Virus record (IMG/VR): IMGVR_UViG_3300018418_001588
Span: 1 to 39,197 of that record
DNA: 39,197 nucleotides
Source of the DNA: a virus
Strand: one strand, 5' to 3'
Part shown: in pieces, positions 1 to 39,197 of the stretch
How the letters are laid out: the number at the start of each line of letters is the position of its first letter
Numbering within the stretch: position 1 is the first letter of the stretch
Notes under the pieces: generated by a model
What the model was told of the DNA's origin: nothing
Seen by the model: only the letters and a program-made list of their open reading frames with translations
The model's database searches: none
Made by a program: the position numbers and the translations under genes

Positions 1-33
1 AAAACTTTTCCAGAGTTAGCACACCTGCTATGA
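1..33 (+). CDS. 3' end of an upstream gene (partial)
   Basis: Frame 1 is open from the first base and reads KTFPELAHLL followed by TGA. The stop overlaps the ATG of the next gene as ATGA, the coupling seen throughout this window, so the accessory operon probably extends upstream of the window. Ten residues are too few to assign a family. Confidence 0.35.
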   Translation, partial: KTFPELAHLL

Positions 34-944
34 AACTAACACGAATAATAAACACAAGAAGTTACGATGAGCTAGAAATTACATTTTGGCCCACAGACAT
101 CTGTAACTTTAATTGTCCTTATTGCTTTCCAGGCAGCACAGATGGCAAATATCGTTATAGTGATGTAGACGTTGCTCTTGACAAGTTTGAAAAGTTATTT
201 GCACAATACAACAAAGCAAAATATCATTTGACTATTGCTGGAGGCGGAGAGCCGACACTATGGCCCAAACTAGAATATTTTTGTGAGCGTGTAAAACAAC
301 TAGCAAATGTGCGAATAAGTCTAGTTAGCAACGGCAGCAGAACACTACGCTGGTGGAAGGACAACGCAAAGTTTATTGACGAAGCCGTACTCAGTTGCCA
401 TGTGCATGATGTAGACATTGCACACTTTGTAGAAGTTGCAGACACACTGTATGAAAGCGGCACAGAAGTTCTAGGCATGATGCTTATGGATGCACAAGAA
501 TGGAACCGTTGTGTAGACTATGTTAACATAATGCTAAACAGCAGATTGCCTTGGAACGTACAAGCAAAGGAAGTTGTAAGCAGCCCTGGTAGAGATGTTA
601 ACAGTTATACACAAGAACAGTTAGCCTATCTAAAAGATCCTATCAAACGCTTTACACTGAGCAAAGACATATCAGAATATAGACACGTAGAAAGTTTAGG
701 CTTTTACGGAGACAAGCAATTTCCTGCAACAGCAAATACACATATAATGAACAAGCAAAACTACTTCAAAGGCTGGAAGTGCAATATGCCACTAGAACGT
801 ATTGCTATAGATGCTGGACTAAATGTTAGTGGAAGTTGCGGAGTAAAGTTTGATAAACTAGAACCTGTTGTTTGCCCTAAAGATTGTTGCGACTGTCAAC
901 CTGACACACACATTACAAAATCAATGCCAACTAGCAATATCTAA
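30..944 (+). CDS. Radical SAM protein with Cys-rich C-terminus
   Basis: A 304-residue radical-SAM protein. The 4Fe-4S motif CNFNCPYC (C25, C29, C32) follows the first beta strand, and the SAM-binding glycine motif GGGEP lies at about residues 71-75. The C-terminus carries several cysteines (WKCNMP, GSCGVKF, then CPKDCCDCQ), which could hold an auxiliary iron-sulfur cluster as in SPASM/twitch proteins. The family cleaves SAM to a 5'-deoxyadenosyl radical that modifies peptides, sugars or other substrates; the substrate here is unknown. The ATG overlaps the stop of an upstream frame, and the 3' end overlaps the convergent gene by 24 bp. The superfamily call is firm and the specificity is open. 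Confidence 0.85.
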   Translation: MKLTRIINTRSYDELEITFWPTDICNFNCPYCFPGSTDGKYRYSDVDVALDKFEKLFAQYNKAKYHLTIAGGGEPTLWPKLEYFCERVKQLANVRISLVSNGSRTLRWWKDNAKFIDEAVLSCHVHDVDIAHFVEVADTLYESGTEVLGMMLMDAQEWNRCVDYVNIMLNSRLPWNVQAKEVVSSPGRDVNSYTQEQLAYLKDPIKRFTLSKDISEYRHVESLGFYGDKQFPATANTHIMNKQNYFKGWKCNMPLERIAIDAGLNVSGSCGVKFDKLEPVVCPKDCCDCQPDTHITKSMPTSNI

Positions 945-2021
945 GATTTTTGCATCAGCTTTTTGTGTAAAGTTTATGTATAAATTCTTAACTTTTAAAT
1001 TTAATCTAGCAACTAAATTTTCTTGCGCAAGTAGTCTGTGTTTTAAAGAATTTTGTGCAACAGTGCCTTCGTAAGAAAATATATTTGATAAATTTACTAA
1101 TGTTTTTAAATTGGGATCTAAGTAATTTACAATAGATAATTCATTGAGTAAATCTGTATGAACAAAAACATATTCTATACCTTCCTTTCGCGGACAATTT
1201 TCTTGCCAATATTTTAATGCTTTTTCGTTATAATCGTAAAATATTACTTTGCCTTTGTCAACTAAGTCTAAATATAATGTACCACTAGCAGGTAAAACTA
1301 ACTGTTCGTACTTGTCTGTGATTCCTGTTGTCCATTCAGTATTTTCTGTATGTACGTGTTCGTATTTACAGTAATAGCTTTTGTATTCGATTGCTTCCTT
1401 TTTCCAATAATAATCTTTTTCGCTTTCTGGATAGTAATGCTTCTTGTTATTTCTAATACTATCATCAAACACTATTACAGGCAAGTTATTTTCAAATGCT
1501 AGTCTTAACAAGTTCCATCCATGGCAACGATTTGCATATCGTACCTTGCGAGTGCCTGGCATTACAAATGTAGGTGTATAGTTGTCGTGTATGTTGTCTA
1601 AGCTACGTGCAGGTTCTGTCTGGGTGTGTGATACGTGTAATTCCTTAAACCCCACTGTAGGGCTTTGTAAACGCTTAAAATGTGCCATATTAAGTACATA
1701 ACACTGATGATGTACTTCATAATACGCATCATACATAGTCCTATCTAGTATGTGTCCTGCTATAAAAAAATCTTTTTTTACAAGTTCTTCTAATGCTTCA
1801 AAAAATGCAAATCCATTAATGTATTCAGTACCAGGGCTCATTACAACAGCATAATCAGTGGTTACACTTCTTAATAGCTCATCTTCGTCTTTACCTGTAA
1901 TAACTTTATAACCTTTTACTAAAAGATTGCTTACTGTAAAGTCAGCAATATTTTTAATAGTTGTTTTTATATACTCGTTTGCATAGTTATCTATATCATC
2001 TACAATACAAAATGTAATCAT
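921..2021 (-). CDS. Unknown protein, possible GT-A-like N-terminus and Rossmann-like C-terminus
   Basis: A 366-residue protein I do not recognise with confidence. The N-terminal half (FCIVDDIDNY, then YAVVMSPGTEY and FFIAGHILDR at about residues 55-115) resembles the strand order of GT-A-type nucleotide-sugar domains, but I see no clear DxD metal motif. The C-terminal half (GKVIFYDYNEKALKYW, then LVNLSNIFSYEG) recalls a class-I methyltransferase-like Rossmann fold without a convincing SAM loop. It is the last gene of a minus-strand operon with two radical-SAM proteins and a PP-loop ATPase. Its ATG overlaps the preceding stop by 4 bp, so it is probably translated with them. Any enzymatic role is a guess. 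Confidence 0.7.
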   Translation of the reverse strand: MITFCIVDDIDNYANEYIKTTIKNIADFTVSNLLVKGYKVITGKDEDELLRSVTTDYAVVMSPGTEYINGFAFFEALEELVKKDFFIAGHILDRTMYDAYYEVHHQCYVLNMAHFKRLQSPTVGFKELHVSHTQTEPARSLDNIHDNYTPTFVMPGTRKVRYANRCHGWNLLRLAFENNLPVIVFDDSIRNNKKHYYPESEKDYYWKKEAIEYKSYYCKYEHVHTENTEWTTGITDKYEQLVLPASGTLYLDLVDKGKVIFYDYNEKALKYWQENCPRKEGIEYVFVHTDLLNELSIVNYLDPNLKTLVNLSNIFSYEGTVAQNSLKHRLLAQENLVARLNLKVKNLYINFTQKADAKILDIASWH

Positions 2022-2917
2022 TCTATGTTTACCTTAGTTAACGGAATGTCGGCAGCACAAGTACACCATTTGCGTGTACAAGTTATCCACTCTTCCGGTT
2101 GTTTAAAACTGCCGTCATATATGTTACCTAAACTTCCTCCTACTCTACAAGTAGCACGATGAACTTCACCGTCCCAATTAATCATTAAACTTTCAATACC
2201 GGCGGCACATTTCCACCCTTCAAATCCATTTAAATTTTCTTTAATAATATCGTTAGCGTGTTTTAAATTATTTTCATCTATTACACAATTTGGAAGCGCA
2301 GTTGCGTTAGTATCTAAAATCCATTTTAAATCTTTTTCTTTGTAACGCATATCGTCAAACCAATCATGCTTTTCAGTCCAGCGTATACGTCTTATGACAT
2401 ATGGCATGTTATGTCCGTGAAAACGTGCAACAGCCATTCTCACTTTATCCATATGTTCATGGTGTGCCATTACATTTACTTGAAATGGGATTCGATCTAA
2501 GTTTTCATTATGCTGACCAAACAACATAATATTATCCATGGCTCGTTCCCAATGTTCGTTATCAAAATGTAAACTAAACACATAATGATCTACAGGTGCT
2601 TCAGCATACCACGTGTAAGGCCTCAATCCGTTAGTGGTTACATTTATCCAGTCTAATCTTTGTCTTGCATGTTTTACAAGTTCTTCAAAGTCAGGATGTA
2701 TACATGGCTCGCCACCTGTAAAACTTACACGTATAGGCTTGTCTAATTCTGCTAATGCATCTACTGTGTCTAACAAAACTTTTATATTAGTATGCGGACT
2801 AAAGTTGTCGTGTATTTCCGCAGGGCAATATGCACAATCTAAGTTGCAACGCTTGCCTAAGTTCCATTCAACCTTAATTGAATTTTGATGAGGCCATTTT
2901 GATGTTACTTTGTACAT
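2018..2917 (-). CDS. Radical SAM protein, SPASM-like C-terminus
   Basis: A 299-residue radical-SAM enzyme. CNLDCAYC (C24, C28, C31) supplies the cluster ligands and TGGEP (about residues 67-71) the SAM-binding turn. The C-terminal part has cysteines in WKCAAG, ATCRVGG and WITCTRKWCTC, a layout typical of an auxiliary-cluster (SPASM/twitch) domain. It lies between an unknown gene (13 bp overlap on its 5' side) and the 366-residue protein (4 bp overlap on its 3' side). It is similar in plan to the protein at 30-944. The superfamily is certain; the reaction is unknown. Confidence 0.87.
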   Translation of the reverse strand: MYKVTSKWPHQNSIKVEWNLGKRCNLDCAYCPAEIHDNFSPHTNIKVLLDTVDALAELDKPIRVSFTGGEPCIHPDFEELVKHARQRLDWINVTTNGLRPYTWYAEAPVDHYVFSLHFDNEHWERAMDNIMLFGQHNENLDRIPFQVNVMAHHEHMDKVRMAVARFHGHNMPYVIRRIRWTEKHDWFDDMRYKEKDLKWILDTNATALPNCVIDENNLKHANDIIKENLNGFEGWKCAAGIESLMINWDGEVHRATCRVGGSLGNIYDGSFKQPEEWITCTRKWCTCAADIPLTKVNIE

Positions 2918-3714
2918 GTTACACCTTTGACTTTATTAAACTTTTTTAAGTCATCTTTTTTAATTTTTTGAGATATATCTGCTACCGGTATCATGCCTAA
3001 ATTTTTATTTTTAAAATTAAATGATTGTTTTTTAAGCCACAAGTTTATATACATTTTTCTTAGTAAGTATATTGGATAAAAAGTTGTTGGTCCAAACTTA
3101 ACCATAAAATCTGCGCTATAAAATTGCTGAGGGCGTATTCCGTCTGCTATAGTATCATTATCTTTAAATATGTCAAGAATTGTTTTTCCAACCTGACAAT
3201 AATTAATATAAACAGTACCAGATGTCCATCTAAATGTAAAGTGCTTCATGTCATCTTCTGTAAGATTAATTATAGGCCTATCTTTAAATGTAACAACTAC
3301 AGTAGGATGATTTTTTGTTCTAGTTTCTGCTTCTAGTTTGTGTATTAGAACATTAAACTTTTCAATAGCTTCTTGTGCTTCTGTATGAGCATTATTAAAA
3401 AACTCAGTACCTTCAATAACTTCGCCACGTAAATCTTCAAAGAACTTGTGCAGGTAGTTTAAATCTCCTTGCATATCAGTACTAGCACTACTAATATATC
3501 GATCAATATAAACACCGTGCTGTTTTATTGTATTAATACATTTATTAAGCTCGGGTATAAGGTTTTGTGTACCCCAGTTAGTAAATCTATCTGTTTCGTA
3601 TAATGGATAATTTTTACAAAGTTCCTCGTACCATTTTTTAGCAATGTTAGTGTCTCTGACTTTAAATGGTATACTAATATCTTCTTTGCCGTTTGTTAAT
3701 ATTAAATTAAACAT
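2905..3714 (-). CDS. Unknown protein between two radical SAM genes
   Basis: A 269-residue soluble protein with no motif I can assign. It is lysine- and asparagine-rich and the gene is more AT-rich than its neighbours. A conserved-looking core (TSGTVYINYCQVGKTILDIF, about residues 164-183) is followed by a basic stretch ending in KKDDLKKFNKVKGV. There is no signal peptide or membrane segment. It overlaps the radical-SAM gene upstream by 8 bp and the one downstream by 13 bp, so it is almost certainly cotranslated with both. It may be a partner or substrate-recognition protein for one of them; that is inferred from position only. Confidence 0.7.
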   Translation of the reverse strand: MFNLILTNGKEDISIPFKVRDTNIAKKWYEELCKNYPLYETDRFTNWGTQNLIPELNKCINTIKQHGVYIDRYISSASTDMQGDLNYLHKFFEDLRGEVIEGTEFFNNAHTEAQEAIEKFNVLIHKLEAETRTKNHPTVVVTFKDRPIINLTEDDMKHFTFRWTSGTVYINYCQVGKTILDIFKDNDTIADGIRPQQFYSADFMVKFGPTTFYPIYLLRKMYINLWLKKQSFNFKNKNLGMIPVADISQKIKKDDLKKFNKVKGVTCTK

Positions 3715-4975
3715 AGAATTTAAACTCCGGATTCACACTAAAGAAGTCTTGCCCGCGAGTTTTATCTAATGCACGATTAAAGTTTATACAGTCTTGCCAA
3801 TGTGTGTCGTACATACATTTTGCTTCTAAGAAATTAATATTATCTTGTATTTGTTGTAATGTAACTGTTTTGAGCAACTCGTTTTCTTGTATAACAGCGT
3901 AATCAAGAATTTTAATTTGCATATCTTTTAAGTCACTAACAACCTTTTGTTTTAATTCTGGTGGTAGTGTTTGTGCAGACAGTGCCATAGGATAATTTAC
4001 ACGATGTGAATAAAATACAATGCCCATATCATTTAAGAAATAATCTATAACATCACAGATTTGCATTATATTATTTGCTTGTACAGTAAACGCACCTACT
4101 ACACGACTTACATTAGGAAATTCTTTAAACACCTTGATGTTCTCTTCTATTTCTTCAAACTTGCCATTGCCTCTAATGTATTCATAGACATCGTGTATAC
4201 CGTCTATGCTTACGTTTACAGCAATTGATTTAAACTTGGGCCAATAGTCATGTATAGTGCGTCCACCTTTTATGCCTAGTGTAGTACCGTTTGTAGCATA
4301 CTTTATTTCTATATTTTCACCATATGGCGCAAGCATGTCTAGTATTTTATAATGATAAGGATCCATTAATGGCTCGCCACCTGCAAACTCTACACGTCTA
4401 AAAAACGGTAGTAGTTTTTCAAAACTTTTCCACCAGTTATCACTGTTGTCAAATGGACCTATATACTTGCCTGGTGTATCTGTAAGTTTGTCTATTATTG
4501 GAATAAGAATATTATCTTCTTTTTCGTAATATGGTTTTACTTCGTTCCAATCTTTCCAACTTGTGCTGTCTAAAGGATTACACATACGACATTTTAAATT
4601 ACACAAGTTGTTAAGTTTAATTTCCATAGTAGGAATTTCAAATGGCATTGCATAATCGTCGTCTAGTGCGTCTAGTGCGTTAGGATACAAGTTTATACGT
4701 GCTTCTGGTATAACTCCTGCTATATGACGTTGTCGTAAGCTCTGTACACCCTGATCCTCTAAGTCAAAGCAAGGTTTGCATACTTCTGGACGCTCGTCAT
4801 TTAATACTTGTCTGCGTACTTCACGCATGGTGTCGTTGTTCCATGCTTGTTCTAAAGTTTCGTCTTGTATGTAGCCAATAGGAGCACTGCGGCAGCAAAC
4901 TTTAATTGCTCCGTCCTCTCGTGTAGCAAGTCCTGTAAAAGGATGCATACAGAATGTACAACTATTCGACTTCAC
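3707..4975 (-). CDS. Twitch-domain radical SAM protein
   Basis: A 422-residue radical-SAM protein with the auxiliary cluster region at the N-terminus: C6, C9, the CC pair at 27-28 and C66/C69. It precedes the core motif CNLKCRMC (C125, C129, C132). AGGEP follows about 70 residues later, and a C-terminal helical region has further cysteines (AKCMYDTHWQDC). This layout (Cys-rich head, RQRH-like linker, then the rSAM barrel) matches marine-phage and bacterial 'twitch domain-containing radical SAM' proteins and recurs at 11867-13009 and 19510-20427. It overlaps the PP-loop gene upstream by 14 bp. Substrate unknown; the family call is firm. Confidence 0.88.
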   Translation of the reverse strand: MKSNSCTFCMHPFTGLATREDGAIKVCCRSAPIGYIQDETLEQAWNNDTMREVRRQVLNDERPEVCKPCFDLEDQGVQSLRQRHIAGVIPEARINLYPNALDALDDDYAMPFEIPTMEIKLNNLCNLKCRMCNPLDSTSWKDWNEVKPYYEKEDNILIPIIDKLTDTPGKYIGPFDNSDNWWKSFEKLLPFFRRVEFAGGEPLMDPYHYKILDMLAPYGENIEIKYATNGTTLGIKGGRTIHDYWPKFKSIAVNVSIDGIHDVYEYIRGNGKFEEIEENIKVFKEFPNVSRVVGAFTVQANNIMQICDVIDYFLNDMGIVFYSHRVNYPMALSAQTLPPELKQKVVSDLKDMQIKILDYAVIQENELLKTVTLQQIQDNINFLEAKCMYDTHWQDCINFNRALDKTRGQDFFSVNPEFKFYV

Positions 4976-5636
4976 CTAACGCCCACTCCCGTTCTCTACA
5001 CCAAAAGCATTCTCCGCATATTGGAACAGGGTTACCCGGTGTATATGTTTTATAATTCAAACCTTCAAACTCTCCTTCACAACTACGAGTAATGTCAAAC
5101 AAATCTAGAATATCGTAATTATAGTATTGTTGTATAATCCAGTCTTTCTTAGTATACACGAAAGGATGCACAATGTCAACTCCCATATGTTTCATATGTA
5201 AAGGTAATACACCTTCATCTCGTTCGGGTAATCCGCCGGGTACGTCTTCTGGATTTTTAGTAACAGCAGCATACCATGCATCTAAGTTATAATTATGTAT
5301 TACCCATTCGTTGTGAGCTCTAAGTATAATTCTATTGCCAGGTTTTACTGCGCCGTATTCATCAGTAATAAAAGTTGTATTAGGTTCTTCCATTTCGGGC
5401 GGTATAAAGTTTTCTAAATGTTCTATACGATTAGGAAAATTATACTTAAACCATCTAACAACTTGCTGAGCAACATGACGCTGCCAAGGTCGTGTTTTCC
5501 ACATTCGTATTTGTGTAGTAAAATAAATGTCTGCATTAGTTTCTTTTAATATAAGATATGCTAGTAAAGCACTGTCTGCTCCGCCGCTTAAACTAATACC
5601 TATACGCTTCCACCCAGGATTCAAGAACAAGTTCAT
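4962..5636 (-). CDS. PP-loop ATP pyrophosphatase, QueC-like
   Basis: A 224-residue adenine-nucleotide alpha-hydrolase. The PP-loop SGGADS is at residues 17-22 of the first strand and helix. The C-terminus has four cysteines, one in RSCEG and three in CGECFWC, followed by RER, which resembles the zinc site of 7-cyano-7-deazaguanine synthase (QueC). QueC converts CDG to preQ0 using ATP and ammonia. FolE and QueE homologues at the far end of the window make a QueC role plausible. However, this gene lies about 32 kb away in a radical-SAM operon and could instead be an amide- or thio-forming PP-loop enzyme for that pathway. It heads the block: the ATG is 5 nt after a late-like element and has no Shine-Dalgarno sequence. 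Confidence 0.75.
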   Translation of the reverse strand: MNLFLNPGWKRIGISLSGGADSALLAYLILKETNADIYFTTQIRMWKTRPWQRHVAQQVVRWFKYNFPNRIEHLENFIPPEMEEPNTTFITDEYGAVKPGNRIILRAHNEWVIHNYNLDAWYAAVTKNPEDVPGGLPERDEGVLPLHMKHMGVDIVHPFVYTKKDWIIQQYYNYDILDLFDITRSCEGEFEGLNYKTYTPGNPVPICGECFWCREREWALGEVE

Positions 5637-5663
5637 GCTTATACTTATTCGTTAAATATCTGT
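5637..5663. promoter_or_regulatory. Back-to-back T4-late-like promoters, apparently leaderless
   Basis: The 27 bp between the divergent ATGs hold ATAAGTA on the minus strand (5642-5648) and TTAAATA on the plus strand (5652-5658), three bases apart. Each ends exactly 5 nt before its ATG. They resemble the T4 late consensus TATAAATA. If +1 lies about 6 nt downstream, as at T4 late promoters, both mRNAs begin at or next to the AUG. Neither ATG has a Shine-Dalgarno sequence. Confidence 0.6.
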
Positions 5664-6317
5664 ATGCTAGAGAGAACTGAATATACTGTAAAAGTTCCTA
5701 AAATTAACGAAGATTTTGAAAATTTTAAAACTACGTTAAATCAGCCAACTGGAGATTTTTTCTACGATCCGTGGGAAATTAAACCAGAGTATAAAGGAAC
5801 AGTTTGGGAAAAATTGCTTAAGAGCTTGCCTGAGCCTCACGGCGAAGCTCGTGTAATTGTAATGCAACCTGGTACTACTTATATGGCTCATGCTGATATT
5901 GATAATCGTTGGCATCTAAATTTACAAAGCGAACAGGCTTATCTAATTAATTTAGTTTCTCAAGATATGCATTTATTAGAAAAAGACGGATACTGGTATT
6001 ATATGGATGCAGGAAATATACACACTGCGTCAAACTATGGTAGTATTCCTAGAATACAGTTAGTTGTAAGAGAACTATTAACAGCAACAGAAATAGAAGA
6101 ACTTGCACAAGTTACAATTAAACCGGCAATGCCGCAATATGATTATAGATATAAATTTGACAATATAATTAGCCCATGGCTTAATACTGCTAATAAAGAT
6201 GGTGTTATAAAAGATTTTGAGGTTGACGGCGAAGTTGTTAAATTTAAAATACCAATTACAGAATTAAGTTTAAAATTGCCAAAGGAGTTTCGCATTGAAG
6301 TGGAAACCATATCTTAA
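5664..6317 (+). CDS. 2OG-Fe(II) oxygenase-like (aspartyl/asparaginyl hydroxylase-like fold)
   Basis: A 217-residue protein with a double-stranded beta-helix signature: H76-x-D78 (AHADID), distal H120 (NIHTAS) and R130 ten residues later (IPRIQLVV), the usual Fe(II) triad and 2-oxoglutarate anchor. Members couple 2OG decarboxylation to hydroxylation of peptides or small molecules; the substrate here is unknown. About 85 residues follow the core and may be a small extra domain. It is the first gene of the 5664-10659 operon and starts without a leader. The next gene overlaps it by 23 bp. Confidence 0.7.
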   Translation: MLERTEYTVKVPKINEDFENFKTTLNQPTGDFFYDPWEIKPEYKGTVWEKLLKSLPEPHGEARVIVMQPGTTYMAHADIDNRWHLNLQSEQAYLINLVSQDMHLLEKDGYWYYMDAGNIHTASNYGSIPRIQLVVRELLTATEIEELAQVTIKPAMPQYDYRYKFDNIISPWLNTANKDGVIKDFEVDGEVVKFKIPITELSLKLPKEFRIEVETIS

Positions 6318-6969
6318 ACTAAGCGAAGAAGGCAATCCGTGCATGGCTCAACAAACTTACGAGCCTTTAGTTAGTGAAGACGGAAAAACTTTCTGTAAAA
6401 ATTATGCTTGGCCGAATGATTATCAATATATGGAAACAAAGGATCGTCCGTTATATACTGACGAAGTTGTTGAATGGTTTTGGTTTAATGAACTTACTTA
6501 TTTAGAGGTCTTTAAAGATAAACCTTACGCACCTGAAGTTACTGATATTGATTATGTTAACAGAAAAATATATCTTAAATGGAATGAGGCAAGTTGTAAT
6601 CAAATAATTTATAGTGGGCTGCCTTGGCCGCAAAATGTTTGGCGTCAACAAATTAAAGATATTATGCTTGACATTTACAATGAGGGCGTATATAAATTAA
6701 CAATGTATCCTCACTGTCATTATATAAGCAGTGAAGGAAACATGCGAGCAATTGACTGGTACGGATGTGTACCTGTTGAAGAGCCTTACATCGAAGAAAA
6801 ATATATGCAAGGCATAATTCATGAAACTGCTCAATTTCGTTTAGAAGAAACAGGTGCAGCGGTAGACAATGTTTTAAATTTAGAGACTATGTTTAAGAGA
6901 AGTTTAGGCACTCATGTAAAATGGGGAGACCAAGATATGAGCTACATATACAAGGAAATTTTTAAATGA
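6295..6969 (+). CDS. Kinase-fold-like protein, probable pseudokinase (TTG start)
   Basis: A 224-residue protein that I place tentatively in the protein-kinase/aminoglycoside-kinase-like fold. It has a central helix (IKDIMLDIYNEGVYKLTMYP), then HCHYI and the strand MRAIDWYGC, in the order of a catalytic loop (HPxN) and a DFG-like strand. The catalytic HxD is not intact. A paralogue of similar layout lies at 13006-13695. The TTG start is chosen because AAGGAG lies just upstream (AAGGAGTTTCGCATTG); it overlaps the previous gene by 23 bp. A role as a recognition or regulatory protein rather than an active kinase is inferred. Confidence 0.55.
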   Translation: MKWKPYLKLSEEGNPCMAQQTYEPLVSEDGKTFCKNYAWPNDYQYMETKDRPLYTDEVVEWFWFNELTYLEVFKDKPYAPEVTDIDYVNRKIYLKWNEASCNQIIYSGLPWPQNVWRQQIKDIMLDIYNEGVYKLTMYPHCHYISSEGNMRAIDWYGCVPVEEPYIEEKYMQGIIHETAQFRLEETGAAVDNVLNLETMFKRSLGTHVKWGDQDMSYIYKEIFK

Positions 6970-7823
6970 ATATTGTAGTGTTTGGACATAGTATTGGATT
7001 AGACGACGGAGTTCAAGAAGATCATTGGACTCGTTATTTAGAAAAAAGACTTAGTACAAATGTAGTTAATAAATGTGTAGCACAATGTAGCGAAGAACGC
7101 ATTTTGTTTAATTTGAAAAAAACAAAAAATATTGATTTGGCAATAATTATTCATACTCCTCCTTGGGCAATATTTGTTCCAACATGGGACAGAGACATAC
7201 AAAACGTAGACAAGGATAGTTTTAATAGTAAAGTTGATATTTTAAAATTTTTAGATAGTGCAGGAATTACAGGTACTGAAGAAATAGATGAAGCTGTTGA
7301 TTGGTATTCCGTAGTATCTAACGGAATGATACAAGAATTGTTTAAACGCTATGGTATTGAATTTGAAGAGATGACTCCTGGTATACAAGAGTTTTTAGAT
7401 AATGGAAATACTACAATTATTAAACAAGAATTTTTAGAACTAGTTGAAAAGAGTAAAGGAGATGTAGAATACTATAATAGTTTATTTGATGCATTAACTT
7501 TATTTAGAAAACATTTATATCATCCGGATTTGGCAATGAATAGATATTACGGAGCTCTAATACAAATTGATCAATATATAACAGCAATGAATATACCGTG
7601 TATTCATTTGCTAGATAATCCTGCTTGGTATCCTAAATGGTTTAAATTTACATCAGGTATTGTTGATACAGAATTACAAAAAACAAAACGAGAAACAGGA
7701 CCTTATTATGTTGGGTATAATAAATCCTGTAATGCATTAAACAAGGAAGGTAACGAACTAATATATAATAAAATAGTTGAATTGGCTGCGGGGGCAGGAT
7801 TCGAACCTGCATTCACGAGTTAA
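6966..7823 (+). CDS. SGNH-hydrolase-like protein whose 3' end lies in an antisense tRNA
   Basis: A 285-residue protein. The N-terminal VVFGHSIG at residues 4-11 corresponds to the SGNH/GDSL nucleophile block. It is followed by IDLAIIIHTPPW (block-III-like position) and a C-terminal region resembling the 14538-15221 protein. SGNH enzymes are esterases or acyltransferases, often acting on glycans. AAGGA precedes the ATG, which overlaps the previous stop. The last 13 residues (AAGAGFEPAFTS and neighbours) are encoded by the complement of a tRNA T-arm and anticodon arm. That is a known artefact peptide, so the native C-terminus probably ended before about 7783 or was replaced by recombination at the tRNA. 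Confidence 0.65.
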   Translation: MNIVVFGHSIGLDDGVQEDHWTRYLEKRLSTNVVNKCVAQCSEERILFNLKKTKNIDLAIIIHTPPWAIFVPTWDRDIQNVDKDSFNSKVDILKFLDSAGITGTEEIDEAVDWYSVVSNGMIQELFKRYGIEFEEMTPGIQEFLDNGNTTIIKQEFLELVEKSKGDVEYYNSLFDALTLFRKHLYHPDLAMNRYYGALIQIDQYITAMNIPCIHLLDNPAWYPKWFKFTSGIVDTELQKTKRETGPYYVGYNKSCNALNKEGNELIYNKIVELAAGAGFEPAFTS

Positions 7824-7859
7824 CCGCCCGCTGCTTTACCAACTGTTAGCTACCCCGAC
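7783..7859 (-). tRNA. tRNA-Asn(GUU), atypical
   Basis: A 77-nt cloverleaf with encoded CCA and discriminator G (expected for Asn). The T arm is perfect (GCAGG, loop TTCGAAT, CCTGC). The anticodon stem GCGGG/CTCGT encloses loop CGGTTAA, giving anticodon GTT. The D arm contains AGTTGG. Oddities: position 33 is G rather than the near-universal U, acceptor pairs 1:72 and 2:71 are mismatched (G-A, U-C; GGGG/CCCC pairs below them), and the fourth D-stem pair is A-A. It may be a decaying phage tRNA. It is the only minus-strand feature in the 5664-10659 plus block and has its own perfect TATAAATA upstream. Confidence 0.75.
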
Positions 7860-7897
7860 TTCCGGAATGGGTCATAAGACTCCGTAGACCGGCATAT

Positions 7898-7905
7898 TAT
7901 TTATA
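7898..7905 (-). promoter_or_regulatory. T4-type late promoter upstream of the tRNA
   Basis: A perfect TATAAATA on the minus strand, 38 nt before the tRNA 5' end. Transcription from it would make the tRNA precursor and then run antisense into the SGNH-like gene. The 8-mer alone can occur by chance in AT-rich DNA; its placement in the 95-bp gap before the only tRNA supports it. Confidence 0.5.
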
Positions 7906-7918
7906 GAAGGAAAATGAA

Positions 7919-8494
7919 TTGGCAACGTATTTAGGAACAACAGACGGCATCATTGACTGGGATCCTATTGTAGAGATTTGTAAGGATTGTACAACAGGAG
8001 ACTACAATTCAGTTAAATCAGTTGTTGAACGATCTGAAGGCAATTGGCGTGATAATCCAGAGCTACTAGGAAGGTACCATGAGATTATTAATACCTGGGA
8101 TGATGCTGGATATAACTTAGAAGAAATTGAATGGTGGGACTATTATCCCGGTGAACATTTTGATATAGAAATACAAAACAAATTTGCAAAAATAGTAAAT
8201 GCAGAACCGTTAAGAGTTTTTGTAAGTGATGTACGTCCTGGAACAAACGTACCATATCATTGGGACGTTGAAGACAATGAAGAAGAATGGTTAGCACAAG
8301 GAGAACTAAAACGCTGGGTTTGCTTTATGGATAAGCCTCGCTGGGGTAGTGTGTTAATATTAGAAGACAAAGCATTTCATAATGTGCCACAAGGTGAAAT
8401 ATGGGAATGGGATAATTACAGAAGTTATCACGCAGGAACAAGTTGCGGTATACATCATCAATATTTGTTTCATTTTTTAGGGAGACCCAAATAA
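7919..8494 (+). CDS. 2OG-Fe(II) oxygenase-like protein, tandem paralogue 1 (TTG start)
   Basis: A 191-residue protein with a cupin-type metal site: H114-x-D116 (YHWDVE) and distal H171 (YHAGTSCG). The residue ten after the distal His, where relatives have Arg or Lys to bind 2-oxoglutarate, is Gln181, so 2OG use is doubtful. It is clearly homologous to the next gene (INWD near the N-terminus, HWDV, KPxWG, QGExxxW, HAGTxCG). The TTG start follows GAAGGAAAATGAA; the ATG just upstream is out of frame and stops at once. It follows the antisense tRNA. Possible roles are a hydroxylase or a degenerate partner of its neighbour. Confidence 0.65.
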   Translation: MATYLGTTDGIIDWDPIVEICKDCTTGDYNSVKSVVERSEGNWRDNPELLGRYHEIINTWDDAGYNLEEIEWWDYYPGEHFDIEIQNKFAKIVNAEPLRVFVSDVRPGTNVPYHWDVEDNEEEWLAQGELKRWVCFMDKPRWGSVLILEDKAFHNVPQGEIWEWDNYRSYHAGTSCGIHHQYLFHFLGRPK

Positions 8495-9024
8495 TGGTAA
8501 GAAGCATTGGAGTATGTAACACAATCAACTGGGATGCAGTAATTAAAGACTGCGAAAATTCAAATCCTGAGTATGTAGGACCTAGTCATAAGCGTGGAGA
8601 TAATATACCTGGTTTAGATCCTATATTAGACATGTGGGAAGAAGCAGGATATAAAACTGTACACGAAGGTGGAACTGCTGGATGGGATATGTTTATTCCA
8701 GGTAAACAATTTGACACAAGCATAGTAGATGCTTGGAACGAACACTACAATTTAGACTGTAAAAATGTTTGGATAAGCAGAGTATGGCCCGGACGGTTTG
8801 CTCCTATACATTGGGACGTACACGATGACGAAGAAAACTTACCCGAATGTGCAAGATATCACTCGCATATTGGTAAGCCTCAGTGGGGACATATTTTTAT
8901 TGTAGACGATAAATGTTTGTATAATAGAACACAAGGTGAAACGTTTAGATGGGAAAATAGAAAATTATGGCATGCAGGAACTAACTGTGGTACAACACCT
9001 AAATATATATGGAATGCTTGGTAA
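8494..9024 (+). CDS. 2OG-Fe(II) oxygenase-like protein, tandem paralogue 2
   Basis: A 176-residue paralogue of the preceding gene: H106-x-D108 (IHWDVH), distal H160 (WHAGTNCG) and Lys170 ten residues later, where Lys could anchor 2OG as in prolyl 4-hydroxylases. The reading frame is open 17 codons further upstream, but ATG 8494 is preferred because AGGGAG lies 8-9 nt before it and it overlaps the previous stop as TAATG. It also shares its core with the shorter protein at 15205-15693. Substrate unknown. Confidence 0.68.
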   Translation: MVRSIGVCNTINWDAVIKDCENSNPEYVGPSHKRGDNIPGLDPILDMWEEAGYKTVHEGGTAGWDMFIPGKQFDTSIVDAWNEHYNLDCKNVWISRVWPGRFAPIHWDVHDDEENLPECARYHSHIGKPQWGHIFIVDDKCLYNRTQGETFRWENRKLWHAGTNCGTTPKYIWNAW

Positions 9025-9033
9025 GGAGAAAAG

Positions 9034-9630
9034 ATGGAAAAAGTATTATCAGAGATGCCTAGAATATCAGTTTTTACTGATGTACTTACAGATGAAGAAT
9101 CAGATTACTATGTAAAAAAATACAGTGAACTAGGAATGAATCCTGATGCAGGATTAGAATCACGAGAGCAAACAAATGGGCAAATCACAGAAGAAGTAGA
9201 ACAGCGTAGTATTAGCTGGGATACTGATAACGAAGATAGAGAGTTTTTTAAAAAACGTCTTGCAGAAACAGTTGGATTTCCGATTGAACATATAGAAGCA
9301 GGCGATATTTATAGATATCAACCTGGACAGTATTTTGGTCTGCATCACGACTTTCCTTACACTCCAGAAGAAATTGCATATTATGAAAAAGGTGGTGACA
9401 GAAAAGCAACAGGTATTTTTTGGTTAACAGGTGACTTCGAAGGCGGTACTTGTGATTTTCCTGAACTAGATGTATCAGTAAAGCCTGTAAAAAATGGTAT
9501 GTTTTATTTTGAATATGACTACGAAGATGAAGCAATTAATCAGTCAACTATACACGAAGCAATGCCCATAACAAAGGGAGAAAAATGGATCGCAGCATTT
9601 TTTATTGCTAATGGTCCAAGAGTAGAATGA
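9034..9630 (+). CDS. Prolyl 4-hydroxylase-family (P4Hc) 2OG-Fe(II) oxygenase
   Basis: A 198-residue protein with the best canonical P4Hc signature in the window: YRYQPGQYFGLHHD with H104-x-D106, a mid-barrel GGxCDFPEL strand, distal H174 (STIHEAMPI) and Lys184 for the 2OG C5-carboxylate. The family hydroxylates proline or other peptide residues. P4Hc genes are common in marine T4-like phages, where the target is mostly unknown. AAGGAG lies 6 nt before the ATG. It sits directly after the two 2OG-like paralogues and overlaps the SDR gene by 4 bp. Confidence 0.85.
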   Translation: MEKVLSEMPRISVFTDVLTDEESDYYVKKYSELGMNPDAGLESREQTNGQITEEVEQRSISWDTDNEDREFFKKRLAETVGFPIEHIEAGDIYRYQPGQYFGLHHDFPYTPEEIAYYEKGGDRKATGIFWLTGDFEGGTCDFPELDVSVKPVKNGMFYFEYDYEDEAINQSTIHEAMPITKGEKWIAAFFIANGPRVE

Positions 9631-10070
9631 AGTTTTATATAACAGGTAGTACAAAGGGGCTAGGAGAATATCTAGCAAAATATTTTCATTGTAAGAGCTT
9701 TAACAAGCCTCTTGCATTGAATGAAGATATTGATTTAATTTGTGATAGTATTGATGAAGGTAGCACTGTTATATTAAATGCACATGCAAGTCAATTAGAG
9801 TATGTAGAACGTTTGAAAGATAAGTGTAAACTAGTTGTTATGGGCAGTATTGCAGCAGTAAATTTTGATCCTGAAATGGCAGAATACAGCAAAGAAAAAT
9901 GGGAACTGGAAAAAAACGTACAACAGTTAGCATTACACAACAAGTATCCTATGTTGTATTTACAGTTAACGAGTAGCAGTTATCGTGATTACCAAATGAT
10001 TGCAAACAGTATAAAGTTTTGGTTAGAAAATCCAGACATAACTTTTATAGGGTATAATATAAATGACTAA
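9627..10070 (+). CDS. Short SDR-like NAD(P)-binding protein
   Basis: A 147-residue Rossmann protein. The N-terminus FYITGSTKGLGEYLAKYF has the TGxxxGxG dinucleotide motif of classical SDRs. An NAH-type strand (ILNAHAS), VMGSIAA (catalytic Ser position) and YSKEK (YxxxK) follow in the right order. It is about 100 residues shorter than a typical SDR, but the active-site residues remain. It is coupled to the P4Hc gene by ATGA and overlaps the next SDR by 8 bp. The pair may form a heterodimer or catalyse successive steps; the substrate is unknown. Confidence 0.75.
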   Translation: MKFYITGSTKGLGEYLAKYFHCKSFNKPLALNEDIDLICDSIDEGSTVILNAHASQLEYVERLKDKCKLVVMGSIAAVNFDPEMAEYSKEKWELEKNVQQLALHNKYPMLYLQLTSSSYRDYQMIANSIKFWLENPDITFIGYNIND

Positions 10071-10659
10071 GAAAATAGTAATTACAGGACATACCGGCGG
10101 CATTGGTAAAGCAATATATGATAAATTTACAGAAGTAAGTTGTCATGAAATTATAGGTATGAGTCGCAGCAATGGTTATGACATCGAATCAGACTTTGAC
10201 AAAGTTGTAGAAGAAGCAATTGGTGCAGAAATTTTTATTAACAATGCTTATAGAGACGAACAGCAACTAAAACTGTTTCATGCACTTAAAGATAAAGTTG
10301 ATATGATGGTTGTTATGGGCAGTGTAAGTAGACATTATCCCGAACTTATTCCTACAGATTATGTGCATGACAAACAAGAACTAGCAGAAGCATGTCGTTT
10401 AGAAAGCATCAATCCAAACGGTATTCCTATATTACATTTAGATTTAAGTTTTATCGAAGGCACTGAAATAAACAACAATGACCCTACAGCATTTAAAAGC
10501 GATTATAATACTAGTTTTGAAGATATAGTTGACACAATTATATTTTGGGCTCAAAAGCCGAGCATACGTCAAGTCGAATTTCGTTGGAAGTTAACTGAAC
10601 AAGTACGTGCAGAATTAGAACGCATTAATCCAAATGTAGATTTTTCAAGAGTCGAATAA
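10063..10659 (+). CDS. Short-chain dehydrogenase/reductase (SDR)
   Basis: A 198-residue SDR: KKIVITGHTGGIGKAIYDKF gives the TGxxxGIG cofactor motif, INNAY the NNAx strand, VMGSVS the catalytic Ser, and YVHDK the YxxxK pair. SDRs of this size oxidise or reduce alcohols and ketones on sugars, lipids or polyketides. It is paralogous to the preceding gene and overlaps it by 8 bp. Its 3' end overlaps the convergent gene by 15 bp. Substrate unknown. Confidence 0.8.
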   Translation: MTKKIVITGHTGGIGKAIYDKFTEVSCHEIIGMSRSNGYDIESDFDKVVEEAIGAEIFINNAYRDEQQLKLFHALKDKVDMMVVMGSVSRHYPELIPTDYVHDKQELAEACRLESINPNGIPILHLDLSFIEGTEINNNDPTAFKSDYNTSFEDIVDTIIFWAQKPSIRQVEFRWKLTEQVRAELERINPNVDFSRVE

Positions 10660-11319
10660 ATGTCGTTCTAATCTAATACAAATAAAAAGCCAATCTTCGT
10701 CTGACGGGTTCCATAATGCATGTGGACTATTTGTTGCATCAAATATGTATGCATCATACAATCCCATATTATCGACTCTATCGTCTACTTTTAACTTAAC
10801 TACGTCATTAGACTTTATGTTGACTAACAATGAATAGTTAGGACGTCCATCGTCTCCGTCAGTGTGCGTTGGCAATATACTAGAAGGAGAAAACCAAAAA
10901 ATTAATGCTTCTCTAGCAATATCACATTTATCTAGATAAAGATTTTGTTCTTTTAATAAATTTTTTACATACGGGTGCGGCCAATCATAATCTGCATGAT
11001 ATGAATAAATTACCCTCCATTCGGATTCTTGTTTTAATAAGTATTGACTTTCTTTAGGAAAACGGCATAACAACTCTTCTGTTAGTTCGTCACTTGCTGT
11101 TTCGCATGATGAAGTAAGATGTGCTATATTGTCTTTATAATGTAAAAAACTCCAAGATTCAAAATCATCATATGTTGGATTTTTTAATATGTTTTCTTTA
11201 ATGTCATCAACATCTAAGTTTTTAAAGTGTGATTTTACATACGTTACTAATTCTTTTACTTTAGATAACGCATCACCTTCTAAAACTTTTTTAACTCCGA
11301 TATCTTGTTTTATATCCAT
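10645..11319 (-). CDS. Aspartyl/asparaginyl hydroxylase-like 2OG oxygenase
   Basis: A 224-residue protein. The C-terminal half carries H152-x-D154 (THTDGDD), then NYSLLVNI, distal H200 (SPHALWN) and R216 (ICIRLE), the order of aspartyl/asparaginyl beta-hydroxylase-like barrels. The N-terminal 100 residues are helical and unassigned. The pattern SPHALWNPSDEDW is very close to PHSAWNWTDDWW in the protein at 20405-20905, so the two are probably related. It is last in the minus block 10645-13695 and overlaps the GNAT-like gene by 10 bp. Confidence 0.72.
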   Translation of the reverse strand: MDIKQDIGVKKVLEGDALSKVKELVTYVKSHFKNLDVDDIKENILKNPTYDDFESWSFLHYKDNIAHLTSSCETASDELTEELLCRFPKESQYLLKQESEWRVIYSYHADYDWPHPYVKNLLKEQNLYLDKCDIAREALIFWFSPSSILPTHTDGDDGRPNYSLLVNIKSNDVVKLKVDDRVDNMGLYDAYIFDATNSPHALWNPSDEDWLFICIRLERHLFDS

Positions 11320-11867
11320 CGTTCAAATCTTTCTAAATTAGCAAAAAACTTTTCTGGATGTATTTCCCATACAGTTTGATCTGTGTGTCTATAGTGTACA
11401 TCTTTAATTTTAGATACAATACCTAGTTTAGCAAGTGTAGGAAAGTAATAGCTATGCACAAGGCGTTGACTTGCTTCTTTACTAGCATTTGATGTAGCAA
11501 ACATTCGTCCACGTCCTGCAACCCATTCTATGCACTGCGGCAGCAAAAATTGGTCTGTTAAATTTTGATGTTCTGCTACAAGACGTTTAGGAGTAATTAA
11601 TCCTGCGCCCTTTCGTTCTTCTGCAAACGTACACACACGAGTTAGTATGCGATATCCGCCTGGCATAACATCATCAAAAGAGTGTGCAGCAACACTACCT
11701 ACAGCATTATTGTTATTGTAAAGTATCCAAGCATTCCATTCACGTTCATTACGAAAGCAATCTATCATTGCTTTTTGACTAGAGTTATTAACAAACCCTC
11801 GACGACTTGCTTCGTTATAAAAATTAGTTAAGTCTAAACCTTCGTGCCATTCAACAGTTTTATACAT
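11310..11867 (-). CDS. Possible GNAT-like acyltransferase
   Basis: A 185-residue protein without a decisive motif. Its centre (AWILYNNNNAVGSVAAHSFD, then RILTRVCTFAEERKGAGL) resembles the beta4/beta5 strands of a GNAT fold, where a backbone-bulged strand and a basic turn bind acyl-CoA. A C-terminal helix (SKEASQRLVHSYYFPTLAKL) resembles the end of such folds. I see no perfect RxxGxG/A. It is coupled to the twitch radical-SAM gene upstream (1 bp overlap at 11867) and overlaps the downstream oxygenase-like gene by 10 bp. An N-acyltransferase in a tailoring pathway is a guess. Confidence 0.5.
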   Translation of the reverse strand: MYKTVEWHEGLDLTNFYNEASRRGFVNNSSQKAMIDCFRNEREWNAWILYNNNNAVGSVAAHSFDDVMPGGYRILTRVCTFAEERKGAGLITPKRLVAEHQNLTDQFLLPQCIEWVAGRGRMFATSNASKEASQRLVHSYYFPTLAKLGIVSKIKDVHYRHTDQTVWEIHPEKFFANLERFERWI

Positions 11868-13009
11868 TAGAATGCTTCCTTCTTTTGTAATAGCAGCTCG
11901 TCAACAACAGGAATATAATCGTAATTGTTTATAAGTTCGTTTAGTTTTGGATTTAATTTTTCAAAGTCTGCGTTTGTTACTTTTAATAATTTTTTATGCC
12001 AAGCAACAAAATAGTTGAACAAGTTTTTACTGTCTTGCTCCATATAACCTAGTAAATCATTATAGCCATATTCTAACAAATAAGATTTTACATATTCTTT
12101 ATAGTCAGTGGGCATCGCAATTAACGACATAAAATCAGGAGTAATTAATGCATCTTTACTTCTAGTAAATTTTGGAAAGTTTTCGTCTAAAAATTTATCA
12201 AGTAAATGCAAGTAATTTACGTTATAAGGAGTTACTACACAATGTATTACAATGTTAGTTTCTCCTTTTCTGTTGTCGTACAGATCATGAAAGTATTTTA
12301 AATTTTCTTTAACTTTATTCCATTCTGCACCAATTCGAATAAATTCAAACAATCCTTCAACAGCATCGATGCTTATATTTAAATCAAGATATTTACAGTT
12401 TAAGAAAACATCTTCAACTACTCCGTTAGGAATAAGTGTTCCATTAGTTGAGCCCACTACCTTTAAATTTTCGAGTTCGCCTGATTCTTTAACTCTGTTA
12501 CATATATCTGTAATATTTTTACTAAGTAATGGTTCTCCGCCAATTAACTTTATAGTATCTAATTTTGAAAAGTCAACATTTTTATATAGAGTAGTATTGT
12601 ATGCAGGAGACGAAGCACGACCAAACAAATTTATTTCTTCTTTAATCCATGCTGTGCTTCTTCCTGATGAACAAATATTACATTTTAGATTACACGTATT
12701 GTCTAATTCAAATTCCATAAATGTTAATTTTGGTTCAGTAAGTACTCCATAATGTTCGATTGATTTTTGACGCATTGATTTCACACCAACATCTTCTTTA
12801 ACCCAACATTCGTGACATTCGTCAACACGTTCTCCACTATCTAAACGCTTTCGTAAAGTATCCATTTCTCCGTGTAAATACTCGTTTTCAATATCGTCAG
12901 TTTTTAATCTAATATTACCTCGATACAAACAACATGGTAAAATATCATGATTGTCACCGTCGTCTGGTAATAATACTACACTATTATAAGTTAGTGGACA
13001 GTGTTTCAT
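11867..13009 (-). CDS. Twitch-domain radical SAM protein
   Basis: A 380-residue protein. The N-terminal auxiliary Cys set (C4, the CC pair at 26-27, C65, C68), the MRQKS linker and the core motif CNLKCNIC (C106, C110, C113) precede GGEPLL. The layout is the same as in the proteins at 3707-4975 and 19510-20427, which also have CC at about 22-28 and CxxC at about 59-69. The C-terminal ~100 residues are helical and differ between the three. It overlaps the kinase-like gene upstream by 4 bp. The family is clear and the substrate unknown. Confidence 0.88.
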   Translation of the reverse strand: MKHCPLTYNSVVLLPDDGDNHDILPCCLYRGNIRLKTDDIENEYLHGEMDTLRKRLDSGERVDECHECWVKEDVGVKSMRQKSIEHYGVLTEPKLTFMEFELDNTCNLKCNICSSGRSTAWIKEEINLFGRASSPAYNTTLYKNVDFSKLDTIKLIGGEPLLSKNITDICNRVKESGELENLKVVGSTNGTLIPNGVVEDVFLNCKYLDLNISIDAVEGLFEFIRIGAEWNKVKENLKYFHDLYDNRKGETNIVIHCVVTPYNVNYLHLLDKFLDENFPKFTRSKDALITPDFMSLIAMPTDYKEYVKSYLLEYGYNDLLGYMEQDSKNLFNYFVAWHKKLLKVTNADFEKLNPKLNELINNYDYIPVVDELLLQKKEAF

Positions 13010-13695
13010 TTATAAATCTCTTTAGCAGCTTCCATAACATCGTCTCGAAAGTTTGTTTTAAAACTTTCAAATGCTAGTAGTTGTATTTCTTTATGCGGTG
13101 TAGGTGCTTCTACATCAATGCCCATAGAAGCCATTTTAGGAAATAAGTCTGCTTGTCTATCTTCACTAATATGACTCATTACACTACGCAAACTTATATC
13201 ATTATCAGCTTGATCATAAGTAAAGAAATAATTCATACTTTTAAGTTTACCGTTTATAATAAAGTAACTTGACGGATGCAAACTGTATTTGGTTAATCCT
13301 AAGTCTTTGTGTGCTTGTAGTATTTCGAGCATCTGTTTATCCCAGTCAGGCAATACCTGTGAGTAGTCTGTTCCTACACAGCCGGCAAGTTCCCACATAT
13401 CAGGTCCATCTATTTCTAAATAAACTTTTCGTTCCTTTTCGTCGATACTAAACTTAGGAATATGTTCAGGATAGTGTGTTTTCATTATCCTTAAAAATTT
13501 AACCTCACGTTCAAATTTTTCATCCATCAACGACGGGTCAACAACTTGATTATGCCCACCGTGATAATTTTCGTCGTTGTAGTACCATTGACAAAAAAGT
13601 CCGTTTTTTGAAATTAAGCTAGTATAAATTAGATTATTTCTACATAACCCTTTGCCAGGAACGTTGTTGTAATAATATTCATAATTCCCGTTCAT
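13006..13695 (-). CDS. Kinase-fold-like protein, probable pseudokinase paralogue
   Basis: A 229-residue protein similar in order to the protein at 6295-6969: a strand with KVYLEIDGPD (hinge-like), a helix WDKQMLEILQAHKDLGL, then YSLHPSSYFIINGKLKSM, matching the HPxN-iDf catalytic region of small-molecule kinases but with the HxD and DFG acids replaced (the strand ends in NYFFTYD). Kinase activity is therefore doubtful. It is the first gene of its block. Its ATG is 5 nt after ATAAGTA and has no Shine-Dalgarno sequence. The fold call is moderate. Confidence 0.55.
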   Translation of the reverse strand: MNGNYEYYYNNVPGKGLCRNNLIYTSLISKNGLFCQWYYNDENYHGGHNQVVDPSLMDEKFEREVKFLRIMKTHYPEHIPKFSIDEKERKVYLEIDGPDMWELAGCVGTDYSQVLPDWDKQMLEILQAHKDLGLTKYSLHPSSYFIINGKLKSMNYFFTYDQADNDISLRSVMSHISEDRQADLFPKMASMGIDVEAPTPHKEIQLLAFESFKTNFRDDVMEAAKEIYK

Positions 13696-13722
13696 GCAAA
13701 TACTTATCTGGTAAGTATATGT
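13696..13722. promoter_or_regulatory. Back-to-back late-like promoters forming an inverted repeat
   Basis: A 27-bp divergent spacer with the same 5-7-3-7-5 layout as 5637-5663: ATAAGTA on the minus strand (13701-13707), three bases, GTAAGTA on the plus strand (13711-13717), each followed by 5 nt and ATG. Together they make the inverted repeat ATACTTATCTGGTAAGTAT (7-bp arms, 5-nt centre). No Shine-Dalgarno sequence precedes either ATG, so leaderless starts are predicted. Confidence 0.62.
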
Positions 13723-14538
13723 ATGATTAGAGGAATTGGTGGCAAACCATACATTAACTTAGATCCTTATTTAGACATAAAGGGTTTTAGGAATCTGCAT
13801 CCAGAAATTTGCAAAGGTTTTGCATTAGCAAGAGATTATGCAAAAGAAGGAACGTGGATGGCTCCTGGCTTTGACTGGAAGGACGCTTCTTATATTTTAA
13901 ATTGGAAACCGATTTATCAAGCGTGGGATGACTATCAGTCATTGCCAGACGACCACCCTATTAAGGTAGAAGGCAATAAAATATTACCAACAGACTTTGG
14001 CGACTATAGGCAACGAAACATTTTTACAAGATATTTAAAAACAACTATGGGTGCAAATGACCCATACATATATTATTTTTTATGGAATGAAGGAGATTGG
14101 AATGAAAGGAACGCTGAACGTCAAAAGACTGAAGAAGCGATTTTCTTTCCGGGTGTCGTTAAGTGGGTTGAAAGCCTCCAAGAAGAAGGTATCATTAGCC
14201 AAATCGGAAGGGTAATATTTTTCCACTGTGATCACAACGGTAGAGCATTTGAACATAGAGACTTAGATGCAAATAACGGAGTAATGGATGATAAGCAATA
14301 TAGTCCGCACAATAATGAATTTATACATATACGCTATCGCACAAAAAGAGGATTTTATATTTGGGATCCTGAAAGCGAAAATAAACATTACTTGAATTGT
14401 AATGCAGCGTTTTGGAATGATCAAGATTGGCACGGCGGAGAAAGTAGTGCTGAAGTAGAATACGGATTAAGAGTCGATTGTAAATTTACTCCTGAATTTA
14501 GAAAAGTGTTAGGCATAAGTCATTTAGAGAATTACTAA
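13723..14538 (+). CDS. 2OG-Fe(II) oxygenase-like protein
   Basis: A 271-residue protein with H178-x-D180 (FEHRDLD), distal H237 (QDWHGGESS) and R250 (YGLRVDC), spaced like an Fe(II)/2OG double-stranded beta-helix. The long N-terminal part (ILNWKPIYQAWDDY) is unassigned. The first gene of a three-gene plus block with an SGNH-like hydrolase and a second 2OG-like protein. The ATG is 5 nt after GTAAGTA without a Shine-Dalgarno sequence. The next gene starts at its stop. Substrate unknown. Confidence 0.65.
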   Translation: MIRGIGGKPYINLDPYLDIKGFRNLHPEICKGFALARDYAKEGTWMAPGFDWKDASYILNWKPIYQAWDDYQSLPDDHPIKVEGNKILPTDFGDYRQRNIFTRYLKTTMGANDPYIYYFLWNEGDWNERNAERQKTEEAIFFPGVVKWVESLQEEGIISQIGRVIFFHCDHNGRAFEHRDLDANNGVMDDKQYSPHNNEFIHIRYRTKRGFYIWDPESENKHYLNCNAAFWNDQDWHGGESSAEVEYGLRVDCKFTPEFRKVLGISHLENY

Positions 14539-15221
14539 TGAATATCGGGTTTTTTGGCGATAGCTTTAGCCACGAAAACAATAAGATTATTCAGATTGCA
14601 GATGGCTATAAAACTTATATACACCTCTTAGAAAAAGAGTTTAAAACAAAAATATCAATAAAAAGTAGAGGAGGCTGTTCGCACTGGGACATCATCTTAA
14701 ATCAGTTCTTGCCAAACAAAGACAACTTGCCTGATATTTGTATTTTTACTTGGCCTGATAAAAACAGATTTTTTCATAGAAAAATTAGGCATATACGCAG
14801 ACAAGAAGCGTTAGAGTATTCAAATACAAAAAACAAATTTTTAAATATAAATTATAGTAATGGTTTATACAAGAAGCAATGGAAAGCAGCAGAACTTTAC
14901 TATAAAGATTTATTTGATGAAGAAAAAAATGATTTAGAATATCTTTCTTCATTATACTATTTTGATAATGTAATTTTAAAAAATATTCAAAACAAAAAAT
15001 TTATACATTTATGGAGTTTTGAAAATGTTTATAATTGGAATAATAATATTACATTAAAAACTCCTTTAGTTAAAATTGCAGAAAGTGTAATACCTAATTA
15101 TCACGAAGGACCGAGAGAAACAAATAAAAATTATCTAGCAATGAATCATTTACCTGGACAAGAATTAAATGATATTGTGTTTGAAAAAGTGAAAGGATTA
15201 ATAAATGAAGTATGTAAATAA
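14538..15221 (+). CDS. SGNH/GDSL-like hydrolase
   Basis: A 227-residue protein opening with IGFFGDSFSHE, the GDS nucleophile block (Ser about residue 9), then the oxyanion-type glycine region SRGGCSHW and a C-terminal MNHLPGQELN, where the catalytic Asp/His block of SGNH enzymes normally lies. Known members are esterases or O-acyl transferases acting on lipids or polysaccharides. The gene is strikingly AT-rich and Lys/Asn-rich compared with its neighbours, suggesting a separate origin. It overlaps the next gene by 17 bp. Confidence 0.7.
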   Translation: MNIGFFGDSFSHENNKIIQIADGYKTYIHLLEKEFKTKISIKSRGGCSHWDIILNQFLPNKDNLPDICIFTWPDKNRFFHRKIRHIRRQEALEYSNTKNKFLNINYSNGLYKKQWKAAELYYKDLFDEEKNDLEYLSSLYYFDNVILKNIQNKKFIHLWSFENVYNWNNNITLKTPLVKIAESVIPNYHEGPRETNKNYLAMNHLPGQELNDIVFEKVKGLINEVCK

Positions 15222-15693
15222 TTGGAAATACAATATTCATCCTTTACTTAGGCAACGTGTATTAGATACCGAAGGACAGGCCCGGCCTAGAGATTGGCCT
15301 CCAGCATTTGCAGTTGAGAGTGATGAATACAAACGTGCTGAAGAAGCAGGTTACGATTTATCGGCTGTACACTGGTGGGTTTATGAACAAGAAAACTTAG
15401 GTCCTGTAGTACTACCTTTAGAAAATAATTATCATTGGTGGATTACTAAACTATATCCAGGACAGTTTATGCCAATGCACAGTGATCCGCACACACACGA
15501 AAGTCCTTGTAAACGTTATTGGATTCCGTTACAAGATTACGAACCAGGACATATTTTTATATATAAGAAACACTTAATGACTGACTATAAAGCATTTGAT
15601 GTTTTTACTTACGATAAAAGTACAGATATGCACGGAGCAGCTAACATAGGGCATACTCCGAGGGTAGTTTTACAAGTTACAGAATACGTATAA
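15205..15693 (+). CDS. Small 2OG-Fe(II) oxygenase-like protein
   Basis: A 162-residue protein with H92-x-D94 (MHSDPHTH), GHIFIY, distal H143 (MHGAANIG) and R153 exactly ten residues later. It shares the GHIFI strand and the HxG...P(R/K) end with the paralogues at 7919-9024 and is the family form with an intact 2OG-binding Arg. It overlaps the SGNH gene by 17 bp upstream and the convergent radical-SAM gene by 17 bp downstream. Substrate unknown. Confidence 0.7.
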   Translation: MKYVNNWKYNIHPLLRQRVLDTEGQARPRDWPPAFAVESDEYKRAEEAGYDLSAVHWWVYEQENLGPVVLPLENNYHWWITKLYPGQFMPMHSDPHTHESPCKRYWIPLQDYEPGHIFIYKKHLMTDYKAFDVFTYDKSTDMHGAANIGHTPRVVLQVTEYV

Positions 15694-16669
15694 ATTCTTT
15701 ATTTTTTGGTAAAACGTTAAGTTCGTTTTTAATAACCTCAACATTATTTTTAGGACACATACTGCATTCGTCTATATGACAATATATGTTAGACATAAAT
15801 TTATCAATTTCTTCGTCTGTACAATTAGCTAAGTCTAATCCTTTATATTTTAAATACTTTTGCCAATCTGGATCATCTAAAGATCCGTGTCTTGCCAAAA
15901 ATGTTTCAAGTGTACCTAAAGCTGCACACTTATAAATTCTGCCGTCTCTAAGCAAAGCACAAAAATTACTAGGGCAACTGTTCCAGTAAGAAGATTTCGG
16001 ATCGCCTTCGTCATAAGGTTTTGGCTTTCCGTCTACAAATTTTGTAATAGTACTAAAATAGTCTGACTGAATGTAATACACACCGTATCCGTGATCTCCC
16101 ATCCAAGCTCTGTCATTACCGTCTAAGTCGTCAGGAGTAAAATTAGTAGTGTCTAACCATTGTCGCCATTCGGGACCACCATCTTCTCTGCTGATAATTT
16201 TTCTCCACCATTCTTCGGCAGTACTTTCTTCTAAATCAAGTTTATCAGCTAAGTCTAATGTAGCCTGTATAATTCTGTTAGAATAACTTTTATCGTTAAA
16301 TGCAGAAGTATGATCGCATACTTGTATACACATGTTATATTGTTTAGCTAAGTCTGCTACTAAATCTAGATTTTTACTTAGTAACATGCCGTTTGTAGGA
16401 AAAATTATTTTTGAATCAGGTTCCAATGATCTAAGATAGTCTAATATTGCCTTACACTTATCAATATATAATAAAGGTTCACCACCTAGTACTCCCCAGA
16501 TGTCTACATTAAATTTTTCGTGAGCTAGTCTTATACTTTCTTTTATACCTTCTAATTCAGGATCGTCAGAAGTGCCTCTTACATGATCACTCCTTGTGTC
16601 GCATTGACTACAAGCTAAGTTGCACTTGTTTCCATAAAATATGTCAAGTATTTTAATTTCTCTTTTCAT
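15677..16669 (-). CDS. Radical SAM protein, CxxCPKN-terminal family
   Basis: A 330-residue radical-SAM protein: CNLACSQC (C16, C20, C23), LGGEPLL, and a C-terminal Cys region (YWNSCPSNFCALL, IYKCAAL, then NCTDEEIDKF and CHIDECSMCPKN). The last motif recurs in the proteins at 17430-18260 (CTDKELEDF...CGMCPKN) and 20876-21739 (CTIDEFNEW...CAFCPW). The three form one paralogous family with a likely auxiliary cluster. A middle insertion (EEWWRKIISREDGG and onward) is specific to this copy. It overlaps the 2OG gene upstream by 17 bp. Confidence 0.87.
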   Translation of the reverse strand: MKREIKILDIFYGNKCNLACSQCDTRSDHVRGTSDDPELEGIKESIRLAHEKFNVDIWGVLGGEPLLYIDKCKAILDYLRSLEPDSKIIFPTNGMLLSKNLDLVADLAKQYNMCIQVCDHTSAFNDKSYSNRIIQATLDLADKLDLEESTAEEWWRKIISREDGGPEWRQWLDTTNFTPDDLDGNDRAWMGDHGYGVYYIQSDYFSTITKFVDGKPKPYDEGDPKSSYWNSCPSNFCALLRDGRIYKCAALGTLETFLARHGSLDDPDWQKYLKYKGLDLANCTDEEIDKFMSNIYCHIDECSMCPKNNVEVIKNELNVLPKNKEFIRIL

Positions 16670-17390
16670 ACTGTTTCCTGTAGCTATTAGCTACTAAATC
16701 TATAAAATCATACTTTCTATTGCCAGGTATACCATGTGCAATTAAATGTGTGCGTGGGTGCATACTTTGATTTATTACACTATGATATTTACGAATATTT
16801 ATTATAAATGCCTTTCCGGCTAAAAACGGAACTATGCCCTCTCCTTCTAACGTCATTTTACACATAGGGGGATGTGTAATTGCTACATTAATAGGTACAC
16901 CAAAGTCCAACATATCTATGCCTTGCTCTCCTGGTAGTCGCCCTGGAGCATCACTATGAGGAGATATTTCTCCTCGTCCTTCTAGTTGCATAAATCTAAT
17001 ACGTCTATATGTTTGATACGGAAAGTCTTCCCAAAACTTTTTTATATGGGGCGTTTTTTCACTTAGACTTGTCCATTTGTACGGCACTTCTGATTCGTCT
17101 TTCCAGTCTCCGTAATTAGTCCATGCTCCTGTTTTGTCTACATCAATTCCGTGTATACAAGAACTCCTCCAGCCAGGATGTTCACTACCTCTATGATCTA
17201 CATATTCAGCAAATCGAGTTTCGCTTTCCCACAGCTTGTGCGGAATGTCTATATCTAATTCTAGCCAAGCAAAGTCGCTTCTGTTCAACAACCAACTAGC
17301 AATATCGTAATTAGTTGAACAATATCGAGGTGCTTCTGGAAGTGTTGCGTTAAAATCTTTGTTTGCGTTATAGAATTCCAAGGCATTCAT
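16653..17390 (-). CDS. 2OG-Fe(II) oxygenase-like protein
   Basis: A 245-residue protein (247 if the ATG at 17396 is used). The barrel carries H145-x-D147 (SPHSDAP), distal H203 (KYHSVIN) and R213 ten residues later, the complete Fe(II)/2OG set of aspartyl/asparaginyl hydroxylase-like proteins. The second ATG (17390) is preferred because it lies exactly 5 nt after ATAAATA, like the other divergent starts; the first ATG overlaps that element. The gene is paired with the radical-SAM gene it overlaps, the simplest rSAM-plus-oxygenase unit in the window. Confidence 0.75.
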   Translation of the reverse strand: MNALEFYNANKDFNATLPEAPRYCSTNYDIASWLLNRSDFAWLELDIDIPHKLWESETRFAEYVDHRGSEHPGWRSSCIHGIDVDKTGAWTNYGDWKDESEVPYKWTSLSEKTPHIKKFWEDFPYQTYRRIRFMQLEGRGEISPHSDAPGRLPGEQGIDMLDFGVPINVAITHPPMCKMTLEGEGIVPFLAGKAFIINIRKYHSVINQSMHPRTHLIAHGIPGNRKYDFIDLVANSYRKQYEKRN

Positions 17391-17429
17391 AAACATATTT
17401 ATGTGCGTATATTACTGATAAGTATGTAT
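17391..17429. promoter_or_regulatory. Back-to-back late-like promoters, apparently leaderless
   Basis: A divergent spacer of 39 bp. ATAAATA lies on the minus strand (17396-17402) and ATAAGTA on the plus strand (17418-17424), 15 bases apart. Each is followed by exactly 5 nt and then ATG (17390 minus, 17430 plus). No Shine-Dalgarno sequence is present. Same rule as the two 27-bp spacers, with a longer centre. Confidence 0.58.
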
Positions 17430-18260
17430 ATGGTTAAGCTAAAAATTCCACATTTAGAGTGGCATGTTGCTCACGCTTGTAATTTTACGTGCGAAGGGTG
17501 CTGCCATTTTTCTAATATGGGTCCAACTACTCCTATAAGTTTTGAAGATATAAAAGATTGGTATAATACTTGGGCGCCTAGACTTGCTCCAAAAACTATA
17601 GATATATTAGGTGGTGAGCCGCTATTGAACAAACGTATTGTAGATATTGTAGAACTAACAAGAAACAAATGGGACGATCCTTATTTAGAAAGACTTGACA
17701 TAACCACTAATGGTGTGCTATTATATAAGTATCCTGATTTGCCTAAAGTGCTTAGTGACAATAATTGTGGTTTAAAAATATCAAAGCATGGAACAAACAC
17801 TGAGTATAATGAGCTTTGGAAAAGCATAGAAAGTATTGCATTAGAATGGAAAGAGAAATATAATATTAATGTAGACTTTTGGAAATCAGACGTTGTGTGG
17901 TTTGAGATGTACAAAGGGTTTGGCAATAGCATGGAACCTTTTGAAGATAATAACCCAGAAGAAAGTTGGAATAATTGTGTAACAGGACAAGATTGTTTTC
18001 AAATACATGAAGGCAATATTTACAAATGCGCACCGCTTGCATACTTACCGATGACAGGACAAATGTATAATTTGTCAGATAAATGGGATCATTATTTAAC
18101 TTACAAACCAATTACACCAAATTGTACAGATAAAGAATTAGAAGATTTCTTTAATCGTAAAGCAGAAAGTTATTGTGGAATGTGTCCTAAGAATCCAAAA
18201 ATTTTAAATAGAAAAAATGATCCACGCCTATCAAAAATACATTACGAGGAAATAAAATGA
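17430..18260 (+). CDS. Radical SAM protein, CxxCPKN-terminal family
   Basis: A 276-residue radical-SAM protein: CNFTCEGC (C17, C21, C24), LGGEPLL, a Cys pair in NNCVTGQDCF and IYKCAPL, and the C-terminal NCTDKELEDF plus CGMCPKN block shared with 15677-16669 and 20876-21739. The frame is open with an ATG at 17403, but 17430 is chosen because it lies 5 nt after ATAAGTA and begins just before the first strand (VKLKIPHLEW). It overlaps the next gene by 4 bp. Substrate unknown. Confidence 0.85.
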   Translation: MVKLKIPHLEWHVAHACNFTCEGCCHFSNMGPTTPISFEDIKDWYNTWAPRLAPKTIDILGGEPLLNKRIVDIVELTRNKWDDPYLERLDITTNGVLLYKYPDLPKVLSDNNCGLKISKHGTNTEYNELWKSIESIALEWKEKYNINVDFWKSDVVWFEMYKGFGNSMEPFEDNNPEESWNNCVTGQDCFQIHEGNIYKCAPLAYLPMTGQMYNLSDKWDHYLTYKPITPNCTDKELEDFFNRKAESYCGMCPKNPKILNRKNDPRLSKIHYEEIK

Positions 18261-19513
18261 AAAAAGGTAAAATTATTATTATGGAATGGATGTGTGACTA
18301 CAACTATTTCGACGATGAAACTTTTGCACCTGTTAGGGAAGCATTGGTTAAAAGAGATTTAGATCAAGCAGCAGCCGAAGGATGTAATACAGTTTTAGGC
18401 ATTTTATTTTTAGACGGGTTTTTGCCTATTAAAGACAAACAGGCATTTATTGATTATATTCAAGAATTAAAAGATTATGCTGAATCTGTTGGAATAACTG
18501 ATATGAGACTTGCAAGCGGCCACGGCGAAGACTTTGAAGGCTTGCCTGTGCCACATTACTTTTTTGACAATGTATTTAGAATCACATTTAATGCATACAG
18601 AAACTTGATGGATCGACTGCCTCAGTCTTGGGATACTTCACAGACTAGAGCATTGATGCTAGGTGGTATGCCTGATCGCTGCAATCGAATTGGATTGCTT
18701 GCTAGATTTTACGATGAAGGTATGGTAGGTAAGGATCTTGAGTGGAGTTTCTTTCCACCTTGGGCACCATTGGATCAGCAGTGGTGCAGAGACTATATGC
18801 GAGAAACTTTTCCAGATTGGACAGACGAAAAGTATGAAAAGTTTCTTAAAGATTGTGAAAAAAGATTTGACGATAGATACTTAACTTGTATGCCTTGGTA
18901 TGGAAATTATACTACAGAAGAATTTGACGAGCCTTGGTATACAGTTAGAGATACTGAGTGGGTTCATAATCCTACGCTAATTGATATTGGTGTTTACGAA
19001 AATTGTTTGTTTGACGTAGTAGCAGAAGGTCCTAATTATTGGGGCACTGGTAATTATCAATTTTTAACAGAAAAGATATGGCGTCCTATTATGCATAGAC
19101 GTCCTTTTATACTTGCAGGTTGGCCCGGACAATGGGAGTATTTAGAAAGATTAGGTTATAAAACATTCAAAGAATATTTGCCAATACCTGATTACGGAAT
19201 GATAGAAGATGACGAAGAACGTATGGCGGCAGTAGTAGAAAATACAAAATATCTACTAACACATAGAGAGCATGATGAAAAAATTCGTGAAGATGTAGAA
19301 TACAATTATAACTTAATACTGCAAAAAAATGAATACCAGAAAAAAATGTGGCGTCATTGGCACGATGACTTAGGAATCGATTGGTGGCAATTAGAAAAAT
19401 TTATTGTTAACAGAATCGGTTATTCGGATATTATTATACCTGTTCCTGAAGAGTTTTTGCCAGAACGTATTGAAGGTAGAGATAGAGTTTATGGAGGTGG
19501 CGGCGCAACGTGA
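18257..19513 (+). CDS. Glycosyltransferase-like protein
   Basis: A 418-residue protein. Its C-terminal half carries QFLTEKIWRPIMHRRPFIL followed by AGWPG, the pattern by which GT10/exostosin-like GT-B domains place a nucleotide-sugar-binding TEK...PF segment. The protein at 32844-33779 has the matching FITEKTYKNFIFGKPFLVF plus GFPG, and both have a central region naming a short R-rich helix (GGMPDRCNRIGLL versus CLNARPHLHRVIML). They are paralogues. The first 120 residues have no assigned domain. It sits between two radical-SAM genes with ATGA/GTGA overlaps. A sugar-transfer role is probable, not proven. Confidence 0.65.
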   Translation: MKKGKIIIMEWMCDYNYFDDETFAPVREALVKRDLDQAAAEGCNTVLGILFLDGFLPIKDKQAFIDYIQELKDYAESVGITDMRLASGHGEDFEGLPVPHYFFDNVFRITFNAYRNLMDRLPQSWDTSQTRALMLGGMPDRCNRIGLLARFYDEGMVGKDLEWSFFPPWAPLDQQWCRDYMRETFPDWTDEKYEKFLKDCEKRFDDRYLTCMPWYGNYTTEEFDEPWYTVRDTEWVHNPTLIDIGVYENCLFDVVAEGPNYWGTGNYQFLTEKIWRPIMHRRPFILAGWPGQWEYLERLGYKTFKEYLPIPDYGMIEDDEERMAAVVENTKYLLTHREHDEKIREDVEYNYNLILQKNEYQKKMWRHWHDDLGIDWWQLEKFIVNRIGYSDIIIPVPEEFLPERIEGRDRVYGGGGAT

Positions 19514-20427
19514 AGAAATGTTCTGCATTTTGGAAGCATACTAATGTAAGAGGCGATAACAGAGTATTTCCTTGTTGTCGTTTTAAAAAGCCTGTTGACA
19601 CCTTTAAAGGTAGTTTGGAGGATATTCTTATATCAGATGTATACGAAGAACTTAGGAATACTGATGTATCTAAAATGCCTGAGTGTGCTAAGTGTATGTA
19701 CGAAGAACACAAAGGAAGAAAAAGTTTACGACAAAAATTTAACGAAGCATATGATACTGATACAGTAGGGTTAGAATATTTAGAAATTGGGTTTGACAAT
19801 ATATGTAATCTAACCTGTGACGGTTGTTGGGGAGAGTTTAGTAGTGCGTGGAGTAAAAAACTCAATCCTGATGCGCCTAAAAGTCTACATTATACAAGTA
19901 TTGATGAAATTACTTCAGTTCCAGATACAATAAAAAAAGTAGTATTTTTAGGTGGTGAACCGTTAATGACTTCACGCCACGAAAAGTTTTTAAATTTAGT
20001 AAAAGATCCTAGCAAAGTTGAAATAACTTATAACACTAACGCAACATTTATGTTATCTGAGCAACTTATAAGTTTATTAAAACAGTTCAAAAATGTACAT
20101 TTTATTGTTAGTATTGATGGATATAAAGAGCTAAATGAAAAAGTTCGTAGCGGAACAAAATGGATCGATGTATTAAACTTTATTGAACAAGTAAAAGATA
20201 ATAATTTTTCGATGAGTATTAATAGTGTGTTACATTTAAACAACTGGCACGGAATGCCCGAGTTAGAAAGTTTTGTAAAAACCTTAAATGTTGATTGGGA
20301 ATTAAATATATTAACTTATCCTTTACATCTAGATGTTAAAAATTATAGTGACAAAGAAGAAGTAAAAACAATTATTAACGCTACAAATATACCAAACAAA
20401 GAATATGTCCTCAACCATTTATCATAA
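19510..20427 (+). CDS. Twitch-domain radical SAM protein (GTG start)
   Basis: A 305-residue protein with N-terminal C4, the CC pair at 22-23 and C59/C62, the SLRQK linker, then CNLTCDGC (C99, C103, C106) and LGGEPLM. It is the shortest of the three twitch-type proteins and lacks most of the helical C-terminus of the other two. The GTG start overlaps the previous stop as GTGA and follows GGAGGTGG. The next gene starts 23 bp inside its 3' end. Substrate unknown. Confidence 0.86.
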   Translation: MKKCSAFWKHTNVRGDNRVFPCCRFKKPVDTFKGSLEDILISDVYEELRNTDVSKMPECAKCMYEEHKGRKSLRQKFNEAYDTDTVGLEYLEIGFDNICNLTCDGCWGEFSSAWSKKLNPDAPKSLHYTSIDEITSVPDTIKKVVFLGGEPLMTSRHEKFLNLVKDPSKVEITYNTNATFMLSEQLISLLKQFKNVHFIVSIDGYKELNEKVRSGTKWIDVLNFIEQVKDNNFSMSINSVLHLNNWHGMPELESFVKTLNVDWELNILTYPLHLDVKNYSDKEEVKTIINATNIPNKEYVLNHLS

Positions 20428-20905
20428 TATACAACAGATTGCTACACAAGAGGCAAAGTCTATCGAAAACTTATTACAGCATTTTACAAATGTAATTGAA
20501 GTTGACGATAGCCCAGACTTAACGGATATCCATCCGCGTGATCGTAATGATATTAATTTAAATTTTATAGTTGTAGACGACACGCTATTTCCAAAAACTT
20601 ATAAATTATTAAAAACAATACCAGAATTTATTGATGCAAACATAATCGGGTTTGGGCCACAGTCTCAATTATATCCACATGTTGATACTGTAGAATTAGA
20701 ACCGTATGCAGAAATAGATTGGCTTAGTGTGTATATAGGATTGTTTGTTCCTAGTTACGATGCAGATAAAGTTGGAGTTAAAGTAGGAAAAACTGTTTAC
20801 AATCATAAAAATACTATTATCTTTGATACACAAATTCCTCATAGTGCTTGGAACTGGACAGACGACTGGTGGGTGTCAATTAGAATTGCTGTCAGAAAGT
20901 GTTAG
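20405..20905 (+). CDS. Aspartyl/asparaginyl hydroxylase-like 2OG oxygenase
   Basis: A 166-residue protein with H92-x-D94 (YPHVDTV), distal H146 (IPHSAWN) and R160 (VSIRIAV), the Asp/Asn beta-hydroxylase layout. The HSAWNWTDDWW segment is close to HALWNPSDEDW in the protein at 10645-11319. It overlaps the twitch radical-SAM gene by 23 bp, suggesting coupled translation, and overlaps the convergent radical-SAM gene by 30 bp, the longest 3' overlap in the window. Substrate unknown. Confidence 0.75.
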   Translation: MSSTIYHNIQQIATQEAKSIENLLQHFTNVIEVDDSPDLTDIHPRDRNDINLNFIVVDDTLFPKTYKLLKTIPEFIDANIIGFGPQSQLYPHVDTVELEPYAEIDWLSVYIGLFVPSYDADKVGVKVGKTVYNHKNTIIFDTQIPHSAWNWTDDWWVSIRIAVRKC

Positions 20906-21739
20906 TACTTTAATCTTTTTAGTTTTAGAAACTTCTGGAAGTGTAATTTTTTCAGCCCATGGACAAAAAGCACATTGTGATTGTGGCTCTAATCTAGTTT
21001 TAACCCACTCGTTAAATTCGTCAATTGTACAACCTAAATCTGCACTTGCTAAATCTTTGTACTTTCCGTCTATCTGAAAAGTTTTTGATAATTGTGGCAA
21101 TATTGCTTGTCTAGCACATCTATAAAATCTTCCTTCTAAGAAGTACATACATTCTGAAGCAATACATTTTTTATGTGATTCTTTTGGATCATAAAGTTTA
21201 TCCCAAGTAAGTTTCTGTCCTGGTTTTGCAATTAAGCTCTCTTTATAAAACAACCAAGACTCGCTTATTTTCCCCATATACTTTCCATCTAGTGAAAGTT
21301 CGTAATGCCATACTGCGTCTTCGTGTGAATCGTCAAAATACTTTTTCCACGTAATCTTAGGAAAATTGTTATTAAACCAAGCAAGTGTACAACTCAAATC
21401 TTTAGGTGAATGTGCAGATATTTCTAAACGCCAATTTCTTTCTGGCCAGTCACTGGGAATTCTGTCCAAGTTTCTTCCATTCGTAACTATCCATTTATTA
21501 TCATGATTAGGCCAAACAGTTTCTACTTGTTTCATCCAATCATTCAGATACGGATTAGTAGTAGGCTCACCACCTAAGATTGTTATCCAGTCAAAGTAAA
21601 CTTTGTCTTTTAATTTATACAAATCTTCATGTGGCTTAAAATGTCCGCCCCAATTTAAGTTATTGTAGGTAAAACAACTATCACAGCCAATGTCGCATGT
21701 ATGACTGATGTACAAACTAAGTTCCGGTAATATAATCAT
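20876..21739 (-). CDS. Radical SAM protein, CxxCP-terminal family
   Basis: A 287-residue radical-SAM protein: CDIGCDSC (C15, C19, C22), LGGEPTTNP, Cys in KKCIASECMYF and FYRCARQ, then GCTIDEFNEW and CAFCPW, aligning it with the proteins at 15677-16669 and 17430-18260. It is the sole gene of its block. A TTAAATA element ends 7 nt before the ATG, so the leader would be absent or only about 2 nt. The C-terminal 30 bp are read on both strands. Confidence 0.85.
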   Translation of the reverse strand: MIILPELSLYISHTCDIGCDSCFTYNNLNWGGHFKPHEDLYKLKDKVYFDWITILGGEPTTNPYLNDWMKQVETVWPNHDNKWIVTNGRNLDRIPSDWPERNWRLEISAHSPKDLSCTLAWFNNNFPKITWKKYFDDSHEDAVWHYELSLDGKYMGKISESWLFYKESLIAKPGQKLTWDKLYDPKESHKKCIASECMYFLEGRFYRCARQAILPQLSKTFQIDGKYKDLASADLGCTIDEFNEWVKTRLEPQSQCAFCPWAEKITLPEVSKTKKIKVLTLSDSNSN

Positions 21740-21820
21740 TATTACATATTTAACCAGGACTAGTCTTTTTTACTGTAGAGATGATTAAATACATTAATAT
21801 TAGCAGTAAAGGAGAACGAA
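21740..21820. promoter_or_regulatory. Divergent late-like promoters with one leadered side
   Basis: The minus side has TTAAATA (21747-21753) ending 7 nt before the ATG at 21739. The plus side has TTAAATA (21785-21791) about 29 nt before the TTG start at 21821, with AAAGGAG between them. This junction therefore pairs a nearly leaderless start with a conventional leadered one. Confidence 0.4.
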
Positions 21821-22897
21821 TTGAAGGTAACTGAAATACCAGGGCTTGGGTCATTTGGGCATTATATTGACGATGTTGACTTTGATAATTTGTCTCGAGA
21901 AGAATGGTTTGAAATTGGTAAATTACATTTAAAAGGTTTAGTAACAATACTTAGAAATGTAAAAATTTCTAGAGATGACTACGTAGATAGAATAAGACAA
22001 TGGGGGCCGGGAAAAGGAACACGTAATTCAAGAGCACATTTTAAAATGAAATATGGAGAAGATTTTGATCCAAAAGATGAAGGTGCTTTTGACAAATTTA
22101 ATGTAAGTGAAGAAGATAGAAAATATTTAATTTTTAAAAGACATTTTGTTGATAAGACAGAAGGTGGAAACTTTCTTACTCGTGTTAGTGGAGAAAAAGA
22201 TGCTGACGGTAATTCACTAGGTGCGTTTTCTGATGGTGAGTTGCTTTGGCATAGTAATGAGTCGAGCGAATTAACTTTTGCTCCTGAAGTAGCATTATTA
22301 GGTTTTCAACACATGAAAGGCAGTAGTACCGGATTTGTACAAAGCGTTGATTTATATCATTCATTTAGTGAAAGTTTCCGTAGTGAGTTAGACGAAATGG
22401 TTATAATTCACGAATATATTCCAGGCGGCATCAACGACAGAGAACTTACTGATCCTAATTTAGCTCATGTTCTTAGAATGGAATTTTGTCAATTTGATGG
22501 CGCAGAAGTTCCTATGGTACTAACAAGTCCAGGAGGTAATAAAGGATTACATTATACTACAAATACTGCAACAGGTATAAAAGGAATGAGTAAACAAGAA
22601 TCAGATAAGATTTTTAAAATTATCGATGAAGCATTGTTTACAGAAAAATATGTTTATGACCACAAATATGAATCAGACAGCGACTTATGTTTATTTGACA
22701 ATAGTGTTACATTACATAGACGTAAAGATCCAGGACATCCTAACAGATTAGCATATAGAATACAATATGATCCTTCTAATTTACTAGATAGTCCGTGGTA
22801 TCCGTACAATCACTTTCCTGAATATGCAGAAAAATATAAACAACAAACACACGAACTTATAGAACTTACTGGTCTTAAGGATTTTAAACTACCATAA
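21821..22897 (+). CDS. TauD/TfdA-like dioxygenase with altered metal motif (TTG start)
   Basis: A 358-residue clavaminate-synthase/TauD-type protein. LLWHSNESSE (H144, N146, E147) stands where the family has WHxD/E, followed by APEVALLGF and, near the C-terminus, LFDNSVTLHRRKDPGHPNR with a distal His and RLAYRIQYD giving the 2OG-binding Arg. The second metal ligand is therefore Asn146 by alignment, with Glu147 one residue later. The TTG start is supported by AAAGGAG 6 nt upstream and lack of a nearby ATG. The stop overlaps the next ATG. Known members oxidise taurine, amino acids and natural products; the substrate here is unknown. Confidence 0.8.
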   Translation: MKVTEIPGLGSFGHYIDDVDFDNLSREEWFEIGKLHLKGLVTILRNVKISRDDYVDRIRQWGPGKGTRNSRAHFKMKYGEDFDPKDEGAFDKFNVSEEDRKYLIFKRHFVDKTEGGNFLTRVSGEKDADGNSLGAFSDGELLWHSNESSELTFAPEVALLGFQHMKGSSTGFVQSVDLYHSFSESFRSELDEMVIIHEYIPGGINDRELTDPNLAHVLRMEFCQFDGAEVPMVLTSPGGNKGLHYTTNTATGIKGMSKQESDKIFKIIDEALFTEKYVYDHKYESDSDLCLFDNSVTLHRRKDPGHPNRLAYRIQYDPSNLLDSPWYPYNHFPEYAEKYKQQTHELIELTGLKDFKLP

Positions 22898-24813
22898 TGA
22901 AAAAACGAGTATACCTATTTCAAGTGAACTACCAAATGGGTCACGGACAATATACTAGTCTGTGGCTTCCGTATAGCGTTGCGTCTGTATGGACATATGT
23001 AAATCAGTTTAAAGAAATACAAGATAACTTTGAAGTACAAGAATGCATTTTTATGCGTGAAGAATTTGAAGATGTATTAGCTAGATTAGATAATCCTGAG
23101 TTATGCTTGTTTAGTCACTACTTGTGGAATGATAACTATAATTTAGAATTAGCAAAGCGCATCAAAAATAAATGGCCCGAATGTATAATTATATTCGGTG
23201 GTCCGCAGGTTGATGAAATAGGGTTTAACTTTACAATGGCAAATCCTTTTGTAGACAGTATTGTAATTAATGAAGGTGAAGTAAGTCTGCATCATTTGCT
23301 AAACGATTATTTAAAAGATGATCTACGTCCGATTTATCAAATTGTAAAAAGAGTAGATCCAGCTGGGTTGCCTAGTCCTTTTGTTGACGGAGATATTTTA
23401 CAAAAAGTGGTAGATGACAATCCGGGCATCAAATGGGCAACTTGTTTAGAGACAAATAGAGGTTGTCCTTTTAAGTGTAGTTTTTGTGATTGGGGAAGTT
23501 TAACGCAATCAAAAATTAAACAATTTGATCTTACAAAGGTTTACAGAGAATGGGACTGGATTGTTAATAACGGTATCGAATATGTACATATTGCAGATGC
23601 TAATTTTGGTGTATTCTATGACAGAGACAAAGAAATAGTTGATTACATAGTCAAAAAGAAAAAAGAAACAGACTATCCGCACAATGTAAGTGCTACATGG
23701 TACAAAAACAGTGCAGCAAAAATGATTGGACTTGCAAAAATACTCGAAGAAGTAAATCTTAATAAAGGATTTACGCTAAGTGTTCAAAGTATGAATGAAG
23801 AAACTCTTGAGTCTATTGAACGTAAAAATATGGAAATGTCTAAACTAGCAGATATGTATGCAGAATGTGACAAGCAAGATGTTGCATACTATACTGAATT
23901 TATTTTAGGATTACCTTTTGAAACAAGACAAACTTGGCGCGAAGGATTATGTGCTGCTATAGAAGCAGGATGTCATTTCTTTATTGATGTGCATCCTTTA
24001 GAAGTTTTAAAGAACAGTAGATTTGCAAAACAAGTAACAGAGTTTAATTACGAAGTGTTTAAGTTTACAGTTGTAATGCCTAATCAAATATCACGTATTC
24101 CTGAAATGCACAATTATGTTATTGCTAGTGAGTTTATGTCAAGGCAAGACTATATTGATAGTTGGATGTGGGCATGGAATGTGTTACATTTCCATCATTA
24201 TGCGTGGACACAAGGAATAGCAAAATTTGCACGTAATCACTTAGGTATTTCTTACTTAGACTTTTATGAAGACTTGCTTGAAAATTGCATTAAAAAAGAT
24301 GAGTTCTTGAATATGCTATATGAGCAACAAGAGCATCAATTAAAAGACTTTTTCTGGAATACAGAAAGTGATGTTGTATTTGATAACGATAATGTGATTG
24401 TTGTACTAAATCAAATCGAATGGCACAAAAATAGAGAGCGAGTACTTGATACTATACAAACATGGGCTAGAGAATATCTAAAAGACTTACCAAACGATCT
24501 AGTGGAAGAAGTACTTAAATTTTCTGAACTGTATCTTGTTAACAAAGAAAGAGTTGTTGACATATCCGGAGATTTCAGCTATAATATAAATGAAGTTTGT
24601 AATGAAGGTGCTACATTAATTAAAGAAGATGTGTCGTATACATTTAAAAATAAGTTAACTTGGGTAGATGATAAAGACTTTAAAGATAAACTGTTTTATA
24701 AAAATAGAAACGGATTTAGCATCCTAAAAGTGGAAAGACAAAATAATGCCGGAATACGTAAAGACAATAAAAAACTTTTGGAAACAAGAATTAGCCAGCC
24801 ACAAGTATGCTAG
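22897..24813 (+). CDS. B12-binding-domain radical SAM protein
   Basis: A 638-residue protein with an N-terminal Rossmann-like domain (about residues 1-140; IIIFGGPQVD and INEGEV are typical of cobalamin-binding rSAM heads, but I see no DxHxxG, so B12 would be bound base-on or not at all). The radical-SAM core has NRGCPFKCSFCDWG (C190, C194, C197) and FILGLPFET. The 200-residue helical C-terminus is like that of large class-B methyltransferase-type members. Such enzymes methylate unactivated carbons or build natural products. It follows the TauD-like gene directly, and the next gene begins 68 bp inside its 3' end. Confidence 0.85.
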   Translation: MKKRVYLFQVNYQMGHGQYTSLWLPYSVASVWTYVNQFKEIQDNFEVQECIFMREEFEDVLARLDNPELCLFSHYLWNDNYNLELAKRIKNKWPECIIIFGGPQVDEIGFNFTMANPFVDSIVINEGEVSLHHLLNDYLKDDLRPIYQIVKRVDPAGLPSPFVDGDILQKVVDDNPGIKWATCLETNRGCPFKCSFCDWGSLTQSKIKQFDLTKVYREWDWIVNNGIEYVHIADANFGVFYDRDKEIVDYIVKKKKETDYPHNVSATWYKNSAAKMIGLAKILEEVNLNKGFTLSVQSMNEETLESIERKNMEMSKLADMYAECDKQDVAYYTEFILGLPFETRQTWREGLCAAIEAGCHFFIDVHPLEVLKNSRFAKQVTEFNYEVFKFTVVMPNQISRIPEMHNYVIASEFMSRQDYIDSWMWAWNVLHFHHYAWTQGIAKFARNHLGISYLDFYEDLLENCIKKDEFLNMLYEQQEHQLKDFFWNTESDVVFDNDNVIVVLNQIEWHKNRERVLDTIQTWAREYLKDLPNDLVEEVLKFSELYLVNKERVVDISGDFSYNINEVCNEGATLIKEDVSYTFKNKLTWVDDKDFKDKLFYKNRNGFSILKVERQNNAGIRKDNKKLLETRISQPQVC

Positions 24814-25231
24814 AGTTGTTCCATTTGTTGCCAAAAACTTTGATCATTTAGATAGAGAATATTACAATAAAGATCATTTGTTACAAAGTTTTAATGAAGA
24901 ACTATCCTGTGCCGATGAATTTAAAGGCGCCTTAGACGCTGTACAAGCGTCTGTAAGCTGGACTAATATACTACCTAATGTAATACTACCTACGCATAAA
25001 GATACCTTTTATACGCTACGACAGGAGCATAATGTAGAATTAGATGACTGTTTTCGTTATTTAATTTTTTTAGAAGACTGGGTATTTGGACATTATGTAG
25101 GTTTTGAAAAGAAAAACATCACACACTGGAGAGCTGGTGATGTGTGGAAATTTACAGGACATGAAATGCATTACGGAGTAAATGCAAGCAATGTTCCGTT
25201 TCATACTTGTCAAGTGAGTACGTTTGAATGA
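24746..25231 (+). CDS. 2OG-Fe(II) oxygenase-like protein, incomplete co-substrate site
   Basis: A 161-residue protein with H84-x-D86 (PTHKDTFY) and distal H142 (GHEMHYGVN), the cupin-type metal triad. No Arg or Lys follows at the usual 2OG-binding position (F and H are there), so its co-substrate is uncertain. FRYLIFLEDW and GDVWKF are typical barrel strands. The only usable ATG lies 68 bp inside the preceding radical-SAM gene in another frame, with GGAAAG before it; no later ATG would leave the barrel intact. It overlaps the dehydrogenase gene by 4 bp. Confidence 0.62.
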   Translation: MPEYVKTIKNFWKQELASHKYARVVPFVAKNFDHLDREYYNKDHLLQSFNEELSCADEFKGALDAVQASVSWTNILPNVILPTHKDTFYTLRQEHNVELDDCFRYLIFLEDWVFGHYVGFEKKNITHWRAGDVWKFTGHEMHYGVNASNVPFHTCQVSTFE

Positions 25232-25965
25232 AATTTGGAATCTTAGGCTACGGATATGTAGGCAAAGCAACACACAAAGGTTTGCTAAAAGATGAAAAGT
25301 GCATAGTGTACGATACTATGTTTGATGTAGATAAAAGTATTATCTACGAAGCAGACACTGTTTTTATATGTATTCCTACAATTACAGATAAAGATATTAA
25401 TATTATTATTGACGAGATTAAAGACCTACAAGAACACAATCCCGATGTGCAAATTGTTATACGCAGTACATTGCCTTTGGGTGCATGTGATAAAATACAA
25501 GTAGAAGTAGGACCTATTATCTATATTCCAGAATTTTTACGTGAACGCTATTGGGATACAGATTGTTTAAAACGTCCTTTAGTTGTAGGCTGTGACGTTG
25601 CGAACTTTTTACCAGACTGGCTACTGGAAGAAGAAATACACGAGTGTTGTACTAACGAAGCAGAGCTAGTAAAGATGTTTGCTAATAACTTTGCTATAAT
25701 GCGTATTGCATTTGCAAACGTATTTTATGATTTATCTGAAAGCGTGGGTGCAGATTATAATGTCGTAAAAGATATGTTTTTTAAAATACAACAAGATCAA
25801 ACATACATGGAAGTACCAGGACATGACGGTACAAGAGGTTTCGGCGGCAAATGCTTGCCCAAAGACTTAGACTTTCTTATCGAAACATTAGATAAACACA
25901 ATATAGATCAAAATTGGTTTAAGCACATTAGAGAGTTGAACAAGGGATGGAAAGAAAAGTTCTAG
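25228..25965 (+). CDS. UDP-sugar dehydrogenase, truncated (UGD-like)
   Basis: A 245-residue member of the UDP-glucose/GDP-mannose dehydrogenase family. The N-terminal Rossmann motif GYGYVG (residues 7-12), the central helix bundle and the catalytic block GGKCLPKDLDFL (Cys209) are present. Bacterial enzymes have about 390-450 residues; this one stops soon after the catalytic Cys and lacks the C-terminal UDP-binding domain, a short form I recall from marine phages. It would oxidise a UDP-hexose to the uronate if the missing domain is dispensable. It overlaps the next gene, an epimerase, by 19 bp, making a nucleotide-sugar pair. Confidence 0.8.
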   Translation: MKFGILGYGYVGKATHKGLLKDEKCIVYDTMFDVDKSIIYEADTVFICIPTITDKDINIIIDEIKDLQEHNPDVQIVIRSTLPLGACDKIQVEVGPIIYIPEFLRERYWDTDCLKRPLVVGCDVANFLPDWLLEEEIHECCTNEAELVKMFANNFAIMRIAFANVFYDLSESVGADYNVVKDMFFKIQQDQTYMEVPGHDGTRGFGGKCLPKDLDFLIETLDKHNIDQNWFKHIRELNKGWKEKF

Positions 25966-26831
25966 TAACAGGCGCCAGCGGACTAATTGGCAGAGAACTA
26001 TGCAAGCAACTTATAAAAGATTTTTATGTTGTTGCACTAGATAATGGGTTTAGATCTACGGCTATACCTAAGTGTAATGAATTTATAAAAGAAGATATTA
26101 ATACATATGTATCTTACGTAGCCAATGACTTTGATTACATCTTTCATATGGGAAACATAAATGGTACAAAGTATTTCTACGAAATACCTAATAAACTTAT
26201 AGAAAATAATATACGTGCAGACTTTTCTATATTTAAATTTGCAGAGTTAAACACTAGCTGTAAGCTAATATACGCTTCGTCTAGCGAAGTTGTAGCAGGT
26301 ACAGACACTTATCCTACAGTAGAAGAAACAGACGTTACAATACGCAATATACAAAACCCTAGATGGAGTTATAGACTAGGCAAACTCGTAGGTGAAAACT
26401 ATCTTGCTAATAGCTCTATAGATAATCTTATAGTAAGATTCTTTAACGTATACAGTGAACATAGTTTTAGTGGACATTTTGTTGCAGACATTGCAGAAAA
26501 GATTAAGAATGACAATTATGAACTTATTGGTGCAAATGAAACTCGTAGTTTTTGTTATGTCGAAGATGCTGTTGACGCTGTAATTAATTTAAAAGATGTT
26601 TCGAACGAAGTCATTAATGTAGGTTCTGATGAAGAAATACAAATATTAGATGCTGCAAATATTATTGCAGAATCTTTAGGCAAGTTAAATGTACCTTGGA
26701 TTATTAAAGAAGGACTTACTGGAAGTGTAAAAAGAAGAAACCCGGATGTAAGTTTACTTAAAAAACATTACCCCGGGTTTAAACCTCAAAAATTTAAAGA
26801 TGTATTAGTTAAAATAGATCTTGCCAAGTAG
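25947..26831 (+). CDS. NAD-dependent sugar epimerase/dehydratase
   Basis: A 294-residue extended SDR: TGASGLIG (residues 8-15) binds NAD, and ASSSEV (110-115) with Y142-x3-K146 (SYRLGKL) forms the active site. VRFFNVYSEH and the late EIQILDAANIIAESLG are typical of UDP-glucose 4-epimerase/UDP-glucuronate-processing enzymes. Together with the UGD-like protein it could convert a UDP-hexose to a uronate and an epimer or decarboxylated pentose. It is last in the plus block and its end overlaps the tail-fibre gene by 23 bp on the opposite strand. Confidence 0.83.
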   Translation: MERKVLVTGASGLIGRELCKQLIKDFYVVALDNGFRSTAIPKCNEFIKEDINTYVSYVANDFDYIFHMGNINGTKYFYEIPNKLIENNIRADFSIFKFAELNTSCKLIYASSSEVVAGTDTYPTVEETDVTIRNIQNPRWSYRLGKLVGENYLANSSIDNLIVRFFNVYSEHSFSGHFVADIAEKIKNDNYELIGANETRSFCYVEDAVDAVINLKDVSNEVINVGSDEEIQILDAANIIAESLGKLNVPWIIKEGLTGSVKRRNPDVSLLKKHYPGFKPQKFKDVLVKIDLAK

Positions 26832-28251
26832 TGCCATCATAACACTGTGCTTTATTAGTTGAAGCAAGATAAATCATCATTCCAGCTGCTGGTGCAGTAA
26901 TAGCTGCATCTCTTGCTGTTGGATCAGCATATGTAAATAAAGTTGCTGCGCCAAAGAAATTTGTTTGCTGTGCTGAATTAACAACTATACCTGGAACAAC
27001 GTTACCTGTTCCGTCTCCAACACCAAAGATAAGTCTTCCTGGAATACCGCCTGCTAATGGAGTGTCGTCTACCTGGGCACTCATTGCTGCTACACCCGCT
27101 GATGCGCCATTTGCGTCAGCACCAAACCACGAAAGTGTAACTACTTCGTCGTCTGCTTGTAATGCAGCTGGAGAACCTTGTGTTCCTCTTGATCTTTGAA
27201 GTATTAGCTGTTGTCCAACATCACTATCATTAAAGCCTTCGATATTAAACAATGCATATGCATCATCAGCACTGCCGTCTGTAATTATTCTTATGCCTGC
27301 TTTTTCACCGTCTCTGTTATCACCTTGTAATAATATTGTACTTCCGGAAAAAACACTTGTAGTTATTTCTTCATTGTTAATACGTCCAACAATAGTACTT
27401 GATGTATCATCAATAATTATAGACGAATCACCTCCGAATACTGTTCCTTGTATAGAACCGTAAACATCGCCTACTACTCTACCAAAGTGTGTTCCGTTAG
27501 TGTTTCCGTAAAATGCACCGTTTGCAGTAATATCTCTACCAGTAATGTCAGCAGCTGGGATATTGGTATCGCTACCAATAACTACACCATCTAGTGTACC
27601 GCCTGAAATCGTAGCACTATCTGCTTCAAGTTGTGTAAATGTTGATGTTCCTGTTGATGCAATATCACCTTGTACATCGCCTGTAACATCTCCAACAAGA
27701 TTACCTTGTATAGAACCAGTAGCACTAATAATTGTTGCACTTAATGTATCAGTTAACGAATCGTAAATTATTGTACTGTCTGTACTAACAATTTGTGAGG
27801 TAGAAATAGAATCAGCAGTAAATTGTCCTGAAATTTCGCCGCCTTCTGCAAATATAGCATTCCATCTTCTGTTAGTAGACCCTAAGTTGAATTGTCCGTC
27901 TAGTGCTGGTCTAAGTGAGGAGTTAATCACACCAGCTACATTGACTACATCTGCATCTTCGTCACCTAAGTTAATTGTACCTGTTGCAGTAATAGTACCA
28001 TCAATATTAATATTACCTACGCCGACAATGTTATTGTTATTTAGGTCTAAGTTGCCACCCAATTGTGGAGATGTATCACCGACAACTTCTGTAAAAGCAT
28101 CTGCATCTGTTGGTCCTACCAGTACACCTCCAACTGTAGCACCGTCACCGACAAACAACTTTTTAGTATCTGTTGTGTATATCAGTTCACCTTGTAACGG
28201 TGTTACAATCAATCTATCTGCATCTGGACCACGTCTTACTAGTAAAGCCAT
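26809..28251 (-). CDS. Tail-fibre-like structural protein with Mtd-like N-terminus
   Basis: A 480-residue protein. The first 45 residues (RRGPDADRLIVTPLQGELIY, then TDTKKLFVGDG) match the N-terminal repeat of major-tropism-determinant-like and marine myovirus tail-fibre proteins. The middle is rich in Gly, Asp, Thr and Ser with repeated GDVTGDVQGD- and GDVYGSIQG-like beta units. The C-terminus ends with MMIYLASTNKAQCYDGTTWQ, a common tip domain. It marks the border between the accessory region and the core. A CATAAATA late element and an AGGAG 10 nt before the ATG drive it, as expected for a virion protein. Confidence 0.82.
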   Translation of the reverse strand: MALLVRRGPDADRLIVTPLQGELIYTTDTKKLFVGDGATVGGVLVGPTDADAFTEVVGDTSPQLGGNLDLNNNNIVGVGNINIDGTITATGTINLGDEDADVVNVAGVINSSLRPALDGQFNLGSTNRRWNAIFAEGGEISGQFTADSISTSQIVSTDSTIIYDSLTDTLSATIISATGSIQGNLVGDVTGDVQGDIASTGTSTFTQLEADSATISGGTLDGVVIGSDTNIPAADITGRDITANGAFYGNTNGTHFGRVVGDVYGSIQGTVFGGDSSIIIDDTSSTIVGRINNEEITTSVFSGSTILLQGDNRDGEKAGIRIITDGSADDAYALFNIEGFNDSDVGQQLILQRSRGTQGSPAALQADDEVVTLSWFGADANGASAGVAAMSAQVDDTPLAGGIPGRLIFGVGDGTGNVVPGIVVNSAQQTNFFGAATLFTYADPTARDAAITAPAAGMMIYLASTNKAQCYDGTTWQDLF

Positions 28252-28285
28252 GTTTATTTAACTCCTGGAATCATTTTATTATATG

Positions 28286-28293
28286 TATTTATG
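28286..28293 (-). promoter_or_regulatory. T4-like late promoter of the tail-fibre gene
   Basis: CATAAATA on the minus strand, 34 nt before the tail-fibre ATG. The leader contains AGGAG, so this late promoter gives a conventional leader, unlike those of the divergent accessory genes. Confidence 0.55.
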
Positions 28294-28308
28294 CCAGATG
28301 TCAGAAAG

Positions 28309-28629
28309 CTACTTCCTTTTCTTTAGGAACTTTCTTGTTCTCTGTTGTATATCTTTTTTTAATCGAGGTGTGTCAAGACGGAAGTCTATATTAGTAATAT
28401 AGTCTTCGTATTCTTTGAATAAGTCTTCTAGGATATCTTCTAACGGTTCGTCTGGGCTATTTTCTTTAGTTTTATTAAGATCGATATCCCAGACCTTACC
28501 GTCATTAAATGCAACAATAACAGAACTTACATAATCCAAGGGGATTGCTTGCACATCTAAATCTGCAAGTACTTCTGGCCAATGTTCTACTACTTCTGAA
28601 GGTAATCCTTTATCGGATTTTTTAGACAC
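28309..28629 (-). CDS. Conserved phage protein of unknown function (GTG start)
   Basis: A 106-residue acidic protein that I recall only as a conserved hypothetical of marine T4-like phages (start SKKSDKGLPSEVVEHWPEVL, centre FNDGKVWDID). It ends in the basic tail RTRKFLKKRK and has no membrane segment. The GTG overlaps the previous stop by 8 bp and gives the conserved N-terminus; an ATG 48 bp upstream would overlap the previous gene by 56 bp. A virion or assembly role is possible from its position next to the tail fibre. Confidence 0.6.
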   Translation of the reverse strand: MSKKSDKGLPSEVVEHWPEVLADLDVQAIPLDYVSSVIVAFNDGKVWDIDLNKTKENSPDEPLEDILEDLFKEYEDYITNIDFRLDTPRLKKDIQQRTRKFLKKRK

Positions 28630-29251
28630 TTTCTGCTGTTTTACTCTTTGCCTGGGCTTTCTTCTTAGTAGGAACAAGTGCTTCAGCTTGCTCTCTTAAT
28701 GATTTTGCTTCTTTAAATAGTGCATCTGCTTGCGAACGATATTGTGCAGCCAGCTCTTCGTCTGACAATGGTTGTTCGTCTATTGTTTGTACATCATCAA
28801 GATATACATTTTCTGCTGGTGCTGGAGTTGCTTCTGGTGTTACTGCTGGTTGATCATTAGTACCTGAAGGCTTAATAGCTAAATCAGCAACACTTACACC
28901 TTTTTGCTCTGCAATGATTTCGTTTAGTTTGTCTAGCATAACAGTTGTCTTTGTGTCAGGCGTCATTTCTACACTGGTAGTTGGAACTTTAATCATTTTA
29001 CCAGTTGTATGAAATCCTGCTAACATGTTTCTTCCGTCAGGCAGACGAGTACGTGCCATAGCTTCTGCTAATTCGTATGCACTTTGTCCAGCATCAGATT
29101 CTACTAACTTTATTAAAGCGTCATGTTCTTCTGCCATTAAATTTTCTGTAGTTACTACGATTGCATTTTCGGGTTCGTTTGGAACCACTCTGTATGCAAC
29201 AATAACTTTTCTTTTATTAGACGCAATGCGTCCTATATGTTTGATAGCCAT
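28622..29251 (-). CDS. Conserved phage protein of unknown function
   Basis: A 209-residue protein. The N-terminal 110 residues are compact (KHIGRIASNKRKVIVAYRVV, then MARTRLPDGRNMLAGF). A linker rich in Pro, Ala, Thr and Glu (about 120-155) and a helical, Lys/Ala-rich C-terminus with coiled-coil character follow. I know similar proteins only as marine T4-like phage hypotheticals. The frame is open 18 codons further upstream, but ATG 29251 is chosen because AAGGAG lies 6 nt before it. It sits between tail-fibre-side genes and may be structural. Confidence 0.7.
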   Translation of the reverse strand: MAIKHIGRIASNKRKVIVAYRVVPNEPENAIVVTTENLMAEEHDALIKLVESDAGQSAYELAEAMARTRLPDGRNMLAGFHTTGKMIKVPTTSVEMTPDTKTTVMLDKLNEIIAEQKGVSVADLAIKPSGTNDQPAVTPEATPAPAENVYLDDVQTIDEQPLSDEELAAQYRSQADALFKEAKSLREQAEALVPTKKKAQAKSKTAESV

Positions 29252-29252
29252 A

Positions 29253-29495
29253 TTATGCTCCTTGTTGCTCCGCCGGTTGCGCAGCCTGTTGTTTTTGGAT
29301 TTCACCTAGAAATGCTTCTAGTTTTCCATATGTATTACCTACAACAGTCATTTCATTTGGCTTAAATGCACCACGTTGACTTGCAACGTCGATAATTTGT
29401 TTTAAGGCTGCCAAATCTTGGACTGTTAACTCAGCACCGGTTGCTTCAGGTGCAGGTGCTTCAGTTGTTTCAGGTGCTTTTGCTTCTTCGCTCAT
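29253..29495 (-). CDS. Small conserved phage protein
   Basis: An 80-residue acidic protein: an Ala/Pro/Glu-rich head (residues 1-22), a helical core (LTVQDLAALKQIIDVASQRG, then FKPNEMTVVGNTYGKLEAFL) and a Gln-rich tail. I recall it as a conserved marine T4-like phage hypothetical. CAGGAG lies just before the ATG. It is separated from the next downstream gene by a single base. Function unknown. Confidence 0.65.
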   Translation of the reverse strand: MSEEAKAPETTEAPAPEATGAELTVQDLAALKQIIDVASQRGAFKPNEMTVVGNTYGKLEAFLGEIQKQQAAQPAEQQGA

Positions 29496-29535
29496 TATTA
29501 TCTCCTGTAGTTAATTAAATGCGCTGTTAATATAT

Positions 29536-29814
29536 TTACACATATTTCAAGTGAGGACATGCCAAAGTGAAATAAACACACTCTTTTGGGTTTTCGAATC
29601 CTACTTTTATATATGTTTCTAATTGATTGTCTTCGCTGATTATGAGAGAATCGTTTATATAAAATCTTCCTTTTAGATTAAACTCTATCCATTTGCATAA
29701 AGAATCTTCAAGATTAAATTTCTTAGGCATGGTAATATATTCGAAATGTTCGATAGGAGTATCGACTCTACGTAAGCCAAACAGATTTAAAGGATTTACT
29801 TTATTGTTCTTCAT
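29536..29814 (-). CDS. Small phage protein of unknown function
   Basis: A 92-residue protein with no recognised domain (IEHFEYITMPKKFNLEDSLC near residue 21; ends in YFTLACPHLKYV). No membrane segment or signal peptide. It follows the VWA/metallopeptidase-like gene with a 4 bp overlap, so it is probably translated with it. A TGTAAATA element lies in the short gap after its stop, before the 80-residue gene. Function not assigned. Confidence 0.6.
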   Translation of the reverse strand: MKNNKVNPLNLFGLRRVDTPIEHFEYITMPKKFNLEDSLCKWIEFNLKGRFYINDSLIISEDNQLETYIKVGFENPKECVYFTLACPHLKYV

Positions 29815-31166
29815 GCCGCATCGTAGTGTACAGTAGTTCCGAAAGGTGCTTGTAAATTTTTGTCAGCATGACTGTGAATAAGAAATACGGTATCACAGTA
29901 ATCTTCTTCGCCCCAGCTATCCCAAGCATAGCCATCTGTAAACATAATAAATTTCTTAGGTTGAATGTCGTTGTCTTTCATGTACTGCCAGTTCACCATA
30001 AAGTCAGTACCGCCGCCCCCGGCAATCTCATATTCTGTAATTTCTCTACCATCGTCAGCACTAAAGTCATCTTCATTATAAACTTCAGTATCAAAGCACC
30101 AAATTTTAATATTATAGTCTTTGTATTCGTCCATAATACCTTTAACTTCTCCTAAAAAGTCTTGTGCTTGAACGTTACCAATTGAGCCACTCATATCTAA
30201 ACTAATTGCAACATCGATAGTAGTATCAAAATTCATACCCGGTAATACTGCACCAGTGTGCCAGCCTTTGCGGCTAGGACGCATAAATGTGTAGTCGCTT
30301 TTGATAGTGCTTTGGATTTGCTGACGTAGTATTTCACGCCAATTCATTTTAGGCTCTGTAATTTCTTTGATTAAACGTTCAACGCCTGCAGGCACATTAC
30401 CAGCGCCAGCTGCCTGTGCCGCATTAATCATTGCTTCTTTAATTTCGTCTTTGATTTGTTTTAGCTCACCTTTTGTATATTTTGCAGGTTTTTTGCTAAT
30501 TTTGTTGCCGTTAGCATCGACGCCTTCTTCGCCTTCTTCGCCTTGATCACTTTCGTTGTCAAGATGTTCATCGAGCATTTCGCCTTCGTTTTCTAATTGC
30601 TCAAGAAGTTCTTGTAATTCTTCACCACGTTTTTTAGCGTCTTCAAATAGTTTATCGTAAATTTCTTCAGAAGTATCTAAGTCATATGTGAAGTCTTGGA
30701 AACAGTCTACAATCTTAGGTTTCTCGCCAATACGATCTCGTACAAGCAAGTTATTAACTTTGTAGTCTGCGGCAATGTTATACAACATTGGATGACGATC
30801 ACCCCGACGTCCTAAGTGATCAAATACCATGTGTAGTATTTCGTGTGCAACAACAAACTCAATTTCTTTGTTTGACATTGCATTAAAGAACTGCGTATTG
30901 TAATAAAGATTTCTGCCATCTACTGCGGCGGTCATTAACCAGTCATCTGCGGCTAAAATACGCAAACGAGTTGCCATATTACCAAAGAAAGGATGGCGCA
31001 AAAGTAAACCGATTCGAGCAGTAATGATTCGATCCATAACATCTACACGCATTTCTTCTAACTGCTCTGGTGTAATGTTTGGGTCTGGTTGCCAATGCTT
31101 TAATTTAGTTTGAGTGTCTTTAGTACTCATTTGCATTACAACATAATCTGATATAAAATCTAACAT
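29811..31166 (-). CDS. VWA-domain, metallopeptidase-like protein (MoxR partner)
   Basis: A 451-residue protein. It has an N-terminal zinc-peptidase-like domain with HEILH (residues 108-112) and HPMLYN after it, an acidic Glu/Asp-rich linker (about 185-215), and a C-terminal VWA domain with the MIDAS motif DMSGS (D324, S326, S328) and a later TDGY. This order matches DUF2201-type proteins that pair with MoxR AAA+ ATPases, as here. Such pairs remodel or activate protein complexes. The gene has its own perfect sigma-70 promoter, and AAAGGG precedes the ATG. Substrate unknown. Confidence 0.83.
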   Translation of the reverse strand: MLDFISDYVVMQMSTKDTQTKLKHWQPDPNITPEQLEEMRVDVMDRIITARIGLLLRHPFFGNMATRLRILAADDWLMTAAVDGRNLYYNTQFFNAMSNKEIEFVVAHEILHMVFDHLGRRGDRHPMLYNIAADYKVNNLLVRDRIGEKPKIVDCFQDFTYDLDTSEEIYDKLFEDAKKRGEELQELLEQLENEGEMLDEHLDNESDQGEEGEEGVDANGNKISKKPAKYTKGELKQIKDEIKEAMINAAQAAGAGNVPAGVERLIKEITEPKMNWREILRQQIQSTIKSDYTFMRPSRKGWHTGAVLPGMNFDTTIDVAISLDMSGSIGNVQAQDFLGEVKGIMDEYKDYNIKIWCFDTEVYNEDDFSADDGREITEYEIAGGGGTDFMVNWQYMKDNDIQPKKFIMFTDGYAWDSWGEEDYCDTVFLIHSHADKNLQAPFGTTVHYDAA

Positions 31167-31194
31167 ACTTTTGCCCTTTCCTAACTATACATAT

Positions 31195-31223
31195 ATTATA
31201 GCAATATTTAATAGATTTGTCAA
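31195..31223 (-). promoter_or_regulatory. Consensus sigma-70 promoter of the VWA gene
   Basis: On the minus strand TTGACA (31218-31223), 17 bp and TATAAT (31195-31200), a perfect match in both hexamers and spacing, 29 nt before the ATG at 31166. This points to use of host RNA polymerase, as for early phage genes. Confidence 0.85.
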
Positions 31224-31229
31224 GACCTA

Positions 31230-32309
31230 TTATGCTGCCGCTTTAATATACTTACCGTAACGTGAATAAAACTCATCAAAGCATTCTACTTCATCGGGAT
31301 CGATTGGAAGTGAGTATTGTGTAACAGCAAGTTTAACACCCATAACAACTAATTCCGTGTCAAAGTTATCCATTGCAAAGCGTAGGAAGTTGTTGACTTT
31401 GTCATCAAACGACTTATCTTTCTTTTCATCTGCTTCTTTAAGCTCGTAGCATAGTGATACAGTCAATGAGTACATTGCACTAATTTCTTGCGTTCTAAGT
31501 TCTTTTACTTTACCTTCAAGAATGTCTGTTGGGTTAGGCATAGAACTTGCAACTTTGCGATGTGCCATAAACTTAACAGCAATACCTTCGCCAACTGAAC
31601 CTGCAACAAGATCTGTTGTTGTGTTTTCATCAACATCATCTTCAAGTAGTTCTGATACAAACGACCAACTACGAGGTGTTGCAAACGAACGGCTTGGCGA
31701 CTTCGGATCAAAGTCGTACAAGTCTTTCTTAGCAAATGTAATGTAACCTAGTACGTCTTTATGAATACGGTTATCAGCAGCCCACTGAAACCAGTCATCA
31801 AAGTCAACACGTAACTCTAAGTGAACAAAGCGGTTAGCAAGTGGAGCAGGCATACGGTAAGTAACACCTTTGTCTGCTTCGCGGTTACCTGCCGCAACAA
31901 TCATTACATTGTCTGGAAGGTTATAACTACCAACTCGACGATTAAGAATAAGTTGATAAGCTGCCGCTTGTACAGCCGGCGATGCTGAGTTCATTTCGTC
32001 TAAGAACAAAACGATATGTTTAAATTGTTTTGCCATTTCTTCGTCTGGAAGTTCTACTGGCGGTGCCCATTTCATTGTGTTATCGTTTGCGGCATAATAA
32101 GGCATGCCTTTAATATCTGTTGGATCCCACAAAGACAGTCGAATGTCAATAAGATGTGAGTTTTCGAAAGAGTTAGTAATCTGTTCAACAATGTCAGATT
32201 TACCAATGCCTGGAGGTCCCCATAAAAAGATAGGACGTTTTTTCTGCATTGCAAGTTTAATGCTTGTTTTAGCAGCGTTTGGACTAACTGTACGAGTTAC
32301 TTCTGACAT
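31230..32309 (-). CDS. MoxR-type AAA+ ATPase
   Basis: A 359-residue AAA+ protein: Walker A GPPGIGKS (residues 31-38), Walker B LFLDE (101-105) followed by MNSA, sensor-1 AAGN (139-142), and an arginine-finger-like NRFVHL. The MoxR family works with VWA proteins, and the next gene downstream encodes one. Both have separate sigma-70 promoters, so they are coexpressed but not strictly one operon. AGAGGG lies before the ATG. In cells such pairs insert metals or remodel enzymes; the phage target is unknown. Confidence 0.88.
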   Translation of the reverse strand: MSEVTRTVSPNAAKTSIKLAMQKKRPIFLWGPPGIGKSDIVEQITNSFENSHLIDIRLSLWDPTDIKGMPYYAANDNTMKWAPPVELPDEEMAKQFKHIVLFLDEMNSASPAVQAAAYQLILNRRVGSYNLPDNVMIVAAGNREADKGVTYRMPAPLANRFVHLELRVDFDDWFQWAADNRIHKDVLGYITFAKKDLYDFDPKSPSRSFATPRSWSFVSELLEDDVDENTTTDLVAGSVGEGIAVKFMAHRKVASSMPNPTDILEGKVKELRTQEISAMYSLTVSLCYELKEADEKKDKSFDDKVNNFLRFAMDNFDTELVVMGVKLAVTQYSLPIDPDEVECFDEFYSRYGKYIKAAA

Positions 32310-32344
32310 AGTATATTTCCCTCTGTTTTTCTAACTATGTATAT

Positions 32345-32373
32345 ATAATACGTTCAATAGCATCAAATGTCAA
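32345..32373 (-). promoter_or_regulatory. Sigma-70 promoter of the AAA+ gene
   Basis: On the minus strand TTGACA (32368-32373), a 17-bp spacer and TATTAT (32345-32350; five of six matches), 35 nt before the ATG. Same class as the promoters at 31195-31223 and 36620-36648. Confidence 0.8.
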
Positions 32374-32411
32374 CCGTTTTTAGTAGAAAGATCTTGTTTT
32401 AAAACAATAAC

Positions 32412-32795
32412 TTAGGAATTTTCTTGTCTTTTCATGGCCTTTATTAAGCCATATTTTCTTACATCGCCACTAAAAAGTGTTAGTTCTACTGCCTTTCGTT
32501 GATCAGTAACTACAATACTTCGATTATTTAAGTAGTACGGACAGTTTATAAACTTATCTAAAAACACTATTATTTGTGCAGTAATTATCATATCTGGCGG
32601 ATATGGTATATCATAGACTTCTATGCCTATATCTTGTAATACATTGTATCCAGCTTCTGTTAAACGTAATCCTCCAGATGACTTTGTTCGAGTGTTTTGC
32701 CACCAGAGATACATATACTGTTGTACAGTTGCTTCGTCTGTGCTTTTTTCTAACTGTTTTAGAAAAACTTTAGTGTATGTCTCTTTCCAATTCAT
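32412..32795 (-). CDS. Conserved phage protein of unknown function
   Basis: A 127-residue protein (MYLWWQNTRTKSSGGLRLTE near residue 28; YLNNRSIVVTDQRKAVELTL near 87) that I recall as a hypothetical of marine T4-like phages. The central LRLTEAGYNVL resembles a winged-helix recognition segment, but that is weak. The ATG has no Shine-Dalgarno sequence. An ATAAATA element (32822-32828) lies 26 nt upstream on the same strand. A DNA-binding role is only a possibility. Confidence 0.6.
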   Translation of the reverse strand: MNWKETYTKVFLKQLEKSTDEATVQQYMYLWWQNTRTKSSGGLRLTEAGYNVLQDIGIEVYDIPYPPDMIITAQIIVFLDKFINCPYYLNNRSIVVTDQRKAVELTLFSGDVRKYGLIKAMKRQENS

Positions 32796-32796
32796 A

Positions 32797-32828
32797 ATAA
32801 ATATTAACTACGTATATAATATATTTAT
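32797..32828. promoter_or_regulatory. Facing late-like promoter elements
   Basis: ATAAATA on the plus strand (32797-32803) would drive the gene at 32844, which has TAAGG before its ATG. ATAAATA on the minus strand (32822-32828) would drive the gene ending at 32412. Here the two elements point towards each other, so the 5' leaders would overlap, unlike the back-to-back pairs in the accessory region. Confidence 0.42.
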
Positions 32829-32843
32829 GTAAGGCAGTATAGT

Positions 32844-33779
32844 ATGCAGTATATTTGGAAAGTTTGGGAAAAAGAAATGCATCTTAGCGAAGCATGTAAG
32901 TGTTATTCTGATATATTAATACTAAGTCCTGAAGAAGCTCAAATAACTAGATTTAATACAAAAGAATTAAAAAAGAAAAAGATAACTGCGGTAATGGGCG
33001 GCTATGATTCTAAGTGGTATAAAACATATTTTAAATCAAAAGTAAACTTACATCTTTGGCCTAATTTCTTTTTGTATCATATGATAGCAATGAACAAAGA
33101 ATTTGACACACCAGATACAGAAATCAAATATCTTTTTACTTGTTTAAATGCTAGACCGCATTTACATAGAGTAATAATGCTTGACACTTTAAAAAAATAT
33201 AATTTATTAGATACAAACATATATTCTTGGAACGATAAAGACCCAAAGAATGTTAATAAACATTTTAATGACTACGTTCCTAAGTATTGGAGATACAAAC
33301 ACGTTACAATTGATAATTATAATCAAGACCCTGAAGTTAAGTTAAGAACATTGCCCTTAGAAGTGCATCAAAGTTTAATTAATCTAGTTACAGAAACTTT
33401 TACTGATGTTCCTTTTATAACTGAAAAGACATATAAGAATTTTATTTTTGGAAAGCCTTTTTTAGTTTTCGGTTTTCCAGGAATACATAATCATCTAAAA
33501 TATATGGGGTTTAAATTGTACGATAGTATTATTGATTATTCGTTTGATAAAGAACAAGATGATATTAAAAGATGCAATATGATTGTAGAGCAATTAGCTA
33601 AGTTGTCAAATAAAGATTTAAACGTTCTAAATCAACAAATGAAAGAGGTTACAATATATAATAAACAACATGCAATAGATATTGTAAAATCAGAAATAGG
33701 CATCCCTGATATAGTTAGAGACTATCAAAAATATATAGATATTATAGATAAAACTAAAATTAATCTTCAGACTCTATAG
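32844..33779 (+). CDS. Glycosyltransferase-like protein
   Basis: A 311-residue protein. VPFITEKTYKNFIFGKPFLV followed by FGFPG (about residues 196-220) matches the C-terminal nucleotide-sugar-binding segment of GT10/exostosin-like transferases and the protein at 18257-19513. The preceding FTCLNARPHLHRVIMLDTL is a second shared block. It is the only plus-strand gene among core minus-strand genes, so it looks like an inserted cargo gene. TAAGG precedes the ATG. Its 3' end overlaps the convergent gene by 20 bp. Donor and acceptor sugars unknown. Confidence 0.65.
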   Translation: MQYIWKVWEKEMHLSEACKCYSDILILSPEEAQITRFNTKELKKKKITAVMGGYDSKWYKTYFKSKVNLHLWPNFFLYHMIAMNKEFDTPDTEIKYLFTCLNARPHLHRVIMLDTLKKYNLLDTNIYSWNDKDPKNVNKHFNDYVPKYWRYKHVTIDNYNQDPEVKLRTLPLEVHQSLINLVTETFTDVPFITEKTYKNFIFGKPFLVFGFPGIHNHLKYMGFKLYDSIIDYSFDKEQDDIKRCNMIVEQLAKLSNKDLNVLNQQMKEVTIYNKQHAIDIVKSEIGIPDIVRDYQKYIDIIDKTKINLQTL

Positions 33780-34050
33780 TTCCAGAAGTTAAACGATATA
33801 CTTCGAACTCGTCTGTGTTGAACATGTCGTTAAGTTTTTTTGCTAAATTGTGTGCATGTCCTGGGTTTGAAAAACTTGTCTTCTTATACTTAGGTCCGGG
33901 GTAGTTTGTAAGAATATTTGAGCTTTTAAGATTAAATGGCTCACTTCTATAAAATACAGCCCATATGGCTTCTGACTTTAAAACTTGTTCGCTTTTGTAT
34001 GTCTTCTTATCGATATTTTCAAGAAGCACCGTTGGTTTAGGTCTGCTCAT
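33760..34050 (-). CDS. Conserved small phage protein
   Basis: A 96-residue protein (MSRPKPTVLLENIDKKTYKS at the N-terminus; YPGPKYKKTSFSNPGHAHNL in the centre) that I recall as a conserved hypothetical of T4-like cyanophages and relatives. The upstream ATG at 34080 is rejected because AAAGGA (34060-34065) lies 9 nt before ATG 34050 and the conserved N-terminus begins there. Function unknown. Confidence 0.72.
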   Translation of the reverse strand: MSRPKPTVLLENIDKKTYKSEQVLKSEAIWAVFYRSEPFNLKSSNILTNYPGPKYKKTSFSNPGHAHNLAKKLNDMFNTDEFEVYRLTSGTIESED

Positions 34051-34081
34051 AAATGCGTATCCTTTAAATAATATACGCATA

Positions 34082-34089
34082 TATTTATC
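34082..34089 (-). promoter_or_regulatory. T4-like late promoter
   Basis: GATAAATA on the minus strand, about 32 nt before the ATG at 34050, with AAAGGA in the leader. It fits a leadered late transcript for the conserved 96-residue protein. Confidence 0.5.
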
Positions 34090-34113
34090 TCTTTTAGAGG
34101 TTATCTACGTAGT

Positions 34114-34350
34114 TTACTTCCAATCAGAAGTAGTGCTGCCTAACTGTACTACTACAGTTTCGTCTTGATTTTGCTTCTGTTGAAGAAGTTTTTCTAAATC
34201 ACCGTTTAATCTAGCCATAACTTCTCCTAAAGCAAACGCAAGTCGTTTAGATGTTTGTATATCTAATTTAATTTCTCTTGCATTTTTAGCATCTGCAGAT
34301 TTTACACTAGCAATAAATTGTTGTATAGGTTGTGTATTAATAGGATCCAT
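34114..34350 (-). CDS. Small conserved phage protein
   Basis: A 78-residue, helix-rich protein (IQQFIASVKSADAKNAREIK; LAFALGEVMARLNGDLEKLL), probably a coiled-coil or helical hairpin, ending in the acidic tail LGSTTSDWK. Similar small proteins occur in marine T4-like phages without an assigned function. It overlaps the SGNH-like gene upstream by 14 bp. Confidence 0.65.
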   Translation of the reverse strand: MDPINTQPIQQFIASVKSADAKNAREIKLDIQTSKRLAFALGEVMARLNGDLEKLLQQKQNQDETVVVQLGSTTSDWK

Positions 34351-35143
34351 TTAATAACTCCGGTATAAAATGTTTTGCAATTAGCTCATGAACTTCAGTA
34401 GTATAATGTTCTTCGTCTAACTTCATGTCTTCGATATTAATATTTAAGTTTTCTTGGATCCATACATTAGCTGGTGTCCTAAAAACCTTAGTATTAGGTA
34501 AGTTTGAGTAAGTTTTAAAATTATCAGGAAATTGTACACGATCGTTTATACGCCATACATATACAGGAACATCACTCATAAAGTCTATTAAAGCAATATC
34601 CTTACAGTATTCTTCGTGTTTAAGATGTGTACCTACTTCAGTATGAAACTTCATGTGCATATAGTTAGTATCAAAGCCTGGCCAGTCATATCCACCGTTT
34701 AGTTCGGGATAACCTTCATCATACATACCAATACTTTCCCATTTTGCCTTTTCGTTCCACTCTATGGCTTTATAGTCTTTAGTATTAAAGTCGTCGTATA
34801 AAATATATTTTTCGTCTTCTTTGTATGTACGAGTAAAATGGTCTACATCTAGCTGTCTAAACTGTAGATCTGTATTATTACCCATTATCCATCTATCCCA
34901 GTACGTAGATTGAATTACAATACCAGAAACTAAATGGTTATTAAGAACGTGTTTAATCCATCTCGGATATTTGTTATTAGGCGCACCTGAAGAAGAATAG
35001 ATATAGCACTGCTGATCTGCTAAAGATTCAGCATAAATTTGTGCATAATTATTATCGTCCCATATATGCTTATCGCCTGTTGTAGGATCTTGCCAAAAAC
35101 CGTTTGTATGACTACATCCTACAAATAACAAATTACCTTGCAT
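34337..35143 (-). CDS. SGNH-hydrolase-like protein
   Basis: A 268-residue protein beginning LLFVGCSHTNGF: Cys10-Ser11 takes the place of GDS, the nucleophile block of SGNH folds. SSSGAPNNKY gives a Gly/Asn oxyanion-type block, and LDEEHYTTEVHELIAKHF resembles the C-terminal D-x-x-H block. It has a layout like the proteins at 6966-7823 and 14538-15221. Members are esterases or acyltransferases. It overlaps the upstream 157-residue gene by 11 bp. The target, possibly a host surface glycan or virion sugar, is unknown. Confidence 0.65.
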   Translation of the reverse strand: MQGNLLFVGCSHTNGFWQDPTTGDKHIWDDNNYAQIYAESLADQQCYIYSSSGAPNNKYPRWIKHVLNNHLVSGIVIQSTYWDRWIMGNNTDLQFRQLDVDHFTRTYKEDEKYILYDDFNTKDYKAIEWNEKAKWESIGMYDEGYPELNGGYDWPGFDTNYMHMKFHTEVGTHLKHEEYCKDIALIDFMSDVPVYVWRINDRVQFPDNFKTYSNLPNTKVFRTPANVWIQENLNINIEDMKLDEEHYTTEVHELIAKHFIPELLNGSY

Positions 35144-35606
35144 TTGCTTTACTTAGTTCCTGGCGCATTTCTAAATCTGTTTTAAATGGACCTCGAGTTT
35201 CGTAACGTTCTACAGTGATGAGTTTAGGACAAAAAGATTTAACCCAACCTTTTTCGAATTTAATAATAAAATATCCTGCACAATACAGGCTCTTAGACTT
35301 TTCACTTTTTGTAAAAAGAGGTAACTTAGCTTGAACATTAAACAACGGATTATAAGGTGTACAGCTAGTAGGATAGCCATATACTTCTTTATCTGCATCG
35401 TTAATTGTTGTTTTATTATCTTTAACCCAATCAATTTCGCCTAAGTTGTTTTTAAGATGTTTTGCATTTTTAAAAAATACTGTACCTTTAGTATTAGTAA
35501 ACATAAATTGTTTCTCTTCATTAACGGTTAGAGTTCCTACACGTTCGCCCTGAGATTCAACAATCCAAAACTTGTCTTTTAATACTTCTTTTGCATTTAC
35601 TGTCAT
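35133..35606 (-). CDS. Conserved phage protein of unknown function
   Basis: A 157-residue protein, strand-rich in its first half (FWIVESQGERVGTLTVNEEK; KGTVFFKNAKHL) with a basic C-terminus. I recall similar hypotheticals in T4-like cyanophages. It follows RNase H with a 4 bp overlap, so it is part of that replication-side cluster. There is no enzyme motif. Confidence 0.65.
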   Translation of the reverse strand: MTVNAKEVLKDKFWIVESQGERVGTLTVNEEKQFMFTNTKGTVFFKNAKHLKNNLGEIDWVKDNKTTINDADKEVYGYPTSCTPYNPLFNVQAKLPLFTKSEKSKSLYCAGYFIIKFEKGWVKSFCPKLITVERYETRGPFKTDLEMRQELSKANAR

Positions 35607-36586
35607 TTAATATACCTCGCTTGTAAAGGAACTGAATATTGTTGTGCTTGATCTGCAATACGTTGCATATCCCACTTAGCGCAGAATTTCATAAGACGCA
35701 TACCAACTTGTGTAATGTCTTTAGGTTCTACTTCTTTAACTGTATTATTAATTATCTCTCTTATTTCTGCTGGCTGTGCAGATAAGTCACATAGTGTTAC
35801 ATTGCGGTTGTAGGCGTCCAAAACACGGTGCTCAACACCATTATGATCAACCCAACGCTGTAGCATAAGATTATTCCAGTTATAACCTTTCGTGGACTTA
35901 TCGTCAAATGCTTCCAATAAGCCAACTTTATTCTTTGTACCTTTCTTTCGAACGCCCGGATAAGCGGAGAAAACATTGTCACTTGTATCACCTCGCATAC
36001 ATTTTTCAAACAACATATATTCAGGATTAGGTGCTGCCTTAGGCTCACCTGTCTTTTTATCTACTACAGGCTTACCTTTGTCGTCAAAGTAACCTTCGTG
36101 TGTAATTGTAACGTTTTGTATACCGTTGTACTGACGTACATTAGGAGCAATTAGTTGTGCAAAGTCACCGTCGGTACTGATAATAACATGATTGTCATTA
36201 GGATGTGCTTGCACCCAGCCAGCAATTAAGTCATCTGCTTCTAGTTGCGGATGACGCATAACTGTACAGTTAGTCTTAGTACTAACAAAGTCTTTAAACT
36301 CGTCAAAGATTTCCCAAAACACAGTATCTTCTTCTTGCTGTGCCGGAGTCATTGCGTCTCGTGTTTCTTGTCTGTTACGCTTATAAGGCTCGTAGTAGTC
36401 TTTACGCCAGCTACGTCCTTCTAAGCAGAAAACAACATGATCTGCGTCGAAGTCTTGCCATGCCTTTTTAACACCACTAAGCGTAATGTGTAATGCCATA
36501 CCTACCTTTGTATCAATGTCGCCACGTACTACGTGTCGAGCTCTAAAGAAAGTGTTAGCAGTATCTACAAGTATATAAGTTGCCAT
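35603..36586 (-). CDS. rnh: T4-type RNase H (FEN-family 5' nuclease)
   Basis: A 327-residue 5'-3' nuclease of the FEN/T4 RNase H family. Metal-binding acids appear in order: D8 (ILVDTANTF), E116-x-D118-D119 (LEADDLIAGW), D139-x-D141 (ISTDGDFAQL) and the GDTSDN helix-hairpin-helix entry. In T4 this enzyme removes RNA primers from lagging-strand fragments and works with gp32 and the clamp. Length (T4: 305) and motif order fit. A sigma-70-like promoter lies 34 nt upstream, suggesting early expression. Confidence 0.88.
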   Translation of the reverse strand: MATYILVDTANTFFRARHVVRGDIDTKVGMALHITLSGVKKAWQDFDADHVVFCLEGRSWRKDYYEPYKRNRQETRDAMTPAQQEEDTVFWEIFDEFKDFVSTKTNCTVMRHPQLEADDLIAGWVQAHPNDNHVIISTDGDFAQLIAPNVRQYNGIQNVTITHEGYFDDKGKPVVDKKTGEPKAAPNPEYMLFEKCMRGDTSDNVFSAYPGVRKKGTKNKVGLLEAFDDKSTKGYNWNNLMLQRWVDHNGVEHRVLDAYNRNVTLCDLSAQPAEIREIINNTVKEVEPKDITQVGMRLMKFCAKWDMQRIADQAQQYSVPLQARYIK

Positions 36587-36619
36587 ATGTTATTGCCTAT
36601 ATTATCAGTTACAATATAC

Positions 36620-36648
36620 ATTATTGCATATATATTTTAATTTGTCAA
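36620..36648 (-). promoter_or_regulatory. Sigma-70 promoter of the RNase H gene
   Basis: On the minus strand TTGACA (36643-36648), a 17-bp spacer and AATAAT (36620-36625; five of six matches), 33 nt before the ATG. It overlaps the 3' end of the oxygenase gene upstream by 4 bp. Confidence 0.75.
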
Positions 36649-37328
36649 CCAAAATTATTCATAATCTCTTGGTTCATAAATGTCTCAAGATTTGGATTAT
36701 TTTTCCAAGATTCAATGCCTGGTAGTCTTAAATCAAATGCAATACTTAATCTTAACTGCTCTTTTTCATTCTTATTAACACCGTGCGGAACATAGCTTGG
36801 AAACAATGTTAGTCCGCCTTTTTTGTTTTCAGCAGGAAAAATTTGTGTGTCGTCAATTGGAGCTCTATAATATGTAGTGGTATGCGGATAATCATCTAAA
36901 TGCATGTTGCCACTTAGATATACATCAGGACCTGCACCGTGTTTATGTTCGTCAATACCATGTCCTTGACGAACGATATTATACCATAATGTCATTTCTA
37001 ATTCTTGTACTTCTAGATGTTCTAAATGACAAAAATTTAAATAACTAGCTCTTAAAAAATTTAAAAGATCGTTTAACTCAGGACATTCGTTTGCAAAGTC
37101 AAATAGGTTGTATAAACTAAATCTGCTTGTAACACTATCTTCTCCTAATCCTGTAGCAGCATCATGGTGAGTTTCGATAGCTAATATTCTAGGTTCGATT
37201 TCAATTAAAAAATTTCTAATTTTATCAATTTTTTCTACGTCATTCCATTGAGTTTGAAATATGGGAATATCCCATTGAGGGCTAATATCTGTAATAGGGT
37301 GTAAACTTTTTAATCTTTCTACAATCAT
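36645..37328 (-). CDS. Putative 2OG-Fe(II) oxygenase, TIGR02466-like
   Basis: A 227-residue protein. The C-terminal half has DEHKHGAG (H128, H130), VYLSGNMHLDD, GGLTLFPSYVPHGV (distal H182) and R193 (LRLSIAF), which is the pattern of the TIGR02466 family of putative 2OG-Fe(II) oxygenases common in marine phages. The N-terminal half is helical. It is the one oxygenase-like protein in the core region. It overlaps the upstream gene by 4 bp. Substrate unknown. Confidence 0.78.
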   Translation of the reverse strand: MIVERLKSLHPITDISPQWDIPIFQTQWNDVEKIDKIRNFLIEIEPRILAIETHHDAATGLGEDSVTSRFSLYNLFDFANECPELNDLLNFLRASYLNFCHLEHLEVQELEMTLWYNIVRQGHGIDEHKHGAGPDVYLSGNMHLDDYPHTTTYYRAPIDDTQIFPAENKKGGLTLFPSYVPHGVNKNEKEQLRLSIAFDLRLPGIESWKNNPNLETFMNQEIMNNFG

Positions 37329-37729
37329 GAAACTTCGCTTTTACCTTTATCAATCGGAACAACATTTATGTAGCCCATATTTCTATCGGTAGCTTGGCCA
37401 TCTTCGTCTAGCATTTGCATTACAATAGTTCTAAACCAAGCGTCTACAATTTGTTCTTGTGTTTCGCCTTTGTATCCAGCATCAAGTAACTGTTCAATAA
37501 ACTCGTTATTCCAGTCGAGCTCAAAGAAACCGTTTCGAATGTTATCTGGATTAATTTGTGTGTCTAAAACAGCAACCCAAGGTTCGCCAGCTTTTGTAGC
37601 AGCTTCTTTTTCTGCGTCTAGTGCTTCTCGACGAATATCTTCTTGTGTCTTTACAACTTCAGGTTCTTGTTCTTCGACAATCTTAGGAGTAACTCCTAAA
37701 AGTTGTTTAATCTTTTCCCATTGTGTCAT
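37325..37729 (-). CDS. Conserved phage protein of unknown function
   Basis: A 134-residue acidic protein. The N-terminal region is a charged helix (EEQEPEVVKTQEDIRREALD, then AEKEAATKAG), followed by a compact part (PWVAVLDTQINPDNIRNGFF; MLDEDGQATDRNMGYINVV). I recall it as a conserved hypothetical of T4-like cyanophages. The ATG overlaps the upstream stop as ATGA, and the next gene overlaps by 4 bp. Function unknown. Confidence 0.68.
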   Translation of the reverse strand: MTQWEKIKQLLGVTPKIVEEQEPEVVKTQEDIRREALDAEKEAATKAGEPWVAVLDTQINPDNIRNGFFELDWNNEFIEQLLDAGYKGETQEQIVDAWFRTIVMQMLDEDGQATDRNMGYINVVPIDKGKSEVS

Positions 37730-37851
37730 AGTCCTGCCTCCCTGGCACGTTTTTCTAAGTCTACATCTAGCTCTTTATCTTTAGTAATAGGAGCAGTCAT
37801 AGCCTTTTGATGTTGTTTATTTTTATACACGATCTTAGGTCCCCCATGCAT
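37726..37851 (-). CDS. Very small protein after queE
   Basis: A 41-residue basic/acidic peptide (MHGGPKIVYKNKQHQKAMTA, ending DLEKRAREAGL). The frame is open a long way upstream inside queE, but that part is an antiphase shadow. ATG 37851 overlaps the end of queE by 17 bp and is the most economical start. Its stop overlaps the next ATG. Support is its position in a coupled operon and a sensible length; no family is known to me. Confidence 0.45.
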   Translation of the reverse strand: MHGGPKIVYKNKQHQKAMTAPITKDKELDVDLEKRAREAGL

Positions 37852-38728
37852 TTCCGAATAATGATATGTGGAGTCTTGGGGTAAATCGCCATCCTCTTTC
37901 CATACACGCTTCGGCAACGTCTTTAACATTGAGACTGTATTCTTCACTGCGTCCGCCCAGCGGCATAAGATATACCGGACATTGAACCCCGGCGTCTCTG
38001 TAAGCGTCCACAGCTCTTGTAACTTCGTCAAAGTCATCTTGAGTAGCCACAACAAACTTAAGATAAATGTCACTGCCGTCAACAAGGCTGTACTCGCGAG
38101 CAACATTAGGCAATATAGCAGTTTCCCAAGGTTCTCCTGAGACACTAAGTTTTGGGGAACAACTCCAAGTGACTTCAAATCTGTTTTGATCTGTGAGATA
38201 GTTGTAGAAGTCGTCATGTAAAGATTGTGTAGTATTTGTTTCAAATGTAACATTTTTTAAATCCTGCATCTTTGGATGCTCAAATAAATCAATATAAAGC
38301 TTCTGCCATGCAAGCAAAGGCTCACCACCAGTCATGATCAAATGAATATCTTGACCGTTATCTTGCGTCCATTTACCATTTGGAGTAAGTGATAGCAAGT
38401 GTTCAACAACTTCGTCTACTTCTTTAAGCATATTAAAATGCTTAAATTCAGGATAGATACTTGCATAAGTGTCGCAGCCTGTATGTATAATAGGTAAGTC
38501 GTTAAATTCTTTTGTAGTCTTATGAACATCTTTAGCAATTAGATCTGCAACTTCGGCATTATGTTTAATGCCTTCTTTGTGAAGTGTCCAACGATCCTTT
38601 GTTTCGCCAGTACCAAAGTTCATACAGCGGAAGTTACAACCAAATGTACGTAGGAATACACTAGGTACTCCTACAAACTTGCCTTCGCCTTGCACACTGT
38701 AAAATGCTTCACTATAGCGTAGTTTCAT
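37835..38728 (-). CDS. queE: QueE-like 7-carboxy-7-deazaguanine synthase (variant cluster motif)
   Basis: A 297-residue radical-SAM protein of the QueE family: SEAFYSVQGEGKFVGVPSVF and LRTFGCNFRC at the N-terminus, MTGGEPLL in the middle, ETNTT and SPKLS later. QueE converts 6-carboxy-tetrahydropterin to CDG. The usual CxxxCxxC is incomplete: C31 and C35 are present but the third position is Phe38. The nearest further Cys is C85 (HTGCDTYAS). ATG 38728 is chosen over an upstream frame because AGGAG lies 8 nt before it and the conserved N-terminus begins there. It overlaps the small membrane-protein stop by 1 bp. Confidence 0.85.
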   Translation of the reverse strand: MKLRYSEAFYSVQGEGKFVGVPSVFLRTFGCNFRCMNFGTGETKDRWTLHKEGIKHNAEVADLIAKDVHKTTKEFNDLPIIHTGCDTYASIYPEFKHFNMLKEVDEVVEHLLSLTPNGKWTQDNGQDIHLIMTGGEPLLAWQKLYIDLFEHPKMQDLKNVTFETNTTQSLHDDFYNYLTDQNRFEVTWSCSPKLSVSGEPWETAILPNVAREYSLVDGSDIYLKFVVATQDDFDEVTRAVDAYRDAGVQCPVYLMPLGGRSEEYSLNVKDVAEACMERGWRFTPRLHISLFGNAWGT

Positions 38729-38892
38729 TAAAATATCTCCTCTGCAATGCCAATAAATTCTGCAATAGCAAATAGTAATGCAAACAGAACTAATGAGCCA
38801 GTGGCTGCGGCAACTAGACATGCTCCTAATCTAATAATACTTTTCACCATGCTTAAATAAAAATGTGTTTTACCCGGATCTTTATTTAACAT
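38728..38892 (-). CDS. Small membrane protein between folE and queE
   Basis: A 54-residue protein: MLNKDPGKTHFYLSMVKSII, a short basic head, then a hydrophobic segment (about residues 24-48; ATGSLVLFALLFAIAEF) that should span the membrane once. AGGAG lies 6 nt before the ATG, which overlaps the folE stop, and its stop overlaps the queE ATG. I recall similar KDPGKTHFY proteins in T4-like marine phages. Function unknown; the location is translationally coupled to the deazaguanine genes. Confidence 0.7.
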   Translation of the reverse strand: MLNKDPGKTHFYLSMVKSIIRLGACLVAAATGSLVLFALLFAIAEFIGIAEEIF

Positions 38893-39197
38893 GCGAACTC
38901 CTGTTGCAGTTTAATGTTATCAAAAAACTCTTTCTTTGTACCAGGGTCGTCTTTAAACGCACCTTTTAGTACAGTTGTTTGTGTAAGTGAACTATGTGCC
39001 ATAATGCCACGATTCTCACAACAGCCGTGTGTTGCTTGAATATAAACACCTAAGTGTTCTGCACCTGTTGCTTTAGCAATCTCACGTGCAATATCATTTG
39101 CAAGTTCTTCTTGCAGTGTGCCACGTCGAGCGCACCACTGTGCAATGCGTGTGTACTTAGATAGTCCGATAAGTTTTTCTGCGGCAATAATACCAAT
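38886..39197 (-). CDS. folE: GTP cyclohydrolase I, 3' part (partial)
   Basis: The last 103 codons of folE; the 5' part lies beyond the window. GLSKYTR and the RRGTLQEELANDIA helix are followed by the active-site segment ATHGCCENRG, where the His and first Cys align with the zinc ligands of bacterial FolE (HYC...RG). Then come MAHSSLTQTTVLKGAF and a short tail. FolE makes dihydroneopterin triphosphate, the entry to folate and to preQ0. Next to queE it points to 7-deazaguanine synthesis, possibly for DNA modification. Confidence 0.9.
   Translation of the reverse strand: MGIIAAEKLIGLSKYTRIAQWCARRGTLQEELANDIAREIAKATGAEHLGVYIQATHGCCENRGIMAHSSLTQTTVLKGAFKDDPGTKKEFFDNIKLQQEFAC

Follow-up and report, generated by a model that had tools for sequence, protein, structure and literature searches.

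Divergent junctions and their boxes

Late transcription in phage T4 is a textbook system in which the mRNAs carry leaders. The window analyzed here, i.e., the whole 39,197-base stretch of viral DNA, raises the question of whether promoters of this type can be set so close to a gene that its message would have no leader at all. TAARTA-N5-ATG occurred at 6 sites on the two strands, every one of them a gene start, and the six genes concerned lie in divergent pairs on either side of three junctions; a backwards control pattern gave 2 matches. The preliminary description had placed NTAARTA-N5-ATG at these six starts, and our search recovered all of them and no further such site in the window. The elements (NTAARTA at 6/6 starts) resemble a TATAAATA-like box with a loose first position. 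No Shine-Dalgarno sequence was found at any of the six, as had also been stated, and a pyrimidine lay directly 5' of the ATG in all six. We consider it very probable that these elements are T4-type late promoters, frequently arranged in close bidirectional pairs, and that the mRNAs they produce are leaderless, with no transcript 5' end yet mapped.

The full two-sided form, CAT-N5-TAYTTA-N5-TAARTA-N5-ATG, was observed at two of the three junctions, both 27 bp long. In the first (5637..5663), ATAAGTA (5642..5648, minus strand) precedes by N5 the ATG at 5636 of gene 4962..5636, which encodes a QueC-like domain (phrog_1550, 2.2e-8), and TTAAATA (5652..5658, plus strand) precedes by N5 the ATG at 5664 of gene 5664..6317, which encodes an aspartyl/asparaginyl hydroxylase-like protein (PF05118); the sequence of this junction recurs identically in locus L111 of contig IMGVR_UViG_3300023105_001451. 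In the second (13696..13722), the boxes ATAAGTA (13701..13707, minus strand) and GTAAGTA (13711..13717, plus strand) stand 5 nt from the ATGs at 13695 and 13723 of genes 13006..13695 and 13723..14538, neither of which had a match in family searches, the latter being widespread in IMG/VR (178 relatives). The 271- and 229-amino-acid proteins had no match among INPHARED phages. At the third junction, ATAAATA (17396..17402, minus strand) precedes by N5 the ATG at 17390 of gene 16653..17390, predicted to encode another aspartyl/asparaginyl hydroxylase-like protein (PF05118), and ATAAGTA (17418..17424, plus strand) the ATG at 17430 of gene 17430..18260, predicted to encode a radical SAM protein (PF04055). 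The choice of ATG is inferred here because each gene has an extra in-frame ATG 6 nt further upstream, at 17396 (minus) and 17424 (plus), that overlaps the box (TAAATATGtttATG, TAAGTATGtatATG). All six genes are predicted to be leaderless.

Similar boxes were found before leadered genes of the same window, again in agreement with the preliminary description: the comparison starts at 28251 (minus), 34050 (minus), and 21821 (plus) have boxes 29 to 34 nt upstream together with AGGAG/AAAGGA-type Shine-Dalgarno sequences. The box ATTAAATA (21784..21791, plus strand) lies 29 nt 5' of the TTG start of gene 21821..22897, with AGGAG, and CATAAATA (28286..28293, minus strand) lies 34 nt 5' of the ATG of gene 26809..28251, with CAGGAG; for the latter, a leader bearing a Shine-Dalgarno sequence was likewise observed in relatives. 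A possible near-leaderless box, TTAAATA (21747..21753, minus strand), was located 7 nt 5' of the ATG of gene 20876..21739, and a box at this spacing was also present in the close relative L204 (relatives are few).

Box-to-start spacing in related genomes

Taken by itself, the count in the window is weak evidence and only mildly unusual, as dinucleotide shuffles of the window gave 2.73 ± 1.56 sites and 7 of 100 reached six or more. The earlier judgment that six of six was unlikely to be chance claims more than the raw count can bear. It stands for the location of all sites at gene starts (Poisson P of ~3e-8 for six starts at spacing 5 against the window's own gene-start background) and for the two-sided form, which appeared in 0 of 100 shuffled windows. 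The comparative data are decisive.

Across IMG/VR, the two-sided pattern was found with N5 at 119 loci or more, versus 38 with N4, 12 with N6, and 2 with N10. Among the matches listed, 60 of the 74 unique N5 junctions opened into long (or contig-truncated) reading frames in both directions, and the N5 junctions represented 26 gene-pair types and 40 protein families; the commonest gene pair was that of junction 13696..13722 (28 of 60 unique junctions among the matches listed). In nine contigs totaling 1.53 Mb, the distance d from box to ATG was 4 nt at 19 starts, 5 nt at 135, 6 nt at 46, and 7 nt at 28, against a background of ~3.5 at each position of d ≤ 3 and a trough of ~4 to 5 per position at d of 9 to 15. 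Beyond this trough, a broad second mode at d of 17 to 36 corresponds to the leadered class. The box consensus in the relatives was GATAARTA/NATAAATA, and the centers of opposed boxes were 4 to 5 bp apart in the 13723 family and 5 bp apart in 9 of 19 junctions from whole contigs. ATRAAT was rejected as a control motif, as it overlaps the real box and its peak at 6 consists of the same sites.

Conservation was also evident among orthologues. For gene 13723..14538, whose orthologues were retrieved without use of the motif, spacing 5 was found in 41 of 51 unique upstream regions, and most of the exceptions had Shine-Dalgarno sequences of the AGGAG/GGAGG type. Orthologues of 13006..13695 had spacing 5 in 28 of 41 unique upstream regions; those of 4962..5636 had spacing 5 in 16 of 33 and spacing 4 in 9. 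For 5664..6317, a box at spacing 4, 5, or 7 was present in 21/21 unique upstream regions with alignable starts (33/36 in a separate comparison). The box of 16653..17390 had the same arrangement in L025, and in L088, a relative of 17430..18260 (51% identical protein), spacing 5 was kept and the N5 sequence differed. The preliminary description had proposed two checks, namely, whether relatives keep the N5 spacing although the five bases themselves change and whether the motif exceeds background; both gave a positive outcome in the comparative data.

Start-codon context and the inferred position of the transcript end

Starts at d of 5 were distinctive in their immediate context. A pyrimidine occupied position -1 in 92% of the 135 d=5 starts versus 47% of 1,042 other starts (P of 7e-26), giving a pyrimidine-purine step at the ATG, and Shine-Dalgarno sequences were found at 2% of the 135 versus 60% in the leadered class (P of 3e-28). 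Start codons at this spacing were ATG in 135 cases, GTG in 8, and TTG in none. In lineages G002 and G005, no Shine-Dalgarno use was detected, and a late box lay 4 to 8 nt from the ATG in about one-third of the genes analyzed. In T4 itself, the bases at +5 and +6 past the late box are T and A, respectively. Among leadered genes of the marine clade, the pyrimidine was not seen at the same place, which makes a general initiator signature less secure; its absence could be explained if precision of the start matters only where the AUG is at +1.

The T4 late box spans positions -13 to -6 (PMC1524935), and with spacing 5, position +1 therefore coincides with the A of the start codon. An exact +1 remains an inference, and the closest competing explanation, which we consider improbable, is that these are late promoters with ultrashort leaders, starting 1 to 3 nt 5' of the ATG and thus nearly leaderless. 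Spacings of 6 to 8 also exceed background, chiefly in G002 and G005, and T4-type start sites may shift by one base; against this, the peak is at 5 with a sharp left edge at d of 4 to 5, and a purine at -1 in just 8% of the d=5 class disfavors initiation at -1. Since spacings of 4, 6, and 7 do occur, some starts may have leaders of 1 to 2 nt or a shifted +1.

Late sigma factor and cultured phages

A gp55-like late sigma factor was identified in the records of 10 of 20 relatives (the long ones), including the close relative G001, which has two junctions identical to those of the window; the window itself, a 39-kb fragment, had no gp55-type sigma gene. The gp55-like gene adjoins a gp47-like gene, and T4 gene 55 is also near its gp47 gene. 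The closest named relative of the G001 protein was gp55 of PA5oct (46% identity), a phage with only 3 sites. Among phages of Pelagibacter, an abundant ocean bacterium, HTVC008M had 11 starts at d of 5 (P of 2e-9) and Mosig had 6 (P of 2e-4), at starts annotated by the depositors and including orthologues of T4 late genes. The HTVC008M starts lie at 6280, 7562, 11972, 16007 (minus), 18916 (minus), 18943, 19456, 31132, 49760, 75830, and 142360, and those at 18916 and 18943 form a divergent junction. No start of this class was found in T4, Syn9, or S-PM2. Terminase and portal genes of contig G002 belong to the d=5 class, and terminase, portal, neck, and tail genes had the box in G002/G005 and HTVC008M; without a time course, late timing is inferred. 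Phage-encoded bS21 was present in HTVC008M, PA5oct, Atu_ph07, G006, G007, G008, G012, G014, and G019. As a partner of the leaderless class it was rejected: it is missing from G001 to G005 and so does not track the class.

It is very improbable, in our estimation, that the box is instead an AU-rich translation enhancer or a shared operator, with mRNA arising from promoters farther upstream. Without a Shine-Dalgarno sequence another start signal is needed, and weak sigma-70-like matches do occur close to the junctions, for the most part about as often as chance would give: one each at junctions 1 and 3, and four at junction 2 (chance mean, 0.9) that are weak and overlapping, none aligned so as to explain the spacing. 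However, the same box lies 17 to 36 nt 5' of leadered genes with Shine-Dalgarno sequences, with the trough in between, it matches the published late promoter consensus NATAAATA of the cyanomyoviruses S-PM2 and Syn9 (PMC2984593), a 27-bp divergent spacer offers scant space for a further promoter outside the neighbor's coding region, and gp55-like genes are present in relatives. Chance can be set aside altogether: AT-rich intergenic spacers often yield TAARTA near an ATG and some window shuffles match the count, but the spacing controls in IMG/VR have already refuted it, and the motif-blind orthologues, the histogram peak, and the lack of d=5 starts in T4, Syn9, and S-PM2 also count against it.

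Proposed mechanism and relation to known systems

Leaderless late transcription from T4-type promoters, the interpretation offered in the preliminary description, is thus supported by the spacing, the pyrimidine-purine step, the lack of Shine-Dalgarno sequences, the replacement of the box by a Shine-Dalgarno sequence in orthologues without it, and the gp55-like genes, with the transcript 5' end inferred. In the proposed mechanism, a phage gp55-like sigma on the host RNA polymerase would read the -10 box NATAARTA, and transcription would start at the A of the start codon or no more than one base away; starting there, the mRNA would begin 5'-AUG, with neither leader nor Shine-Dalgarno sequence, and the ribosome would have to take the 5' AUG directly. 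Back-to-back promoters, with cores 4 to 5 bp apart in a spacer of 26 to 27 bp, would start two diverging leaderless operons, and we infer that two polymerases probably cannot bind one junction simultaneously. Other late genes of the same genomes would have a leader of ~12 to 31 nt and a Shine-Dalgarno sequence, so that two modes of translation initiation would operate in one late program.

The T4 system (dependent on gp55, gp33, and gp45) is alike in the form of its box, NATAAATA, and in the gp55-like sigma of the relatives, yet T4 boxes peak ~23 to 29 nt upstream, mostly with a Shine-Dalgarno sequence, and none lies at 5 nt. Late promoters of S-PM2 and Syn9 share their consensus with the window's boxes, and only the latter have the d=5 class. 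Leaderless phage mRNAs include lambda cI and late transcripts of phiKZ-type jumbo phages, in which the mRNA starts at the AUG as predicted here; these differ in using other polymerases and promoters, not T4-type late ones, and are not known to occur as back-to-back pairs with conserved spacing. Bidirectional bacterial promoters built from symmetrical -10 elements likewise have them opposed on a short piece of DNA; unlike them, the junctions described here use a phage late box, and both predicted starts are start codons. A literature search covering T4-like phages, cyanophages, pelagiphages, and jumbo phages found no report of late genes that are leaderless, although a mention in the Syn9 transcriptome study is not excluded.

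Implications

Many aquatic relatives of T4 appear to set their late switch so that transcription begins on the first letter of a gene. More broadly, we think it reasonably likely that, in phages of the aquatic T4 superfamily, late genes across the genome are expressed in a second way as well: the fusion of gp55-type promoters with start codons, often in bidirectional pairs, would move part of late protein synthesis to leaderless translation. Published methods did not find the late promoters of pelagimyophages (PMC7029224), and promoters fused to start codons may account for those missed. In many phage lineages, cultured phages of Pelagibacter among them, a T4-type late promoter appears to be joined to the start codon. 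This arrangement provides in box-N5-ATG a simple rule for finding both the late promoters and the right start codons of such genomes, and this rule alters the annotation of gene starts. It also makes leaderless translation testable as a strategy of late infection, and the bS21 that some of these viruses encode makes the ribosome side of interest too.

Six starts at three divergent junctions

The preliminary description had placed a T4-type late-promoter element (TAARTA, here the box) exactly 5 nt before six start codons, and this proved correct: with both strands counted, TAARTA-N5-ATG occurs six times in the window and no more, in each case at the start of a gene beside divergent junction 1 (5637-5663), 2 (13696-13722), or 3 (17391-17429), so that both genes at every junction are accounted for. 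As also claimed, none of the six (0/6) has a Shine-Dalgarno sequence, while in the genes named as leadered contrasts the box is 29-34 nt upstream and a Shine-Dalgarno sequence is evident. Junctions 1 and 2, of 27 bp each, share the arrangement CAT-N5-TAYTTA-N5-TAARTA-N5-ATG. At 39 bp, junction 3 is longer, and each of its boxes is overlapped by an in-frame ATG 6 nt upstream of the rule-obeying ATG; choice of the latter is inferred. The argument that six sites were unlikely by chance held only in part: the raw count was matched in 7 of 100 shuffles of the window and is not rare, but the two-sided form was never seen in shuffles, and with the gene starts of the window as the reference, six at spacing 5 gave a Poisson P of about 3e-8.

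Positions 1-26831 form a long island rich in radical SAM genes, seven of them with Pfam matches; it also holds several iron/2-oxoglutarate oxygenase-like genes and others that are sugar-nucleotide-like, and may encode a pathway for modifying peptides or glycans. QueC-like (4962-5636) and QueE-like (37835-38821) genes suggest 7-deazaguanine modification of DNA or tRNA. ORF 6966-7823 runs at its end into a minus-strand tRNA-Asn (7783-7859), and its final residues (AAGAGFEPAFTS) derive from the tRNA sequence.

Conservation and enrichment of the spacing

Among orthologues fetched without the motif, those of the 13723-14538 protein conserved the spacing, with the box at 5 in 41 of 51 unique upstream regions and at 4 in one. 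Most exceptions had AGGAG, GGAGG, or AAGGAAGG immediately upstream of the start, and lay within operons or had a box at 19-22. For 5664-6317 (n=36), 21 orthologues were at spacing 4, 11 at 5, and 1 at 7. A given gene therefore has either the box at its ATG and no Shine-Dalgarno sequence, or a Shine-Dalgarno start. In local searches, spacing 5 was found in 16/33 orthologues of 4962- (9/33 at 4) and 28/41 of 13006-; the tail-fibre gene (26809-) retained its leader and Shine-Dalgarno sequence in relatives.

The expected enrichment of N5 was evident in IMG/VR, where scans for the exact two-sided pattern returned at least 119 N5/N5 loci, versus 38 N4/N4, 12 N6/N6, and 2 N10/N10. Among the matches listed, 60 of the 74 unique N5 sites lead in both directions into an ORF that is long or cut short by the contig end; these represent 26 types of gene pair and 40 protein families, the commonest pair there being the 13006-/13723+ type (28/60). 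N4 is a genuine second class, with ORFs in both directions at 16 of its 22 unique sites; N10 sites look like background. With the sites used to fetch them excluded, 73 deduplicated loci gave a spacing peak at 5 (41 starts), with 13 and 10 at the neighboring values and about 2-3 elsewhere. Across the window and eight relatives (nine contigs, 1.53 Mb), 135 starts fell at spacing 5, 19 at 4, 46 at 6, and 28 at 7, with about 3.5 at each value up to 3 and about 4-5 at each from 9 to 15. A second, broad mode at 17-36 fits leaders some 12-31 nt long, with Shine-Dalgarno sequences at 60% of its starts versus 2% of the spacing-5 class; the trough at 9-15 corresponds to leaders too short to hold one. 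The relatives' genes were called mechanically (longest ORFs, in-frame ATGs), which added noise but cannot have produced the peak, since T4, Syn9, and S-PM2 under the same treatment show no such peak.

Predicted transcription start

The T4 late box occupies -13 to -6 (PMC1524935), and a spacing of 5 therefore puts +1 on the ATG, probably on its A, in the absence of transcript data. As anticipated, the N5 bases vary while the spacing is kept, the sole exception being the position just before the ATG, where 92% of the 135 spacing-5 starts have C or T versus 47% of other starts (P 7e-26). A pyrimidine-purine step is preferred at bacterial start sites, and T4's own late boxes are followed by T at +5 and by A at +6, counting from the box. 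The marine leadered class is without this step at the corresponding place; we take this to mean that start choice is less strict in front of a leader, and it remains a caveat. Leaderless boxes read TAAGTA in 23/53 cases versus 7/69 leadered Shine-Dalgarno boxes (the window and relatives G001, G003, G004, G014, and G016), perhaps reflecting tuned promoter strength or different recognition.

Late sigma genes and phage distribution

Of 20 relatives' records, 10 contain a gene for a gp55-like late sigma factor (matches to phrog_234 with E 1e-20 to 1e-27, and to phrog_12791 with E as low as 1e-82); these 10 include all records >150 kb but one (G009). The window, a fragment, has no such gene. The close relative G001, a 123-kb contig with junctions 1 and 2 identical letter for letter, carries one adjoining a gp47-like gene; in T4, genes 47 and 55 are separated by a few kb. 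Two very large phage contigs (L045, 561 kb; L074, 578 kb) combine a gp55-like sigma, ribosomal protein bS21, and a bidirectional junction. Phage-encoded bS21 was observed in HTVC008M, PA5oct, Atu_ph07, and relatives G006, G007, G008, G012, G014, and G019; in a published in vitro test, ribosomes carrying the HTVC008M protein reportedly produced only some 5% of a GFP reporter (PMC6375957).

The class occurs in two kinds of phage. In the window clade, G006, and HTVC008M, 34-56% of other genes have Shine-Dalgarno sequences versus a 2-6% background. In G002 and G005 (IMGVR_UViG_3300020048_000014 and IMGVR_UViG_3300023174_000047, T4-like contigs of about 200 kb), the frequency is at background (4-6%), and about a third of analyzed genes have a box at 4-8 nt. 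Genes for terminase, portal, neck, tail fibre, and tail lysozyme belong to the class in these two contigs, whose host is probably one not using Shine-Dalgarno sequences, such as Bacteroidota. No spacing-5 starts were found in T4, Syn9, or S-PM2. The Pelagibacter isolates HTVC008M and Mosig have 11 (P 2e-9) and 6 (P 2e-4), and Melnitz has 3. In HTVC008M the sites fall on gene starts annotated by the depositors (DNA end protector, head closure, tape measure, tube cap, baseplate wedge, tail completion, and CsgF), and 18916-/18943+ forms a 26-bp bidirectional junction; the agreeing Mosig starts are DNA end protector (106670-), Asp/Arg hydroxylase (92996-), and 94129+. The CsgF start (7562, locus L462) places a phage-borne curli assembly gene at a predicted leaderless late promoter.

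No earlier report of leaderless late genes was found in open-access papers; this scope excluded preprints and papers behind a subscription, the Syn9 transcriptome among them. The rule, its spacing and conservation, the absent Shine-Dalgarno sequences, and the sigma genes are read from sequence, and in these phages are best explained by T4-type late promoters fused to start codons, which would yield leaderless late mRNAs, with back-to-back pairs served by one small element common to both; late timing, the exact +1, and the mode of translation are inferences. Prediction of late promoters was reportedly not possible in pelagimyophages (PMC7029224), and boxes at the start codon may explain why.
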